Source: Anaerolineaceae bacterium (GTDB lineage: Bacteria; Chloroflexota; Anaerolineae; Anaerolineales; Anaerolineaceae). From it: DNA of 64,000 nt. Under the pieces are notes generated by a model. It saw only the letters and a list, made by a program, of their open reading frames with translations. It was not told the DNA's origin and did no database searches. Both the position numbers and the translations under genes were made by a program. Shown one piece after another: positions 1 to 64,000 of the stretch (its first letter is position 1; every line of letters begins with the position of its first letter). The stretch is taken from the NCBI GenBank assembly GCA_016841445.1, contig JAENZD010000001.1, forward strand, positions 558,001 through 622,000, written 5' to 3'.

Positions 1-1106
1 AAAAGATCAGGCAGGCTCAGGCACAAGCGCAGTGCCCGGTTCCCCAGGAAAGGGTTATCTTCTTTGGGCAGCGTCATGTACTTGAGTGACTTATCGCCGC
101 CAATATCAAGCGTTCGCAAAGTGACGGGTTTTCCCATCATATTTGCCAAAACTTTCTTATAGGCCTTAAATTGTTCCTCTTCCGTTGGCATATGGTCTGA
201 TTCCATATAAAGGAATTCAGTCCGGAATAGACCTACAAAGTCAGCAAATTTGATATTTTCATCTGGTTCAGCGGAGCCAATGTTTAGACCAACATGGTAT
301 GTTTCCCCATCGGCTGTGACTGCAGGTTTATCCAGGTACTTATTAGCCTCTACCTCATCCTTTATGAAATCAGTGAGCTTTCTTTCATATTTTTCTTTGG
401 TGTCATCATCCGGATCCAATATGACTTCGCCTTTTAAAGCATCGAGGATGATAAATTGATCGTTGAGTAATATTTTCGTCGCATCTGGTACACCCAGGAC
501 GGCTGGAATTTTGTAACTTCGAGCGATGATTGCTGTATGGGAGGTTGCGCCACCGATTTCTGTGATGATGCCAAGCACCTTTTCACGATCAAGTGTGGCG
601 GTGTCACTGGGCAACAGGTCATGTGCAACGATGATAACTTCCTCGGTGAGGACAGACAGGTTTCGTTCCTCTTTCCCCTGCAGGATCCTCAGCACCCTGT
701 TGCGAACATCAAGCAAATCTGTCGAACGGGCAGCGATCAGGGGGTCATCAATTTTAGAGAGCATATCCGCAAATTCGGTGAAAACCTTATCAACCGCGTA
801 GTCCGGCATGGCTTGATCCTCAAGGATCAAATTGCCGACATCTTCTGCCACTTCTTCGTCAAACAGGATTTCTTTGTGCGCCGCAAAAATGTTTGCCTTA
901 TCAGGGGATTCTGAAGCCAGGGAATCGTAGATCCTGTCGAGTTCTTTTGCAGCTTTTTTCACTGCGCTGTTGAACTGCTCAAGATGTTTCTGTTCCTCTC
1001 CGGCCTCAAAGTACGATTCACGGATATCCGGAGTAAAAGCCTTATAAATGAACAATTTTCCTGAAGCAATTCCCCTCGATATTGGGTTTCCTTTGAGGAC
1101 ATTCAT
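1..1106 (-). CDS. ptsI: PTS enzyme I, N-terminal 368 residues (cut by window edge)
   Basis: Phosphoenolpyruvate-protein phosphotransferase takes phosphate from PEP and passes it to HPr in the cytoplasm. The reverse-strand frame starts MNVLKGNPISRGIASG, carries the phospho-His loop GGATSHTAII (His190, close to His189 of the E. coli enzyme) and continues into the PEP-binding barrel with RTEFLYME, TLDIGGDK and NPFLGNRALR before running off the left edge. The frame stays open throughout the visible part, so the gene is intact as far as it can be seen. An in-frame ATG at 1102 is an alternative, but 1106 is kept because the reading leads straight into the family N-terminus. It lies 42 bp downstream of ptsH in the same direction, so the two form an operon. 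No sugar-specific EII gene is in the window. Confidence 0.95.
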   Translation of the reverse strand, partial: MNVLKGNPISRGIASGKLFIYKAFTPDIRESYFEAGEEQKHLEQFNSAVKKAAKELDRIYDSLASESPDKANIFAAHKEILFDEEVAEDVGNLILEDQAMPDYAVDKVFTEFADMLSKIDDPLIAARSTDLLDVRNRVLRILQGKEERNLSVLTEEVIIVAHDLLPSDTATLDREKVLGIITEIGGATSHTAIIARSYKIPAVLGVPDATKILLNDQFIILDALKGEVILDPDDDTKEKYERKLTDFIKDEVEANKYLDKPAVTADGETYHVGLNIGSAEPDENIKFADFVGLFRTEFLYMESDHMPTEEEQFKAYKKVLANMMGKPVTLRTLDIGGDKSLKYMTLPKEDNPFLGNRALRLCLSLPDL

Positions 1107-1148
1107 TATTTACTCCTTCTAACTAAAAATGATGTGTAAATATCCGAG

Positions 1149-1427
1149 TTAGTCTTCTCCAAATTTGGAATCAACCAATGCGATCAGCTTATCTACAGCC
1201 TCGACCTCATCAGGGCCGTCTGCACTGATTTCAATGGGGGTATTGATGCAAATCCCCTGCGCCAGGATCTTGATCATTGATTTTGCGTTAGCTGTATCAG
1301 CGCTATCTTCATCCAGCCGCTTGACATACACTTTCGATTCAAATGACTTCGCTGTTGAGACAAATTCAGCTGCTGGACGCGCATGAAGTCCGGTGACATT
1401 TAATACGGTTGTTTGTTTCGCATACAT
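1149..1427 (-). CDS. ptsH: HPr phosphocarrier protein
   Basis: A 92-residue HPr that accepts phosphate from enzyme I and hands it to EIIA domains. The active-site motif GLHARPA with His15 is in its usual place. Ser50 in the AKSMIKIL helix sits where the regulatory serine of Gram-positive-type HPr lies, although whether HPr kinase exists here is unknown. The start has a good ribosome site (GAAGGAGAAAATC before ATG). It is the first gene of a leftward ptsH-ptsI pair. The loop after strand 2 is slightly longer than in Bacillus HPr (RLDEDSADTANAKS). Family identification is secure; whether it serves sugar uptake or only regulation or dihydroxyacetone kinase cannot be told from this window. Confidence 0.95.
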   Translation of the reverse strand: MYAKQTTVLNVTGLHARPAAEFVSTAKSFESKVYVKRLDEDSADTANAKSMIKILAQGICINTPIEISADGPDEVEAVDKLIALVDSKFGED

Positions 1428-1733
1428 GATTTTCTCCTTCTATTCTACGATTATTTTAGCAATATATCGACATTTTTACGACTATTCTCAAACGGAAATA
1501 TTATACTGTATTTTCAAGGGTTAGTTTCTCCCTGGTAAATATTTTTACTTGTACTTGGATTATTTTATCATGCGTTTAATAAAATTATTGCGGGTATATC
1601 CGAAGATATTTGTACAGTTGGATGTCAAGTGTGATTTAAATTCGGACTTATATGGTCTTGATTGGGTATAATATTTATTAGAAACGCATTGATTGTTTTA
1701 CTGGTAATTTTTATTGGTAGAAAAGGAAAATCC

Positions 1734-2855
1734 GTGAAAAATTTAAAAATAATCGGACTGGTCACCTTGGTTGGGCTTGTCATTTCTGCCTGCAGCGGAA
1801 TCCCACAAGAAACACCCGCTCAACCTGGTGAAGTTGAAGGAATTGAGGAAAGTATGATTGAACCAACAGCACAAGACCCAAATTATGAACCTGCGGAAGG
1901 TGTTAATGTGATCTACCTGGCAGGCGGGTGTTTCTGGGGGATGGAAAAATTGATGCAGACGATACCGGGTGTGATCGATGTGGTCAGTGGCTATGCCAAC
2001 GGTAAGGCAGATATTGAGCCAGACTATTACCGGGTCGTCGGCGGTGATACGGGTTACCGTGAGACAGTTCGGGTGGTATACGACCCGGAGCGAGTCAGCC
2101 TGGATGCCTTATTGTTCGCATATTTCCATGTTATCGACCCGACCATTGAAAACGCCCAGGGGAATGATATTGGCACGCAATACCAGACCGGAGTCTACTA
2201 TGTTGGGGAAGAAAGCCAGGCAATCGTGGAACGAATTGCTGCGATTGAACGTGAGCGCACCCCGGCTTTCATGGTGGAAATTGAGCCCCTGGAACGATTT
2301 TATGACGCCGAAGAATACCACCAGGACTACCTGGATAAGAACCCAACTGGTTACTGCCACATCTCACCATCTGAGATCAAGGCTGCAGGGGAAATGATCG
2401 TTGATCCAGGCGATTATCCCCTGCCCTCAGATGAGGAAATCAAAAACATGTTGACGGACCTGCAGTATCAGGTCACCCAAAATGCAGGTACAGAACCCGC
2501 ATTTAATAATGAATTTTATGATAACCATGGGCAGGGCATTTATGTGGACGTTGTGACTGGTGAGCCGCTTTTCTCCTCAGGGGATAAGTTCGAAAGCGGT
2601 ACTGGCTGGCCGAGTTTCACAAAACCGATTGATGAGAATACGGTCCGGCTAATGGAGGATACCTCCCATGGAATGGTCCGGGTTGAAGTTCGCAGCCGGG
2701 CAGGTAACTCGCACCTGGGGCATGTGTTCTATAATGATCCTTCTTCACCCAGCGGTACACGCTACTGCATCAACAGTGCAGCGTTGCGATTCATCCCATT
2801 GGATGATTTGGAAAAAGAGGGGTATGGGTACTTGTTGTCCCATATCTCCCCCTGA
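1734..2855 (+). CDS. msrAB: Bifunctional methionine sulfoxide reductase MsrA-MsrB, lipoprotein
   Basis: Repairs both S- and R-methionine sulfoxide in exported proteins. I choose the GTG at 1734 (AAAGGAAAA just upstream) because it gives a clean lipoprotein signal, [10 protein letters not shown] followed by lipobox VISAC with Cys20; a longer frame opens at 1662. After a short acidic linker comes the MsrA domain with GGCFWGMEK (catalytic Cys66), and then the MsrB domain with GTGWPSF, LGHVF and the catalytic Cys in [11 protein letters not shown]. The paired Cys of zinc-binding MsrB forms are not apparent. Domain order A-B matches other fused forms. The membrane anchor implies work on the outer face of the cytoplasmic membrane, with electrons delivered by an unidentified thiol donor. 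The gene converges on the heliorhodopsin gene across a terminator. Confidence 0.93.
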
Positions 2856-2876
2856 AAATCTCTAATCCAACTTTTT

Positions 2877-2916
2877 AGAAAACACCGCTTCTCTCTGATA
2901 GGGAAGCGGTTTCTTC
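2877..2916. terminator. Terminator between msrAB and heliorhodopsin
   Basis: Inverted repeat ACCGCTTC ... GAAGCGGT about 20 bp past the msrAB stop, with T-rich sequence after it on the plus strand and A-rich sequence before it. It probably works for msrAB and possibly in both directions, as the two genes converge here. Confidence 0.65.
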
Positions 2917-2972
2917 ATTCATTACACGGTGAGACGTTGCATGCAACGTCTCTACGGATTAGATATTGATAT

Positions 2973-3773
2973 TTATGGCTGCATGGCGCCGAACAATACC
3001 AGCCAGGCCAGGATTGATTTGGCAACCAGGCTGAGCACGATGTAGGTTCGCTCACCGAATAAATAATCTTTCCATTTGCCTACACCCTTGTACTGCAGAA
3101 TCATATTGATGGGGAAGGTATTGAAAGCGACAAAATAGGTGCCAATGATAGCCCATACAAACCACGGGACGAGATCGAAGTTCGCATTTCCGAACATGTA
3201 GAGCAGGATCGCAACCCAGGGGGCAATCCCGGCAATCGAACCCCATACGAAGGGTCCCCATTTGATCTTTCCTTCTTTTTTCGCACCAGCGTTGAGCTGC
3301 TCCATCACCAGCCCAAACAGGTTCATCGAGGCATTTACAATGAAGATCAAGATCAAGGAAGCAATGTCGTAGATCCCAAACAAGGTTGAGATCAAGACGA
3401 TCATGATCGATGAGCTGAAGGCATATTCAAACCAGCGGAACTTATTGATGCCTTTCTTTAGGTCGGCAGTATAGATATCATTTGTTTTCTTAGGAATGGA
3501 TATGATCGCATGAGCAAGCGCTGAGATAAGTAAGAATGATGCGACTAATATCCCAAATGGCAGCTCGAATAACGCTTTCGAGTTAAGTTCCAAAGCCTGT
3601 GTTTCAAAATTAAACGCCAGGAAATTTTGTGTGATCGTTGGCGAGAATTCCGCAATGGTTTGAATGACGGTGGTTGCCAAAAACAGCATGGCAATACCCT
3701 GGACAAGGTGCAGTGCACCCATAAATAAATTAAACCTTCTTAATTTCTTAAAAACTAATTCTTTTTCTTTCAT
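2973..3773 (-). CDS. Heliorhodopsin
   Basis: A 266-residue seven-helix retinal protein of the heliorhodopsin family, which is inverted in the membrane relative to type-1 rhodopsins and is thought to be sensory or regulatory rather than a pump. Diagnostic features: the third helix carries RWFEYAFSSS (Glu116 as likely Schiff-base counter-ion), then NASMNLFGLVMEQ, and the last helix contains LSLVAKSILAWLVLFG with Lys252 as the retinal-binding lysine. The N-terminus is short and charged without a signal peptide, as expected for a cytoplasmic N-terminus. Ribosome site AAAGGAGATATACAA is strong and a good promoter lies upstream. No carotenoid oxygenase or retinal synthesis gene is in the window, so the retinal source is unknown. 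Its convergent neighbour is msrAB, a link to oxidative damage repair. Confidence 0.95.
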   Translation of the reverse strand: MKEKELVFKKLRRFNLFMGALHLVQGIAMLFLATTVIQTIAEFSPTITQNFLAFNFETQALELNSKALFELPFGILVASFLLISALAHAIISIPKKTNDIYTADLKKGINKFRWFEYAFSSSIMIVLISTLFGIYDIASLILIFIVNASMNLFGLVMEQLNAGAKKEGKIKWGPFVWGSIAGIAPWVAILLYMFGNANFDLVPWFVWAIIGTYFVAFNTFPINMILQYKGVGKWKDYLFGERTYIVLSLVAKSILAWLVLFGAMQP

Positions 3774-3816
3774 TTGTATATCTCCTTTTTCGTTGATTTA
3801 ATGATTTTATATTCTA

Positions 3817-3845
3817 TTTATATACTATTTTATTAGCCTTTTCAA
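3817..3845 (-). promoter_or_regulatory. Sigma-70-type promoter of the heliorhodopsin gene
   Basis: On the minus strand TTGAAA (-35) and TATAAA (-10) are separated by exactly 17 bp, about 45 bp upstream of the ATG. The match is close to consensus and suggests expression by the housekeeping sigma factor. Confidence 0.6.
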
Positions 3846-4103
3846 ATTTGTCGATTTTTTGTATAAGGTATCGAGATAGTTTACAGAGTTGGTTAAACCA
3901 AATCATTAAAAATCCATAATATTTAATGAACAGTTCAAAAGATAAATATGATTAACCGGTCAGGTCAAAAATCTCTTGAGGATTAAAGGAAAATATTTTC
4001 CCATGATCGTGTGATTTTATGGGTTTTGAGCTCATTCACCTTTCACGAAAAATTGAAAAATATGGAGATGATTAATTGTCAATGGGTTGGTTGGATCGGT
4101 ATT
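3846..4103. other. AT-rich intergenic region
   Basis: Sequence between the heliorhodopsin promoter and the end of the leftward PD40 lipoprotein gene. It is AT-rich with no convincing frame, RNA gene or strong hairpin seen by eye. Confidence 0.5.
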
Positions 4104-5051
4104 TTACGGTCTCAATGCTTCAATAAAAGATGTATCCCGCCAATCGAAGGACGATGGGCTGCTCAGATAGATCACGAAAGAACGATCGGGGGTGACGATG
4201 GGGCTGATGCAGTAAGAAATGTTTTCAACCCGGACCGGCTCTGACCAGTCCGAATCAAGTGAGTAAGAAATATATAAGTGGGGTGGGTCGTTTCGAGAGG
4301 CAATCCGCGTAAAGAGCAGATAGCTTTCATCAGGGGCAATATTGGGGGTGATTTCTAAATTGGATGTGTTGATAGGTGCGTCAAGAAGGATGGGATCTGT
4401 GTATTCTCCATTGACGTATTTGGATAGGAAAATATCTGTATTGCCGTCTTGATTGGCTGAGAAATATAAATTGTAATTTTCAGCAGCAGATACTGTCCAA
4501 TGGAGGGCGAGCTCATTGATGGAAGGGGGCAGCGGCTGGGGTTCGCTCCAGCCATCTCCTTCCTTATCCATCATCCAGATGTTCTCCTTGCCAGCAGGCA
4601 GCCCGTCTGCTGTGGGGGATCCAGAGATGAAATAAAATTTCTTGCCATCCGGTGAGATGAATGGGTCACGATAGGAAGTTATTGATTCTGAAAAGCTCAC
4701 AGTGGCTGGGTCTGTCCAGGCACCATCGATCAGCTGACTGCTGTAGATGGTCGCAGAGCCATATTCGCCACCCCACCAAACCGTACTGCCGTCCGGCGAA
4801 AAGACCGGCGCAGAATGGAACTCCCTACGGAAAAATCCTTCACCAAATCGTTCCGGGGTTATTCCAGGCAGGTCTGGATCAATCAGAAGAGGGACAGGCT
4901 CGGACGTTGCTGTTGCGGATGGGGTAGCCGTTGCTGTTTTTGTGGGTGACTGGGTCAGGGTTGGGATCAGTGTGGCTGTTTCAGGACCAGGTGCAGATGA
5001 ACATGCACAAAGTATAAGTGTAAAACATGCAATGAATACGGACTTTCGCAT
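4104..5051 (-). CDS. PD40/TolB-like beta-propeller lipoprotein
   Basis: A 315-residue exported lipoprotein. The signal peptide ends in LILCACSS with Cys17 as the lipidated residue, followed by a Thr/Pro/Ser-rich spacer (TPTLTQSPTKTATATPSATA) of the kind seen on many Chloroflexota surface proteins. The rest is a propeller built from WD40-like PD40 blades, visible as SPDGSTVWWG, SPDGKKFYFISG and NIAPDESYLLFTR. Such proteins usually bind partners or substrates at the cell surface; no catalytic motif was recognised. It stands alone in its direction. Another propeller lipoprotein with a similar Thr/Pro linker lies at 60583-62097. Confidence 0.8.
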   Translation of the reverse strand: MRKSVFIACFTLILCACSSAPGPETATLIPTLTQSPTKTATATPSATATSEPVPLLIDPDLPGITPERFGEGFFRREFHSAPVFSPDGSTVWWGGEYGSATIYSSQLIDGAWTDPATVSFSESITSYRDPFISPDGKKFYFISGSPTADGLPAGKENIWMMDKEGDGWSEPQPLPPSINELALHWTVSAAENYNLYFSANQDGNTDIFLSKYVNGEYTDPILLDAPINTSNLEITPNIAPDESYLLFTRIASRNDPPHLYISYSLDSDWSEPVRVENISYCISPIVTPDRSFVIYLSSPSSFDWRDTSFIEALRP

Positions 5052-5260
5052 TTATTCTCCCGTGCATACATCGTAATATGGGACAATTGACGGTGATAAT
5101 GTTAAATGATTTGATGTTTGATTTTATCATTTCCTAAGCGGGATTTCCCCATTATCTATGACTGTTTTTATTTGAAATTTTTGCTCAGTATCGCTAATAA
5201 TCAGGATTAGGACACCTTTCGGTTATGATCAATGTAAACTTCAATGCTGAAAGGTTTTGT

Positions 5261-5542
5261 ATGCGGAAATGGCGGCGGTTTGTCCATTGGCTGATCATAT
5301 TTGTTTTTTTGACCGAGATTATTTACGGTTTTTACATGGTTTTCTTCGCGGTTGGGGGGACGCGCTATCCTTTGATGAGGAGAGCCGTAGAGACGCCTGT
5401 TGAGGTGATCCTGAAGCGCAGGTTGTATGCTATTGAAACCTGGATTGCCATTGCGGGCTTTGCCGTTTATATTGCACTGACAGAATTCCTGCCAAATATT
5501 TTGAGCAATTTGAAGGGAAAAATGGAGCATCCCTCCGAATAA
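5261..5542 (+). CDS. Small two-helix membrane protein, unknown
   Basis: A 93-residue protein starting MRKWRRFVHW. The ATG at 5261 is preferred over 5225 because AAAGG precedes it at the right distance. Two hydrophobic segments are visible (WLIIFVFLTEIIYGFYMVFF and an AIAGFAVYIALTEF helix) joined by a basic loop containing two Arg pairs. The positive-inside pattern puts both ends in the cytoplasm. I do not recognise the family. A reverse-strand frame of similar length overlaps it but lacks these membrane features, so the plus-strand reading is favoured. Confidence 0.55.
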   Translation: MRKWRRFVHWLIIFVFLTEIIYGFYMVFFAVGGTRYPLMRRAVETPVEVILKRRLYAIETWIAIAGFAVYIALTEFLPNILSNLKGKMEHPSE

Positions 5543-5727
5543 TGCGGTACCACCAACCCGGTGCTTCAACGGAACCCTCCCGCTTAGGGTGATTGCACAT
5601 CTGGGACTAGAAGACTATAATGAAATAGGTAACCTTTTTGAAGAGATACAGGATCGTTGGATGATCCATTTTTACTTTTGATTTATTTTTAATCGGTATT
5701 CCACATTCGACTCACTTTAGAAAGCAT

Positions 5728-5793
5728 TGACCCTGCTCTGTTCAGGCTTGGGATGTGAGCCTCGCACCTGATTGAACAGCACAGGATGGGTCA
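5728..5793 (+). promoter_or_regulatory. Strong stem-loop in the leader of the 5800 gene
   Basis: Nested inverted repeats end 6 bp before the start codon: TGACCC (5728) with GGGTCA (5788-5793), CTGTTCAGG (5738-5746) with CCTG..TGAACAG (5767-5779), and GGCT with AGCC in the centre. No T run follows, so it is not a plain terminator. It may hide the ribosome site of the next gene or bind a regulator. No known riboswitch class was recognised. Confidence 0.45.
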
Positions 5794-5799
5794 TTAAGT

Positions 5800-6384
5800 A
5801 TGGCAAAATATCAGCCAACATTTATCACGCATTACTACCGTCGTGGGTCACCGCCGTTCCGCAGCCTCTCATCCCTGCCGGATGACGAGGCGGTTGAGAT
5901 TATGTGCCGGCTGGCTGATGATACCCCGTTTGGGGAGCGGTTCAAGGATCCCCTGGGTTACCTGGCAAACCGCCGCCGTTCGGAAGCCTGGGTCAGGGAA
6001 GCCTTCATCAAGAAAGGCGGCAAGCCGCGCCTGGTATACCCGGTTTACTGCGTGCTTGGGGAATCGCAGTGGCTCGTCAAGAACTCACCGGACAAATCCT
6101 TTCACCAGGAGATCCGGATTGACCTGGCTGCATTCAACCCGGGAGACGTGAGCTTCACCTATCCCGACAGTATGATCTCGTACTGGCTGGACCATGACCG
6201 CAGTTCAGAATTCTACATGCCCGAATTTCATGGTAAGGTCTTTACCCGGCAGGAGATCCTGGCGATCGTGGACCACATGGGTAACCCGGAATCAGACTGG
6301 GGTAGCAAGCTGCCGCCCCGCCTGGCGCCCTACATCGAAGCCCAGGTTTGGACAGATATTCCAGCTTCACGGGTAGAAAGTTAG
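5800..6384 (+). CDS. Conserved-looking hypothetical protein, 194 aa
   Basis: A soluble 194-residue protein beginning MAKYQPTFITHYYRRGSPPF. It has no signal peptide or membrane segment and is rich in aromatic, Pro and Arg residues (for example PLGYLANRRRSEAWVREAF and KPRLVYPVYCVLGESQWL). I do not recognise a domain and suggest no function. It is followed after 7 bp by a glycosyltransferase gene in the same direction, so the two are probably co-transcribed. The leader holds a long stem-loop that ends close to the ATG; no strong ribosome site is visible, which fits control by that structure. Codon use resembles the flanking core genes. Confidence 0.75.
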   Translation: MAKYQPTFITHYYRRGSPPFRSLSSLPDDEAVEIMCRLADDTPFGERFKDPLGYLANRRRSEAWVREAFIKKGGKPRLVYPVYCVLGESQWLVKNSPDKSFHQEIRIDLAAFNPGDVSFTYPDSMISYWLDHDRSSEFYMPEFHGKVFTRQEILAIVDHMGNPESDWGSKLPPRLAPYIEAQVWTDIPASRVES

Positions 6385-6391
6385 AAAAAAC

Positions 6392-7219
6392 ATGACAGAA
6401 CAACCAAAATTAAGCATCATCACCTGTACGTATAACAGCGAAAAATACCTGCCAAACGCACTGGCAAGCATCGAGCGGCAGACGTTTCGTGATTTTGAGC
6501 ACATCATTAATGATTCTTATTCAAGTGATTCAACACTGCAGATAATTGAGGATTACATTATGCGAAATGGCGCTTCATACCCGATCAGGGTCATCCAATC
6601 ACCACCGCATGGCGTGGCGAACGCCCTGAATGTGGCAGCACAGGAAGCCCGCGGCGAGGTGATCCATTTCCTTCATTCGGATGATTACTACTACGAAAAA
6701 GAATCACTGCAGAAGGCGATGTCTTACTTTGTTGAAAACCCGGACCTGGTATGGCTGACAGGGAATTTCCTGGTGGACATACAGGGAAAGCTGGTTGTGC
6801 TCCCCCAAACGCATCTCTTAAATTTGGATCTGGAAAAATCATTATCCTGCATGAATATCATCTCTCATGAGAATACGTTTGTGAAGACCCAGGCGGTTCT
6901 GGATTATGGCGGCTTTGATGAAGCGAAAAATTTTGTTGTGGAATATCGTTTGTGGCTCCGGCTCATCAAGGATCACCAGCCAATGATCGTCAATGATGAA
7001 TTCACCGTTTTTATCATTAATCGCGGCAGCACATCAACAGGAAATATTTTTAAATTCATGAAGTCTTTATCTCGAGCTTTCCGTTCTCAGAGAAAAGAAA
7101 AGATCTTCCCGATGCTCGGCTATTACGAAGAGAAGAAGATTTTTAACTTTTATAAGATGGTCATTCAATTCATGCAAGAAGTAGTAAAATTTTTCGGGTT
7201 GGCTAAAAGACCAGGCTAG
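6392..7219 (+). CDS. Family 2 glycosyltransferase
   Basis: A 275-residue GT-A-fold enzyme that transfers a sugar from a nucleotide donor. The N-terminus LSIITCTYNSEKYLPNALAS is the typical GT2 nucleotide-binding start, ARGEVIHFLHSDDYY holds the metal-binding acidic pair (Asp97/Asp98), and a later aromatic/basic segment (VEYRLWLRL) fits the acceptor side. No membrane helices are seen, so it probably acts as a soluble or peripheral enzyme on cell-surface glycans. Acceptor and donor cannot be predicted. Only 7 bp separate it from the unknown gene upstream, which may supply a partner or be a passenger in the same transcript. Confidence 0.88.
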   Translation: MTEQPKLSIITCTYNSEKYLPNALASIERQTFRDFEHIINDSYSSDSTLQIIEDYIMRNGASYPIRVIQSPPHGVANALNVAAQEARGEVIHFLHSDDYYYEKESLQKAMSYFVENPDLVWLTGNFLVDIQGKLVVLPQTHLLNLDLEKSLSCMNIISHENTFVKTQAVLDYGGFDEAKNFVVEYRLWLRLIKDHQPMIVNDEFTVFIINRGSTSTGNIFKFMKSLSRAFRSQRKEKIFPMLGYYEEKKIFNFYKMVIQFMQEVVKFFGLAKRPG

Positions 7220-7362
7220 GGAAAAGCTGCCTGGGGGGATCACCATTTATTGGCTGATTGAGAGAAAACCGTGGAACGAAATCATGGCGCGTGACGTCTG
7301 AATAGTGACATGGTTTTTATTTTGGATGTGTTAGATCAAGCCTTGTAAAAGAGGGGAGGAGG

Positions 7363-7845
7363 ATGATGTCTGGAATCTGGGTTAAGTGGCTGCTCTTCTT
7401 CGTTTTGGGGATGCTGACTTTTGCACTTGGTTTTTGGATTATAACGACCTTTAAACCCACCAAAACGCCTGAAAAAGGACAGACGGTTGAGAATTGGGGA
7501 GAGATTTGTTTGTGGCAGGATGTGGACGGGATCAACCTTTCTGTTAGGCCAATGGGCTGCTTCTCAACTTCCTGTACAGAGATCAAGCAGCAAACCGGAA
7601 CAGTACTTGTGGATATGCAGCTTCAGGAAATTCAACTGGCATCTCGGTTTATACTGAAGGAGACGTCAAGGTTCCCATTGCCCTGCATTGATAATTGTTT
7701 AGGCGGCGGGATTGTGCTATTTAACCTGTCACCCGTGCTGCCAAATAATTACACCCTCTGGTTTGGGGACCAGAAGGTGGGGGAGGTGCTGGTATTTTCA
7801 GGACGGGAAACACCGCGTCAGTGTTTTACGAATGGGCAAGAGTAG
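7363..7845 (+). CDS. Membrane-anchored hypothetical protein, 160 aa
   Basis: An N-terminal hydrophobic helix (WLLFFVLGMLTFALGFWII) followed by an extracytoplasmic domain of about 130 residues with seven cysteines, including the clusters MGCFSTSC and LPCIDNCLGGG that could form disulfides. No family was recognised. The start has GGGGAGGAGG directly upstream; the second ATG at 7366 has the better spacing and may be the true start. It stands alone, about 140 bp after the glycosyltransferase gene. It converges on the leftward 7878 gene with only 32 bp between. Confidence 0.65.
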   Translation: MMSGIWVKWLLFFVLGMLTFALGFWIITTFKPTKTPEKGQTVENWGEICLWQDVDGINLSVRPMGCFSTSCTEIKQQTGTVLVDMQLQEIQLASRFILKETSRFPLPCIDNCLGGGIVLFNLSPVLPNNYTLWFGDQKVGEVLVFSGRETPRQCFTNGQE

Positions 7846-7877
7846 TGGATATTTTCATAGCAAGGGAATCTGTAATG

Positions 7878-8336
7878 CTAGCTTCCAGGCTTCTTAATTT
7901 TTAGAGAACTTGCGATTAATAGCGCACATGCCAGCAAGAGCACCCCTGCACCATCAAAAATGATGAAACGGACGATGCTGCTTCGAAGAGGCTGGAATGC
8001 CAAAGGGATGCTGAAGAGCAGGAGCGATTCCCCGATCACCCCGATGGTTTGCATGATCAGCGCCTGCCACAGGGAGGTTTTAAACCGGAGTGGGTGAACC
8101 AGGGCAAAACCATACGGCACCTGCCACATCAGGAATAGGATGCCGAAACCTGTGACTGCTGCCTGGCCAGGTACGCCTTCGACTTGAAATGACGCAGTGA
8201 AAAGCTGGGGTTTCAGCATGAACTGAACCGTGGCTTGCAGGTTCCAGAACAGCACAACAGCCACCAGCACCCGAGCGCCCCAAACTTTCCAGCTAGCAAA
8301 ACGGCGCGTTTCATTCAATAAGGACAGTTTCTTCAA
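7878..8336 (-). CDS. Four-helix membrane protein, unknown
   Basis: A 152-residue integral membrane protein with about four hydrophobic segments (VLVAVVLFWNLQATVQF, AAVTGFGILFLMWQVPYGFAL, IMQTIGVIGESLLLFSI, GAGVLLLACALLIASSL). No domain name can be given. It follows the cytidylate-kinase-like gene after 11 bp in the same direction, so the two are probably one transcript, but nothing in the sequence ties the functions together. Starts at MKKLSLLNETRRF; there is an AAGA-type weak ribosome site only. Confidence 0.65.
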   Translation of the reverse strand: MKKLSLLNETRRFASWKVWGARVLVAVVLFWNLQATVQFMLKPQLFTASFQVEGVPGQAAVTGFGILFLMWQVPYGFALVHPLRFKTSLWQALIMQTIGVIGESLLLFSIPLAFQPLRSSIVRFIIFDGAGVLLLACALLIASSLKIKKPGS

Positions 8337-8347
8337 AGATCAATACC

Positions 8348-8971
8348 TCATATGGTTTTTACTGCCTTTACGATCAGGTCAGCCGCGTTTTCTGGAGATA
8401 GTTTATCTGTATTGATAACCAGGTCGTAAAGAACCGGGTTGTTGATATCCTCTTTGAAGTAGGTTCTTACAAAATGAGCATGCTTGTGATCCCGTTCTTT
8501 TGTGATTTTCTCAGCCTCATCACGAAGGAGATTTTCACGCTCCATCCACCGTTCAACCCGGCGTTCAAAGGGTGCGATGATCCGGACGTGCAGCGCAAAA
8601 GGCTTATCCTTCAAAACGACTTGGGACCCCCTCCCGACAATCACCACATTTCCCTCTTTATAAGCCGCGTGGATAAATTGACTCACATGCTGCACCGTCA
8701 GTTCTTCCATCATGTCATAGGGGTCGGTTAAACTCCAGGGCGTTGTGACGGGCGGCATCACCATGCGGCTGAATGCCTTTTCCCAGAAGGTCTTGATGTG
8801 GTGCTCACTTTCAGACATATCTGTAATTTTCGCCGGGGCATCTCCCTTTTTTGCAGCAAACTGCGCCATCAGGTTTTTATCGAAGTATTTCCAGCCCAGG
8901 CGGCTGCATACGATCCTGATAATTTGATTCCCTTCACTCCCCGATTGGCGGGAAATTGTGATAACGGACAT
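8348..8971 (-). CDS. Cytidylate kinase-like family protein
   Basis: A 207-residue P-loop protein of the Cytidylate_kin2 type. The start MSVITISRQSGSEGNQI has the atypical nucleotide loop (SRQSGSEG) of this family, followed by RLGWKYFDKNL, then VVIVGRGSQVVL and a basic segment FERRVERWMERENLLRDEA that resembles the lid of CMP kinases. It is shorter than housekeeping Cmk and probably not the essential enzyme. The role of such paralogues is not known; nucleotide binding is likely. Ribosome site AAGGAGGATAAA is strong. The membrane-protein gene 11 bp downstream is probably co-transcribed. Confidence 0.85.
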   Translation of the reverse strand: MSVITISRQSGSEGNQIIRIVCSRLGWKYFDKNLMAQFAAKKGDAPAKITDMSESEHHIKTFWEKAFSRMVMPPVTTPWSLTDPYDMMEELTVQHVSQFIHAAYKEGNVVIVGRGSQVVLKDKPFALHVRIIAPFERRVERWMERENLLRDEAEKITKERDHKHAHFVRTYFKEDINNPVLYDLVINTDKLSPENAADLIVKAVKTI

Positions 8972-9092
8972 TTTATCCTCCTTAAGTTGTTTTGCCAGGT
9001 ATGAGGGGATGACGCTGTGATATGCCTGGATGATTTAAAGCGCAGAAAAATGGATGATCAGAATTACGTCCAGTGAGCGCACAAGGCGTCAA

Positions 9093-9353
9093 TCAACCCA
9101 TCTCATGGATGATCTTGTAAATCTTATCGCGTTTTCGGACCGGTTCGATAACTTTTAGCGCAACCTCGTCCCCGGGTTCTGCCGTGAGAACTTTTTCATG
9201 CTCGATCTCCAGTGATGTGATTTTTTGTGTGAAGTCTGTGGTGTGGCCCGAAATCCTGATCTCATCGCCAAGTTCCAGGTCATCTGTCAGGGAGAGAACG
9301 GCAACACTGATGCGATCATAAAAATGCGTGATTTTACCAATTTTCTTTTCCAT
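9093..9353 (-). CDS. Elongation-factor domain-2-like small protein
   Basis: An 86-residue beta-barrel protein resembling domain 2 of EF-Tu-type factors: KIGKITHFYDRISVAVLSL, LELGDEIRISGHTTDF and a C-terminal PGDEVALKVIEPVRKRDKIY. Stand-alone copies of this fold are often found near U32-family peptidases, but none is present here. A GTPase domain is absent, so it cannot act as a GTPase. The ribosome site AGGAGGTGCAGCG precedes the ATG. Role unknown; RNA or protein binding is a guess from the fold. Confidence 0.75.
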   Translation of the reverse strand: MEKKIGKITHFYDRISVAVLSLTDDLELGDEIRISGHTTDFTQKITSLEIEHEKVLTAEPGDEVALKVIEPVRKRDKIYKIIHEMG

Positions 9354-9470
9354 CGCTGCACCTCCTGTCTATACAATAGCACAAATTGGCGGATTTTTCC
9401 AATCAATTTTAATGCTGGTATATCAATTTTCAAAAAAAATTGAAGTGAAGAAAAAATGGAAAATTCATTC

Positions 9471-9533
9471 TGTACAGATTTTAAATACCATATTATAATC
9501 TTGGAATATTCACCAAATCGGATATCCGGATAT
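9471..9533 (+). promoter_or_regulatory. Promoter and candidate operator of the sulfur operon
   Basis: TGTACA (9471-9476) and TATAAT (9494-9499) are 17 bp apart and give a near-consensus promoter. Just downstream of the expected start point lies the perfect 12-bp palindrome ATATCCGGATAT (9522-9533), 20 bp before arsR. A palindrome placed there is where an ArsR-type repressor would bind to block its own operon, so autoregulation is likely but inferred. Confidence 0.6.
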
Positions 9534-9553
9534 ATGGATAAAAGGATGCCTTT

Positions 9554-9892
9554 ATGATAGATCCAAAACTTGAACTCGAAATAAAACTATTACATAGCCG
9601 AATCTGCCAGGCATTATCCGATCCCAACCGGATTCTGATCTTATATAGCTTGCATGAGAAACCATGCTTCGTAAACGAGTTGGTAGAAGCTCTGGATCTG
9701 CCGCAATCAACCATTTCTCGTCACTTGGGTATCCTGCGTGATCGGAATTTAGTAACGAGTGAACGAGATGGGTCGACCGTCATTTATAAGCTTGTAGATC
9801 ACAGACTTATTGAAGTGCTAGATATGATGCGAGAGATTTTATCAACACAACTTGCCAATAGCGCTGAAATTGCTAATAAACTGCTTGATTGA
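9554..9892 (+). CDS. ArsR-family transcriptional regulator
   Basis: A 112-residue winged-helix repressor. The helix-turn-helix is visible as ELVEALDLPQSTISRHLGIL followed by the wing VTSERDGSTVIYKL. Two cysteines are present, Cys18 in the first helix and Cys38 in KPCFVNEL at the edge of the helix that holds the metal site in ArsR. The C-terminal helix has none, so the two-Cys persulfide switch of SqrR/BigR (second Cys near the C-terminus) is not reproduced exactly; a Cys18-Cys38 pair would be a different arrangement. As the first gene of the sulfur operon, it most likely senses a reactive sulfur species or thiol state. A palindrome lies before its start and a hairpin after its stop. Confidence 0.9.
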   Translation: MIDPKLELEIKLLHSRICQALSDPNRILILYSLHEKPCFVNELVEALDLPQSTISRHLGILRDRNLVTSERDGSTVIYKLVDHRLIEVLDMMREILSTQLANSAEIANKLLD

Positions 9893-9904
9893 AGTTTCAA
9901 CACA

Positions 9905-9928
9905 TAATGGACCTTTTGAGGTCCATTA
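9905..9928 (+). terminator. Hairpin after arsR, attenuator-like
   Basis: Perfect stem TAATGGACC / GGTCCATTA with a 6-base loop, followed by TTGATTTTG. The T run is broken, so it may stop only part of the transcription from the arsR promoter into dsrE. It could also serve as a second operator. Confidence 0.5.
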
Positions 9929-10015
9929 TTGATTTTGTCAGGTAGTTCTAATTGAAATTGGCAGACTGCCTCGCAATACTTCACCAGTCATGGATTAGTC
10001 ACTTAAGGAGTTCGT

Positions 10016-10369
10016 ATGAAAATTGGAATTATGATTTTGGAGGGGCCTTACCAGCACCAGGCTGTCGATTCCGCATATTTGTTCACCAATGCTGCAATCG
10101 CACGTGGACATGAAATTTGTGGAATCTTTTTATATACAGACGGGGTCAACAATATTAATAAATACATCAACCCACCCGGAGAGAGAAATATTAGCAAGCG
10201 GCTCTCAGAATTAGGGGAATCTGGCATAAAGATCATCGCATGTACAGCCTGTTCAAAATTCCGAGGATTAAGACCAGACCTGGCGGTTGAAAATGTGCGC
10301 CAATCGGGATTGGGTAACCTGGCAGAATTTCTGCGGTCAGCCGATCGTTTTATTACATTTGGCGATTGA
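10016..10369 (+). CDS. dsrE: DsrE/TusD-like sulfurtransferase subunit
   Basis: A 117-residue DsrE-fold protein of the DsrEFH/TusBCD sulfur relay. Cys76 in IIACTACSKFRG lies at the same distance from the conserved Arg-Gly as the persulfide-carrying Cys78 of TusD, and a second cysteine (Cys79) follows. Start has AAGGAG 7 bp upstream. Next come dsrF after 9 bp and dsrH after 12 bp, the order of the A. vinosum dsrEFH genes. In that setting the heterohexamer receives sulfur from TusA and passes it to DsrC. No DsrC or DsrAB is in this window, so the acceptor here is more likely the Hdr-like complex or the lipoyl protein. Confidence 0.9.
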   Translation: MKIGIMILEGPYQHQAVDSAYLFTNAAIARGHEICGIFLYTDGVNNINKYINPPGERNISKRLSELGESGIKIIACTACSKFRGLRPDLAVENVRQSGLGNLAEFLRSADRFITFGD

Positions 10370-10378
10370 GGAGGAACC

Positions 10379-10735
10379 ATGGATAAAACGCTTGTTTTAC
10401 TACGTAAGGCACCTTATGGAAGTGTTTATACAGCTGAAGCATTTCGCACCATTATGGGTATTGCGGTATTTGAGATGGATTTATGTGTGCTGTTTATGGA
10501 TGACGGAGTGTATGCACTGCTTAAAGATCAGGATCCATCAGGTCTTGATATGAAACCTCTTGGGGAGGGGTTCCCAATGTTAAAGGACTTTAATGTGACA
10601 AAGTTCGTCGTTCATGAAGAATCACTTAAAGAAAGAGGCTTGACACAAGCGGATTTGGTGCTCGATGTTGAGCTGGCTAGCAATGAACAGTTTGCTGATT
10701 TGTTAGCTGCATATGGGAAAATACTGCCATTTTAA
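10379..10735 (+). CDS. dsrF: DsrF/TusC-like subunit
   Basis: A 118-residue DsrE-fold protein matching DsrF/TusC: TLVLLRKAPYGSVYTAEAFR at the start, then VCVLFMDDGVYALL-type core and a C-terminal VELASNEQFADLLAAYGKI. Its single cysteine lies in the LCVLF strand and is not expected to carry sulfur, so the role is structural in a DsrEFH-type complex. AGGAGG stands directly before the start, with a 9-bp gap from dsrE. Confidence 0.88.
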   Translation: MDKTLVLLRKAPYGSVYTAEAFRTIMGIAVFEMDLCVLFMDDGVYALLKDQDPSGLDMKPLGEGFPMLKDFNVTKFVVHEESLKERGLTQADLVLDVELASNEQFADLLAAYGKILPF

Positions 10736-10747
10736 AAGGGAGCCAAT

Positions 10748-11041
10748 ATGTTATTTACGATTAATAAACCAATACTTAGTTCTAACTCGTTTGATTCTGC
10801 ATTACGGGTAGCACCCGATAGCTCCCCTTTCTTATTGTACGAAGATGGGGTTTACAATGCTTTGCCGGGAGCTGAGACAGAGACTGTGGTTAAGAAAGCA
10901 CTGCAAACACATCCGATCTTCGCGATAGATATCGATTTGCAGGCACGCGGGATCAAGAAGGTGATCGAAGGGATTGATATCATTTCTTACGATGGATTTG
11001 TTCAATTGGTCGAAGAGCATGATGTTGCACCCTTTTTGTAA
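10748..11041 (+). CDS. dsrH: DsrH/TusB-like subunit lacking cysteine
   Basis: A 97-residue small DsrE-fold protein with the typical LLYEDGVYNAL and GIDIISYDGFVQLVEEH segments of the DsrH/TusB group. It has no cysteine at all, so the conserved Cys20 used by A. vinosum DsrH is missing. Sulfur transfer must then rest on DsrE, and this subunit is probably structural. Start with AAAAGGGAGCC; 12 bp after dsrF. Confidence 0.85.
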   Translation: MLFTINKPILSSNSFDSALRVAPDSSPFLLYEDGVYNALPGAETETVVKKALQTHPIFAIDIDLQARGIKKVIEGIDIISYDGFVQLVEEHDVAPFL

Positions 11042-11070
11042 GGCTAATAACAATTGAAAAGGAGATAAAG

Positions 11071-11307
11071 ATGGAAATTAAAGCAGATCTTGTGCAGGAT
11101 TCAGTGGGTCAAATGTGCCCCATGCCGATTGCCTACCTGGCAAAAAATATGAGGACAATGGAGGTTGGGCAGATATTGGAGATTGATGCGGATGATGAAG
11201 GCGCACACTCGGATATCCCAGCCTGGTGCAATCAAACGAATAATGAATTTCTTGGCAAAGAGGATGCCGGTTCATTTTTCAAGTTTTTTGTTAAGAAAAC
11301 GGTTTAA
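11071..11307 (+). CDS. tusA: TusA-type sulfur carrier
   Basis: A 78-residue SirA/TusA-fold protein with the defining CPMPI motif (Cys16 as persulfide site) and the helix/strand pattern EVGQILEIDADDEGAHSDIPAWC. TusA shuttles sulfane sulfur between donors (rhodaneses, cysteine desulfurase) and DsrE-type proteins. A second cysteine in PAWC is common in anaerobe versions. It sits between the dsrEFH set and dsrE2, exactly the company TusA keeps in sulfur-oxidising bacteria. Ribosome site AAAAGGAG is strong. Confidence 0.95.
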   Translation: MEIKADLVQDSVGQMCPMPIAYLAKNMRTMEVGQILEIDADDEGAHSDIPAWCNQTNNEFLGKEDAGSFFKFFVKKTV

Positions 11308-11321
11308 TAGGAGAGGAAGAA

Positions 11322-11798
11322 ATGGAAAAAAATAATCGAGCGACGATTGTCTTAATGAGCGGGGATTTTGATCACGTATTTGCAGCTTTTACGATTGCAA
11401 TAGCTACATTGTCCGCTGGGATGGACACAACATTATTTATTACCTTCTGGGGTATCAAAGCAATCCAAAAAGGAAACCTGACCGGCCAGGGTTTTTTCGG
11501 AAAAATGCTTGGTTTAATCAATCGCGGTGGTTTGGATGTGATCGGGCCATCAAAGTTTAATTTTGGTGGGATCGGCCGTTGGATGTTCAAGAAAATGATG
11601 AAGGATAAGCGTGTTGTCCAGCTCCCTGAAATGCGCCAAACCATGATTGATCTGGGCGTTCATCTGCTGGCATGCAAAACCAGCATGGATGTCATGGAGA
11701 TTAAACGAGAAGATTTAATTGATGAGGTTGAAGGCATTGTTGGTGCTGCTACGATGGTAGAAAATGCCTCAAAATCAGAAGTTCACTTTTTCATTTAG
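11322..11798 (+). CDS. dsrE2: DsrE2-family sulfurtransferase
   Basis: A 158-residue DsrE2-type protein. The N-terminus ATIVLMSGDFDHVFAAFTIA and the glycine-rich central region are typical, as is the sulfur-carrying segment LLACKTSMDVM with Cys118. A long hydrophobic/basic loop (GFFGKMLGLINRGG) suggests contact with the membrane, proposed for this family. 14 bp after tusA, with AGGAGAGGAAGA before the start. In sHdr organisms TusA and DsrE-type proteins feed the Hdr-like complex; here hdrCB follows 55 bp downstream. Confidence 0.92.
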   Translation: MEKNNRATIVLMSGDFDHVFAAFTIAIATLSAGMDTTLFITFWGIKAIQKGNLTGQGFFGKMLGLINRGGLDVIGPSKFNFGGIGRWMFKKMMKDKRVVQLPEMRQTMIDLGVHLLACKTSMDVMEIKREDLIDEVEGIVGAATMVENASKSEVHFFI

Positions 11799-11853
11799 GA
11801 AAGTCAATCGAGTTTTTTAAGACTATTGCGTTTCTTATTAGTATGGAGGTTGG

Positions 11854-13053
11854 ATGGGCGTGGGACAATTCAATATCATTGACGATACGAATATTGACCT
11901 CGATTTTGCAGAGGTAAAGGGATTTAATATCTCAAAATTGAATACTTGTTTACAATGCGGTACTTGCAGCTCTTCATGTCCAACATATTTTGCGATGGAT
12001 GTCTCCCCCCGAAAACTGTGGCGGATGTTAGCGTTGGGTCTGAAAGAGGAGATCAGCCAGACAGATACCTTCTGGTTATGCACGTCATGCAATTCCTGTA
12101 CTATCCGCTGCCCTCGCGGGATTCCTGTAGCTGACACGATGCGGGAGATTCGTGAGCTGATCCTGGGTGAGGGAATGCAGCCTACGCCAGAAGCTTTAAA
12201 TCGGCTTCGAACGTTGATAACCGAATCCCACAATATGATGGGCGATGATAACGAAACCAGGCTCATTTGGAGTGATAATCTTCCTGAGGGTCTGGGTGAA
12301 ATCAAGCGCCAGGCGGATGTGGTTTGGTTCGTTGGCTGTGTTTCTTCTTTCTACCCTATGGCTTATAAGATTCCCCAATCCTTGGTTCAAATTTTAAAAA
12401 AAAGCGATATTGATTTCACTTTGATGGGTGGCCGTGAATGGTGCTGCGGTTTTCCTTTGGTTACTGCAGGGATGAGTGATGCTGTAAATGCGCTGGCAGT
12501 TAATAATGTAAGTCAAGTGATCGCTACGGGTGCGAAAACCCTGATCACAACTTGTGCATCCTGTTATCACACATGGAAACATATTTACCCGGATATGTTA
12601 TCTCACTTCCCCAAAGATCTCGAAATTCTTCATGCATCTGAGTATTTGGCGCGCCTGGTCGCACACCGCCAGCTCAGCCTTGGACCAGTAGAACGAATTG
12701 TTACCTACCACGATCCATGCGATCTTGGTAAACGTAATGGAATCTTTGATGAGCCACGCTTTGTTTTGGAGAATATCCCAGGCTTAGAATTACGGGAAAT
12801 GGCAAATCACCACCAGAATTCACTCTGCTGCGGTGGTGGCGGGAATGTTGAAGCATTCTCACCCGATACAGTTAATACAGCGTCTAACAATCGTCTGTTG
12901 CAAGCCCAACAAACGGGTGCATCCTATATTGTCTCTGCTTGCCAGCAGTGTATGCGCACTTTTACTGGCGGTGCAAGAAAAAACAAGATCCGAATTCGTG
13001 CGATAGACCTGACGCAAATCGTATATGAAGCGATCGAGAATAGTGCTTCTTAA
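11854..13053 (+). CDS. HdrC-HdrB fusion (HdrD-like) Fe-S subunit
   Basis: A 399-residue heterodisulfide-reductase-like catalytic subunit. Residues about 30-90 form the HdrC part with two 4Fe-4S motifs (CLQCGTCSSSCP and CTSCNSCTIRCP). The rest is HdrB with two CCG domains: GCV..WCCG..CASC and DPCD..LCCGGGG..CQQC. Both Cys sets are complete, so both noncubane clusters that cleave disulfides in true Hdr could form. Starts at the ATG behind GGAGG. It replaces the separate hdrC1/hdrB1 genes of classical sHdr systems. Predicted substrate is a disulfide or sulfur-bearing carrier such as the lipoyl protein encoded at 19959-20384; this is inference from context. Confidence 0.9.
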   Translation: MGVGQFNIIDDTNIDLDFAEVKGFNISKLNTCLQCGTCSSSCPTYFAMDVSPRKLWRMLALGLKEEISQTDTFWLCTSCNSCTIRCPRGIPVADTMREIRELILGEGMQPTPEALNRLRTLITESHNMMGDDNETRLIWSDNLPEGLGEIKRQADVVWFVGCVSSFYPMAYKIPQSLVQILKKSDIDFTLMGGREWCCGFPLVTAGMSDAVNALAVNNVSQVIATGAKTLITTCASCYHTWKHIYPDMLSHFPKDLEILHASEYLARLVAHRQLSLGPVERIVTYHDPCDLGKRNGIFDEPRFVLENIPGLELREMANHHQNSLCCGGGGNVEAFSPDTVNTASNNRLLQAQQTGASYIVSACQQCMRTFTGGARKNKIRIRAIDLTQIVYEAIENSAS

Positions 13054-13091
13054 TCACCTTCAAAAAAACAGCCGATAAACAAGAGATACCC

Positions 13092-16000
13092 ATGACAAAA
13101 AACAGTGCCCCCAGAATGCCCATTGATCCAGAATGTTGTCCTGCTCCTGGCGATACAGAGAATATCAACTCGCCAAATTTAAAGGCAGAAAATTTTCAAC
13201 AAAACGAGTCAATGAATAAGGATAAGCCCCGGATTGGTGTCTATGTTTGTATGTGTGGATCCAATATCGCCGGAACTGTGAATGTCCCGAAAGTTGTCGA
13301 GGCAGTCAGTCATATGCCGAATGTTGTGGTAGCACGCTATAACAAATACACTTGTTCAGGGCCGGGTCAGCAGAGCATCCAGGAAGATATCAAGGCGAAC
13401 AAGTTGAATCGGGTGGTCGTCTCGGCTTGCTCTCCTAGGATGCACGAACGAACATGGCGAGCAATGCTGACGAATGCAGGTGTTAACCCCTATTTGTTAG
13501 AAGTCGCTAACTTACGGGAACATGTTTCTTGGATCCATTCAGCGGGGGAAATGACAACCCGGAAAGCAGTTGACCTTGTAGCTGCAGCCATTGAGCGGGT
13601 TGCTCTCCACGATCCCCTTTTCCCCCAAAGGGTACCGGTAACAAAAGCTGCCATGGTGGTTGGGGGCGGTATTGCCGGCATCCAGGCTTCGCTTGATCTG
13701 GCTCAGGCAGGTGTTCCAGTGTACCTGGTAGAGCGTGAACCATCAATTGGTGGCCATATGGCCCAACTCGATAAAACCTTCCCCACACTTGACTGCTCTG
13801 CCTGCATTCTAACCCCAAAAATGGTGGATGTCGCATCCCATCCAAACATTACCTTACTCAGCAATAGTGAGGTAGAAAAGTTGGACGGATTTATTGGGAA
13901 TTTTCAGGTCACCGTCAGGCGGAAAGCGAGATATGTTGATGTGGATGCCTGTACGGCATGTAATGACTGTGTAAAAGTTTGCCCGGTGCAAATACCCAGC
14001 GAGTTTGAAAATGGAATGGCAGAACGGACCGCCATCTATCGGCCTTTCGCACAAGCGGTTCCAAACGCCTTTGCAATTGATAAACGCGGCGAAGCACCCT
14101 GTAAAGCTGCCTGCCCAGCCGGGATTCATGTTCAGGGTTTTGTCGCCCTGATTGCTGAAGGACGTTTTAAAGAAGCTTACGATTTGATCCAAAAAGATAT
14201 GCCTTTCCCGGGGATCTGCGGCCGGGTATGCCATCATCCATGTGAGACGGAGTGCCGCAGGGCGGAAAAAGACCAGCCTGTCGCAATCGAATTTCTCAAG
14301 CGTTATGCTGCTGATTGGGCTTTCACGCATCCAGAAGAATTTGTTGAAAATACAGCTGTATATAACCTCAAAGGCGATGACCTGGCTGGTAAAAAGATAG
14401 CGATCATTGGGTCAGGCCCTGTTGGTTTGACGGTTGCCAGGGATTTGGCAGCTAACAGTGCTGAGTGTGAAATCTTTGAAGCGCTTCCTGTCGCTGGCGG
14501 GATGATGAATGTGGGTATTCCAGGCCATCGACTGCCCAAACAAATTCTTGAAAAAGAAATCAATGACATCGTTTCCTTGCCAGGGATTAAACTTCACCTG
14601 AGCACGCCTGTGAGCCTGGCTCCCGAAGTAAACGCATCTGCGATGACGCTTGAACGACTCCGCCAGGATTTTGATGCAGTTTTCGTGGGGATTGGTGCCC
14701 ATCTCGGATCACGCATGGGCATCCCGGGTGAGGATTTGGAAGGCGTTTACTCAGGCATTGAATTCCTCAGGCAGGTCAATTTCTCTCATTTGAATGTGGA
14801 TCTAGGTTCCCAGCCAAAGGTAGGCAAGCGGGTGGCCGTTGTTGGCGGCGGTAACGTGGCGATTGATGCAGCGATGACAGCAAGACGGCTTGGGGCTGAA
14901 GAAGTCTCTATCATCTACCGCCGGACTCGTGATGAAATGCCAGCCCACGATTGGGAAATCGAGGAGGCGGCAGACGAAGGCATCAAATTTATTTTCCTGG
15001 CCAACCCTCTTGAAGTGATTGCCGATCAGGGAAGTGTTAGCGCGATAAAATGCCAGCGAATGCGTTTGGGCGCACCAGATTCCAGTGGGAGGCGACGGCC
15101 GGAACCCATTGAAGGTGATACCGTCACGCTGCCAATGGATACTGTTATTATGTCGATTGGTCAAAAGCTCGATGCTGAAAGTATTGAGATCAACCAGGGC
15201 AGCAAGGGCTGGATTGCCGTAGACCCACAAACTTTTCAGACAAGCGAAAGGGATGTCTTTGCTGCAGGTGATGCGGTGACTGGCCCGGTTTCGATCGTTG
15301 AGGTGGTGGGCACAGGGCATCAGGCGGCCGAATCGATCCGGCGCTTCCTTTGCGGCCAGGAACTTTTAGCCGGTCTGAAGCAGGGAAAGACTACCAAAGA
15401 GACGCCTGGTTACTACGAACCTGCAGCCTGGGATAGAACACCGAGGCAGGAGATTTCCTTCAGGGAAGCAGCGGATCGAAATGATTTTGACGAAATCTAC
15501 CTGGGCTTCACCGAAGACCAGGCCGTAGCGGAAGCCAAAAGATGCCTTTCTTGTGCTGCTTGTTCAGAATGCCTGGCATGTGTTGACGCCTGTGGTGTTG
15601 GGGCTATTGACCACACTGCTGTGGATACATTTGAACAGATTGATGTTGGTGCGATCATAATTGCTTCTGGTTTTGATGTCTGGGATCCCACGCCAATGCT
15701 GGAATACGGCTATGGTGTTTATCCCGAAGTTTATACCGGTATCGAGATCGAACGACTTTCCAACGCCTCAGGCCCGACTGAGGGAAATATCGTCATGCGC
15801 AACGGTGAAAAGCCTGAGCGGGTTGCCATTCTGCACTGTGTCGGCAGTCGTGATGAACACCACCAGCCATATTGCTCCCGGATTTGCTGCATGTATTCAT
15901 TGAAATTAGCCCATCTTATACGAGAGAAAACTTCTGCTGAAGTGGTTGAGTTCTACATGGATATCCGCTCATTTGGCAAAGGATATGAGGAATTCTATGA

Positions 16001-16640
16001 GAGGGTCCAGCACGAGGGTGTGGTTTTCGTACGAGGGCGCGGTGCGCAGGTTTTGCCGCAGGACGATCAGCTGGTTGTTTATGCAGAAGATACAGACCTT
16101 GGCCAACCGGTCAGGCTGCCGGTGGATATGGTGATCTTGGCGACTGGCGTTGTGCCTTCAAAGGGCGCGGATGAATTAGCCCATAAACTCCATGTAACCC
16201 GGGACATCAACGGCTTTTTCCTTGAAGCGCATCCGAAGCTTCGCCCTGTTGATAGCAACACGGATGGCATTTACCTGGCTGGCACCTGCCAGGCACCTCG
16301 CGATATTCCGGATACGGTCACGCATGCCAGTGCTGCGGCTGCCCAGGCTTTAGGATTATTGAGCCAACCTTATGTAGAAGTTGTACCCACCATTGCTGAA
16401 GTTGACGAGCTAAATTGTGTGGGGTGCAGTTTGTGCGTGGAAGTCTGTCCTTATGGCGCACCGACCCTGGCGGAAAACCGGGGAAGGCTTGTTTCGAAGA
16501 TCAATGAAGCACTCTGCAAAGGGTGTGGTCTTTGCGTTGCCGGATGCCGGGGAAAAGCCATCGCCCTGCGAGGTTTTACCGATAATCAGCTTCTATCCCA
16601 GATCGAAACTTTACTCCAATTCTCAATGGATGAGCGTTGA
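13092..16640 (+). CDS. HdrA-like flavoprotein with inserted GltD-type module
   Basis: A 1182-residue electron-distributing subunit, far longer than HdrA of methanogens (about 650). From M41 it reads as HdrA: N-terminal Cys domain, FAD fold VVGGGIAGIQAS (residue 189 on), the DCSACILTPKM cluster and a ferredoxin motif CTACNDCVKVCP. Between about 330 and 780 a complete GltD/NfnL-like unit is inserted, with its own Fe-S cysteines (CKAACPAG, CGRVCHHPCETEC), an FAD fold (IIGSGPVGLTVA) and an NAD(P) fold (VVGGGNVAIDAA). HdrA sequence then resumes and ends in two 4Fe-4S motifs (CVGCSLCVEVCP, CKGCGLCVAGC). Two FAD sites plus many clusters suit flavin-based bifurcation. True start may be the ATG at 13212. 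Confidence 0.9.
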   Translation: MTKNSAPRMPIDPECCPAPGDTENINSPNLKAENFQQNESMNKDKPRIGVYVCMCGSNIAGTVNVPKVVEAVSHMPNVVVARYNKYTCSGPGQQSIQEDIKANKLNRVVVSACSPRMHERTWRAMLTNAGVNPYLLEVANLREHVSWIHSAGEMTTRKAVDLVAAAIERVALHDPLFPQRVPVTKAAMVVGGGIAGIQASLDLAQAGVPVYLVEREPSIGGHMAQLDKTFPTLDCSACILTPKMVDVASHPNITLLSNSEVEKLDGFIGNFQVTVRRKARYVDVDACTACNDCVKVCPVQIPSEFENGMAERTAIYRPFAQAVPNAFAIDKRGEAPCKAACPAGIHVQGFVALIAEGRFKEAYDLIQKDMPFPGICGRVCHHPCETECRRAEKDQPVAIEFLKRYAADWAFTHPEEFVENTAVYNLKGDDLAGKKIAIIGSGPVGLTVARDLAANSAECEIFEALPVAGGMMNVGIPGHRLPKQILEKEINDIVSLPGIKLHLSTPVSLAPEVNASAMTLERLRQDFDAVFVGIGAHLGSRMGIPGEDLEGVYSGIEFLRQVNFSHLNVDLGSQPKVGKRVAVVGGGNVAIDAAMTARRLGAEEVSIIYRRTRDEMPAHDWEIEEAADEGIKFIFLANPLEVIADQGSVSAIKCQRMRLGAPDSSGRRRPEPIEGDTVTLPMDTVIMSIGQKLDAESIEINQGSKGWIAVDPQTFQTSERDVFAAGDAVTGPVSIVEVVGTGHQAAESIRRFLCGQELLAGLKQGKTTKETPGYYEPAAWDRTPRQEISFREAADRNDFDEIYLGFTEDQAVAEAKRCLSCAACSECLACVDACGVGAIDHTAVDTFEQIDVGAIIIASGFDVWDPTPMLEYGYGVYPEVYTGIEIERLSNASGPTEGNIVMRNGEKPERVAILHCVGSRDEHHQPYCSRICCMYSLKLAHLIREKTSAEVVEFYMDIRSFGKGYEEFYERVQHEGVVFVRGRGAQVLPQDDQLVVYAEDTDLGQPVRLPVDMVILATGVVPSKGADELAHKLHVTRDINGFFLEAHPKLRPVDSNTDGIYLAGTCQAPRDIPDTVTHASAAAAQALGLLSQPYVEVVPTIAEVDELNCVGCSLCVEVCPYGAPTLAENRGRLVSKINEALCKGCGLCVAGCRGKAIALRGFTDNQLLSQIETLLQFSMDER

Positions 16641-16675
16641 ACGGAAAATGGATGATGGAAAACAAGGATATGAGT

Positions 16676-17131
16676 ATGTCTGAATCATTTGAGCCGAAAA
16701 TCGTAGGATTTTTATGTAACTGGTGCAGCTATGCCGGAGCAGACCTGGCTGGAACAAGCCGGATGTCCTATCCGCAGAATGTTCGGATCATTCGTGTCCC
16801 CTGCTCTGGAAGAGTCGACCCCTTATTCGTTGTGAAAACCCTGATAGATGGTGCGGATGGGGTGATGGTGTTAGGCTGCCATCCGGGAGATTGCCACTAC
16901 CAGCAGGGGAATTACATTGCGCAGCGACGTTATTCAATCATGCACCGCTTGCTTGAATTCTCTGGACTTGAGACAGACCGGTTGTTTGTGGATTGGGTAT
17001 CCGCCTCGGAAGGTAAGAAATTCTCAGAGGTCGTTACGTCGTTTACGGAAAAGGTGAGGAACATTGGGCCTAATCCATTGAGAAAGAAGGCGGAAAGTGG
17101 GATCGATGTGCTTGAGGAGGTGAGTTCATGA
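16676..17131 (+). CDS. MvhD/FlxD-like 2Fe-2S electron-transfer subunit
   Basis: A 151-residue MvhD-family protein that connects HdrA with an electron-supplying module. The signature FLCNWCSYAGADLAG is near the N-terminus, with further cysteines in VPCSGRVDP and VLGCHPGDCHYQQGNY. I use the ATG at 16676 because AAGGA stands 8 bp upstream and the family begins about there; a frame opens at 16637, overlapping hdrA. All motif cysteines are Cys codons, unlike some methanogen homologues that use Sec. The stop overlaps the next ATG by 4 bp, a sign of translational coupling. Confidence 0.93.
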   Translation: MSESFEPKIVGFLCNWCSYAGADLAGTSRMSYPQNVRIIRVPCSGRVDPLFVVKTLIDGADGVMVLGCHPGDCHYQQGNYIAQRRYSIMHRLLEFSGLETDRLFVDWVSASEGKKFSEVVTSFTEKVRNIGPNPLRKKAESGIDVLEEVSS

Positions 17132-17994
17132 CCTTTATTGAGGATCAAATCAGGCAAACCGCCAGGAAATATCTGGAGAATGACGAGGTTTCCTGTGTGA
17201 TTGGCTATGAGCGGGATACTCGCGGCAGATCCCGACCTGTTTTCATTGAATCAGTGGATCAGGTTGATCGTCTCGTCTGGGGGCCGGACTGCAATTTAAA
17301 TCTGGCTTCTTACCTGCATGAGCGCAAGCACTCCCCGGGTAAGGACCAGCCTATCCCCAAAACTGCGGTTGTTTTGCGGCCTTGTGACACCCGCGCTATC
17401 AATTTGTTGATCAATGAGCAGCAAGTCGCCCGCGAGAATGTCCGGATTATTGGGGTAACCTGCGAGGGCAGCGAGATCAACGGCAGTCTGCGAGTAGATT
17501 GTGAGTTTTGCCAGGAGCGTGTTCCCCCATTGTACGATGATCTCATATTGACAGAGCTCCCCGTTGAGGTCCCGGAATCGGCCGACCCTTATGCTGATAT
17601 TAATGAGATGGACCAGTGGACACCAGAAGAACGTTTGGCCTTTTGGACCTCGGAGTTTGACCGCTGCATTCGCTGCTATGCCTGCCGGCAGGCTTGCCCA
17701 GGCTGTTATTGCTTTGAGTGTGTCGCCGAAAAACTCGATCCCCATTGGGTCTCGATTGCGCTGGAAGTTCCGGAAAAGATGTTCTTCCATGTCATGCGGG
17801 CTTACCACCTGGCAGGACGATGCGTGGGCTGTGGAGCTTGCGAGGCGGTTTGCCCGATGGATATTCCGCTGGGCAAGCTAAACCGGAAGGTCGCAAAAGA
17901 GATATTGGAGTTGTTTGATTACCGTACTGGCGACAGTATTGAAACGCACCCCCCGCTGGTTTGCTTTAATCCAAATGAACGCTTGAATTTATAA
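17128..17994 (+). CDS. 4Fe-4S subunit of Flx/Hdr-type complex
   Basis: A 288-residue Fe-S protein with an N-terminal domain holding RPCDTRAINLL and a cysteine-rich C-terminal half with two ferredoxin motifs, CIRCYACRQACPGCYCFEC and CVGCGACEAVCPMDIPLG. This architecture occurs in subunits accompanying HdrA and MvhD in FlxABCD-HdrABC clusters of anaerobes, where a pyridine-nucleotide oxidase feeds electrons to HdrA. It overlaps mvhD by 4 bp and precedes the related 18006 gene by 11 bp. It shares the RPCD motif with that neighbour, so the two probably arose by duplication and form a wire between the NAD(P) unit and HdrA. Which is FlxB and which FlxC cannot be settled here. Confidence 0.85.
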   Translation: MTFIEDQIRQTARKYLENDEVSCVIGYERDTRGRSRPVFIESVDQVDRLVWGPDCNLNLASYLHERKHSPGKDQPIPKTAVVLRPCDTRAINLLINEQQVARENVRIIGVTCEGSEINGSLRVDCEFCQERVPPLYDDLILTELPVEVPESADPYADINEMDQWTPEERLAFWTSEFDRCIRCYACRQACPGCYCFECVAEKLDPHWVSIALEVPEKMFFHVMRAYHLAGRCVGCGACEAVCPMDIPLGKLNRKVAKEILELFDYRTGDSIETHPPLVCFNPNERLNL

Positions 17995-18005
17995 GGATCA
18001 CCTCC

Positions 18006-19016
18006 ATGAAAGTGATATCACAGGAACAACTTAACCTTTGGCTGGCTGATTTACTGAAACAAACAGTAGTTGTTGCCCCCATTGAGAAACACGGGAAAAT
18101 TCAATATCAAGAGATTAATAGTATTTCTCAGATTGTTTGGGATTTTACTCGCCCGGAGCTGCCGCCAAGGAATTGGGTCATTCCCATGACAGAACCAATC
18201 CTGTTTATTGAACAAGGTCCAACGACGGTCTTGAAACAGCCGGATCTCCCACATGAAAAGATCCTGTTTGGTCTGCGTCCGTGTGATTCAAGAAGTTTTA
18301 AAGTATTAGATGCCCTGTTCTGGGATAAAGAACCGGCTGACCCGCAGTATGCCCGGCATCGCCAGGCGCTGACCCTGATCGGGTTGGCCTGCCCTGAAAT
18401 GTGGGATTCCTGTTTTTGCACGGTTGTCGGCGGTGCACCGGACGATACTGAGGGCTTGGATATCCTGCTGACCCGGATCGATGATGGGTTTGCTGTGCAG
18501 GCCATTACAGAAAAAGGGCAGGCATTGGTTTCCGGCCTCGATCTTCTGCAATGGAGCGGTGTTCCAGCTGACCCCTCTGAAGCCCGGGGTCTGCCAAAAT
18601 TGCATGAAAGCGCTGAATGGGCAGCAGTCTTCAAGGACGTTTTCTGGAAAGAGTTAAGCCACGCCTGTTTGAGCTGCCGGGTGTGTTCATTCGTTTGCCC
18701 AACCTGCCGTTGTTATGATGTCAGGGACGAGGTGATCGCGATTTGTCCCAACGGCAAGGTCTATGAGCGGCTGCGTGCTTGGGATACCTGCACATCGATG
18801 GGCTACCGGCGCATCGCAGGTGGGCATAATCCAAGGGAAACGCAAGTCAAACGGTTGAAGAATAGGTTTTACTGCAAATTCATGTATTATCCGGAAGATT
18901 TTGGAGTTCTGGGCTGTGTTGGCTGCGGCCGGTGTATTGATGCCTGCCCTGCAGGGATTGATATCCTTGAAGTTGTTGAAAAAGTGGACTTAAAGTTGGC
19001 GCAGGCACAAATATAA
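18006..19016 (+). CDS. AsrA/sulfhydrogenase-beta-like 4Fe-4S subunit
   Basis: A 336-residue protein of the Fer4_22 type found as AsrA of anaerobic sulfite reductase, the beta subunit of sulfhydrogenase and a Flx subunit. It has GLRPCDSRSFKVLDALFW in the N-terminal domain and, in the C-terminal third, CLSCRVCSFVCPTCRCYDV and CVGCGRCIDACPAGIDI for two 4Fe-4S clusters. With the following FAD/NAD subunit it makes the same pair as AsrA-AsrB or HydB-HydG, which carry electrons between NAD(P)H and a partner. No sulfite reductase AsrC or hydrogenase subunit is present; the partner here is the Hdr-like complex. Confidence 0.88.
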   Translation: MKVISQEQLNLWLADLLKQTVVVAPIEKHGKIQYQEINSISQIVWDFTRPELPPRNWVIPMTEPILFIEQGPTTVLKQPDLPHEKILFGLRPCDSRSFKVLDALFWDKEPADPQYARHRQALTLIGLACPEMWDSCFCTVVGGAPDDTEGLDILLTRIDDGFAVQAITEKGQALVSGLDLLQWSGVPADPSEARGLPKLHESAEWAAVFKDVFWKELSHACLSCRVCSFVCPTCRCYDVRDEVIAICPNGKVYERLRAWDTCTSMGYRRIAGGHNPRETQVKRLKNRFYCKFMYYPEDFGVLGCVGCGRCIDACPAGIDILEVVEKVDLKLAQAQI

Positions 19017-19063
19017 GGTGGATTTCATCATGTTGATGCAGTATTTTTTACGAAGGGTCACTT

Positions 19064-19906
19064 ATGCTTGATACCAATTCAATTCTTACAACCCCAGGCC
19101 TGGCTACGATCAAAGGCATGAAGGACCTGGCAGACAATATCAAACTTGTGCAGGTCAGGTTTGATGATCCGGATGCCAGGAAAAACTTCAGCTATGCCCC
19201 CGGGCAGTTTGCAGAAGTCTCTGTTTTTGGTGTGGGGGAGTCACCTTTTGGTTTGGCTTCCAGCTCTGAAAGGGGAGACATCGTCGAGTTCGCTGTCAAC
19301 CGGGTAGGCACACTGACGGAAGCTCTCTTCCGCCTGGATGTGGGCGATCAGATCGGTTTGCGCGGGCCGTTAGGTAATGGCTTCCCGATGGACCGGTTCA
19401 AAGGCAAGAATATCGTTATCCTGGGCGGCGGGATTGGCGGCGCACCGTTACGCCCCATCATCCAGACCATCCTTGACCACCGTGGGGATTATGGAAAGCT
19501 GACCATCTTGTGGGCTGCGAGAAGTCCGGATCTGCTGGTGTTTACCGATGAATATGACTTGTGGCAGCAAGCGCCAGATGTTGAAATGTTCCTGACGGTG
19601 GATAAAGCTCCTGCAGGTTGGCCGCATGAAGAGGGTTTGATCACGACACTGCTCGAAAAGATCAACCCTTCAACAGATAACACCATTACAATCACCTGCG
19701 GACCACCGATCATGATCAAATTTGCGATGATGACCTTGGAAAAATTGGGTTTTCAACCTGACCAGAACTGGGTCACCCTGGAAGCAAAAATGAAATGCGG
19801 TATCGGGAAGTGCGGCCGCTGCAATATGGGCGGTGTGTATATCTGTACCGAGGGTCCGGTGTTTTGTTTTTCTGAAGTCAGACAATTTTTGGAAAGTTTT
19901 GTGTAA
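19064..19906 (+). CDS. FAD/NAD(P)-binding reductase subunit (FlxA/AsrB-like)
   Basis: A 280-residue ferredoxin-reductase-fold subunit. The FAD part holds PGQFAEVSVFGVGESPFGLAS, the NAD(P) part VILGGGIGGAPLRPII and CGPPIMIKFA, and the C-terminus a 2Fe-2S motif KCGIGKCGRCNMGG with a last Cys in YICTEGPV. This layout matches AsrB, sulfhydrogenase gamma and FlxA. It is the likely NAD(P)H entry or exit point of the complex, in addition to the GltD-like module inside HdrA. That gives two potential pyridine-nucleotide sites, which is unusual. It is preceded by a 47-bp gap and followed by the lipoyl protein gene. Confidence 0.9.
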   Translation: MLDTNSILTTPGLATIKGMKDLADNIKLVQVRFDDPDARKNFSYAPGQFAEVSVFGVGESPFGLASSSERGDIVEFAVNRVGTLTEALFRLDVGDQIGLRGPLGNGFPMDRFKGKNIVILGGGIGGAPLRPIIQTILDHRGDYGKLTILWAARSPDLLVFTDEYDLWQQAPDVEMFLTVDKAPAGWPHEEGLITTLLEKINPSTDNTITITCGPPIMIKFAMMTLEKLGFQPDQNWVTLEAKMKCGIGKCGRCNMGGVYICTEGPVFCFSEVRQFLESFV

Positions 19907-19958
19907 TAATTAGTGGTGATTGATACAATCAATAGCCTACCGGAGGAGAGTAGATACC

Positions 19959-20384
19959 ATGACATCAATTTTAGGTTATGAATTCCCAGAAGATTTATTT
20001 TTCACACGAGACCATATTTGGGTCAAAGCTGATGGCGATGACGTCACCATTGGTTTATCAGATTTTGGCCAGGCTATAGCTGGTGATATCTTGTTCATCG
20101 AGATGCCGAATATTGGGCGCGTGATCGCGAAAGATGAGGCTTTCATGTCGATGGAGTCTGGCAAATGGGTTGGGCGGGTTAAAGCCCCCATCAGCGGAAC
20201 TGTTTCTGAGGCGAACGAAGAGCTTGAATGGGAAACAAACCTCGTCAATTCAGACCCTTATGGCGAAGGCTGGCTGGCAAAGATCAAGGCCAGTGACCTT
20301 TCTGAATTAGATACCCTTCTGCGTGCCGATTCTCCTGAATTGGAAGCCTTAATTACAGAAGAAAAAGCTAAATATAACAAATAG
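19959..20384 (+). CDS. GcvH-like lipoate-binding protein (LbpA-type)
   Basis: A 141-residue lipoyl-domain protein. The start at 19959 follows GGAGGAG. The modification site is Lys69 in SMESGKWVGRVKAP, in place of the ESVKAAS loop of glycine-cleavage GcvH, and the C-terminal helix is GcvH-like. No other glycine-cleavage gene (gcvT, gcvP) is nearby. Instead it sits directly after Hdr/Flx genes and before a lipoate ligase, with TusA and DsrE2 in the same operon. This is the context of LbpA, which carries sulfur intermediates on lipoamide in sHdr sulfur oxidation. The divergent lipoyl loop supports an LbpA-type role over glycine cleavage, but phylogeny would be needed to be certain. Confidence 0.88.
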   Translation: MTSILGYEFPEDLFFTRDHIWVKADGDDVTIGLSDFGQAIAGDILFIEMPNIGRVIAKDEAFMSMESGKWVGRVKAPISGTVSEANEELEWETNLVNSDPYGEGWLAKIKASDLSELDTLLRADSPELEALITEEKAKYNK

Positions 20385-20437
20385 TTGAAATACAGCTTTA
20401 TTATCTCGCTTCGCTGTTGCATTCATGAGGAAAATTG

Positions 20438-21478
20438 ATGAGACTTTTTCATTTAAGATCTGTTGATTGGCTCGATTCGCAATTGATCTATCATGCCCAG
20501 GCCCGTTTGGGTATTGAAGGCATTAATATCCTGGCACCGAGTACCCCGTATGTCTGCATTGGCTATCACCAAAACCTGGCACAGGAAGTGGATCTTGAAT
20601 ACTGCAAGGCGCATGATATCCCGGTTTTCCGCAGGGAAGTCGGCGGCGGGGCGGTGTTTTTGGATGGGGACCAGATTTTCTATCAAATTGTGCTGCATAA
20701 AGACAACCCGCTGGTCAGGGGGGATAAAGCTGATCTATACAAACTTTTGCTAGAGCCGGTTGCACAAACCTATGCTGACCTGGGAATCCCATCGCAGTAC
20801 CGGCCGGTAAACGATGTGGTCACCCTCGAGGGGCGCAAGATCTCCGGGACAGGTGCTGCTGAAATCGGTGATTCTATTGTGCTTGTCGGAAATTTGATCG
20901 CAGATTTTGATTATGAAACCATGACACGTGTCCTGCGTATCCCGGATGAGAAGTATCGGGATAAGGTCTTTAAAAGCATGCGGGAGAACCTGACCACGAT
21001 TAAAAGAGAGATTGGGCAAGTTCCCACTTGGGATGCGATGGCCGGGCCATTGATCCGAAATTACGAAAGCATCTTCGGGACGCTGGAAGCAGTTGAGCTG
21101 CCCGATGAGGTCCGCCGTGAAGCTGAGGTACTGAAACCGCAGTTCCTGAGCCAGGACTGGTTGTTCAAGCGGAGAACAGCCGGGAAGCAAGAGGGTATCA
21201 AGATTGCAACAGGGGTTAATGTCATCAACAGGGCTCATAAAGCACCAGGTGGTTTGATCCGCGCGCTATTCGAATTGAAGGATGAAGTTATCTTTCAGGT
21301 TTCACTCTCTGGTGATTATTTTTGTTATCCCCAGGATACCGTTTCACGTTTGGAAGCAGCCCTTGAGGGAAAAGCTGTATCTGACTTGCCTGACCTGATC
21401 GAGGCATTTTATCAGGATGAGGACTTTGAAACCCCGGGTATCTCCCCGCAGGACTGGGTTAAAGTGCTGGTTGGATGA
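20438..21478 (+). CDS. Lipoate-protein ligase
   Basis: A 346-residue LplA-family enzyme that activates lipoate with ATP and attaches it to a lysine. Visible are the RREVGGGAVFLDGDQIFYQ loop that binds lipoyl-AMP, the catalytic-lysine region GRKISGTGAAEIGDSIVLVG and a C-terminal accessory domain, so it is a full-length ligase. ATG 20438 follows TGAGGAAAAT; a TTG three bases earlier is also in frame. Being adjacent to the lipoyl protein gene, it probably serves that protein, like the sLpl(AB) ligases of sHdr loci. LipS1/LipS2 lipoate synthases, which accompany many such ligases, are absent from this window. Confidence 0.9.
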   Translation: MRLFHLRSVDWLDSQLIYHAQARLGIEGINILAPSTPYVCIGYHQNLAQEVDLEYCKAHDIPVFRREVGGGAVFLDGDQIFYQIVLHKDNPLVRGDKADLYKLLLEPVAQTYADLGIPSQYRPVNDVVTLEGRKISGTGAAEIGDSIVLVGNLIADFDYETMTRVLRIPDEKYRDKVFKSMRENLTTIKREIGQVPTWDAMAGPLIRNYESIFGTLEAVELPDEVRREAEVLKPQFLSQDWLFKRRTAGKQEGIKIATGVNVINRAHKAPGGLIRALFELKDEVIFQVSLSGDYFCYPQDTVSRLEAALEGKAVSDLPDLIEAFYQDEDFETPGISPQDWVKVLVG

Positions 21479-21876
21479 TGGTAGCTCACAACGAAATGGT
21501 GGTCCTTTATAAAGATGGTGCTGCGGAGGTAGATGTGGGGGTGCGTACCATCCGGGTTGGACGGCGGGATGCAGACGACAGTGCCAATTTATGCCCGGTT
21601 GAACTGGTGACTTCGGCCCTGGGCACCTGAATTGTCCTGACGATCGCTGCAGTTGCAGAGAACAAGCACATCAAGCTGGAAGATATTAAAGTCAGGGTTT
21701 TGAGAGAGGGGGATGAGGTCGATTTTTCACAAACCCGGTTCGATATGAAAATCGAGCTATCAGGGGATCTTTCAAAACGGGAAAAGATATTACTGTTCAA
21801 TTCAGCCAGGAACTGCGAAGTCCATAAGATGTTGAATGGTGCAATGCTTTTTGATTATCGTTTGGGAGATGAGTAA
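21475..21876 (+). CDS. OsmC-like selenoprotein (TGA = selenocysteine)
   Basis: A 133-codon OsmC/YhfA-type thiol reductase read through one in-frame TGA at 21628-21630 (codon 52). The frame before it ends ELVTSALGT and continues IVLTIAAVAENKHIKLEDI. OsmC proteins have their reactive cysteine exactly there (ALGxC). The second conserved cysteine is intact in FNSARNCEVHKML. The protein is full-length for the family after readthrough, and a hairpin with a GU-containing loop stands 16 bases after the TGA. Selenocysteine is therefore the best reading; a chance nonsense mutation is the alternative. The start overlaps the lplA stop (ATGATG), so it is translationally coupled to the sulfur operon. A peroxide- or persulfide-reducing role is inferred. 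No selA, selB or selC is in the window. Confidence 0.82.
21631..21658 (+). promoter_or_regulatory. Candidate bacterial SECIS hairpin
   Basis: CTGC (21647-21650), loop AGTT, GCAG (21655-21658): a small stem whose loop presents G-U about 22-24 nt after the TGA, the same place as the G and U recognised by SelB in E. coli fdhF. The stem is short (4 bp) and the lower part is poorly paired, so folding should be modelled. Confidence 0.6.
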
Positions 21877-22278
21877 ACGGTTTACTGATAGAAGATTTTA
21901 TTTGTGTAGATTGTGATGGATCTACACCAGATATCACCTTGTCTCCGCCTTATTCCCGGTATAGCTCCCTTGAGCCTTTACCCACCTAAGATCCTGCTCC
22001 GATTCCACCTGCGAGTACTTGTACGGTTGAACATCGATCAACTCGAAGGAGAGGTGGAGTAATTTTTGTACTTAATTAAATCTCGAAATGTTTTCCTCCT
22101 CGCCCTCCAGCGGAGGGAGAGGATTGAGGTGAGGGTGGGGTATTAATTACAAAAGCAACACTCACCACCGGAATTGCCCTGATTTCAAATTATGACCCTA
22201 TCCAGTATAATTCTAATGTAGTCATCTCTCATAAATAGGTTGGATAGCTCAACGATAGATCGATTAAAGGAAAATAAT
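21877..22278 (+). other. Intergenic region with GC-rich hairpin
   Basis: No gene is seen between the OsmC-like gene and the coiled-coil membrane protein. At 22103-22117 the hairpin CCCTCC-agc-GGAGGG is followed by purine-rich GAGGTGAGGGTGGGG. A similar GGTGAGGGTGAAGG string occurs at about 63930, so this may be part of a dispersed element. Confidence 0.45.
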
Positions 22279-22998
22279 ATGGAAAATAAAGACGAAGAAA
22301 TCCAAACAGAACAAAATAATGAACCGGAAGCACCTGAGAAAATGGAAACACCGGAAACGCCGGAAGAAGAACCCACCAAACCTGAAGCGCTTGAAGAAAG
22401 CAAGCCTGACACCGAACCAACCCCGCCGGAAAAGCCTGAGAAGAAGCCCCCCAGCAAGTTTGTACGCTTCCTGATCAAAGTGGGGATCGGTTTGGGGATC
22501 GTGGTAGTGATCTTCTTTGCCGGCTTCCTGACCGACCATTTCACCCGCTACCGGCCCCTTGCCGACACCCTGGACCAGACCCAGGCTGAGTTCGATCAGG
22601 CGAAACAGGATTTAAGCGACCTGCAAGACGAAAATGACGCCCTGACCAGCGCCAATACCACGGCCGAGGAAAAGATCGCCGAACTGGAACAGGAATTGGA
22701 ATCAGCGCAGGCCAACGCCCTGTTCTACCAGGTGCTGGTGGATGCCAATACCGCCCAGCTTGAACTGTTCCTGGAAGATATTGAAAGCGCCCAGGCGGCA
22801 TTGACAGAGACCCAAACCAACCTGGAAGAACTGCTGCCCTTCATTACAGAAGTGGATACCGACTTGGCACGCAGCCTGCCGAACCGCCTTGACCTGATCA
22901 TCTCGGGCCTCGTTCGCGACCCTGAAACCGCCCGGATCGACCTTTCGCTCCTGACCAAAGACCTGCTGGAGCTTGAACCCCTGCTGACCGGGAAATAA
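22279..22998 (+). CDS. Single-pass coiled-coil membrane protein
   Basis: A 239-residue protein starting MENKDEEIQTEQNNEPEAPE behind AAAGGAAAATAAT. The first 70 residues are a cytoplasmic Pro/Glu/Lys-rich disordered tail, then one transmembrane helix (VGIGLGIVVVIFFAGFLTDHF), then about 90 residues of heptad coiled coil (QTQAEFDQAKQDLSDLQDEN onward) and a helical C-terminal domain. A TTG at 22240 would extend the frame but lacks a ribosome site. Family not recognised; a structural or scaffold role at the envelope is possible. A terminator follows. Confidence 0.75.
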   Translation: MENKDEEIQTEQNNEPEAPEKMETPETPEEEPTKPEALEESKPDTEPTPPEKPEKKPPSKFVRFLIKVGIGLGIVVVIFFAGFLTDHFTRYRPLADTLDQTQAEFDQAKQDLSDLQDENDALTSANTTAEEKIAELEQELESAQANALFYQVLVDANTAQLELFLEDIESAQAALTETQTNLEELLPFITEVDTDLARSLPNRLDLIISGLVRDPETARIDLSLLTKDLLELEPLLTGK

Positions 22999-23038
22999 GC
23001 ATACACACTCAACAGCTGAATAACATCTTCAAAGAGTA

Positions 23039-23069
23039 GACACAGTCGATCATCGGCTGTGTCTTTTTT
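23039..23069 (+). terminator. Rho-independent terminator
   Basis: GACACAG..CGAT / ATCG..CTGTGTC stem followed by TTTTTT, 40 bp after the coiled-coil protein gene. Textbook form. Confidence 0.85.
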
Positions 23070-23159
23070 CCATTGCGAACCTGTGACTGCGAAGCGTTCT
23101 GTAAGGACTGCGAAGCGTCCCCGAAGCATAAGCGGAGTGGGAAGCAATCTTTTTTAGTT

Positions 23160-23245
23160 GTAGGGTGGGTTGCGTGTCCTGCCCTGAAGCGTAGCGGAAC
23201 ACCTTTAGGTGTAGGATCGTAGCGGAATGGGTTCAACCCACCATT
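23160..23245. repeat. Partial copy of dispersed GAAGC-AAGCGGAACACC element
   Basis: Contains CCCTGAAGCGTAGCGGAACA followed by CCTTTAGGTGT, closely related to the elements at 60481 and 62400, framed by GGGTGGGTT and AACCCACC that can pair. Probably a REP-like intergenic repeat; the T run after it might also give a terminator. Confidence 0.5.
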
Positions 23246-23337
23246 TTTTATCCTCCCAATCTCGAACCATTCTCTCGGTCAAGACCCCGGGGGATTATAA
23301 TTGATCCTGGATGATAAACCTATCGAGGAGCAAACTC

Positions 23338-24180
23338 ATGAAAGCATTGATTGTTGGCGCAGGACATATGGGGGGCGGCATCGCACAGGTCATGGCGGCC
23401 GCTGGACACCGGACATACCTGAACGATATCAATTTGGCTATCGTGAACCGACGCCTGGACGCGATTGCGGGATGGCTGGCACAAAGCGTGCAAAAAGGAA
23501 AGATCAGCGAGGCGGAAAGAGCGGAAACACTGGCGAACATCATCCCCTCGACTGACTTGGGGGACGCGGAAAACTGCGACATCGTTTTTGAAGCCGTGAT
23601 CGAAAACTTAGAGCTCAAGGCGGAAATCTTCCGAAAGCTGGATGAGGTCACCAAACCCGGCTGCATCCTGGCCAGCAACACCTCCTCGCTTTCCATCACG
23701 CAGCTCGCCGAGCAGACGGAGCGCCCAGGGCAGGTGATCGGCTTGCATTTCATGAACCCTGTCCCGCTCATGAAGCTGGTGGAACTGATTCGCGGGACGG
23801 CTACCACCGATGAGACCTTCACTGCCGTGCAGACCCTGGCCCTCTCCCTTGGCAAAACACCCGTCGAAGTGCGGGACGTCCCGGGCTTTGTGCTGAACCG
23901 GGTGCTGCAGGTCATGATCAACGAGGCGATCTACTGCTACTATGAAGACGTTGCAAGTGCTGAAGGGATTGATACCGTCATGAAGCTGGGGGCTAACCAC
24001 CCCATGGGGCCGCTGGCCCTGGCAGACCTGATCGGGCTGGATACGGTGCTTTATATCCTTGAAGTCATGCATGAAGTCTATGGGGACGAAAAATACCGTC
24101 CTTGCCCGTTATTAAAGGAATACGTGGCAAAGGGCTGGCTGGGTAAGAAGGCCGGCCGCGGGTTTTATGTGTATGAGTGA
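23338..24180 (+). CDS. 3-hydroxyacyl-CoA dehydrogenase (3-hydroxybutyryl-CoA type)
   Basis: A 280-residue NAD-dependent dehydrogenase that interconverts 3-hydroxyacyl-CoA and 3-ketoacyl-CoA. It shows the N-terminal Rossmann loop ALIVGAGHMGGGIAQ, the LASNTSSLSIT and GLHFMNPVPLMKLVE segments with the catalytic His, and the C-terminal helical domain with GANHPMGPLALADLIGLD. Size matches monofunctional Hbd rather than the multienzyme FadB. Start chosen at the ATG behind CGAGGAG. It stands alone, immediately before the AT-rich restriction island. It could serve butyrate metabolism or beta-oxidation. Confidence 0.92.
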   Translation: MKALIVGAGHMGGGIAQVMAAAGHRTYLNDINLAIVNRRLDAIAGWLAQSVQKGKISEAERAETLANIIPSTDLGDAENCDIVFEAVIENLELKAEIFRKLDEVTKPGCILASNTSSLSITQLAEQTERPGQVIGLHFMNPVPLMKLVELIRGTATTDETFTAVQTLALSLGKTPVEVRDVPGFVLNRVLQVMINEAIYCYYEDVASAEGIDTVMKLGANHPMGPLALADLIGLDTVLYILEVMHEVYGDEKYRPCPLLKEYVAKGWLGKKAGRGFYVYE

Positions 24181-24603
24181 GGTTGAGGAGAAGGTAGAAA
24201 GCTTGATTTTGTTTGATTAGTAAAAAGGAGGGGAACTCGCAAATTAAATTAGGTTTTCTTTATGGTGAAAAAGTGTGAAGAAACTAGGAGAAAATTGAAT
24301 TCTATAAGAATCAGCAAAATGTGTAAAAGGAGATTGTAATTTGTAAAATTTTTATGAAATCCAATTTATTGAAAAGATGTTGCACACTTCACTCGATATG
24401 CAAAACTTCAAATGTTTATAAAAAGAATGAATAATAAATTTATTTAGCAATAATCACAAATTTTACATGCTATAATTACGTTTGTAAATGATCTATAATA
24501 ATATTATTATTACAACATAACATATGAAATAAGAGACTAATTATATACGAGTTTATGTAAAAATTATTTGTTAGTGAATTAATAGATAAAGAAATAAACT
24601 AAT
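24181..24603. other. AT-rich left border of the restriction-modification island
   Basis: A 420-bp stretch rich in A and T with a sharp drop in GC after the dehydrogenase stop. No frame, tRNA or clear terminal repeat was seen. Probably acquired DNA holding the promoter of the following genes. Confidence 0.5.
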
Positions 24604-25209
24604 ATGTCTATACCCTCAGTAGAAAAATTGTTGTATCCTTTCTTGGAAGCAATCAAAGATGGCAAAGAATATGAGATTAGAGATGTATTAAATTCACTAG
24701 CTGTATCTCTTAATTTAACTGACGAAGAGAAAAATGAAAAAGATAATAATGGCATTCAAACAAAGTTTGAAAAAAAAGCGGGGTGGGCTAAGTATTATTT
24801 GAAAAAGTCTGATTTCATAGTTGTTATAAATAGAAAGAAATTTTGTATTACGGAGAAAGGAAAAAAATATTTATCAAAACATTCTGAACTAAATTTTACT
24901 TCGGTTAATCTTAATAAAAGAAGAGAGTCTAAAAATTCTGTTGAATCGGCTCCATCAATTCAAGAATATTATATAAATGACTTGCAGTGGAGTCACATAA
25001 AAAAAATAATAATGGACAAACACCGACTGACTATTTCAAAAAGTGTACGAGTAGCCATTAATGGTATTATTTGGAGAAATCGAAACGGTGCATATTGGAG
25101 GGATATTCCAAATGAATTTGGTGATTGGAATAGAATATATCTTTATTTAGTAGAATGGAGAAGGAGTGGTGCTTGGGAAGAGATACTGAAGATAATATCT
25201 CAAAATTAA
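24604..25209 (+). CDS. Mrr_N winged-helix / DUF4096 transposase-domain fusion
   Basis: A 201-residue protein. Residues 1-95 look like the Mrr N-terminal domain (LLYPFLEAIKDGKEYEIRDV, LTDEEKNEKD, ITEKGKKYL), a winged helix found in type IV restriction enzymes. The C-terminal 75 residues match DUF4096, the DNA-binding domain of IS5-type transposases (INGIIWRNRNGAYWRDIPNE, FGDWNRIYLYLVEWRR). Neither the Mrr nuclease domain nor the DDE transposase core is present. It overlaps the glycosylase gene by 55 bp and so travels with the restriction-modification island. A DNA-binding accessory or regulator is a guess. Codon use is very AT-rich. Confidence 0.7.
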   Translation: MSIPSVEKLLYPFLEAIKDGKEYEIRDVLNSLAVSLNLTDEEKNEKDNNGIQTKFEKKAGWAKYYLKKSDFIVVINRKKFCITEKGKKYLSKHSELNFTSVNLNKRRESKNSVESAPSIQEYYINDLQWSHIKKIIMDKHRLTISKSVRVAINGIIWRNRNGAYWRDIPNEFGDWNRIYLYLVEWRRSGAWEEILKIISQN

Positions 25210-25868
25210 TTACCAATTATGATGATCTAAAATTCTTCACAAAGCAACTATTATCTTGGTATAAAAAAAATAAACGAGATTTTCCATGGCGAAAAAAATC
25301 TATAGATCATTATAAAATCATTATTTCAGAAATATTGCTTCAAAAAACACAAGCCTTAACAATAGAAGAATTTTATCCTAAATTTATCAAGGAGTTCCCA
25401 AATTGGCAGTCAATTATTGATGTAAATGAATATGATTTAGTGGAGTTTCTTTATCCTGTAGGACTGTCACAAAGAAAAGGGCGTTTAATCAAAGAAATAT
25501 CGTCAATAGTAAAAATCAACTCTTGTAAAATACCAAGTGATTATGATGAACTAATGGCAATCAAAGGCATTGGGGACTATCTAGCCAGTGCGATCTTGGT
25601 TCTTTGCTTCGATCAAAAATTGCCATTAATTGATATTAATTATGCGAGATTGGTTAGTAGGTATTTTGCAATTCCAATTAGTAGGGATTTACGAAGAGCT
25701 AAAAAGATAAAGCAAATTGCTGAAGTTCTTACTAATACTGAAAATATTAAAGCTAGTGATCTTAATTTCGCAATTATAGATTTTTCATCAGTAATCTGTT
25801 TGGCAAAACAAACAGTATGTGAAAAATGTATTCTGTGTAGTAAATGTTCCAAATATAAATATATATAA
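25155..25868 (+). CDS. HhH-GPD mismatch DNA glycosylase, Mig.Mth-like
   Basis: A 237-residue base-excision glycosylase with DFPWR, ISEILLQKT, the hairpin IKGIGDYLASA, IDINYARLVSRYF with the catalytic Asp, and a C-x6-C-x2-C-x5-C iron-sulfur loop at the end. At the discriminating hairpin position it has Tyr (GIGDY), as in the archaeal T/G mismatch glycosylase Mig.Mth, rather than Ser (MutY) or Lys (EndoIII). Next to a C5-cytosine methyltransferase this makes sense: it would repair T:G mismatches from deaminated 5-methylcytosine. ATG 25155 overlaps the previous gene; a TTG at 25173 behind AAGGAG is an attractive alternative start. Confidence 0.85.
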   Translation: MEKEWCLGRDTEDNISKLITNYDDLKFFTKQLLSWYKKNKRDFPWRKKSIDHYKIIISEILLQKTQALTIEEFYPKFIKEFPNWQSIIDVNEYDLVEFLYPVGLSQRKGRLIKEISSIVKINSCKIPSDYDELMAIKGIGDYLASAILVLCFDQKLPLIDINYARLVSRYFAIPISRDLRRAKKIKQIAEVLTNTENIKASDLNFAIIDFSSVICLAKQTVCEKCILCSKCSKYKYI

Positions 25869-25878
25869 AGGAAATTTA

Positions 25879-27141
25879 GTGAAACAAGGAGATAATTGTC
25901 ACGAAATTATGGATGATATGAAAAATTCGAATTGTTATTTGGAAGCATCAGAAAATGAAATGGTCCAAACATCTTTTCTTGATAGTGAATTCAAAACAAA
26001 ATCAGAAAAAAATATAAAAAAGCCACAAATGGGCGGATATAAAAGTATCAAGCGTGATTTAGAAGCTTTAGATGATAAATATAAAATTCTTGTTGATATT
26101 ACTAAAATAACATCGCCCAAGAAGAGATATAATTTTATTGATTTGTTTTCGGGTGCTGGAGGTATGTCTCTAGGTATGGAGCAAGCAGGATTCAATTCGC
26201 TAATTTCAGTTGAAATGGTCGATATCGCTTGTGAAACGTTTAAATATAACTTCCCTAATTGTAAGCTTTTTCATGGCGATATTCATGATTTTTCTGCGAC
26301 CGATTTACTTAAGGAGTTAGGCACACCAGAAGTTGAACTAATAGTTGGGGGTCCACCATGTCAAGGTTTTTCTGTTGCTGGAAAAAGAGATCCCAAAGAT
26401 CATAGAAATTCTTTGTTTGAGGAATATGTAAGAGTAGTAGAGGAAGTCAGGCCATGGTACTTTGTTATGGAAAATGTTCCTGGGTTACTAACGATGGCCA
26501 ATGGCAAATTTAAGAATATGATTATAAATCGTTTCTCTGAAATTGGTTATAAGAATGTCTCGATTGCCGTCTTAGAGGCTGCAGAATATGGTATTCCACA
26601 ATTTAGATCAAGGGTAATATTTATTGGAAATAGATTCAATTTGCCTAATCCATATCCTAAACCAATTTTAGATGCAGGTGAATACATTCCTATAGAAGAG
26701 GCATTCGAAGGACTTCCTGATTGGGAAAGAATACCAAAGAAAAATCATGAATGGACAAAACATTCAAAGAAAACCATGGAGCGCATATCGAAAGTTGCTC
26801 CAGGTGGTTCATTGTATGACTCGTTTATTGATGCATATAAACGGCAATATCCTGGAATACCCTCAATGACAGTGAAAGAAAATCATGGTGGAACACATAT
26901 ACACCCATCGTTAAATAGGTGTATTTCTGCTCGGGAGATGGCAAGGCTTCAGAGTTTTCCTGATGAATTTTTTTTCAAGGGTTCAATGAAAAAAGCTATG
27001 TGGCAAATCGGAAATGCAGTTCCTCCAAAATTAGCGAGGAGTATAGGGTATGGATTAATTCCCTTCCTGAATTCGATAGAGGAAAATAGTTATGATAAGT
27101 TTAGGATAAAACAGGAGCCTAAGAATCTCGAATTGTTTTAA
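25879..27141 (+). CDS. DNA (cytosine-5)-methyltransferase, type II
   Basis: A 420-residue C5 methyltransferase that modifies the recognition site of the island's nuclease. Motif I FIDLFSGAGGMSLGMEQAGF, motif IV GGPPCQGFS with the catalytic Cys, ENVPG (VI), QFRSRVIFIGN (VIII) and QIGNAVPP (X) are all present in order. I choose GTG 25879, which follows AAAGGA, over an earlier ATG at 25819 that would overlap the glycosylase. An N-terminal extension of about 80 residues precedes motif I. The target recognition domain is short. It ends overlapping the convergent nuclease gene by 23 bp. Confidence 0.95.
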   Translation: MKQGDNCHEIMDDMKNSNCYLEASENEMVQTSFLDSEFKTKSEKNIKKPQMGGYKSIKRDLEALDDKYKILVDITKITSPKKRYNFIDLFSGAGGMSLGMEQAGFNSLISVEMVDIACETFKYNFPNCKLFHGDIHDFSATDLLKELGTPEVELIVGGPPCQGFSVAGKRDPKDHRNSLFEEYVRVVEEVRPWYFVMENVPGLLTMANGKFKNMIINRFSEIGYKNVSIAVLEAAEYGIPQFRSRVIFIGNRFNLPNPYPKPILDAGEYIPIEEAFEGLPDWERIPKKNHEWTKHSKKTMERISKVAPGGSLYDSFIDAYKRQYPGIPSMTVKENHGGTHIHPSLNRCISAREMARLQSFPDEFFFKGSMKKAMWQIGNAVPPKLARSIGYGLIPFLNSIEENSYDKFRIKQEPKNLELF

Positions 27142-28039
27142 TTAAACTTGTTCTCCACAATTCGAGATCATACCAACCGCATCCTTTACAACCCTCCTCG
27201 GCTTCTTTACCTGTAGTGGGAAATTTTTCGTCCCAAGTTTCATTACCTTGGTAGAAATAAGAAATACCAAAAGGATATCCCCGTTTGTTTGATTGAAAAC
27301 ATCCCCTGCAAACCTCCCTTTTTTGTTGGTTCCGTTGGTTATCCAATAATTGGAAATCGCGCTTTATTTCAGAGTCGGATAAATTTTCAATACTCTCCCT
27401 TTTTGTGTTTTCATCCCACCTTATCTCAGAGAATTTGTGATCCGGAATTAATTTATGGTCAGCAACTTTTTTTGCCTCATAACAATCATATGATCCCAAA
27501 ACCTTTATTATTCGTTTTTTTAATTTTGGGCTCCATGTTTCATATCCCGTTATTCCACCTCGTTTGAGTGGAACTAATCGATAATGAGTTTTCTTTTCTT
27601 TGCATTTAGGACAATATTTATTAGTTTTTGTGGCTATAGTGTATCCAAATTCCTTTATGTCTTGAATTCTTCTGGCAGGGTTAGAGTTTTCAGGTAGGCC
27701 ACAGCTTATACAACACCATTCGAAAGAAGTAAGTTTCTCAAAAAAACTATATGTAACATTGGCATTAGGTTTGGAGTTCCAAAAGACCGCTTGTTCCTGT
27801 ATCCAAGATTCTTTGAGGTTCGGATCACAAAATGGATAAACTGATTTAATATAATCGATTATCTCGTCATCATCACTAAAATCTAAACCAGTTCTACGGT
27901 AAACAATGGGAATTAATCCCTCCCATTTCTTGCCGTCTTTGTATTTAAAAATTACATCAATGTATTCTTCTGATGCTTTACTATGTACTTCTTTCCCGAT
28001 TAATTGTATTTCGTCAATTTTTCTCTTTTTTATTGTCAT
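27119..28039 (-). CDS. HNH-type restriction endonuclease (probable)
   Basis: A 306-residue protein convergent with the methyltransferase and 23 bp overlapping. It has an HNH-like pattern: Asp200-His201 in LIPDHKFSEIRW, then NQRNQQKREVCRGC supplying Asn and Lys, with zinc pairs C244/C247 and C284/C287 (CKGCGWYDLELW). A second zinc finger uses WCCISCG and YCPKCKEKK. This, together with a controller gene and methyltransferase, makes it the cognate type II nuclease by position and motif. Recognition site unknown. It is translated after the controller gene with a 26-bp overlap. Confidence 0.75.
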   Translation of the reverse strand: MTIKKRKIDEIQLIGKEVHSKASEEYIDVIFKYKDGKKWEGLIPIVYRRTGLDFSDDDEIIDYIKSVYPFCDPNLKESWIQEQAVFWNSKPNANVTYSFFEKLTSFEWCCISCGLPENSNPARRIQDIKEFGYTIATKTNKYCPKCKEKKTHYRLVPLKRGGITGYETWSPKLKKRIIKVLGSYDCYEAKKVADHKLIPDHKFSEIRWDENTKRESIENLSDSEIKRDFQLLDNQRNQQKREVCRGCFQSNKRGYPFGISYFYQGNETWDEKFPTTGKEAEEGCKGCGWYDLELWRTSLIKTIRDS

Positions 28040-28274
28040 TGATAATAATTTCCATTTCTATTTTTGATAAAAGTTCCGACAAATTAATTTGAAAAGTTGA
28101 AGTAAGTCGCATTAGATTAAGTATGGAAATATTGATTTTCCCCCTTTCCAATTTTGAGATGTATGTTCTATCAAAACCAGATAAGAATGCTAGTTTTTCT
28201 TGGGATAGTCCCCTAGAAGTTCGCAATTCTCGTATTTTCTTTCCCAAAATATCAAGTAAATTGTTGTTTTTCAT
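28014..28274 (-). CDS. Controller protein of the restriction-modification system (XRE family)
   Basis: An 86-residue Cro/C1-type helix-turn-helix protein: LGKKIRELRTSRGLSQEKLA, then FLSGFDRTYISKLERGK, the recognition helix. Size and gene order (controller overlapping the nuclease start, opposite to the methyltransferase) are those of C proteins, which delay nuclease expression until DNA is methylated. An ATG at 28289 adds five residues; I take 28274 because C proteins are often translated from nearly leaderless messages and the C-box lies just upstream. No ribosome site precedes either ATG. Confidence 0.85.
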   Translation of the reverse strand: MKNNNLLDILGKKIRELRTSRGLSQEKLAFLSGFDRTYISKLERGKINISILNLMRLTSTFQINLSELLSKIEMEIIINDNKKEKN

Positions 28275-28303
28275 ATGTTTTAGTATCATATTTTGATGAT
28301 TTT

Positions 28304-28325
28304 ATGTCTACGGACTATACGTCAC
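28304..28325 (-). promoter_or_regulatory. C-box operator of the controller/nuclease operon
   Basis: On the minus strand GTGACGTATAGTCCGTAGAC, about 30 bp before the controller start, closely resembles C-protein boxes of the GACTTATAGTCCGTG type. Only one clear half-pair was seen; the second, weaker site expected for such operators is not obvious. Confidence 0.6.
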
Positions 28326-28733
28326 GTTTTGGTGAGGGAAAAATTATGCATTAACGTATCTGATTACAAGGATCAGAATAACCCTATGGCATTACTTGTT
28401 TTTAGACTTTGAAAATACTTACATAAAGATATTTGTAATATTTTGTTTTCTAATAGTCATCAAAAAAGATAAAATATTATTTTGAGGTTTCATTGCGAAT
28501 CAGTGGTCTTATATTTCTATTAACACTTTGGAATAATTGACAAAGAGAATAATTTATCTTAAGCCAAGGTATTCGTGTTTAATTCAAAAATTTGCATTTT
28601 GAAGGATTACACTTCTTTATTGTCCGGCACAAAACCTGCACCCCAACATTAGAATTCTCTAATCCACCTTCGCGACCCTCACCCTGTATAATTAGGCTAG
28701 AAAAGTATTGTTTACCAGTTAAAGGAACCACTT
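28326..28733. other. AT-rich right border of the restriction-modification island
   Basis: Intergenic sequence between the controller operator and the DUF3048 gene; GC content rises again from about 28600. No gene, RNA or clear terminal repeat seen. Confidence 0.45.
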
Positions 28734-30164
28734 ATGAAGAAGATAACTTTTTCCCTGATCATCAGCCTGACCTTGCTCGCCGTGATCCTTTCAGCCTGCA
28801 ATATGCCCGTGACACCCATGGCAGCGGTGGTTGAAAATAGTGCACCGACCGAGGCGGAAACGAAAGCCGCCCAGGCAGCAACCGAAGTACCCGCGCTGGC
28901 GGTCGAACCCGTCGGGGATCCAACCGATGCCCCCACGCCCGAGGTGACCCAGGACCCAACCCTGGAACCCACAGAAGCAGTCACTGAAACCCAGCCCGCA
29001 GCAGAAGAAGAAACACAGCCTGCCGCGCTTGCACTTGGCCCCACGGACTTCCCCGAGGGCATCAACCCCCTCACCGGGCTGCCCGCGGACCCAGACCTGC
29101 TGGCACTGCCGCCGGCTTTGATCTCGGTCTCCAACTTCCCGGCATCCGCCCGACCCCAGGCTGGCTTGAACACCAGCCCGATCGTCTATGAGATCTACAT
29201 CGGCGAAGGCATGACGCGCTTCCTGGCGATGTTCTATGGGGATTTCCCATCCTTCGTCAGCGGACAGACCGAAGGCCAGGGGACAGGCTCATCGACTGGC
29301 GGCGGGGAGGAAACCGCCGGCACGACGGGTGAGAGCACCGCGGGAACAGCAGGGGAGATGGCTGCGGCTGCCGGTATCGGACCGGTGCGCTCGGGTCGAC
29401 TGCCTTATGAAGACATCCGCTCGATCTATTCCGGCTTCTTAGTGATGGCTTCCGCCGACAGGGGCGTTGCACAGAGCCTGAGCGGGGCGACTACCATTTA
29501 CGGCTCTGACAGCTCGGATATCAACAGTGCCATGATCGGCGTGGACAGGCTCTACGACATTGCCCTGGCAAGTGCTGAGGGTTACCCCGGCTCCAATTTC
29601 AACCTGGACGGGATGACCTTCGCCACCATGCCGCCCGAAGGCGGGCAGACCGCAGACAAGCTGTGGGTCTTCTACAGCAGCCTCAACCAGATCCAATGGC
29701 AATATGATGAAACGCTGGGGGCTTACGTCCGCTACGATATCAGGACGGACGGCAGCGGCGAGTTCGTCATGTCCACCGACCGGCTGACCGGTGAACCGCT
29801 CACACGGGAGAACGTACTGGTCATCTTTGCGAACCACGACTTCCGGGCACCAACCCTGATCGACATCAACCTGACCAATATGCCGCCCATCAAGGCGCTC
29901 TTGCTCCGGGACGGCGAGGTGCACGAGATCTTCTGGACGACCCGCTTTGGCGAGTATGAGCAGCAAACCGGCTTGCTCCGCCCGATGCGCTTTGTGGATG
30001 CCAACGGCAATGACGTCCCGCTCAAACCCGGGCGCTCCTGGTTCGAGGTCGTTACGATGTCGAGCTTCTATGTGGAATCCCTCATCAGCGACTACCCCTT
30101 CACCCCCATCAAGGAAGCGGAGGGGACGGGCTTGTGGCTGGTGCGGTTCAAGGGGCTTTATTAA
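28734..30164 (+). CDS. DUF3048 (YerB-like) lipoprotein
   Basis: A 476-residue exported lipoprotein: signal MKKITFSLIISLTLLAVILS with lipobox Cys22, then an Ala/Thr/Glu/Pro-rich spacer of about 75 residues. The DUF3048 N-domain starts at INPLTGLPADPD and includes PIVYEIYIGEGMTRFLAMF and GPVRSGRLPYEDI; the C-domain shows YVRYDIRTDGSGEF and LKPGRSWFEVV. An acidic Gly/Thr-rich insert (about residues 172-205) interrupts the N-domain. Function of the family is not established. GTTAAAGGAACCACTT before the start is a good ribosome site, and a terminator follows. Confidence 0.9.
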   Translation: MKKITFSLIISLTLLAVILSACNMPVTPMAAVVENSAPTEAETKAAQAATEVPALAVEPVGDPTDAPTPEVTQDPTLEPTEAVTETQPAAEEETQPAALALGPTDFPEGINPLTGLPADPDLLALPPALISVSNFPASARPQAGLNTSPIVYEIYIGEGMTRFLAMFYGDFPSFVSGQTEGQGTGSSTGGGEETAGTTGESTAGTAGEMAAAAGIGPVRSGRLPYEDIRSIYSGFLVMASADRGVAQSLSGATTIYGSDSSDINSAMIGVDRLYDIALASAEGYPGSNFNLDGMTFATMPPEGGQTADKLWVFYSSLNQIQWQYDETLGAYVRYDIRTDGSGEFVMSTDRLTGEPLTRENVLVIFANHDFRAPTLIDINLTNMPPIKALLLRDGEVHEIFWTTRFGEYEQQTGLLRPMRFVDANGNDVPLKPGRSWFEVVTMSSFYVESLISDYPFTPIKEAEGTGLWLVRFKGLY

Positions 30165-30181
30165 AAAATTACCTGGGGATG

Positions 30182-30232
30182 AAAACCAGGTTGTCAGATC
30201 CGGGGAGGGAAATCCTGACACCTGGTTTTTTC
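30182..30232 (+). terminator. Terminator after DUF3048 gene
   Basis: Long inverted repeat AAAACCAGG-TTGTCAG / CTGACA-CCTGGTTTT ending in TTTTTT, starting 18 bp after the stop codon. Confidence 0.85.
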
Positions 30233-30239
30233 GCGCCTC

Positions 30240-30360
30240 AAGGGGGAGAGAGAGATTTTCCTAATTCCTGATCCCCTGGTGTCCTGATCCCCTGATTTCC
30301 TGATCTTCTGTTTGACCGTTCACCACTCACCTTTCACCATTCACCTTTTCCCCCTCCATT
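30240..30360. repeat. Low-complexity CCTGATC and TTCACCATTCACC tracts
   Basis: Tandem-like CCTGATCCCCTG units (30262-30310) followed by GTTCACCACTCACCTTTCAC and related units. Similar strings occur at 31876-31965 and 62612-62740. They are intergenic and have no coding sense. Confidence 0.6.
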
Positions 30361-30447
30361 TTGATTCTCTCCAAAAATCGGATAATATTGATAATATAAG
30401 CACGAATAAATTAATCAATATAAAAATCAACCTTTGGAGGTCGAAAC

Positions 30448-31350
30448 ATGAAACAAAAAATTACACCCAATATCTGGTTTCAAGCCAACGCTGAGCAGGC
30501 CGTTGCCTATTACACCACGCAGTTCCCTGGCGGCAGGATCCTTTCAACATTTTATTACCCCAAGAGCGCCGAAGAAGGCCTGGCAGATTTCCAGCTGGAT
30601 TTTGCGGGCAAAGCGCTGACGATCGATTTTGAGCTGGGTCAGTACCAGCTAACCGCCATCAATGCCGGCCCGGAATTCAAGGTTAATCCCTCGATTTCAT
30701 TCATGCTGAACTTTGATCCATCGAAGAACATTCATGCGCAGGATCGTATGGATGATCTCTGGTGCAAAATGAGTGACGAGAGTAAAGTGCTCAAGGATAT
30801 TGATGCTTACCCATTCAGTGGCCGTTATGGTTGGCTGCAGGATCGCTATGGGGTAGGGTGGCAGTTCATCCTTGAGGAAGCATCCAGCGAACGAAGACCG
30901 TTCATCATGCCGTCTCTTTTGTTCACCGGCAAGGTGACCAATCGCGCAGAAGAGGCGATCCAGTTCTACACATCGGTTTTCGAGGATGCAAATGTGGGTC
31001 CCCTTGCTTACTACCCTGAGGATACGGGGCCTGCAAAAAAGGGCTCGCTGATGTTTGGCGAATTTCAGTTGTTTGGCCAGTGGTTTGCAGCGGTGGACTC
31101 AGCCGTTGAATATGATTTTACGTTCAATGAGGCCGTTTCATTGTCGGTTAGCTGTAAGGATCAGGCTGAAATTGACTATTATTGGAATAAGCTCTCCAGT
31201 GATCCCCAATTCGAACAATGTGGTTGGTTAAAAGATAAGTTTGGCGTCAGCTGGCAAATAGTCCCTGAAAACATTGAAGAACTTATGGCAAGACCAAAAG
31301 CATATGCCAATATGATGAAAATGAAAAAGCTGGTCATCAAAGATTTCTGA
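30448..31350 (+). CDS. Two-domain PhnB-like VOC-fold protein
   Basis: A 300-residue protein made of two glyoxalase/VOC-type halves of the PhnB group (sometimes annotated 3-demethylubiquinone methyltransferase domain). Each half begins similarly (ITPNIWFQANAEQAVAYYTT and MPSLLFTGKVTNRAEEAIQFY) and ends with a YGWLQDRYGVGWQF or CGWLKDKFGVSWQI segment, so an internal duplication is plain. Metal-binding residues are not obvious. Substrate unknown. Stand-alone gene with TTTGGAGGTCG before the start. Confidence 0.85.
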   Translation: MKQKITPNIWFQANAEQAVAYYTTQFPGGRILSTFYYPKSAEEGLADFQLDFAGKALTIDFELGQYQLTAINAGPEFKVNPSISFMLNFDPSKNIHAQDRMDDLWCKMSDESKVLKDIDAYPFSGRYGWLQDRYGVGWQFILEEASSERRPFIMPSLLFTGKVTNRAEEAIQFYTSVFEDANVGPLAYYPEDTGPAKKGSLMFGEFQLFGQWFAAVDSAVEYDFTFNEAVSLSVSCKDQAEIDYYWNKLSSDPQFEQCGWLKDKFGVSWQIVPENIEELMARPKAYANMMKMKKLVIKDF

Positions 31351-31475
31351 ACCAGCGGTGACCCGATCAGGAGAATGATCTGGAAATTAATAGGACTGAA
31401 AAAGATCGGACCAAGCCGCGTAATCATTCTCATTGGGATTGAGCTGTAATTTCCAGCGTATTTTCACAAGAAAAA

Positions 31476-31510
31476 CAAAAGTCCTCCAATTTGATTTGGA
31501 GGACTTTGGG
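31476..31510. terminator. Bidirectional terminator
   Basis: Perfect stem AAAGTCCTCCAA / TTGGAGGACTTT flanked by A-rich sequence on the left and T-containing sequence on the right, between the PhnB-like gene and the leftward 31554 gene. It suits both convergent genes. Confidence 0.75.
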
Positions 31511-31553
31511 TAATTTTAATGTGAATTAAGGGCGGATTCACAAAATGTTCGGA

Positions 31554-31724
31554 TTAGAGACCTTTCAGAAGGTTCCCTAAGGCAAGCAAAGCAAAACCAA
31601 CGACGACAAACAAGAAAGCATTGTCTGACACTAATGGGATTGCGGTCAGTGTTCCGAGAACACCAAGGACGGCCAAAACGACTGCAACCCAGAAGGTCAC
31701 ATTTTTGGGAGCTGATAACTTCAT
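31554..31724 (-). CDS. Small two-helix membrane protein
   Basis: A 56-residue protein, MKLSAPKNVTFWVAVVLAVL, with two transmembrane helices (VTFWVAVVLAVLGVLGTL and AFLFVVVGFALLALGNLL). The start at 31724 is set by AAGGAGATTAAT; a longer frame to 31769 has no ribosome site. Such tiny membrane proteins are frequent in this phylum; function unknown. Confidence 0.7.
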   Translation of the reverse strand: MKLSAPKNVTFWVAVVLAVLGVLGTLTAIPLVSDNAFLFVVVGFALLALGNLLKGL

Positions 31725-31769
31725 ATTAATCTCCTTATCAAATAAATAGGTTTGTTTTTTTTTCGCCAC

Positions 31770-31967
31770 CGTGGACCCTAATTAACGATGGCGCTAATCA
31801 ATTTAACACCTTTGATCTTATAGAGTTACGTAGCATTGGTATTGACCTGGCTCGGGTTCTGGTTATTCTCATCGCCCATTCACCATTCACTGTCTCCTAT
31901 GATCGCCTGTTTTTCACCATTCACCATTCACCTTCCTCTATAACCGCCTGATCGCCTAACCGCCTGA
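31770..31967. repeat. Intergenic region with TTCACCA and CGCCTGATC repeats
   Basis: Low-complexity units CCCATTCACCATTCACTGTC, TTCACCATTCACCATTCACC and CCGCCTGATCGCCTAACCGC close to the 3' end of the CoA-transferase gene. Same repeat type as at 30240-30360. Confidence 0.55.
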
Positions 31968-33548
31968 TCACATCTCCAACCCCATTGGTTCTTCCCTGAA
32001 AATTCTGAGGTCCATCAGCTTTGGTTCCCCTATGATGATCGGCTTAAAATTCATCTTCCCCAGGATGTCTTTTTCGATATCCACACCGGGCGCAACTTCA
32101 ACCAGCAGCAGGCCTTCCTGCGTCAGCTCAAATACGCACCTTTCCGTGATATACACCACGGGCTGCTCACGCTGGGCAGCCCTTTTGCCGGAGAAAGTGA
32201 TCTGTTCCACCGCCTCTATAAACTTCAGATGTGCGCCATCCTGCAGAATAATCAGGCGGCCGTCTTTGATCTCAACGGCAAGACCACCGGCCGCAAAGCA
32301 GCCCACGAAAACGACTTTTTTGGCGTTCTGGCTGATGTTGATGAACCCGCCAGCCCCTGCCAGGCGCGGCCCAAACCTGCTGACATTGACATTGCCGTGC
32401 CGGTCAGCCTGCGCCAATCCCAGAACGGTCATATCGAGACCACCGCCGTCGTAAAAGTCGAACTGGTTGGGTTGGTCGATCAGGCAAGTCATGTTGGCTG
32501 AGGCACCGAAATTTAAACCGCCGGCTGGGATGCCGCCAAATGTCCCCGGTTCGGTCGTGAGGGTGATCTTTGAGAGCAAGCCTTCCTCGCCTGCTACACT
32601 GGAAACCCCCTCCGGCATGCCGATACCGAGGTTAACAAGGGCTCCCGGTTTGAGTTCGAGGGCAGCCCGTCGTGCGATCACCTTCCGCTCGTTCAACGGC
32701 ATAGGCTCAATCCGGCTGAGGGGGATTTTGGTCTCGCAGGAAAATGCAGGGTTATAAGCGACGGCAAAGGTTTGGGTATGGTTCTCAGGCTTTGAGAGCA
32801 CGACGAAATCGACTAACGTGGCAGGGACCTTGACATCACGCGCCTTGAGAGTGCCCGGCTGTGCCAGCCTTTCGACCTGCACCAGCACCAGTCCTCCGCT
32901 GTTCCGGGCGGCCATCGCCATCGAGAGGGCTTCCAGGGTCAGGGCTTCTTTTTCCATGGTGATGTTCCCATCGGGATCCGCTGTGGTGCCGCGGATGATG
33001 GCAACGTCAATTTTCGGCGGTTGATATGATAAGTATTCCTGCCCATCAAACTCGATCAGTTCAACGATGTCCTCTGTTGTGCAGGCGTTGACCTTGCCGC
33101 CGCAGTTGCGCGGGTCAACGAAGGTGCCCAGCCCGACATGGGTGATCGTGCGGGGGCGGTGGGAGGCCGCATCACGGAACATATGCGAGATCACGCCCTG
33201 CGGCAGGTTGTAGGCTTCGATCTGGTTATCGATCGCCAGTTTTTGGAGTTTGGGAGCCAGTCCCCAATGGCCACCAATCACACGCCGGATCAATCCCACG
33301 TGAGCCAGGTGGTTGAGGCCGCGCTCATTGCCGTCCCCCTGGCCAGCAGCGTAGACCAGGGTCAGGTCCTTGGGGTGGCCGGTTTTCAGGAAGTGATCCT
33401 CAAGGGCGATGGCGAGCTCTTCTGCAAACCCGATCCCGACGAAACCGTTCGTGGCGATCGTGCTGCCGTCCTTGATCTGGCTGATGGCGTGATCCGGGCT
33501 GACGACTTTGCTTTGTGATGTTTCCCCTGGGCGATTGAACTGGGACAT
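31968..33548 (-). CDS. Acyl-CoA:acetate/propionate CoA-transferase
   Basis: A 526-residue class I CoA-transferase with both halves fused, of the Pct/YdiF type. The N-terminal half has the [19 protein letters not shown] glycine-rich start and VYAAGQGDG. The C-terminal half has [19 protein letters not shown], where the first Glu of the EEG is the likely covalent CoA-thioester residue, and [14 protein letters not shown]. Start chosen at the ATG behind GGAGGTTTTTCT rather than the frame opening at 33584. It probably handles short-chain acids in fermentation (acetate, propionate, butyrate). No partner genes adjoin it; the Hbd-type dehydrogenase at 23338 could share the pathway. Confidence 0.93.
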
Positions 33549-33872
33549 AGAAAAACCTCCGGACAATGGAATCGTATCGAACAAGAATGCCTTTGATTAT
33601 AAGCGAGATTTGGAGCTCAAAAGCGATATTATCATTGGACAGCATGAATCGGTGGCGGGGACACCGAAATCCGTATCACAGAAGGCAGCGGTTCATATAG
33701 CTGTACAATGCCCATTCCTGTTTATTAAAAAGGCACATTTGAAAAAGCAGCACATACTAAAAAACGATTGTTTTTAGGCTGGCAGTATGAATTATAATTT
33801 CAAGAAAGGCTAAAGAATCTTCTGATCCAGCATCACAGGAATAAAGCGAGTTGGGATTGAACGGAGATTTCA
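33549..33872. other. Divergent intergenic region
   Basis: About 320 bp between the start of the CoA-transferase gene and the start of the FGE-domain gene; expected to hold both promoters. No gene or strong hairpin seen. Confidence 0.4.
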
Positions 33873-34775
33873 ATGACGGATCATATCGGAAGGAATATTG
33901 TGTTAAAATCCCTGGCGGACAGAACAGGACTGGAATTTGCCCCGATCCCAAAGGGTGACTTCATTATGGGCAGCAAAGCCAACGACCCACTGGCCTGGGA
34001 TGACGAAAAACCGCAGAATAGCGCTTCGATCTCTTATGATTATTGGTGTGGAAGGCATCCCGTCACCAACCGGCAGTTCGCAAAGTTTGCCGATGCCACA
34101 CAGTATATCTCACGGGCAGAGCAAACAGGGTGGGCCTGGGTCTGGCGAGTTGAGTCGCAGGATTGGGAGAAAATTCAGGGGGCATGCTGGCGTCATCCAA
34201 ATGGGCCAGCGGATGATCTTTTGGGCCTAGAGGATCACCCGGTTGTGTGCGTTTCATTTTATGATGCCATGGCCTATGTGGATTGGTTGAATATCATGTT
34301 TTTCGAGATACTCCTGGAGGGATATATTTTCAATTTACCCGGCGAACTGGAGTGGGAGAAAGCAGCCCGGGGCACACACGGTAGGCAGTATCCCTGGGGC
34401 GATCAGTTTGAGCCCAACCTGTGCTACTGGCGCGGGAGGCCGGGCCGGGAAGGGACAACCTCGCCTGTGGGTTCTCGCTCGCCCGAATCGGATAGTCCTT
34501 ATGGCTGTGCGGGAATGGCAGGAAATGCCTGGGAATGGACCATCACACTGTGGGGCAGCGACAAGGATAAATCAGAGTTTGGTTATCCTTACCAGATGTT
34601 CGATGGACGTGAAGACATCAATGCTGGTGAGGACACTTTCAGGATCATCCGCGGGGGTTCTTTCAAAGACGATGAAAAGGGGGTGCGCTCCGCCTGCCGT
34701 GACCTGGACCCTCCCGGGCTGTCATTCAACAACCTTGGCTTTCGTATATTCATCACATCAAAAGATAAACGATAA
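33873..34775 (+). CDS. FGE/sulfatase-modifying-factor domain protein, without the catalytic Cys pair
   Basis: A 300-residue protein of the formylglycine-generating enzyme fold: FAPIPKGDFIMGSKANDPLA, RHPVTNRQFAKFADA, LPGELEWEKAARG, YPWGDQFEPN, GNAWEWT, IRGGSF and NNLGFRIF are in family order. True FGE uses two cysteines between GGS and the RCAxR motif. Here the first is absent (GGSFKDDEKGVRSACR keeps only the second), so formylglycine synthesis is unlikely. No sulfatase lies nearby. Cytoplasmic, as no signal peptide is seen. Start behind CGGAGATTTCA. Confidence 0.85.
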   Translation: MTDHIGRNIVLKSLADRTGLEFAPIPKGDFIMGSKANDPLAWDDEKPQNSASISYDYWCGRHPVTNRQFAKFADATQYISRAEQTGWAWVWRVESQDWEKIQGACWRHPNGPADDLLGLEDHPVVCVSFYDAMAYVDWLNIMFFEILLEGYIFNLPGELEWEKAARGTHGRQYPWGDQFEPNLCYWRGRPGREGTTSPVGSRSPESDSPYGCAGMAGNAWEWTITLWGSDKDKSEFGYPYQMFDGREDINAGEDTFRIIRGGSFKDDEKGVRSACRDLDPPGLSFNNLGFRIFITSKDKR

Positions 34776-35032
34776 TGATGTTAATAAATTAGATAAAATG
34801 GCAGTGGCTGGGATGAAGAATCTCTCCGTTGCGTACTTCTGCGACGATGAATCTGCACGAGGGTCTTACCAATCTCTGGTATTCAAACTCTGGAGTTTGA
34901 AAGTGGGGTACACAGATCAGGTCGCTGAGTAAGGTTGGGGCATGCATTAATGAATTTCCTTGAAAAAATCCGACTTCAGATTAGCCCAATATCAATATCC
35001 AGCATGTGGTGAGATGTGATAATAAAATAATG
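34776..35032. other. Intergenic region after the FGE-domain gene
   Basis: No convincing gene. A 44-codon frame (34798-34932) follows directly but has no ribosome site or recognisable content. Confidence 0.4.
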
Positions 35033-35063
35033 GTGCGGCGGGTTTTAAATTATCCCGCCGCAC
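35033..35063 (-). terminator. katG terminator
   Basis: Perfect 10-bp GC-rich stem GTGCGGCGGG / CCCGCCGCAC with a 11-base loop, followed on the minus strand by ATTATTTTATT, 31 bp after the katG stop. Confidence 0.85.
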
Positions 35064-35093
35064 GAGATTTGTGATTCTTAAAAACTTTACGAC

Positions 35094-37334
<2,241 letters not shown>

Positions 37335-37341
37335 TTATTTT

Positions 37342-37358
37342 ATTCATCTGAGATGAAT
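37342..37358. promoter_or_regulatory. Palindromic candidate operator of katG
   Basis: Perfect 17-bp palindrome ATTCATCTGAGATGAAT centred about 88 bp before the katG start codon. It does not match the PerR or Fur consensus closely. Its position in the promoter region suggests a repressor or activator site. Confidence 0.5.
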
Positions 37359-37643
37359 TTTTTAGAAACCTAATAAGCATCTATAAGTTAATTATACATT
37401 CATATTTTAGAAGACTCGATATGTTTCACAATTAGATATTTATAGATCTTGATCTCTAGTTCAACTCTTTTTTAAATATGAATTAATTTATTTCGTAGAT
37501 TATTGGACCTCATATTAACGCTCCTTATGATTGATTCCACCCCTTTAACAATATTTATTGTAAACTTAAGACCTGATTTTTCAACGTTTATTGAATCCAG
37601 CGGTATTCAAATCATGCAGATGATGATGAATGGATTCCTGAAA

Positions 37644-37677
37644 ATGTGAACAGGTTTCATAATGAGCCTGTCCACAT
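37644..37677 (-). terminator. Terminator of the glycine-rich exoprotein gene
   Basis: Stem ATGTGGACAGGCTC / GAAACCTGTTCACAT with a single mismatch or two, about 55 bp beyond the stop on the minus strand, with TTTTC after it. Confidence 0.6.
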
Positions 37678-37729
37678 TTTGAATTTTTAAAACTCGATTT
37701 GAACACCACTCTGCTGACACAAACACCAG

Positions 37730-40045
37730 TTATTTTAAGATCAGCGGTAGATAAGAATACCAGGCAGTATTTATTTCAAACGCACCCATATCAATAATAC
37801 TGGAACCATTATTGTCGCCATCCACCGGACGTGGATTTCCCTCGAAATCGACATTGGGTGCGCCTGCTGCGCTGTTGTTCCCTACATCGATGCATCCTGA
37901 ACCTTCTGTCAGATGGAAATCATAAGTGGCAGGATTTTCAAAATCGGGGAATGAATCAATGTTATTCGCCATAGCTGGATCGGACGTATAAGGGAAGAAA
38001 AAGTCATCCGTCCAATTCCAAAAATCATTGTAATCAATGTTAAATGTCATTGAAGCGTTCTCATAAATGCCAATCGTATTATCCAAACTCGACCCGGCAA
38101 AGATGTTATTGTAAATATTGATAGTGATCGCCCCGGAACCCGTTAATCCAATTGCTTGAGAATCATAGCCCTCAGAGCCTTCCGAACCTGATGCGCCAGG
38201 ATCCCCGGGAGTGTCCCCGGTTCCGCCAACGCCCGGTGTTCCAGCCAATCCACCAGCACCACCATCATTGGGTGCCTGCGCCAAGTAGAATGTATTATTG
38301 ACTACATTCAGATCGTGGTCCCTGACAAACAGCAGGATCGATTCTGCGGAGTTGCCACCATCCTGTCCGGATCCAGCATCACCGCCATTACCACCTGGAC
38401 CTTCAATAAAACCAATTCCACCCATACCCCCCGCACCGCCATCACCGCCATTGCCACCCGACCCACCTTGACCGCTTTCCATTTCATTGATGATGTTGTT
38501 GGTCATCGCATCCGGTACTGCCAGTAATTGATCAAAATCAGTGCCCCAAATCATCCCGCCGGTACCCCCTTCACCGCCTGACCCCCCTCCACCGCCTATA
38601 CCGCCGCTGCCGCCATTTCCATCAGAAATTTTCCCTGTACCACCATTGCCTCCCGCACCGCCATCGCCTCCGAATCCCCCATTGCCGCCGGAACTTCCAT
38701 TTTGCGAAAATCCGCCAGACAACCGATTTTGAGTATAAATGGCCAGACCGCCGCTATCCACTTTAACATAGTATGTGTTGCCAGCCTTCCCCCCTGTCCC
38801 ACCTACGCCCCCCATGCCGCCTCCACCGCCATAGCCGCCATCTCCGCCAACATGATTTATTGAAGTGCCGCCCACACCACCATTGCCGCCCAACCCGCCG
38901 TCGCCACCTGAGCCGCCCAACCCGGGTACGCCACTCTCGATGTTGTAGAGGAGGTTCTGGCTGATCTCAATAGATTCAGCGGAAGCATAGATGCCATAGA
39001 CTTTACGGCTGGGAAAACCAAGGCCGCCTGCACCACCATTTCCGCCATCACCGCCATTGCCGCCAGCTCCAGCCATGACATCCGTTGTAGTTAAGCCTTC
39101 ATCCCCATCACCACCATCACCGCCATTGCCGCCGGAACCCCCATTCCCGCCTGCGCCTGAGCGGATAGCATAAATCATGTTGCCGGTAATTACAGGGTTT
39201 TCAGAATCATAAATATAGATCCCCGCACCAATCCCACCCAAACTGCCATTTTGGCCTGGATTTCCGGAATACCCATTCTCACCGAATCCTCCCGGATCAA
39301 GATTATCCGCCCCATCTGCCCCGTCGCTGCCATTGCCGCCGTCGCCACCTGCTCCGGGATAGATCATATGGATATCATTCGAATCGATGTCCGGTGAACC
39401 GTCAAAAACATAGATCCCGTAGGCTGACCCTCCGGCGCTGCTGGGTTGGTCCAACGCGCCATCCCAGCCCTGGCCGCCGTGGATATTACGAATTTCATTA
39501 TCGGACACCAGGGGTGTTTCCCCGGGTGTTTCAATCACAATACCCCATGCATCACCGCCGGAGGAAGGTGTATCATCACCATCATCACCATACATGTGTT
39601 CGATCAGGTTGCCGCTGATCTCTACATTGCTTTGCAGGTTAATTCCTTTCATGCCATCCCGGATATTGCTGTTCTTGATATACCCGCTGGAACCGGGTTC
39701 AAACTCAATGCCGTACCAGCAATGATCCGAAGGGTAGCCGGAACCCGCGAAAGTCGCGCCGTCAGCGACCAGGGTCCCCCCGCTTTGAACAATGATTTCT
39801 ATTCGGTCAGAATCAGTGCCGGCATTTCCGGCATCACTGCAGTCCATTAGTATGGTTGCCCCTGATTCCACGGTCAAGGTCCCGCCGCTCTGGACAACAA
39901 CATCCTGATCCGGGAAAACATACCCGGTCCAGGGTACGCTGCCGCTTATGATCGTTGCTGCTTGCACTGGCCTCGGTTGCTGATTGGACAAAAAAATACT
40001 GAAAAGTAATAAAATACCCACGAAATTTATCCGTTTGATGTTCAT
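37730..40045 (-). CDS. Secreted glycine-rich parallel beta-helix protein
   Basis: A 771-residue exported protein with a signal peptide (residues 1-29, ending VQAAT). Residues 35-260 read as a right-handed beta-helix (VVVQSGGTLTVESGATILMD, YGIEFEPGSSGYIKNSNIRD, GIYVFDGSPDIDSNDIH). From about 240 to 600 helix rungs alternate with long GGxGGxGGxGG runs (GAGGNGGSGGNGGDGGDGDE), similar in composition to PE-PGRS proteins. The end carries NNSAAGAPNVDFEGNPRPVD and DMGAFE, typical of choice-of-anchor Q beta-helix proteins, then a short hydrophobic-aromatic tail. Ribosome site AAGGAGATAA. Likely a surface or matrix protein; ligand unknown. Confidence 0.88.
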   Translation of the reverse strand: MNIKRINFVGILLLFSIFLSNQQPRPVQAATIISGSVPWTGYVFPDQDVVVQSGGTLTVESGATILMDCSDAGNAGTDSDRIEIIVQSGGTLVADGATFAGSGYPSDHCWYGIEFEPGSSGYIKNSNIRDGMKGINLQSNVEISGNLIEHMYGDDGDDTPSSGGDAWGIVIETPGETPLVSDNEIRNIHGGQGWDGALDQPSSAGGSAYGIYVFDGSPDIDSNDIHMIYPGAGGDGGNGSDGADGADNLDPGGFGENGYSGNPGQNGSLGGIGAGIYIYDSENPVITGNMIYAIRSGAGGNGGSGGNGGDGGDGDEGLTTTDVMAGAGGNGGDGGNGGAGGLGFPSRKVYGIYASAESIEISQNLLYNIESGVPGLGGSGGDGGLGGNGGVGGTSINHVGGDGGYGGGGGMGGVGGTGGKAGNTYYVKVDSGGLAIYTQNRLSGGFSQNGSSGGNGGFGGDGGAGGNGGTGKISDGNGGSGGIGGGGGSGGEGGTGGMIWGTDFDQLLAVPDAMTNNIINEMESGQGGSGGNGGDGGAGGMGGIGFIEGPGGNGGDAGSGQDGGNSAESILLFVRDHDLNVVNNTFYLAQAPNDGGAGGLAGTPGVGGTGDTPGDPGASGSEGSEGYDSQAIGLTGSGAITINIYNNIFAGSSLDNTIGIYENASMTFNIDYNDFWNWTDDFFFPYTSDPAMANNIDSFPDFENPATYDFHLTEGSGCIDVGNNSAAGAPNVDFEGNPRPVDGDNNGSSIIDMGAFEINTAWYSYLPLILK

Positions 40046-40654
40046 TTATCTCCTTATCTTCTATTCTGATTTTCCCAAGATTAATTGTGAAAGCTCCTCC
40101 AGGTTTCTATCGTCACGAGAGGTGTTCTTAATATTGTTCCAGTGCAAATCACATAATTAGATATTGGCATTTAGATAAAATTTATTGAAGTTATTCGATT
40201 TTGGAAACAATGGGGGCAACAATGAAAAATTTTCCGATTAATTCAATTATAGGATAATATCGAAAAATTTTCAAAAAAATAAACGTTTATAAATTTTTAA
40301 AATGACTATTGCACAATCAAACTGATGACACAAAAACCCGATATATTGAAGACCCTTTCCAAATTATGACCCTCTATGTTCTTTTGAAGGCATCTTGCTC
40401 AAATGAATTTAATATCAGTAGTTCCCCAAACTTATGTGCTTAATGAATCTCAAATATTATGGTTTTCCTGTACAATAATAAATAACATTGTCCTTTTCTA
40501 TAAAATATTGAATTTTTGTTTAACATCGCTGGCCATGTCTGATACTAAATTTGAACTAATAAGTGAAGTTCTGGATTAAAAAATATTGGTTGAGCTGTTG
40601 TAATCCAATCGAAAATGCTTCACGTTCGGATATTTTTTTGATGAGGAGTCAATC
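40046..40654. other. AT-rich 600-bp intergenic region
   Basis: Divergent spacer between the beta-helix exoprotein and the CPBP protease gene. Rich in A/T with no frame, tRNA or strong hairpin found by eye. It must contain the two promoters. Confidence 0.45.
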
Positions 40655-41515
40655 ATGAATGAGAAATTTAGTTACCCCATTTCAAGATCCGATCGCATCA
40701 TTGTGCTCGCGCTTTTTCTTGGCCTTGGTACTATGATCATACTGGTATTCAGCCCGTGGCAACCCTTGCTGGATAGAAAGTATGATTATCTGGGCCGGTT
40801 AATCTTGATAGCTGTGCTGTTCTCTGTTTCGCAGTACACCAGGCGAAAACCACAGCCTCAAAAATATTGGCTGGTCTTGTATGGGTTATTCATCCTGATC
40901 ACTGCAAGTTCATTGGACTATATCTCAGGAAGTTACCTAATCGAGCGCATTGGCATTACGGATGCGACTCCGATGGGATGGGCTATTCAGAAGGTTAATG
41001 AGTTCGTTGTGATCGTGGGAACGGTCTTGATCCTCAATAAGCTTGGCGGTCTGGATCTCAAAGCGCTGTACATTCAGCGGGGAAAGCTCAAGCTTGGATT
41101 GATTGTAGGTGTTGGCACATTCCTGCTGGCAGCGGTAGGGGCGATCCCAATGGCTGCTCTCTTCGATGCCCAAAACCTGACCATTTCCCAAATCATTCCC
41201 TGGGTTCCATGGATCTTGATCTTTGTTCTGGCCAATGCCGCGATGGAAGAGATCTTGTTTAGGGGGTTGTTCCTGAAAAAACTTACCCCCTTAGTTGGAA
41301 AATTTATTGCGAACTTGTTGATCGCCATCGTCTTCACGCTGATCCATGGGTTCACATCCTATTCTGCTGACAACATGATCTTCCTGGCAGTCCTTTTCCC
41401 TTTGGCACTGGCCTGGGGCTGGATCATGCAAAAGACGGAAGGTGTTTGGGCGTCAATTTTATTCCACGCTGGGATGGATATCCCGATCATGCTGGGTATC
41501 TTTTCCAACATATAA
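40655..41515 (+). CDS. CPBP-family intramembrane metalloprotease
   Basis: A 286-residue membrane protein with about eight hydrophobic helices. The catalytic motifs of the CAAX/Abi (CPBP) family are present: NAAMEEILFRGLF (the EExxxR motif, near residue 198), then LIHGFTSYSA (His) and ILFHAGMDIPI (second His). Members cleave prenylated proteins, process peptides or give bacteriocin immunity; no partner suggests which applies. Start behind GAGGAG. Possibly co-transcribed with the 41593 gene. Confidence 0.9.
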   Translation: MNEKFSYPISRSDRIIVLALFLGLGTMIILVFSPWQPLLDRKYDYLGRLILIAVLFSVSQYTRRKPQPQKYWLVLYGLFILITASSLDYISGSYLIERIGITDATPMGWAIQKVNEFVVIVGTVLILNKLGGLDLKALYIQRGKLKLGLIVGVGTFLLAAVGAIPMAALFDAQNLTISQIIPWVPWILIFVLANAAMEEILFRGLFLKKLTPLVGKFIANLLIAIVFTLIHGFTSYSADNMIFLAVLFPLALAWGWIMQKTEGVWASILFHAGMDIPIMLGIFSNI

Positions 41516-41592
41516 CACTGGACCAAGCTTATTACTATTGATAAAACTATTCTGGGTTAAGTCCTATTTGAAAATTAAATGGAGGTGAAAGT

Positions 41593-42033
41593 ATGAGTAA
41601 AAAATCAGAAAAGCAAATGGCCATAATGGTTGATGCAGTTCAACCGCATTGTGAAGAAAAAATTATCGCTGCAATAACATGCAGTCATGCGGGTTCAATG
41701 CGCTCTTTGCTGGTCTCCAAACTGCTGGGACAGGGCGGTGGAGGCGGGAAGACCAGTAATCTGCCTAATCCGGTTTTCATTGCAGTTGGTGATGAATCGA
41801 TATTTGCATATAAATATGCCCCCAGAGGTTTTAAGTTCAAGATCAAGCAGGAAGTTGCCCGATGGGATAAAGACGATGTCGATGTGGAATATGAGTTTTC
41901 AGGTGGTATGGCAACCTTCGTTTTGGCGACAAAATCAGGTGAGAATTACGCTTTGGAATTTCCAATCGTCATGGGTGGGCAGGAACTTGCTGAAATGTTT
42001 TTCAGCATATTGAATGCAAAGAAAATCTCTTAA
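41593..42033 (+). CDS. Hypothetical protein with PH-like strand pattern
   Basis: A 146-residue cytoplasmic protein. A helical start (AIMVDAVQPHCEEKIIAAIT) is followed by a poly-Gly loop (GQGGGGGKT) and alternating strands (PVFIAVGDESIFAYKYA, VARWDKDDVDVEYEF, MATFVLATKSGENYALEFPI) with a last helix. The pattern resembles bacterial PH-like domains, but this is only a resemblance. Start has GGAGGTGAAAGT. No functional partner. Confidence 0.7.
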   Translation: MSKKSEKQMAIMVDAVQPHCEEKIIAAITCSHAGSMRSLLVSKLLGQGGGGGKTSNLPNPVFIAVGDESIFAYKYAPRGFKFKIKQEVARWDKDDVDVEYEFSGGMATFVLATKSGENYALEFPIVMGGQELAEMFFSILNAKKIS

Positions 42034-42264
42034 TATTTTTCTTTACCTTGTACATCAGCCTGAAGCAAAAGAGAATCGAGAAGACTGATTGGACAAATCT
42101 TAATAATCAGAGATTTACGCCAGGGCCTTTAAAGAATCCGAATATATCTGATAGCCATCAGTAGGACCTGATCGCGCGCTAAAGGCATTACCTATTAGAG
42201 AAGACAATCCAATTCAGACCCTTAGGAAAATTTGGGATCATTTATTTTTCTTATAAATAAGTGC

Positions 42265-44148
42265 TTATTCCTCTTCTTCAAACGTGATCAGCGACTTATA
42301 ATCCGCCAGGCTGCCCCGGTCCAGGCAGCATTGAATGATCTCCCGCCCCAGCGGTGTCAGCGCTTCCTGGTCATACTGTCGCAAAACATCATGGAAGAAA
42401 GTATAGAGCTGCTCCGCACCGTGGTCATAAGCTTCCGGTCCGACTTCCGGCTGGGTATCAACCGCGAAGAACCAGCGTGAAAGCAGCCGCCCTTCGATCT
42501 GGATCTGGTGCGGGTATTCTCCCAGCAGTGTGCAGCGTGCCGGGCGCACATTCTCGGGTAAAAATCGGGCGTTTCCCCGCCGGGCTAAGTATTCCCGCAT
42601 CAGCCACTGGGGCATAAAGCCCACCTTCCACGCGCCCACATGCTGGTTAGGCGTCAGTACGTAGCTGGTATGCGAGCAGGTTGTAAACTGCTCCAGCAGG
42701 TAATTGGCTTGTACGGTCCGCTTCCCGGTCGCAAAAGCCCAGTAAGATCCCACGCCCTCTGTTGATAGCCCCTTGCTGTCAGTAATGCTGGGGTTGTCAT
42801 GGCCGCGCGGGGCGACCAGCCGCCAGAGCCAGGCCAGCGCCGGGGGCAGGATATGGAAGAAGCCCACGATCCCATAGCTGGGATTTTCGCGGGTACAGGC
42901 TGGCGTCCGGATGCCAAAGGAGCGGATATCCACATCCAGCGCGTTATTCTCCACATTCGGGATGATCTCGCGTGGAACGACAACCCGCGGGTTCGGGCAG
43001 GGTTTCCCTGGCGCATCCAAAACATGGTCCCAGATCAACGCGATCCCGTTCGGTGCGGCGTTAATATTCAGGAACAGCAGCGGTTTAGGTGGTTCGGCCG
43101 TCAGGCGCTCAAAGTTGAGATCCGTTCCGTAGTGGTGGAGATGGTTGGTGCGGATGAACCAGGCATCCTCCGCATCCATCACGGTCAGCTTGCTGTTATG
43201 CTGAAGCGATGGGTGGCAGAGCGCCATATCATCCGTGGCGGGGTGCAGGGTGCAGGTACGCGGGAGTTCGTGTAGTCTTTTTTCGCATGTGATAATATTC
43301 TCGCCGTACAGCATCCGCCCGTCATCCTCCCGGTGCGGATATTCCAGCATCTCGCTTTTTCCGGACCCGCTTGCCCCTTCGTGCATGAATGTTACTTCAT
43401 TATCATAGGGCGTCACCACTCGCACGGTGGAACAGTGGGCGGTCACCCAACCTTCCTGCTCACCCTGATTCAGTAAGATGCTGTAAGCGGCTTTTTTAGC
43501 ACTTGGCCCGGGGTACAGGCAGTAAGAAAAGACCTCGTGCATCCCGGGTTGGCGGTAATGCACCACCACCTGCTTGCCATCCAGGTCCGTATAGCGGAAT
43601 GTCGGCGCAACATAGATCACCGAAGCGGGTGCGAAGTCCGGCCCAACATTCTCATACGCCGTAATGCCCTGCAGCAATGCCATTCCAAATGCAAAAAAGC
43701 CGGCGTTCGCTGGAGCAACAACCAGGGCATCTTTCCCGAGTCCCTTTTTGCCGGTCACATACCCATAAAGGATCAGCGGGTTCTCAGCCAGCCACTCAAA
43801 CGTGCGCTCGCGCAGCTCAGGGAATGGATACTGATAGACTTCCTCAAAACGGGTGTGGTCTGAAGGCCCGTCGTCTCCGATCAGCATGGCGTCCGGGTCC
43901 CGGCGGCGCATATAGGGCGAGGGATAGTTGGCTGCAATCCCGTTGCGAACCCGCACGACCGTCGCATCCACCACCTTGCCAACTTTGGGGATTTGATAGA
44001 CCACTTCAAAGGAGTTGCTGGACTCGCCACCGCAAGCCATGTTCAATAATTCTTCAGTCGTGCTGACAACCGTCACATCCGGGTTATCTTCCAGGATGGC
44101 TGCCAGGTCTTTGGGTGGGTTATAGCGCTTCCAGTTTCGATTTTCCAT
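42265..44148 (-). CDS. DUF4914 P-loop protein (PEP-carboxykinase-like)
   Basis: A 627-residue protein of the DUF4914 family. MHEGASGSGKSEMLEYPHRE is a phosphate-binding loop of the kind seen in ATP-dependent PEP carboxykinase and HPr kinase, and later segments (AEDAWFIRTNHLHHYG, GIRTPACTRENPSYGIVGF, GRLLSRWFFAVDT) are conserved-looking. Start set at 44148 behind AAAAAGGAAAA; the frame opens further up at 44214, overlapping gltA. It ends close after citrate synthase in the same direction (69 bp apart), so a role in central carbon metabolism or its control is likely. No activity is proven for the family as far as I know. Confidence 0.82.
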   Translation of the reverse strand: MENRNWKRYNPPKDLAAILEDNPDVTVVSTTEELLNMACGGESSNSFEVVYQIPKVGKVVDATVVRVRNGIAANYPSPYMRRRDPDAMLIGDDGPSDHTRFEEVYQYPFPELRERTFEWLAENPLILYGYVTGKKGLGKDALVVAPANAGFFAFGMALLQGITAYENVGPDFAPASVIYVAPTFRYTDLDGKQVVVHYRQPGMHEVFSYCLYPGPSAKKAAYSILLNQGEQEGWVTAHCSTVRVVTPYDNEVTFMHEGASGSGKSEMLEYPHREDDGRMLYGENIITCEKRLHELPRTCTLHPATDDMALCHPSLQHNSKLTVMDAEDAWFIRTNHLHHYGTDLNFERLTAEPPKPLLFLNINAAPNGIALIWDHVLDAPGKPCPNPRVVVPREIIPNVENNALDVDIRSFGIRTPACTRENPSYGIVGFFHILPPALAWLWRLVAPRGHDNPSITDSKGLSTEGVGSYWAFATGKRTVQANYLLEQFTTCSHTSYVLTPNQHVGAWKVGFMPQWLMREYLARRGNARFLPENVRPARCTLLGEYPHQIQIEGRLLSRWFFAVDTQPEVGPEAYDHGAEQLYTFFHDVLRQYDQEALTPLGREIIQCCLDRGSLADYKSLITFEEEE

Positions 44149-44217
44149 TTTTCCTTTTTCTTTTTTATATTGAATCATACCGAATTTTAATCGGGCTGGT
44201 GAAGGAGTTCTCAAACC

Positions 44218-45624
44218 TTAGCTGTCGAATTCTTGCGCAAATGTCGAAATTTGAGCTGAACGCATCCTGAGTGAGGGTGTTAGCATTTCCTCGATCCGGT
44301 CGGTTGTGAAGGAACGTGGGCGTTCGATCGGCTGCCCCAGGGCTCGTGCCCAAACAGCATGTGCGGTCAGCCCGAGCAGCCGGCTGGCACCAAACAGCAC
44401 GGTGCAGAATTCCGGTTCAACCCCGTAATGATGCTGCAGTGTGCCGCTGATCGCATCCACATTCGGGTAGGGGTTCTTGACTTTGCCCAACCCCCCCAGC
44501 ACCCCGGGGATCACTTCGTAAACACGTTTGACCAGTTGGAACAGGGGGTCATCTGGGAGATAAGCTTCAGCAAAGCGATACTGCGCGGTAAAGCGGGTAT
44601 CCGTCCGCCGCAGGACGCCGTGCCCGTACCCTGGGATGACTTTCCCCTGTTCGAGGGTTTCCAGGGTGAATGCCCTTAGTTCTTCAGCCGATGGAAGCTT
44701 GCCGTAGTGCGCTTGCAGTGCCTTCAGCCAGCGCAAGGTTTCCTGGTTGGCCAGTCCGTGCAGCGGCCCGGCCAGGGCGTTTAGCCCAGCGGATGACGAA
44801 AGATACAGATCGGAAAGCGTCGAGCTGACCAGGTGCGAGGTGTGTGCGCTGGCGTTGCCGTTTTCCTGGTCGGAATGCAGGGTCATGAACAGCCGGGTCA
44901 GTTCCTGGTATTCCGGGTCATCCCCCTTGCCGATCATGTGGGCAAAATTCGCACTCCAATCGAGGTCCGGGTCAGGGACTGCCTCAGCACTATCCCGGTA
45001 CTTGAGGTTGTAGATGGTGGCAGCCAGGGTCGGCAGGTTAGCCGTGATCGTCAGCGCATCTTCCAGCATCGGTTTCCAGTACTCGCTGCGTGAGATGCCC
45101 TCATGGTAGGCTCGCGCCGCCCTGGATTGGGGCTGCATGGCGAGGATCGCCTGGGAGAACAGCGTCATGGGATGCGTGTTGGCTGGCATGGACCGGAGCA
45201 GGTCGACCACATACCCCGGCAAACCCTGCCGCGCTCGCCAAACGTCTTCAACCGCCTGGGCTTCAGCTGGGGTCGGAAAATGGCCGACCAGCAGCAGGTG
45301 ATACAGGCCGCCCAGCAGCGGGTAGTTGGATCCATCCGCTTTGGGCAGTTTCTCCAGCAGTTCATCGACGGAATACCCCCGGATCAATAACCCCTGGGAG
45401 GGGTCCACATGGGAAATTTCCGTCACCAGGGCAAACAGGCAGCGCATGCCACCGTAAACCGCCCCAACCGTGATCTCCCCGATCGGCTGGTCCCCATACT
45501 CGCTCAGCAGCCGGGTCAGCCGCTCTTGCCACGCAGGCAGTTGGGCAGCGATCAGGGCTTCAATATTGAGTTCTGATTTTTTATTTTGATGTGCTGATTT
45601 AGATTTGTTCCTGTGGTTGTCCAA
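44218..45624 (-). CDS. gltA: Citrate synthase
   Basis: A 468-residue citrate synthase condensing acetyl-CoA and oxaloacetate. Key segments: GLLIRGYSVDELLEKLP, NASAHTSHLVSSTLSDLYLS, the active-site His regions AGPLHGLANQETL and VIPGYGHGVLRRTDTRF, and the C-terminal GASRLLGLTAHAVWARALGQ with IERPRSFTTD. Length and motifs fit the longer Si-type form found in several anaerobes and eukaryotes rather than E. coli GltA. It follows iclR after 53 bp leftward and is followed by the DUF4914 gene. With icd and acnA rightward it completes the oxidative branch to 2-oxoglutarate. Confidence 0.95.
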   Translation of the reverse strand: MDNHRNKSKSAHQNKKSELNIEALIAAQLPAWQERLTRLLSEYGDQPIGEITVGAVYGGMRCLFALVTEISHVDPSQGLLIRGYSVDELLEKLPKADGSNYPLLGGLYHLLLVGHFPTPAEAQAVEDVWRARQGLPGYVVDLLRSMPANTHPMTLFSQAILAMQPQSRAARAYHEGISRSEYWKPMLEDALTITANLPTLAATIYNLKYRDSAEAVPDPDLDWSANFAHMIGKGDDPEYQELTRLFMTLHSDQENGNASAHTSHLVSSTLSDLYLSSSAGLNALAGPLHGLANQETLRWLKALQAHYGKLPSAEELRAFTLETLEQGKVIPGYGHGVLRRTDTRFTAQYRFAEAYLPDDPLFQLVKRVYEVIPGVLGGLGKVKNPYPNVDAISGTLQHHYGVEPEFCTVLFGASRLLGLTAHAVWARALGQPIERPRSFTTDRIEEMLTPSLRMRSAQISTFAQEFDS

Positions 45625-45677
45625 AATAACGCCTCGCTTGTTCTGATGATTGGGTTTCTACGGATAATACTTGGCGG

Positions 45678-46478
45678 CTATCGCAGCCGCCCGGACTGAA
45701 CACCCTTTTTATTTTGCGAGGGGTTATATCCAAGTAAACGGGAGATCTGCATCCCCATCCGGATGCAGGTCTGCGAGAATTTATCGACCTTATCTTCTGT
45801 GAAGCGCGCGGTCGGCCCTGAAATGGTGATCGCTGAGACCATCACCCCGCGCTGGTTGAAGATCGGCGCGGCCACACCCGAAGCATCAGGCGTCCATTCA
45901 CCGTGGCTGAGGGCGTACCCTTGCGCCACGATCCGCTCGCATTCTGCCAGGAGTTCATCAGGATCAGTGATCGTCAGGGGTGTGAAGGCTTCGCGTTCCT
46001 CAGTATCCAGGACTTCCTGCCGCTCTTCATCGGTCATATATGCCAGAAAGAGCTTGCCGGCTGAACCAGCATGCAGAGGCAGGTAGCGGCCCACCCGGGC
46101 CACCATCCGGATGTTTTGTTCGCTTTCAAGCCGTTCAACACACACGCGGTCTTTGCCTTCCAGGATGTACAGGCTGATCGTCTCACCGGTGAAGCGCTGC
46201 AGGTCATAAATATAGGGCAGGGCGATCCGGCGCACGTCCAGTGTGGCCGTATAAACTTCCGCCCACGCCAGCACCTTCCCGGCCAGTGAATATTTCTGCG
46301 TCTCCATATCCTGAACCAGTAAGCCCAGTTCCTTAAGGGATGCAAACACTCGGCCGACCGTGCTGGTGGAGATGTCCGTCAGGCGCGCCGCTTCACGGAC
46401 GCCCAAATAAGGTTCGTCCTTTGAAAAGCAGTCCATCAGCCGGATCGCATTCGTGAGTGTGCTGAAAGGTTTTTCCAT
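45678..46478 (-). CDS. IclR-family transcriptional regulator
   Basis: A 266-residue regulator: winged helix at residues 5-65 (AARLTDISTSTVGRVFASLK) and an IclR effector domain (ETISLYILEGKDRVCVERLE, HAGSAGKLFLAYM, YALSHGEWTPDASGVAAPIF). IclR proteins usually sense small organic acids. It divides the divergent TCA genes: gltA downstream on its own strand, icd-acnA on the other. An inverted repeat cluster lies 13-41 bp upstream of its start, so self-control and joint control of icd are expected. Effector could be a TCA intermediate; not determined. Confidence 0.93.
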   Translation of the reverse strand: MEKPFSTLTNAIRLMDCFSKDEPYLGVREAARLTDISTSTVGRVFASLKELGLLVQDMETQKYSLAGKVLAWAEVYTATLDVRRIALPYIYDLQRFTGETISLYILEGKDRVCVERLESEQNIRMVARVGRYLPLHAGSAGKLFLAYMTDEERQEVLDTEEREAFTPLTITDPDELLAECERIVAQGYALSHGEWTPDASGVAAPIFNQRGVMVSAITISGPTARFTEDKVDKFSQTCIRMGMQISRLLGYNPSQNKKGVQSGRLR

Positions 46479-46490
46479 GGTTTTTCTCGG

Positions 46491-46519
46491 TGTCCCGTTG
46501 ATTGGGACAGCGTCCCAAT
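46491..46519. promoter_or_regulatory. Triple half-site operator between iclR and icd
   Basis: ATTGGGACAGCGTCCCAAT (46501-46519) is a perfect palindrome with a 3-base centre, and TGTCCC (46491-46496) pairs with GGGACA (46504-46509) to give a second, overlapping one. Three TGGGAC half-sites within 29 bp next to an IclR gene are a strong operator candidate. Confidence 0.75.
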
Positions 46520-46633
46520 TCTATGTGTTAGTATGATTATAAGCGTCAGGCTGGAATTTTGTCAATGTCAAAAAACCGGCGTTAACCTGTTGTTATCATT
46601 AGAAAAAAACGTCACAAAGGAGTGATTTTATCC

Positions 46634-47941
<1,308 letters not shown>

Positions 47942-47963
47942 AATTAATAGTCTGGAGCACACA

Positions 47964-50651
47964 ATGACTTCTTCTCAAAACGACCTTCCCCTCGAAATCA
48001 ACATGCCAAAATTCGCCGGTGCACGCCTGCACCGGCTGCCTTTTTCCATCCGCATCCTCCTTGAAAACGCCCTTCGCCACGCCGCAGCCGATCCTGAAGC
48101 CAAACAGGCCGTCGATGCGATCCTTAACTGGGGGCCAGTTGACGCCGCTCGCCCCGCCGTGCCTTTCTACCCTGCCCGTGTCCTCCTCCAGGACCTGACC
48201 GGTGTCCCCCTGGTGGTCGACCTGGCCGCCATGCGCGAGGCCTACGCCCGCTTAGGCGGCGATCCGGCCGAACTCTCCCCCAAAATCCCTGTCGACCTGG
48301 TCATCGATCACTCCGTCCAGGTGGATTTCAACCAGGGGCCGCAGGCATTCGCAAGCAACCGCGCCCTGGAATACGAGCGCAACCGGGAGCGCTACGAGCT
48401 GCTCCGCTGGGCTCAAGAGGCTTTCGATCATTTCCGGGTTGTGCCCCCCGGCAAGGGCATTGTTCACCAGGTCAACCTGGAAGCCCTGGCGGAGGTGGTC
48501 ACGCAGCGCACTCAAAATGGGCAGCCCCTGGCTTTCCCCGATACCGTTGTCGGCACCGACTCCCATACCCCGATGATCAACGGTCTGGGTGTGATGGGCT
48601 GGGGCGTGGGCGGCATTGAAGCCGCCGCCGCCTTATTGGGCAAATCCCTGGAAGTCCCCCTGCCGGATGTGATCGGGCTGGAGCTGTGTGGAGCACTCCC
48701 CGCGGGTGCCACCCCGACCGACCTGACCCTGACGATCGTCCAGCGCCTGCGGCAGGAAGGCGTGGTTGGTAAGTTCATTGAATGCTTCGGCGATGGCTTG
48801 GAGTCAATTGCCATCCCCGACCGGGCCATGATCGCCAACATGTCACCCGAGAGCGGCGCCACGGTCACCCTCTTCCCGGTCGATCACCTCACCCTCGCTT
48901 ACCTCAAGCTGACCGGGCGTAGCCCGGAAGTCCTCCACCGGGTTGAAACCTACTGCAAAGCCCAGGGCTTGTTCCGCGAAACCGGCGCGCCCTCACCTGA
49001 ATTCACAAAAGTCATCACGGTCGACCTCGGCGCGGTCCAGCCTAGCCTGGCCGGGCCCTTCCGTCCAAACGACCGCCTGACGATCCCCAACCTCAAACCC
49101 GATTTCGAAGCCCATTTATTACGCCAAAAGCGTGATCGCGGCTTCGGGCTGAGCGCAGGTGAGCAGAAACCCGAGGTCCCTGTCACGATCGACGGCCAAA
49201 CCGTTACCCTCACCCACGGCGCACTGGTCATCGCTGCCATCACCTCCTGCACCAACACCTCCAACCCCTATGTCATGCTCAGTGCCGGCCTGCTCGCCAA
49301 AAATGCCCTCGCGCGCGGCCTGCGGGTCAACCCCACCGTCAAATGCTCCCTCATGCCCGGCTCACAGGTCGTAACGGCCTACCTCGAGCGCGCCGGTCTG
49401 CTGGATCCCCTCGCCCAGCTCGGGTTCAGGCTGGTCGGCTACGGCTGCGGCAGCTGCATCGGCAATTCCGGCCCGTTATCCCCTGAAGTCGCTCAAGCCG
49501 TGAAAAGCGCCGACCTGGTCACCGCCAGCATCTCATCGGGCAACCGCAACTTTGAAGGCCGCATCCACGCCCTCAGCCGTGCCAACTACCTGGCATCCCC
49601 CCCGCTGGTCGTCGCCTACGCCCTGGCCGGCACGGTCGCGGTCGACCTCTCTTCTCAGCCCCTGGGCATCGATCTGGAGGGTAATCCTGTCTATTTAGCT
49701 GACCTGCTGCCCGCTGAGGATGAAGTCCAAAGCCTGATGGCGGAAATTCAGCCCGAACTCTACCAGCAGATCTATGCCGACCTGTTCACGGGGGATGCAG
49801 ATTGGGCCTCGATTGGCACGGCGGAAAAATCAGCGCTGTTCCCCTGGGACCCGGCTTCAACCTACATCAAAGAACCCCCGTATTTTACAGGCATATCTCG
49901 CTCAGCGGACTCGCCTGCCCTCGCCGATATTGAAAATGCCCGGGTTCTGGCGCTGCTCGGGGATTCCATCACCACCGACCATATCTCACCGGCCGGTGCC
50001 ATCCCCGCTGACAGCCCTGCTGGGCGCTACCTGGCGGAACTGGGGGTCCCGGAAGCGGAATTCAATTCCTACGGTGCACGCCGGGGAAACGACCAGGTCA
50101 TGGTGAGGGGGACCTTTGCCAACATTCGCCTCCGCAACCGCCTCGTACCAGGGAAGGAAGGGGGGGTAACGAAAATTATTCCGGATGGCGAGCGCATGAC
50201 CATCTTCGAAGCTTCCCAAATTTACAAGAAGAATGGCACGCCGCTCATCGTCATCGCCGGGAAGGAATACGGCACGGGCTCCAGCCGGGATTGGGCCGCC
50301 AAAGGGCCGCTCCTGCTGGGGGTGCGTGCCGTCATCGCCGAATCCTTCGAACGCATCCACCGTTCCAACCTGGTCGGGATGGGCATCCTGCCCCTGGTTT
50401 TCAAAGAGGGTGAGAATGCGGAGAAACTGGGTCTGACCGGCGAGGAGCTTTACACGATCACAGGCTTGGCCGGGCTTGAGCCGGGAGGAAAATTAAAAGT
50501 GCGAGCTGAGTCTACGGATGGCGAGGTGAAGACTTTTGAGGTTATTGCACGCGTGGACTCCTTGGCGGAGTTGGTGCGGGTTAAACAGGGGGGTATTTTG
50601 CAGGAGGCCCTGGTCGAGCTCAGTGAAGAAAACCATATCAGCAAACGTTAA
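47964..50651 (+). CDS. acnA: Aconitate hydratase A
   Basis: An 895-residue AcnA/IRP1-type aconitase isomerising citrate and isocitrate. Cluster ligands are in ITSCTNTSNPYVMLSAGLLA and YGCGSCIGNSGPL; other landmarks are VGTDSHTPMINGLGVMGWGV, IDHSVQVDF and the swivel domain YGTGSSRDWAAKGPLLLGV. The start at 47964 follows GGAG and matches the family; a longer frame to 47814 overlaps icd. The final codons (ISKR) lie inside a direct repeat shared with the far side of mcrBC, which suggests an insertion at this end of the gene. The coding sequence itself is complete. Confidence 0.95.
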   Translation: MTSSQNDLPLEINMPKFAGARLHRLPFSIRILLENALRHAAADPEAKQAVDAILNWGPVDAARPAVPFYPARVLLQDLTGVPLVVDLAAMREAYARLGGDPAELSPKIPVDLVIDHSVQVDFNQGPQAFASNRALEYERNRERYELLRWAQEAFDHFRVVPPGKGIVHQVNLEALAEVVTQRTQNGQPLAFPDTVVGTDSHTPMINGLGVMGWGVGGIEAAAALLGKSLEVPLPDVIGLELCGALPAGATPTDLTLTIVQRLRQEGVVGKFIECFGDGLESIAIPDRAMIANMSPESGATVTLFPVDHLTLAYLKLTGRSPEVLHRVETYCKAQGLFRETGAPSPEFTKVITVDLGAVQPSLAGPFRPNDRLTIPNLKPDFEAHLLRQKRDRGFGLSAGEQKPEVPVTIDGQTVTLTHGALVIAAITSCTNTSNPYVMLSAGLLAKNALARGLRVNPTVKCSLMPGSQVVTAYLERAGLLDPLAQLGFRLVGYGCGSCIGNSGPLSPEVAQAVKSADLVTASISSGNRNFEGRIHALSRANYLASPPLVVAYALAGTVAVDLSSQPLGIDLEGNPVYLADLLPAEDEVQSLMAEIQPELYQQIYADLFTGDADWASIGTAEKSALFPWDPASTYIKEPPYFTGISRSADSPALADIENARVLALLGDSITTDHISPAGAIPADSPAGRYLAELGVPEAEFNSYGARRGNDQVMVRGTFANIRLRNRLVPGKEGGVTKIIPDGERMTIFEASQIYKKNGTPLIVIAGKEYGTGSSRDWAAKGPLLLGVRAVIAESFERIHRSNLVGMGILPLVFKEGENAEKLGLTGEELYTITGLAGLEPGGKLKVRAESTDGEVKTFEVIARVDSLAELVRVKQGGILQEALVELSEENHISKR

Positions 50652-50727
50652 TACTGGCAAATTTTTCGATTACTAAAATACAAAGGGTATTTCTGACTCA
50701 ACTTTACAAGAAAAGGTTTCATAATCA
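50637..50727 (+). repeat. Left copy of the mcrBC-flanking direct repeat
   Basis: Begins ATCAGCAAACGTTAATACTG inside the last codons of acnA and runs to CATAATCA. It matches 54775-54867 at roughly three in four bases, with the shared block TATTTCTGACTC/CATTTCTGACTC. The pair brackets mcrB-mcrC. Confidence 0.7.
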
Positions 50728-50936
50728 CGATAGTCTCTTCTTGGAGGATGATAACCAGGTGGATCATATAGTCGGATCATAATATCTTATTAAATACCTA
50801 GTTAATAGATGTTCCGGTTTAGCTCACTGTTGCACCAAAATTATTCGTTTGCTCCAAAAACCAGGTTTTTACTTTTTATGTGAGGTTATAATTCATAAAC
50901 AGGAAATTGGATAATGACTAGATAAAGGAATCAGTA
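50728..50936. other. AT-rich leader of mcrB
   Basis: Sequence between the left repeat copy and mcrB, presumably containing the mcrBC promoter. No gene seen. Confidence 0.4.
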
Positions 50937-53219
50937 ATGAAATTAGATCCAACCATTGCCAATACGATAACTGAGTTACATCAGAAAATGTATGAAGAGG
51001 GGAAGCTTCTGAGCAAAAGCCAACTGGAACAGTATTATCAAACATTTAAATCGCGTTTCGGTATTGAGAAATTATCTCAAATTGATGGTGAGGAATTGCT
51101 CAATACGATGCATAATTTAAGCAATACCGATAGCCTGGTGTACTGGCTTGAATATAAAAACGATGAAGAATTTCCAGCGAGGTTTGGAAGCATTGCAGGT
51201 GGTAGTGGGTTGAAGTATGGAATTTATAAGCGCAAAGAAACCGGTCAATGGATGACTGGCTCACCGAGTAATCAAATAGAGCTATCAATTGAAGAAGCTA
51301 TTCAAATAGCCCGGAAACATCGTGACCAATTACAAATTGGCGTCGAATTACTTGATGCGCTTCCATATCCAGGAGAAGATCAGGATTATGCCAAACTGCA
51401 ATCTGATATGAACGAGAATTGTCCGGATGTAAGTGACACCGCTTGGGGACACAAATATTTTAGTTTACTTTATCCTGAAAAACTTGATGATTATCATAAC
51501 CCTGACTATCAGAGATTTCATCTAATCAAGTTATTACAATTACCCCCTGAAGGTGATGGTAGATATATTGCTGCAGGCAGGTTTGTTGCTATCAGTAAAG
51601 AACTGGGAATCTCCTTAAATAGCCTGACGACAATTACAAATCAACGCCATGGACCTCCCCATAAATATTGGAGGATAGGCACAAAAAGTGGTAGCACCGA
51701 TGAAAGTTATTGGAATAATATGAGGGCGGGTAGCCATGTATCGATTGGATGGTCAGATATGGGAGATCTTTCATGGGTGGAATATAGTCAAAATTCCAAA
51801 GACCAATTAAGTGAAATAGTAAAAGAACAATACGCTTCGAAAACACCACAGGAAGTAGGAAAGACAACCCGAAAAATTTTTGATTTTGTAACTCGTATTG
51901 GGGAAGATGATATTGTCTTGGCGGCAGATGGAAAGCAAATACTTGGTATTGGAAGGGTCATTGGTAATTATGAATATAATGCCGCATTAGGTTTCCCTCA
52001 TATGAGGCCTGTAGAATGGCTTTCATTTGAAAGTTGGGAATTATCCGAGGGACTTCAGAATGCTGTGGCTGAGATCCGCAAACCGGTTAACCTGGTTGAA
52101 ATTGAAAGAAAGATTCTCACACCTGGAAAAGAAACTATTTCTATTCCTACAAAATCTATTCGCAAGAAACTATCAGGCATCCCTGGTAGGATCCAAGAAA
52201 TTCTTGAACGCAAGAAGCAAGTGATCCTATACGGTCCACCAGGGACCGGCAAAACCTATTGGGCTCTCAATACTGCTAAGCAATTAGCAGCCTTAATAAA
52301 TTTTGGGAAAGATTTCGAGAATCTCTCCAGCGAAGAAAAAACTTCCGTAACGATCATGTCAGATGGAAAACCAGGATCTGTTCAAATTTGTACTTTCCAC
52401 CCAGCTTATGGTTATGAGGATTTTATCGAAGGTTTTCGCCCAATGAATGTAGATGGACAGCTAATTTTCGAGCGAAGGGATGGTGTTTTCAAGAGGCTTT
52501 GTAAACAAGCTTCAAGACAAAAGGAACAGAATTTTTATCTTATCATCGACGAGATCAATCGAGGCGATATTCCAAGAATCTTCGGTGAATTAATCACCAT
52601 CTTGGAGAAAGACAAGCGTGGAATACAAGTTTTCTTACCAATTTCTGATGAATCCTTTGTGGTTCCGGATAATGTCTACATCATCGGCACAATGAATACG
52701 GCAGATCGTTCAATAGCCTTGTTGGATGCTGCTTTGCGTCGACGATTTGGTTTCATTGAGTTGATGCCCGACCCCTCAATTTTGGGCGATACAAGCATAA
52801 GAGGCATTCCACTCAGACCCTGGTTGGAAGCAATAAATCAACGTATTTTACAAACTATCGGTCGGGATGCCCGTAATCTACAAATCGGCCATGCCTACTT
52901 CCTTGAAAAGGAGAGACCGGTTACAGAATTTTCTCATCTTGCCCGAATCGTTCAAGATGACCTATTACCATTACTTGAAGAATATTGTTATGAGGATTAT
53001 GAGACTCTGGAGAGGATACTTGGGAAAGGTTTAATCGACCGGGAAAACCAACGTGTGCGTCACGAATTGTTTGAAACAGCAAATGATGATGATCTCATTC
53101 AAGCATTACTCTCACCTTTTCCAGAGATTGGCACATCTGCAAAAGCTGTGAGTATAGAACAGGAAACACCTATTGATGAGGATGAGATCTCTGAAGATTC
53201 AGATAGTATGAATGAATAA
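50937..53219 (+). CDS. mcrB: McrB-type GTPase with long N-terminal domain
   Basis: A 760-residue AAA+ motor of a McrBC-type restriction system. The C-terminal half has Walker A YGPPGTGKTYW (near residue 434), the McrB-typical FHPAYGYEDFIEGFRP, Walker B LIIDEINRGDIPRIFGE and the GTPase-defining MNTADRSIALLDAALRRRF. The first 400 residues contain a helical region and a segment (HVSIGWSDMGDLSWVEY ... ILGIGRVIGNYEYN) resembling EVE/PUA-like readers of modified bases. That part replaces the 5mC-binding domain of E. coli McrB, so the target modification may differ. Overlaps mcrC by 8 bp. Confidence 0.92.
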   Translation: MKLDPTIANTITELHQKMYEEGKLLSKSQLEQYYQTFKSRFGIEKLSQIDGEELLNTMHNLSNTDSLVYWLEYKNDEEFPARFGSIAGGSGLKYGIYKRKETGQWMTGSPSNQIELSIEEAIQIARKHRDQLQIGVELLDALPYPGEDQDYAKLQSDMNENCPDVSDTAWGHKYFSLLYPEKLDDYHNPDYQRFHLIKLLQLPPEGDGRYIAAGRFVAISKELGISLNSLTTITNQRHGPPHKYWRIGTKSGSTDESYWNNMRAGSHVSIGWSDMGDLSWVEYSQNSKDQLSEIVKEQYASKTPQEVGKTTRKIFDFVTRIGEDDIVLAADGKQILGIGRVIGNYEYNAALGFPHMRPVEWLSFESWELSEGLQNAVAEIRKPVNLVEIERKILTPGKETISIPTKSIRKKLSGIPGRIQEILERKKQVILYGPPGTGKTYWALNTAKQLAALINFGKDFENLSSEEKTSVTIMSDGKPGSVQICTFHPAYGYEDFIEGFRPMNVDGQLIFERRDGVFKRLCKQASRQKEQNFYLIIDEINRGDIPRIFGELITILEKDKRGIQVFLPISDESFVVPDNVYIIGTMNTADRSIALLDAALRRRFGFIELMPDPSILGDTSIRGIPLRPWLEAINQRILQTIGRDARNLQIGHAYFLEKERPVTEFSHLARIVQDDLLPLLEEYCYEDYETLERILGKGLIDRENQRVRHELFETANDDDLIQALLSPFPEIGTSAKAVSIEQETPIDEDEISEDSDSMNE

Positions 53220-54540
53220 ATTTCAGTCTCAAATCCAAACGATACGTCACTTTCAACTGCAAGAATGGCAAAAAATTACGCCAGATTCTTGCCCTGGAGT
53301 CGCAGGAGTTTCCTTTAATCATGATCCTGCTATTCGGCGGCAAATTGCATCTCTTAACCAATCCGGCAAAATAGAGATCCTAGAATTAGTCGAAGGTTTA
53401 CAAATCCGCACATTTCAATATGTTGGGAACATTCGAATTGGTCCAATAAGTATTAGTATCCAACCTAAAATTGATGGTGTACGCTTTCTCAGTCTGCTTC
53501 GATATGCATATGGTTGGCGTAAACTAGAGTTTTTTGATCCCTCGATACTTAATTTAGAAGAGAATGGTTTCCAGGACATATTAATTTTCCAGCTCTTGGC
53601 TGAAGCCAAAAATATTCTTGGGCGTGGTCTTTACCGTAAATACGAGTGTATAGAGGAAAATCTTCAATCACCAAGAGGGCGTATCGACTTCAATCAGTTT
53701 GCCATTAAGGGTGGTTTATCTGATGCCTTCTTGTTTTGCCGGCATTATTTACGCTTGGAGAATAATCTGCTCAACCAAACCCTTCTTGCGGGACTTTTGT
53801 TAAGTTCCCGGTTAACAAGCGACATAGTGTTACGAGCCGAATTGAGGAAAATATCTCAAATCCTGGAGCAGAGCGTGTCTTCTGTGAAATTAACATCTTC
53901 CTTATTACTAAATGCCCAAATCAACACGAATCGGCTAACAGCAATCTATCGGCCAACACTATCCATTATAAAAATTTTATTATCCTCGCAAGGCATTTCG
54001 CTTGATCGAAAAGATTCCGATATTAAATTGCCAGGGTTTCTTTTCGATATGAATCGATTTTATCAGGCATTACTTTCTCGCTTTCTATCCGAAAATCTGT
54101 TGGGTTATGAAGTTCAAGATGAATTCCGGTTATCTGGTATGTTAGCTTACCATCCACAATATAATCCTCAAAAACATAAAGCAGCGACAATACGCCCTGA
54201 TTTTGCGATCCTTAAGGACCATCAAGTGGTTGCATTGTTAGATGCAAAATATAGAGATTTATGGGAAAAATCATTACCACGGGATATGATTTACCAACTT
54301 GCTATGTATGCATTCAGCCAAAATCGACCAGGAACTGCAACAATTCTTTATCCAACAACTAATCAAGAAGCCCAAGAAGCGTGGATAAACGTGCAGCATC
54401 CAATTTCTAGGGAAAGATTGGCAAAGGTTGTTTTGCGGCCTGTAAATTTATTAGCTATTGAAGAAATGATAAACACCTCAAATACTGCTTATGTAAAACG
54501 AGAAAAGAATAAATTTGCAAAAAAGATGGTGTTTGGATAA
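53212..54540 (+). CDS. mcrC: McrC-type nuclease subunit
   Basis: A 442-residue partner of McrB. The N-terminal part binds the motor (RTFQYVGNIRIGPISISIQP) and the C-terminal PD-(D/E)xK core shows IRPDFAILKDHQVVALLDAKYRD with Asp, Asp and Lys of the nuclease site. Its ATG overlaps the end of mcrB (8 bp), so translation is coupled and a fixed ratio is likely. AT-rich like mcrB, in contrast to acnA upstream. Acts with McrB to cut modified foreign DNA. Confidence 0.93.
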   Translation: MNKFQSQIQTIRHFQLQEWQKITPDSCPGVAGVSFNHDPAIRRQIASLNQSGKIEILELVEGLQIRTFQYVGNIRIGPISISIQPKIDGVRFLSLLRYAYGWRKLEFFDPSILNLEENGFQDILIFQLLAEAKNILGRGLYRKYECIEENLQSPRGRIDFNQFAIKGGLSDAFLFCRHYLRLENNLLNQTLLAGLLLSSRLTSDIVLRAELRKISQILEQSVSSVKLTSSLLLNAQINTNRLTAIYRPTLSIIKILLSSQGISLDRKDSDIKLPGFLFDMNRFYQALLSRFLSENLLGYEVQDEFRLSGMLAYHPQYNPQKHKAATIRPDFAILKDHQVVALLDAKYRDLWEKSLPRDMIYQLAMYAFSQNRPGTATILYPTTNQEAQEAWINVQHPISRERLAKVVLRPVNLLAIEEMINTSNTAYVKREKNKFAKKMVFG

Positions 54541-54774
54541 AAACTTCTTTGATGTTGTTAAGCTCAATATTTGAAATTCCCATAAGTCTTTCCTGATTTT
54601 GATTGGTATTCATTGATCTCAATAGATGAATAATTGATCCAAATATTGCGCTTCTAGCAGGAAAACGATCTCAAACCACAGATTGAAACCGAGGAAAAAT
54701 GTCGAAGAAGTAAAGAAACGTCTTATTTGAGACTGATCTCTGCAAGATTGATGGAAATCAGCGACGAATACCAA
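54541..54774. other. Region between mcrC and the right repeat
   Basis: AT-rich, no frame of note. It might contain remnants of an older gene (no stable reading found). Confidence 0.35.
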
Positions 54775-54867
54775 ATCAGCAAACGTTTTTATGCTGGCAA
54801 TTCATTCGATTGTTAAAGTACAATGGGCATTTCTGACTCGATTTTACAGAAAATAGGTTACATAATC
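54775..54867 (+). repeat. Right copy of the mcrBC-flanking direct repeat
   Basis: Begins ATCAGCAAACGTTTTTATGC and includes CATTTCTGACTCGATTTTAC; same order and strand as 50637-50727. The distance between copies is about 4.1 kb. Confidence 0.7.
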
Positions 54868-54981
54868 TAAAGACATTGTGATAATAGCTTTTCTTTCATT
54901 GATTAAATTTTATCAAAAATATCAAACCTCGTTTATAATAACTTTAATAATATTCATTACTCCTAGGGAGGTGAAATTATC

Positions 54982-57900
54982 ATTTCAGACGGAAAAAATC
55001 CCCCGAATTGTCCATTATGTGGAAGAAGAATGGTCCTTAGAACTGCAAAACGTGGTAAATTTGTGGGTCAACCATTCTATGGTTGTTCAGGATATCCTGA
55101 TTGCAAGAAAATTATCAACATAGATCAAATGTCTGAAATACCAAATGAAGTAAGTGATGATCAGAAAATTCCTGATTTCGTTAAAAGAATTAAAGAGAAG
55201 ATCAAGAAAAAGAAAATTGAAAAACCCCAAGTCATCGATTGTCAACCACTTAATCGTGCTTATCAAGTACGAATTTTTGAGAATACTTGGACACTACCAG
55301 AGATTGTAACTCAACTTAATCGAAAGCGAAACAGTATTGACGAGGATGAGCTGTCAGCGTTTGCACAATGGCGCCTTGATTACCCAAAACCACAAGGTCA
55401 GATTGATTTAGATTTACTAAGCCCGTTTGCTGTTCTTGAAAAAATACTTCTTCGTGGTTCAATAATCCCATGTTCTCCAACCGTTAACCACGAAATAATG
55501 AAGCATTTCTCCAATTTTGATAATAATATTGGAGTATTTCTTGATTTAATCCAAAGCGTTGAAAATCATCCGAGGAATTATGTGGAGTTTTCACGTTTTG
55601 ATAGTGATAGTGAGAAGGACTTTTATTCTGAGTTTATCTCGCAATTCAATAATTCAAGAAATATTGTGCCGTGGATTTTTCCCCAAGCATCATTTTCAAA
55701 TTTAACTCAGAATGCAATTAATCCGGGATCAAACCAAAAGGTAGATTTTCTATTTTCCCACCCAGTAATTGAAAATTTTATAGTCGAAATTGATGGTCCT
55801 CAGCATGAGGATTCAAACGAAGCAGATGCGAGAAGAGATAAATTATTAAATCAATTTGGATTCAAAGTATTTCGAATCAAAACTGCTGATCAATATATGA
55901 AAGAGTTAGAAATTAACGTTTCTCTACAGTCGCATTTTGAAGAGTTTAAAAAATATAAAATATTAGAGGTCAGAAATAATCCGTATTTAGAAATCCTACT
56001 TCTTATGAAAGCTGCTTTTCAAATTCAAGTTTCGTTGCTTGAAGCTATCAAGAGTGGTCACATTGATTTGAAACAGAAGTCAAATTACAAAATAGAGGTG
56101 ATTCCGCCTTATTGGTTTTCGGAAAACAAGATGTTTAGTCAAGTTGTTGATATATCTATAAATGATTTTACTAATACATTAGGACGAATTCTAGATCTTT
56201 TCAATGTAAATAGAAAAGACTTGAATCTCTTTTCGATACACCCGCAAAGTGAGGAAGACGTAAGCCTTAGAATTTCATTTAATTCTTCTTTTAAACCGAA
56301 AAAGCCCAATATACCAGAAATATTCGTTTCTGATACATATTTACCATTGAAAATTTCCCAAGAGATTCCAGCGTCAGATCCTACAAAAATTCAAAACCCG
56401 TCTAAAGTAATTGTTAGATACTTTCTTAATTATATTTTTCAAAAGGAAGAATTTCTCGAGGGTCAATGGGAGGCAATAAAAAGAACAATCCAAGGAAAAG
56501 ATTCTATAGTTCTTCTTCCCACTGGAGGTGGAAAGACAATTGCTTTTCAACTGGCATCTTTTCTTCTACCAGGAATTACTCTTGTAGTTGATCCATTAAT
56601 TGCACTTATAAATGACCAGGTTGCCAATTTAAAGGACTATGGAATTGATCGAGCAGTTGGCATCTCCAGTCAACTTGACCTCAATGATCGGTTAATTGCC
56701 CTTGAGTCTTTTTCAAGTGGCCAGTACCTATTCGTTTATGTTGCCCCAGAAAGACTTCAAATGAAAGATTTCCGGTCAGCAATACAATCTGTGACGGTTT
56801 TCGCTCCGATAAATATTATTGTGATCGATGAGGCACATTGTGTTTCTGAATGGGGACATGATTTTAGGGTCAGTTATTTAAACATTGCGCGGAATTCTCG
56901 GAATTATTGTAAGAAAAGTGGAATTGTTCCACCCATATTAGGATTGACTGGAACTGCCTCACGAAGTGTTCTTCGTGATGTTCGAAGGGAACTTGAAATC
57001 CTTGAGTTTGATTCAGTGATCACACCCAGAAATTTTAATCGTAGAGAATTAACTTTTAATATCTTTGAGTGTCGATCTAATGAAAAATATGAACGCCTCC
57101 TCGGTGTTCTTTCCTCCCTTCCTCGGAAATTCAACCAATCTCCCAATAATTTCTTTTTGCCTTCAGCTGAGCTATCAAATACAGGACTTATCTTTTTCCC
57201 GCATGTAAATGGGGAACTTGGTATAAAAAGTGGGTATGATCGAGTTCGAGAAAGTATTGGAGATTATATTGGCTTATATAGTGGAAAGAATCCCCGTGAA
57301 TTTCCAGAAGAATATTGGCAAGATATTAAATCAATGTTTGCAGACGAATTCAAGAATAATGATATAACAATCCTTACATGCACAAATGCATTTGGGATGG
57401 GAATTGATAAACCGAATATTCGCTATACAATTCATATGAATCTTCCTCGCTCAATCGAAGCTTTTTATCAAGAAGCTGGAAGAGCAGGAAGAGATAGAAA
57501 ACGGGCTGAATGTACACTTATCCTTTCAAATGATTTTCCAACCCGAACTAAATCTCTTCTTGATCCAAGTAAGCCGCTTGAAGAAATTTCTGAAACCACT
57601 GAGAGCATTTCTTATGGCGATAGTGATGATATTACCAGGGCGCTCTTCTTTCATGTGAATACTTTCAAGGGCGCGAAGGAAGAATTTCGTGAAGTACAAA
57701 ATCTTATTGAGTTAATTGGAGATCTTAAAGAAGAAAAAACCTTAAGAATTCATTTTGATAATACTGATCGAACGAAAAAGGAAAAAGCTGTTCATCGATT
57801 GGTCATCATTGGAGTGATAAGGGATTATACAATCGACTATTCATCAAGTGAGATTGAAGTTTTTATCTCAGGTAATAATTCAGAGGAGAATCTTCAATCA

Positions 57901-58644
57901 TATCTAAATTATTTAAGGAATTATGATCGGAAATTCGCCGACCAAGCTGAAAGAATTGCCTCTCAATATCTACACCTCTCACAAAAAGACTTCATCCTTT
58001 TACTCGCTAGAAAACTGATAGATGACTTCATATATAACATAATTGAACTGAGTCGTCGCCGATCATTAAATGAGATGCTTCAAGCTTGTATTAACAATCC
58101 AACAGATGCTGGTATACGATCTCGTATCCTTAGCTATCTTGAACTCGGTCATTTCTCGGATATCCTTGACAACGCAAGAGAAAAGACTGAACAGCTTTCT
58201 GAAACTATTCTGGAAATTATGAATGAAATTGATTCTCCTATGGAAGCAAATGAACTCCGGGGTCAATCTGCAAGAATGCTTGAAGCCTATCCCAATAATC
58301 CCTCATTCTTGCTAATCCGATCGCTTGCAGAGGTATTTTGCACGGATCGGAATGATGAGACAGTATTCGAAAATTTTAATGCTTTCTTATCTTTTTCGAC
58401 ATCTGAAACAGGATGGGGAATGCCTATATATGAAGTATTAACGATTACTTCAAGTTTTATAAATCAAGTTGGAACACAATTTAGTTCATTAGCTCAGTAC
58501 CTGGTTGTGTCAACTATGGAATTTTGTAATAATGATAAAGAAACAGCTCGACTTCTCGTAAAATGCGTTGATGAAGGTTTATGTGTTTATCCAAGTTATT
58601 TATTACTCGGAAACCTAAATGAAGTAATTTTAAATATTATCTAA
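54982..58644 (+). CDS. Zinc ribbon - PD-(D/E)xK nuclease - RecQ-like helicase fusion
   Basis: A 1221-residue protein. The first ATG (55030) would cut off half of a topoisomerase-type zinc ribbon: upstream in frame stands NPPNCPLCGRR, and downstream GCSGYPDCKK completes the four cysteines. The frame closes at 54964, so the start must be an ATT or ATC; ATT 54982, 8 bp after GGGAGGTG, fits best. Around residue 250-290 VDFLFSHPVIENFIVEIDGP and RRDKLLNQFGFKVFRI form a DUF559/Vsr-like nuclease. From 490 on it is RecQ: LLPTGGGKT, VIDEAHCVSEWGHDFR, LTGTASRSVLRDVR, FGMGIDKPN and FYQEAGRAGRD. A long helical tail follows. Defence against foreign DNA is likely from architecture and place. Confidence 0.85.
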   Translation: MSDGKNPPNCPLCGRRMVLRTAKRGKFVGQPFYGCSGYPDCKKIINIDQMSEIPNEVSDDQKIPDFVKRIKEKIKKKKIEKPQVIDCQPLNRAYQVRIFENTWTLPEIVTQLNRKRNSIDEDELSAFAQWRLDYPKPQGQIDLDLLSPFAVLEKILLRGSIIPCSPTVNHEIMKHFSNFDNNIGVFLDLIQSVENHPRNYVEFSRFDSDSEKDFYSEFISQFNNSRNIVPWIFPQASFSNLTQNAINPGSNQKVDFLFSHPVIENFIVEIDGPQHEDSNEADARRDKLLNQFGFKVFRIKTADQYMKELEINVSLQSHFEEFKKYKILEVRNNPYLEILLLMKAAFQIQVSLLEAIKSGHIDLKQKSNYKIEVIPPYWFSENKMFSQVVDISINDFTNTLGRILDLFNVNRKDLNLFSIHPQSEEDVSLRISFNSSFKPKKPNIPEIFVSDTYLPLKISQEIPASDPTKIQNPSKVIVRYFLNYIFQKEEFLEGQWEAIKRTIQGKDSIVLLPTGGGKTIAFQLASFLLPGITLVVDPLIALINDQVANLKDYGIDRAVGISSQLDLNDRLIALESFSSGQYLFVYVAPERLQMKDFRSAIQSVTVFAPINIIVIDEAHCVSEWGHDFRVSYLNIARNSRNYCKKSGIVPPILGLTGTASRSVLRDVRRELEILEFDSVITPRNFNRRELTFNIFECRSNEKYERLLGVLSSLPRKFNQSPNNFFLPSAELSNTGLIFFPHVNGELGIKSGYDRVRESIGDYIGLYSGKNPREFPEEYWQDIKSMFADEFKNNDITILTCTNAFGMGIDKPNIRYTIHMNLPRSIEAFYQEAGRAGRDRKRAECTLILSNDFPTRTKSLLDPSKPLEEISETTESISYGDSDDITRALFFHVNTFKGAKEEFREVQNLIELIGDLKEEKTLRIHFDNTDRTKKEKAVHRLVIIGVIRDYTIDYSSSEIEVFISGNNSEENLQSYLNYLRNYDRKFADQAERIASQYLHLSQKDFILLLARKLIDDFIYNIIELSRRRSLNEMLQACINNPTDAGIRSRILSYLELGHFSDILDNAREKTEQLSETILEIMNEIDSPMEANELRGQSARMLEAYPNNPSFLLIRSLAEVFCTDRNDETVFENFNAFLSFSTSETGWGMPIYEVLTITSSFINQVGTQFSSLAQYLVVSTMEFCNNDKETARLLVKCVDEGLCVYPSYLLLGNLNEVILNII

Positions 58645-58655
58645 GGAGATAAGTA

Positions 58656-59051
58656 ATGTCAGATATTGCAGATTATAAAGAAAAATTCTTAGCTGCAGAA
58701 AAAAGGGCTTTAGACCTTGTCAGCCATTTGGAGACATTAAAAAATGAATCTGGTAATTATAAAAATGCCACCGTCTCTCTGAATGAAGTAAATGGAAAAA
58801 TTTTAGAATTAATTTCTAATATGTCCAAAGTTGTATCAGAAGAAGAGAATCTCATAAGTACAATTAAGGAAATCGGGACAGATAAAATAATTGAAAAGAT
58901 TGAACAAAATAAAATTTCAATTGAAGAGAAAATACAGATTCAGGAAAAAATGATTTCAAAACTAAATAGAAATGTAAATGTTGCTATTGGTTTAATTAGC
59001 TTAACCTGTGTAATAGTCATCATTTTATTATTAGTTCAGTTTTTTATCTAG
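58656..59051 (+). CDS. Tail-anchored coiled-coil protein, partner of the RecQ fusion
   Basis: A 131-residue protein, 11 bp after the helicase, with AAGGAG before its start. Residues 1-105 are almost all helical with heptad character (YKEKFLAAEKRALDLVSHLE, IEKIEQNKISIEEKIQIQEK), and the C-terminus is a single hydrophobic helix (NVAIGLISLTCVIVIILLLV) without a following domain. So it is anchored by its tail with the coiled coil in the cytoplasm. Together with the helicase it looks like a two-gene defence unit in which the small protein links the complex to the membrane. This is inference. Confidence 0.75.
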   Translation: MSDIADYKEKFLAAEKRALDLVSHLETLKNESGNYKNATVSLNEVNGKILELISNMSKVVSEEENLISTIKEIGTDKIIEKIEQNKISIEEKIQIQEKMISKLNRNVNVAIGLISLTCVIVIILLLVQFFI

Positions 59052-59225
59052 AACACCTGAAGCGCTTTACCAATATTATTTGAACAAGTTCTTTTGGTAA
59101 ACTAGTTATTTGTTTTTGAATTGGAAAAGAAGCTATTAATCAATTAATAAAGGTATTTTATTGAATACTGAATATTTTGAACATTTGTAATCTCTCAGTT
59201 AGCGCCAGTCTCCTGAGTGCGTAAA

Positions 59226-59336
59226 CCCTCCATCGGAGCAGTCCGCCATCTACAATAGGTCACTATTCCATCGCGATAACAAGTATTCTCCGCGCGCAGG
59301 GATCGACCTGCGCGTAAGCCCTCCATCGGAGCCGTG
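59226..59336. repeat. CCCTCCATCGGAG element, copy A
   Basis: About 110 bp bounded at each end by CCCTCCATCGGAGC and containing TAGGTCACTATTCC and GATCGACCTGCGCGTAAGCC. Copy B at 60302-60411 is clearly related, in the same orientation, on the other side of the carD-like gene. Confidence 0.7.
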
Positions 59337-59434
59337 TCGACTCTCTTCGAACATGCGCGTCAACCTTCGGGCATTGTCACCTTGAATGTAAGTTGATTGC
59401 TCGAGGAGCGAAGCGTAATTTCTTTAAGTGCGGG

Positions 59435-59471
59435 GGAGGGGAAGCTGTCCGCGCAGCGGACTGATGAGGTG
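59435..59471. repeat. REP-like GTCCGC/GCGGAC hairpin element, copy 1
   Basis: GAGGGGAAGCTGTCCGCGCA then GCGGACTGATGAGGTG. The stem GTCCGC / GCGGAC is perfect. Two further copies with the same flanks are at 60516-60560 and 62426-62473. Confidence 0.7.
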
Positions 59472-59587
59472 TGTGCTAAGCATGCTAAATAGCAACATGC
59501 TACTGGCTAACAGCTACGTGCTAACAGCATATCTCTTGCAGCTTTCGACATTAAAATCCCCCTTTGGACAGGTAATAGTGAAAAGGT

Positions 59588-60121
59588 TTAAGATTCTATA
59601 ACCGAAGGATTATTGATCTCCAGTTTTTGTAAACTCTGTTCAAGAGCTACAGTGATTGAGCTTCTTGCCTTAGCTTCTGTCATGGTTTCATCAGATACAA
59701 CCCATTCATTAATGAATGTGAGTTTGATATTTTCAACCATTTCTTTTTCTTGATAAGACAAGCTTTTTCTTACATATAGATCTCGTAATAATTCTGCCCT
59801 GGAGGATAAATCCCCCTTTAACCAACGTTGTTGTAAAATCCCTTTTCTCGATTTGATATCCCCAAGTGTACCTTCTGGCTCTTTAGCCATCAATTTAAGC
59901 GCATCTTCGAATTCTTTTTTTGATCGTATTGGTTTTATATGATCTGCATATTGGTTTTCGAGGGGAATCCAATATGTAAAGTCCTTTGTTTTAACCTGAT
60001 AATAAAGCGCATTAGTATCCTGGATATCTTTATGATCGATATTGATTACTTTGCCTAAACCATAAGTGTAATGGGCAATCCAATCACCAACCTTAAAACG
60101 GAAATTTCCTTTTGCAGTCAT
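59588..60121 (-). CDS. CarD/CdnL-family transcription factor
   Basis: A 177-residue RNA-polymerase-binding regulator. The N-terminal RID domain (FRFKVGDWIAHYTYGLGKVI, YYQVKTKDFTYWIPLENQ) resembles the beta-binding fold of CarD, CdnL and TRCF, and the C-terminal part is all helical (LKLMAKEPEGTLGDIKSRKG, SYQEKEMVENIKLTFINEW), as in CdnL. It probably stabilises open promoter complexes. The gene lies alone between two copies of a 110-bp repeat, in an AT-rich stretch, so it may be an extra, acquired copy rather than the housekeeping factor. Ribosome site TAGGAGAAATATG. Confidence 0.85.
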   Translation of the reverse strand: MTAKGNFRFKVGDWIAHYTYGLGKVINIDHKDIQDTNALYYQVKTKDFTYWIPLENQYADHIKPIRSKKEFEDALKLMAKEPEGTLGDIKSRKGILQQRWLKGDLSSRAELLRDLYVRKSLSYQEKEMVENIKLTFINEWVVSDETMTEAKARSSITVALEQSLQKLEINNPSVIES

Positions 60122-60301
60122 ATTTCTCCTAGCTAAGGTGATCTGATATTGATTAAAGAAAAAAGATGTCGATTGCTGGCCGAACCAGAAAAGGTTAACA
60201 TCCCCCGGAAGTTAGGCCTTAAAATTGTTATTTTTATAACACTGAATTATTATACCACATCGGCTAATAAAGTTTTTCAATCTTTCGAATAACAATTCTC
60301 T

Positions 60302-60411
60302 CCCTCCATCGGAGCGTGCGCCATTTGCAGTAGGTCACTATTCCTTCGAAATAGAAAGTATTCCCCTCGCGTAGGGGTCGACCTGTGCGTAAGCCCTCCA
60401 TCGGAGCAGTG
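60302..60411. repeat. CCCTCCATCGGAG element, copy B
   Basis: Same layout as copy A: starts CCCTCCATCGGAGCGTGCGC, contains TAGGTCACTATTCC and GGTCGACCTGTGCGTAAGCC, ends CCCTCCATCGGAGCAGTG. Confidence 0.7.
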
Positions 60412-60480
60412 CTCAATTTTCATTATCCTCAGTGAGTACAGCAGCGAAATCGGCATGTGCTTCCACTTATTAAGGCTTCC

Positions 60481-60568
60481 CCTGAAGCAAAGCGGAACAC
60501 CTTTTGGTGCAGAGGGGAAGCTGTCCGCATAGCGGACTGATGAGGTGTAATCTTTATTTGGGATCAGC
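60481..60568. repeat. GAAGCAAAGCGGAACACC + REP-like element, copy 2
   Basis: CCTGAAGCAAAGCGGAACAC-CTTTTGGTGC followed by AGAGGGGAAGCTGTCCGCAT and AGCGGACTGATGAGGTGTAA, then TCTTTATT. It is the most complete copy of the dispersed element together with 62400-62480. Confidence 0.7.
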
Positions 60569-60582
60569 TTTGTGCTTATGGT

Positions 60583-62097
60583 TCATTCCATGCCAAGCCA
60601 GGCTGCCCTTATTGGGTCGCTCTCAATGAAATTGACAGCTTCTAAATCAGAGTACCAGTTGTCGAAGGTTGTAAGGTAAAGCGTATAACCGGCTTTCTCG
60701 ATCCCAAGGAACAATAAATTATTATCCCTTGTCCAGATCGGCAGGACCGAACGTCCGTCGTAAATCCGCCCGACATCCACACCCGGGCCGGTGATCCATG
60801 TGCCTGGGAAAGACTCGTTCTGGCTAGTCCAACCCCATATCATGCCATATTCTGCGACGTCTAATTCATAGGAATTAACTTGTACTGGTGAATCCTGGTT
60901 GTCGAATGCACCGGTGTTGTCAAAAGTGGCAATTCCCCCGCTGGTGTATCTCACTGTAAAAACCTGGTCGGCTGGATACCGGGGATCGATGTACGCTTCC
61001 CCTGAGGAATCGACCTGGGTAGGGGTCCAATCCTCAGCGTTTAATCTATAAACACCGTTCTCATTTGAATATAACATGACACCCCAGGTCCCATCCGCGG
61101 CAGCAGAATTGAAGCAGTCAGCATAGAGCATCTCGGTTTGTTTGCTTTCCATATCATACAGCCGCAGCTTTTGCGACCCGCAGGGTTGATCCCAGGTCGC
61201 AAGCACAGCAGTGTTGTCATCCAGCCAACCGATGATCTCTTCACCCCCGCTGTCAGATGCAAACAGTTGGGTTGGATTGCTGCCCGTGCCGTCCGCGGCC
61301 CAAACCCCGGACATCAACCATCCGGCGCCGGTGCCAAAGGCCTCGGCGGCCAGGTAGATGATATGATTACCATCTGGCGACCAGGAAGGGGCAAAATCCT
61401 GTGCTGGGTCCTCACTGACCCGCGTGATCATCTCTGATTGAACATTGTAAAGATAGATATCCGCTGAAGGCCCATCCATCACCCCGCTGAAAGCCAACTG
61501 GCTGCCGTCCGGTGACCAGGCATAACTATCTCTTTCGCCAATTGCCCGCAGCGCCTCAAAGCCGCTGTCCCCCGGGCTTAAATCGGCATAGGCCTCAGTA
61601 GAAGGAGAGGTCAGGTCTGTGATCTTGGTGATTTGCCCATCCGCAAGGGATAACAGGTTGAGTGCCATATTGTGGAAATCATAAGTGCTGGGTGTCAGAA
61701 AAACGACATGATTGCCGGCAGGTTGAATCGCTTGCTCCAGATCATCTTTCCAGTAGTCTTCGTTTGTAAGCTGCTGCAGCGCACTGCCGTCCGGGTTAGC
61801 CGCCCACAGTCCGTCGGAGGATTGGATTAACAGCCAGGGCCCCATGGAATTAAGGGTTTCTTCGGGAGAGATGCTTTCAGTGAGTGTTGGGTGCGGTGTG
61901 TCAGCAGGCGGTATTTCGGTTTGGGTTGGTTCTGGGGGATCGATGGGCTCAGCAACCGTGTCCGTGGGGAGGCTGGCTGGCTCGGTAGGGTCCTCCGTTG
62001 AGATGACGCTCTTGGTCAGGCAGCTCAAACTGGTGATCAGGACGAACGCAATAAGGATGGATTGTTTTATTCTTTTGTGGTGTTTACAGGAATTCAT
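60583..62097 (-). CDS. PD40/TolB-like beta-propeller lipoprotein
   Basis: A 504-residue exported lipoprotein. Signal LIAFVLITSLSC with lipid Cys26, a Thr/Pro/Glu spacer (TEPASLPTDTVAEPIDPPEP), then a large propeller of PD40 blades: LLIQSSDGLWAANPDGSALQ, YAWSPDGSQLAFSGVMDGPS, DFAPSWSPDGNHIIYLAAEA and GIATFDNTGAFDN. It resembles the periplasmic/surface TolB C-domain in blade sequence, but no Tol system is present here. It has the same layout as the 4104-5051 protein. Function unknown, probably protein or glycan binding at the surface. Ends just after the dispersed element at 60481. Confidence 0.82.
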   Translation of the reverse strand: MNSCKHHKRIKQSILIAFVLITSLSCLTKSVISTEDPTEPASLPTDTVAEPIDPPEPTQTEIPPADTPHPTLTESISPEETLNSMGPWLLIQSSDGLWAANPDGSALQQLTNEDYWKDDLEQAIQPAGNHVVFLTPSTYDFHNMALNLLSLADGQITKITDLTSPSTEAYADLSPGDSGFEALRAIGERDSYAWSPDGSQLAFSGVMDGPSADIYLYNVQSEMITRVSEDPAQDFAPSWSPDGNHIIYLAAEAFGTGAGWLMSGVWAADGTGSNPTQLFASDSGGEEIIGWLDDNTAVLATWDQPCGSQKLRLYDMESKQTEMLYADCFNSAAADGTWGVMLYSNENGVYRLNAEDWTPTQVDSSGEAYIDPRYPADQVFTVRYTSGGIATFDNTGAFDNQDSPVQVNSYELDVAEYGMIWGWTSQNESFPGTWITGPGVDVGRIYDGRSVLPIWTRDNNLLFLGIEKAGYTLYLTTFDNWYSDLEAVNFIESDPIRAAWLGME

Positions 62098-62397
62098 AAC
62101 ACATCTCCTCTCAACTGAAACTTAACCCCAGGTTGATAATATTATAGATAAATATTTAAAATATTTCAACATTTTTGTAGTTTTAGGGCTGACATACACA
62201 TCACATAGAAACAATCGTGTGATTTTCCAGCACAAAACAGCTTGCGGTTTTGTTATAATAAAATAACGTATCATGTGGAATTCTCATTATTTGTGCATAG
62301 CACCTTTAGGGTGTCGATAACTTGCCTGGCCCCCGTCCTAGCCTGAACGGCACCTGTCCTGGAGCAAAGCGAAACCCCCGGAGCAAAGCAGAGGGGG
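62098..62397. other. Intergenic region upstream of the 62097 gene
   Basis: AT-rich promoter region followed by sequence leading into the dispersed element. No gene recognised. Confidence 0.4.
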
Positions 62398-62480
62398 CAG
62401 GAGCAAAGCGGAACACCTTTAGGTGCGGAGGGGAAGCTGTCCGCGTAGCGGACTGATGAGGTGGAATCTTTATTGGCGAT
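62398..62480. repeat. GAAGCAAAGCGGAACACC + REP-like element, copy 3
   Basis: GGAGCAAAGCGGAACACCTT-TAGGTGCGGAGGGGAAGCTG, then TCCGCGTAGCGGACTGATGA and GGTGGAATCTTTATTGG. Closely matches copy 2, including the TCTTTATT tail. A shorter GGAGCAAAGC unit is repeated twice just before it. Confidence 0.7.
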
Positions 62481-63204
62481 CAACTTTCACTTTGTCTTGA
62501 GCCTTCTTCGACCTTCCGCATCATTCCTACGAGCTCAAGCTGAACGACCGCAAGCCGTATCAGCGAAGTGCCAAGCGCCATGAGGCGCTGGCCTAGCTAC
62601 CAGCTGCTTTCTTTCACCATTCACCATTCACCTTTGAGCTTTGAGCTATGCCCTCAACCTTCTTCGAGCGTGTGAATCATTACTATGGGCTACCAGCTAC
62701 TGGCTACCATCTACCAGCTGCTTTCTTTCACATTTCACCTTTGAACTTATGACTTATCGCCTCCACCACCGCCGCATACGAAGCCTCCAGCTCCAGCGGC
62801 GGGTTGGCGAACCGGCGGTTAACCCCTTTAAGCCCCCCTGGTGTAGTGTGCATGCCTCACCTGTTCGCCATAGGGGAGGAACAATCTAAAACCGACTGAA
62901 AGAATGCGAGATTTTGCTATCAATTGTGTTTTGAGGAGTTTCATCTGGAATCATTTGGGGATATGAAGATGCAGAATAACCAATTATTGCAAATGAGCTT
63001 TCGAATCGCAAATTGTGATTTTCTTGGTCTTGTTGATGCGTATATGAATAATTTTATGTTTTTATTGTAAATTACGAATTCTTATGATATTATAAATTAA
63101 GCTTGTGTTTGTCCTCTGCCGGGGTTCATGGACAGCCTTTTTCCTTAGATACTTGACAAAAACACAAAATTTATCTTTTATATCCACGAAAGGAGAGAAC
63201 TGGG
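62481..63204. repeat. Repeat-rich non-coding stretch
   Basis: Contains GCGCCATGAGGCGC (62576-62589, palindromic), two copies of CTACCAGCTGCTTTCTTTCA (about 62597 and 62713) with following CACCATTCACC strings, and GAGCTTTGAGCT. No gene is convincing; the 82-codon frame at 62641 looks like chance. The last 300 bp are AT-rich and lead to the 63205 gene. Confidence 0.55.
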
Positions 63205-63708
63205 ATGGGTGAAGGAATGATAAATGGTAGATTAGTGCATACGGATGCATTAAAACCAAGTGATATACCGGGTGATGCATCAGATCAAGATATGGCTGAT
63301 TGCAAATCTAAAGCTTGCAAAAGAGCTAAACAGCGATTAATTCCAGCTCGGAATGAAATACTTACTCTGTGTGCAAACTTAAAAGCCAAGGAAAACCAGA
63401 GAAATATTTACCTGGGAAGTGTTGCAGTATTTATGGCAATTGCAGCAGCTTTATCTTCTGCTGCAGGGGCTGCTGCTGCGACAATAATCGGAATTCCGGC
63501 TTCAATCGTACTCTTAATTGCTGCAGCAGCAATGATAACTGCAGCTATAGCATTTTTTATTGCAGCAATTGCCGTTCAAGCTGAAATGGCTAGAATAAAA
63601 TCGCAAATTGGTGTTCTGCAATCCGAATGGCAAATGTTGGTTGCTCAGATAATGGATGCTTGTGCAGAATATTGTTGGCCGGATCTTGAAGTTCCTACCT
63701 GTCGGTAA
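63205..63708 (+). CDS. Small membrane protein with Ala-rich helices, unknown
   Basis: A 167-residue protein starting MGEGMINGRLVHTDALKPSD behind AAAGGAGAGAACTGGG. Helix one with Cys pairs (CKSKACKRAKQRL) is followed by two adjacent very Ala/Ile-rich membrane segments (VAVFMAIAAALSSAAGAAAA and IVLLIAAAAMITAAIAFFIA) and a C-terminal helix with CAEYCWPDLEVPTC. No family recognised. The Cys clusters at both ends of a helical hairpin could bind metal or form disulfides. Confidence 0.65.
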   Translation: MGEGMINGRLVHTDALKPSDIPGDASDQDMADCKSKACKRAKQRLIPARNEILTLCANLKAKENQRNIYLGSVAVFMAIAAALSSAAGAAAATIIGIPASIVLLIAAAAMITAAIAFFIAAIAVQAEMARIKSQIGVLQSEWQMLVAQIMDACAEYCWPDLEVPTCR

Positions 63709-64000
63709 TATTAATATCAAAAAATTATTAGCTCTATCATAAATAGGGCAATTACCAAGAGCAATCGCTAACTGAATAGATGCCTTTCCCGATAATTCTA
63801 ATTAAGTTAGCTCTATTTGGATTCGTCTTAAGAGATGAAAATGAATACAATCTGGGTTGGTGACATTTTGCAGCCATATTAAATACTTGTAAAGATGAGC
63901 AGATTCTCTTCTTTCACGCCCAATGTCAGGTGAGGGTGAAGGTGGTTCATTGGGATAACCTTGCCAGCTTTCGGGAGGGGCGAGAATAGCATATTAGAGA
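63709..64000. other. Right-edge region without a gene
   Basis: No convincing frame to the window end. Around 63925 AGGTGAGGGTGAAGG resembles the G-rich tail of the hairpin element at 22103. Confidence 0.4.

Follow-up and report, generated by a model that had tools for sequence, protein, structure and literature searches.

A fifteen-gene operon in an Anaerolineaceae bacterium (Chloroflexota) joins a set of sulfurtransferases, an Hdr-Flx electron transfer complex and a GcvH-like lipoyl carrier with a ligase of its own. The explanation that we favor, which could equally well prove right or wrong, is that the lipoyl disulfide of this carrier would be the substrate of HdrB and would thereby connect the transfer of sulfane sulfur with a Flx-Hdr complex that uses NAD(P).

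Organization of the operon

The fifteen genes are co-directional on the + strand and occupy positions 9554-21876 of the window (the whole stretch of DNA that was analyzed, 64,000 nucleotides), with intergenic gaps of -4 to 123 bp. Their order is arsR, dsrE-F-H, tusA, dsrE2, hdrCB, hdrA(GltD), mvhD/flxD, flxC-B-A, the lipoyl gene, lplA and an osmC-like gene. Pfam and NCBIfam profiles were scanned, and several subunits fall under the curated NCBIfam cut-offs. The original prediction had placed fifteen genes here in three modules (sulfurtransferases, Hdr-Flx subunits, and a lipoyl protein with its ligase). The positions are as claimed, Pfam matches back the identities, and profile matches from both collections together with motifs confirm the modules; the genes that it named all stand, and the fifteenth, the OsmC-like gene with an in-frame UGA, had gone unmentioned.

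9554..9892, +, ArsR/SmtB-type regulator (PF01022, 4e-16)
9904..9929, no strand, inverted repeat of 26 bp (11-bp arms) in the arsR-dsrE gap, candidate terminator or operator for ArsR
10016..10369, +, DsrE/TusD sulfurtransferase (PF02635, 6e-26)
10379..10735, +, DsrF/TusC (PF02635, 1e-19; TIGR03010 94.1 bits, marginally under the cut-off of 94.15)
10748..11041, +, DsrH/TusB (PF04077; TIGR03011 68.6 bits, above the cut-off of 49.2)
11071..11307, +, TusA sulfur carrier with CPMP motif (PF01206, 2e-19)
11322..11798, +, DsrE2 (PF13686, 1e-36)
11854..13053, +, HdrC-HdrB fusion (Fer4_8; two [4Fe-4S] motifs; two complete CCG motifs, with first residues 162 and 289)
13092..16640, +, HdrA with inserted GltD-like module (residues ~331-756), type III HdrA architecture (profile matches)
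16637..17131, +, MvhD/FlxD-like subunit (MvhD/FlpD; PF02662, 8e-54)
17128..17994, +, FlxC-like Fe-S protein, C-terminal part resembling formate dehydrogenase beta subunits (FdhB) of solved Hdr complexes
18006..19016, +, FlxB, AsrA-like Fe-S protein (PF17179, Fer4_22; TIGR02910 169.5 bits, below the cut-off of 323.15)
19064..19906, +, FlxA, AsrB/DHODB-like FAD-NAD module (AsrB 200.6, below the cut-off of 288.6)
19959..20384, +, GcvH-like lipoyl carrier (PF01597, GCV_H) with ESGKWVG motif, no Cys and a predicted C-terminal helix 127-140 (ATG corrected to 19959)
20438..21478, +, lipoate-protein ligase (LplA-B_cat) with C-terminal LplB-like domain, RREVGGGAVFLD (profile matches and ligase tree; ATG corrected to 20438)
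21478..21876, +, OsmC-like candidate selenoprotein (ATG 21478, stop 21876; start overlaps the lplA stop)

The inverted repeat lies in the 123-bp gap between arsR and dsrE. A scan for such repeats beside the dsrEFH cassettes of related loci found none in L204 or L155 and just 8-bp arms in L206 and L207; in L204 and L206 the arsR gene is located after the dsrEFH-tusA-dsrE2 cassette too. An HTH ORF upstream of dsrE in L155 is, by eye, a putative ArsR. ArsR-type repressors are known from sHdr systems.

Within the sulfur cassette, C76 and C79 of DsrE are conserved in all eight sequences compared, so that its active cysteine is intact, and its NCBIfam score is below the cut-off (76.7 against 89.25). 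TusA retains C16 and C53 in 7/7 sequences; DsrE2, which scores 58.1 against an NCBIfam cut-off of 210, retains C118 in 6/6. DsrH is devoid of cysteine, and the conserved Cys column is absent among eight sequences. It has no equivalent of Cys20, the essential cysteine of A. vinosum DsrH according to PMC3397948. DsrEFH/TusBCD, as described there, shares with the operon the three-subunit DsrE family and the DsrE active cysteine, and it differs in that the host genome here lacks DsrAB and the operon DsrH lacks cysteine. The host genome gave 0 NIR_SIR matches, meaning no sulfite reductase, no DsrAB and no AsrC, and an rDsr pathway with DsrAB was dropped for this reason.

In the HdrCB fusion both CCG motifs are intact. 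Its PDB matches are an iron-sulfur-binding reductase (9ojn, 4e-32), and HdrC (1e-20) and, weakly, HdrB (1e-5) of methanogen complexes. The GltD insert of HdrA is the defining feature of type III HdrA in PMC12054007, and by the rule given there the second Rossmann motif, GGGNVA, suggests NADP rather than NAD. The operon version shares the insert with the type III proteins of that paper and differs in being bacterial and in standing with Flx. A scan of genome contigs with FlxC as the single query protein gave no match. That the FlxBA pair is instead the electron module of an AsrAB-type sulfite reductase is scarcely credible: the AsrA and AsrB models do match FlxB and FlxA, but both scores are under the curated cut-offs and the absence of AsrC and of any NIR_SIR protein already contradicts the reading, so AsrABC was dropped.

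The OsmC-like gene has a TGA (UGA) in frame at 21628-21630, at the position of the first catalytic Cys. The genome encodes Sec machinery scoring above cut-off (SelB 343 bits, tRNA-Sec 69.5 bits); the small hairpin found after the UGA by the bSECIS search has a z of 0.39 against shuffles and so folds no better than they do. A search of 300 other genomes, with E values up to 1e-8 accepted, gave no orthologue (1/301 being the host itself). The gene is a candidate selenoprotein.

A proposed lipoyl substrate for HdrB

In the mechanism that we favor, DsrEFH, TusA and DsrE2 would form a soluble sulfane-sulfur relay that passes sulfur to, or takes it from, a lipoyl protein reserved for this task, onto which the neighboring ligase would load lipoate. 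Whether or not it carries sulfur, the dithiol/disulfide of the lipoyl group would then be the substrate at the CCG (HdrB) site, and the HdrCB-HdrA(GltD)-MvhD-FlxCBA complex would exchange the electrons with NAD(P)H, perhaps with ferredoxin as well. We infer the lipoylation of the carrier, its use by HdrB, sulfur transfer to it, the direction of flow and flavin-based bifurcation or confurcation; the direction (sulfur oxidation, sulfur reduction or confurcation) is not readable from sequence. Midpoint potentials are about -0.29 V for lipoyl, -0.32 V for NADH and about -0.45 V for ferredoxin. Bifurcation from NADH to lipoyl and ferredoxin would therefore be uphill, and confurcation or a sulfur-loaded lipoyl group would fit better.

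Several observations speak for this mechanism: the intact CCG motifs, the cysteines of DsrE, TusA and DsrE2, the likeness of FlxC to FdhB, LipA in the genome with a canonical GcvH elsewhere in it, and the recurring gene linkage, the trees and the co-occurrence of lipoyl protein and ligase described below. Others speak against it, namely that most lipoyl-CCG loci are without sulfur genes, that the sulfur cassette also occurs unlinked, that the DsrH cysteine is missing, that the ESGKWVG proteins split in the large tree, and that the ligase tree puts the enzyme of one relative, G074, on its canonical side.

Recurrence of the gene linkage

A motif-based genome scan (patterns [LMV]ESGKWVG or EFPDD-type) recovered at least 497 relatives of the lipoyl protein; the invariance of ESGKWVG in the retrieved rows arises by construction, the pattern being the scan query. 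The motif is present in 73 of the best 80 of these relatives (two of them, L132 and L139, lie on contigs that also supplied query rows), and the remainder are L134 and L143, with no called lipoyl ORF, and five with a different motif. An HdrB-type CCG protein lies within 5 kb in 53 of the 73 ESGKWVG loci, many of which are truncated by contig ends, versus 0/20 canonical GcvH loci, a control hand-picked, non-randomly, from the canonical matches. Where 5 kb is available on both sides, the CCG signature is found in 28/34. DsrE is near the ESGKWVG gene in 3/73 loci, so that Hdr-type enzymes, and not sulfur chemistry, seem to be the general partner.

Parts of the operon are kept elsewhere. In L109 the hdrCB, hdrA, flxB, flxA and lipoyl genes stand together with 56-73% identity (HdrCB 71%, HdrA 71%, FlxA 73%, lipoyl protein 64%). 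Sulfur, lipoyl and Hdr/CCG genes are linked in four, possibly not independent, loci of three phyla: the window and L126, L137 and L155, where the cassette is whole or partial and the hosts are another Chloroflexota, a Symbiobacterium (Bacillota) and a Helarchaeote. The gene grouping thus recurs beyond chance, as a core set in L109 and with sulfur genes in the other three. The Helarchaeote DsrE, at 66% identity, suggests gene transfer; of the seven genomes with a close DsrE, three had contributed to the DsrE profile. In plasmid searches the best match of every record was below 60% identity, and the 15 matches listed for each were annotated as GcvH, lipoate ligase or Fe-S proteins, or were unannotated.

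These data also bear on the strongest alternative, in which lipoyl-Hdr-Flx is a general electron shuttle of carbon or redox metabolism and the sulfur cassette is separate and merely co-regulated. The lipoyl disulfide would then be the protein-bound counterpart of CoM-S-S-CoB or DsrC, and the cassette might serve, for example, thiol homeostasis or the thiolation of cofactors or tRNA. Lipoyl-CCG pairs without sulfur genes do occur, beside FAD-linked oxidases (G074, L147, L168), a LarA-like protein (L168), an AMP-binding ligase (L142) or a NiFe hydrogenase (L124). The L147 host, 'Ca. Formimonas warabiya', has the lipoyl-HdrCB pair and gave no DsrE match. Conversely, G450, G459 and G471 carry dsrEFH-tusA-dsrE2 with no lipoyl or Hdr genes in the stretches read, which argues that the modules can travel apart. 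Against the alternative is the linkage of the cassette to lipoyl and Hdr/CCG genes in the four loci above, and we regard it as rather unlikely.

Relationship to GcvH, LbpA and known Hdr systems

Fold prediction and search give the lipoyl protein a GcvH fold, with the T. thermophilus H protein as best PDB match. It passes the NCBI subfamily model PRK01202 (134 versus 117 bits) and is below the TIGR00527 cut-off (111.1 versus 115.85), an equivalog cut-off that is passed by L145, L153 and L137, three of the seven other ESGKWVG proteins shown; the NCBIfam models fail to split the group from GcvH, since 28/28 scanned proteins match both GcvH models. In a careful tree of 54 hand-chosen rows, with Bathyarchaeota rows left out, both the canonical GcvH clade (100/99) and the LbpA clade (100/98) exclude the operon protein. 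A quick tree of 144 rows agrees on canonical GcvH, and in it the ESGKWVG rows split rather than form one clade, so the unity of the wider group is not firm; five rows from other searches that were auto-labelled window-type (L087, L089, L095, L103, L246) are placed elsewhere.

The operon ligase, whose gene adjoins the lipoyl gene, lies apart from five canonical references and clusters with ligases encoded at other lipoyl loci, close to those of sHdr systems. Among a sample of 400 Chloroflexota genomes, the four that bear the lipoyl protein all fall within the 35 with a ligase match. The original prediction would have been undone by a carrier and ligase grouping firmly with glycine cleavage and by gene order lost in relatives. 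Both proteins are apart from the canonical ones and gene order is partly conserved, even if most lipoyl-CCG loci are without DsrE; the proposed link from sulfur through the lipoyl protein to Hdr-Flx therefore stands as the best hypothesis, with Hdr-type enzymes rather than sulfur chemistry as the carrier's general partner.

The operon also shares much with the sHdr-LbpA systems, and it might be a divergent sulfur oxidation system of that kind, producing sulfite. By comparison with Cao 2018 (PMC6067878) and PMC10332631, the common parts are a GcvH-like lipoyl protein (shared motif ES[AG]KWVG), a dedicated, related ligase, TusA and DsrE-type sulfurtransferases, DsrE2, HdrA and HdrB/HdrC homologues, to which the ArsR-type regulator can be added. 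The operon differs in its single HdrCB, HdrA with GltD, Flx/MvhD module and DsrEFH trimer, in having neither LbpA cysteines nor radical SAM genes, and in a lipoyl protein outside the LbpA clade. Among the 15 genes there is no LipS1/LipS2, and LipA is found elsewhere in the genome. The sHdr loci, as the original prediction describes them, have two HdrB/HdrC sets (C1B1A-hyp-C2B2), and the HdrCB fusion is the one such unit among the 15 genes. Nearly all LbpA-assigned proteins have the N-terminal Cys; the C-terminal Cys is missing from the second LbpA-type carrier of several genomes (G086, G060, G154, G177, G387), so the two-Cys hallmark is not strict. We consider a divergent sHdr-LbpA system improbable. 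A plain sHdr system was dropped on the missing cysteines and the tree, and the merger with known sHdr/LbpA that had been proposed fails on these grounds and on the single HdrB/HdrC unit. Another comparison within Chloroflexota is the hdr-etf-lbpA cluster of Thermomicrobium roseum, which, according to PMC6776052, likewise groups tusA, dsrE, lbpA and Hdr genes and differs in its lbpA-type carriers, EtfAB and aerobic host.

Still less probable, by a wide measure, is that the carrier is an ordinary glycine-cleavage GcvH relocated into the operon. The fold and PRK01202 results agree with this, as do the passing TIGR00527 scores of L145, L153 and L137, but the TIGR00527 score of the operon protein and the canonical clade do not, gcvT and gcvP are absent from the operon, and the host has a separate canonical GcvH (ESVKA motif) adjoining two ORFs that inspection by eye assigns to gcvPA/gcvPB. 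A glycine cleavage role was dropped on this putative pairing and the tree placement.

The remaining comparison is with FlxABCD-HdrABC, which is said to be an NADH dehydrogenase/heterodisulfide reductase, reported by Ramos in 2015. FlxA, B, C, FlxD/MvhD, HdrA, HdrB and HdrC parts are all present in the operon, the flxABCD genes being adjacent to those for HdrA, B and C. Unlike in that system, HdrC and HdrB are fused, HdrA carries GltD, and a lipoyl protein, ligase and sulfur relay are attached.

Implications

We know of no settled answer to which disulfide is used by Hdr-type enzymes in bacteria without CoM/CoB or DsrC. A broader reading, which we hold tentatively and somewhat short of evenly balanced, is that the ESGKWVG proteins may form, next to GcvH and LbpA, a third kind of lipoyl carrier that stands on its own, replacing CoM-S-S-CoB/DsrC as the disulfide substrate of HdrB/CCG proteins in bacteria and Asgard archaea, and here also coupling a sulfane-sulfur relay to NAD(P)-linked Hdr-Flx; the split of the group in the large tree weighs against it. 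Such a carrier is matched by standard GcvH profiles. Relatives of the operon protein stand beside this type of iron-sulfur enzyme in several phyla of bacteria and in one Asgard archaeon, a hint that a protein-bound disulfide carrier has gone unrecognised. If this is true, the question of the Hdr substrate would have a concrete, testable answer across several phyla in a lipoyl carrier paired with a ligase, lipoate would gain a role in anaerobic electron transfer beyond that in sulfur oxidation (LbpA), and the operon would offer a new candidate for a sulfur pathway of uncultured Chloroflexota and one Asgard archaeon.

The operon and its host genome

The fifteen co-directional genes of the original prediction were found at 9554-21876, and every gene name given there was backed by Pfam, with several of the proteins falling below the cut-off of NCBIfam equivalog models. 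The short gaps also claimed for the operon hold throughout (-4 to 55 bp) except between arsR and dsrE, which are 123 bp apart. A perfect inverted repeat with 11-bp arms lies in that gap (9904-9929) and is a possible operator or terminator.

The window (C3:558001-622000) belongs to a genome of 3.35 Mb in 8 contigs, which encodes LipA and a second GcvH, with the motif ESVKA, adjoining two ORFs that look by eye like gcvPA and gcvPB. A search of this genome for NIR_SIR proteins gave none, so DsrAB and AsrC are absent. In the 15 searched genomes of the same genus (66-98% complete), no HdrCB match surpasses E 4e-13; the distribution of the operon is therefore patchy, and it was perhaps acquired.

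Two other parts of the window may be mentioned. Just downstream of the operon, 24001-28000 has a GC content of only 0.33 and includes an ORF (24604-25209) that by eye resembles the start of a DDE transposase. Three long co-directional ORFs at 50937-58644 (760, 442 and 1204 aa), partly of low GC (0.36-0.37 from 52001), could be a restriction system.

A lipoyl protein family linked to Hdr genes

A two-row profile of the lipoyl protein matched 102 of 400 Chloroflexota genomes at E up to 1e-30 and only four (G000, G074, G247 and G070) better than 1e-38, two of these, G000 and G074, being the genomes from which the profile was built. The lipoyl gene lies beside Hdr or CCG (HdrB-type cysteine-motif) genes in all four: G247 has hdrC, an HdrB-like ORF, hdrA, mvhD and the lipoyl gene in one stretch, G074 has an FAD oxidase, HdrCB and the lipoyl gene together, and G070 has HdrCB and the lipoyl gene. 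The G074 and G070 rows are identical to those of loci L132 and L139. A scan of genome contigs, using a four-row alignment and the patterns [LMV]ESGKWVG and an EFPDD-type stretch, returned at least 497 relatives. The best 80 were analysed, and by record title the relatives come from Chloroflexota, Desulfobacterota and other Deltaproteobacteria, Bacillota, Actinomycetota, Bathyarchaeota and Asgard lineages. ESGKWVG is invariant in 28 aligned rows because the search pattern demanded it.

The predicted structure (mean pLDDT 96.3) has the GcvH fold, with 1onl as best match (TM 0.84) and a C-terminal helix at 127-140. The window protein has no cysteine; one or two occur in many of the members from Desulfobacterota and Actinomycetota, mostly at about residues 61, 99 or 106, as against the positions in LbpA, the sHdr lipoyl carrier. 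Standard GcvH profiles match the family, and all eight members with scores shown pass the PRK01202 cut-off, so that public databases probably label them as GcvH.

Gene neighbourhoods were compared with those of canonical GcvH. Within 5 kb, a CCG-signature protein occurs at 53 of 73 ESGKWVG loci versus none of 20 canonical loci (controls hand-picked among profile matches in the 400 Chloroflexota), HdrA at 20 versus 1, and LplA at 21 versus 2; MvhD is found at 10 of the 73 and DsrE at 3. Neither CCG nor LplA is within reach at 13 of the 73, including four of five Bathyarchaeota loci and the Njordarchaeum locus. Hdr or CCG genes do occur at a Baldrarchaeota (L171) and a Helarchaeota (L137) locus, and the three Lokiarchaeota rows are of the canonical type (ESVKAVG). 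Other neighbour clusters, each named after one member, are AMP-binding CoA ligase (13 loci), NiFe hydrogenase large subunit (5), RACo-like (5) and LarA-like (4).

At several Deltaproteobacteria loci, Syntrophaceae included (L142, L144, L153, L160 and others), the lipoyl gene adjoins hdr-flx genes. The LarA-like gene lies within 5 kb of lipoyl and CCG genes at L168, L175, L180 and L187. Pfam confirms an FAD-linked oxidase at L168, and one is seen by eye at L175; this arrangement suggests a lipoyl-linked variant of lactate oxidation.

Phylogeny of the carrier and its ligase

The GcvH and LplA trees proposed with the original prediction place neither protein with its canonical references. In a quick tree of 144 rows, all 25 canonical GcvH rows group in a single set (98*, with four other rows) and all 31 LbpA rows in another (99*, with two others), the reference LbpAs having been picked out by motif, pairing and cysteines. 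The window row lies outside the canonical set, within a group of 33 rows (97*), all Chloroflexota by title except L117. The window-type label takes six changes on this tree and thus does not mark a single clade; rows from Bathyarchaeota, Baldrarchaeota and Njordarchaeum are placed apart from the window-type set. In a careful tree of 54 hand-chosen rows, which is unrooted, canonical GcvH (100/99) and LbpA (100/98) each form a clade. The window type is one group there (85/88), again with the window row outside the canonical clade.

In the ligase tree, with ligases labelled by locus rather than by adjacency to the lipoyl gene, the window LplA belongs to a 97* set of 25 (the window, 21 lipoyl-locus ligases, G070, G247 and G130). 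It is separated by a 100* branch from five canonical references, which are joined by L150, one of two L181 ligases and the G074 ligase; L137 and L167 ligases are placed elsewhere.

The HdrA-Flx electron module

The hdrA-mvhD-flxCBA block is widespread, with FlxC matches at E up to 1e-30 in 24 of the 400 Chloroflexota genomes, one of them the window's own. FlxC neighbourhoods were read in 20 of the 23 others, and no window-like sulfur, lipoyl or ligase gene was found there at E 1e-4; some of these neighbourhoods are on short contigs, and the G247 stretch ended just before a lipoyl gene. G074 and G070 carry their lipoyl genes on different contigs. The module has its closest relative at L109, with apparent frameshifts across mvhD and flxC, and the L109 genome has no DsrE match.

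HdrA with its inserted GltD unit corresponds to the type III HdrA described in PMC12054007, and by the rule given there the second Rossmann motif of the window protein, GGGNVA, points to NADP. HdrCB retains two [4Fe-4S] and two CCG motifs. Its best PDB sequence match is the iron-sulfur-binding reductase 9ojn; HdrC of methanogen complexes comes next, and HdrB of these complexes matches weakly. For FlxC, the matches are the formate dehydrogenase beta subunits in such complexes. These matches suggest an electron path NAD(P)H-FlxA-FlxB-FlxC-MvhD-HdrA-HdrC-HdrB-lipoyl.

Near the lipoyl-Hdr operon of G247 (L105, 6431-12971), flxA and flxB are separated by genes for a glycyl radical enzyme and a radical SAM protein. 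By tblastn, FlxB lies at about 10586-11569, in a frame different from that of the radical SAM ORF; ORFs resembling NiFe hydrogenase subunits by eye come after these genes.

Linkage to sulfur genes

Sulfur, lipoyl and Hdr/CCG genes are joined in three further loci, and either independent origin or transfer may apply.

Loci joining sulfur, lipoyl and Hdr/CCG genes (HdrB-like, DsrH-like and HTH ORFs named by eye)
L126, Chloroflexota: HdrCB, DsrE-F-H, lipoyl, TusA
L155, Symbiobacterium sp.: HTH gene read as ArsR, DsrE, DsrF, DsrH-like ORF, lipoyl, HdrC, HdrB-like ORF, LplA, DsrE2
L137, Helarchaeota: TusA, HdrA, HdrB-like ORF, HdrC, DsrE2; divergent DsrE-F-H, lipoyl, LplA

The L137 and window DsrE are 66% identical. 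In 50 genomes taken from among those of the 80 best lipoyl loci, DsrE matches at E up to 1e-10 in nine and below 1e-50 in seven, three of which supplied the profile. The dsrEFH-tusA-dsrE2 cassette is intact in G459, G450 and G471 (47-71% identity per gene), and the stretch retrieved around it shows neither a lipoyl nor an Hdr gene; G462 has dsrEFH-tusA on a 3.5-kb contig. The window DsrE, TusA and DsrE2 retain their cysteines. DsrH has none, whereas Cys20 of DsrH is essential in vivo in A. vinosum, according to PMC3397948.

A candidate selenoprotein

The gene list of the original prediction left the last gene of the operon unmentioned:

21478-21876, OsmC-like ORF in which UGA takes the catalytic Cys position; its start overlaps the lplA stop

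Its in-frame TGA (21628-21630) aligns, against an OsmC-like ORF of L206, with the first catalytic cysteine position of OsmC proteins. A selenoprotein is plausible, since SelB (343 bits, cut-off 242) and tRNA-Sec (69.5, cut-off 47) occur in the genome. The TGA may instead be a nonsense mutation or sequencing error, because the RNA downstream folds no better than shuffles and a search of 300 other genomes turned up no orthologue.

Proposed function

Titles and abstract openings of the open-licence literature, among the matches listed, contain no description of the lipoyl family or the operon. The proposed model is that the dedicated ligase would charge the lipoyl carrier, and that DsrEFH, TusA and DsrE2 would hand sulfane sulfur to or from its thiols, as in LbpA and sHdr systems. 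HdrB would interconvert carrier dithiol and disulfide, judging from CCG chemistry and gene linkage, and HdrA and Flx would trade electrons, in either direction, with NAD(P)H and possibly also with ferredoxin. Judged by midpoint potentials, NADH-driven bifurcation onto a plain lipoyl disulfide would be energetically unfavourable, and for that reason confurcation to NAD(P)H, or the use of a sulfur-loaded lipoyl group, is more likely.
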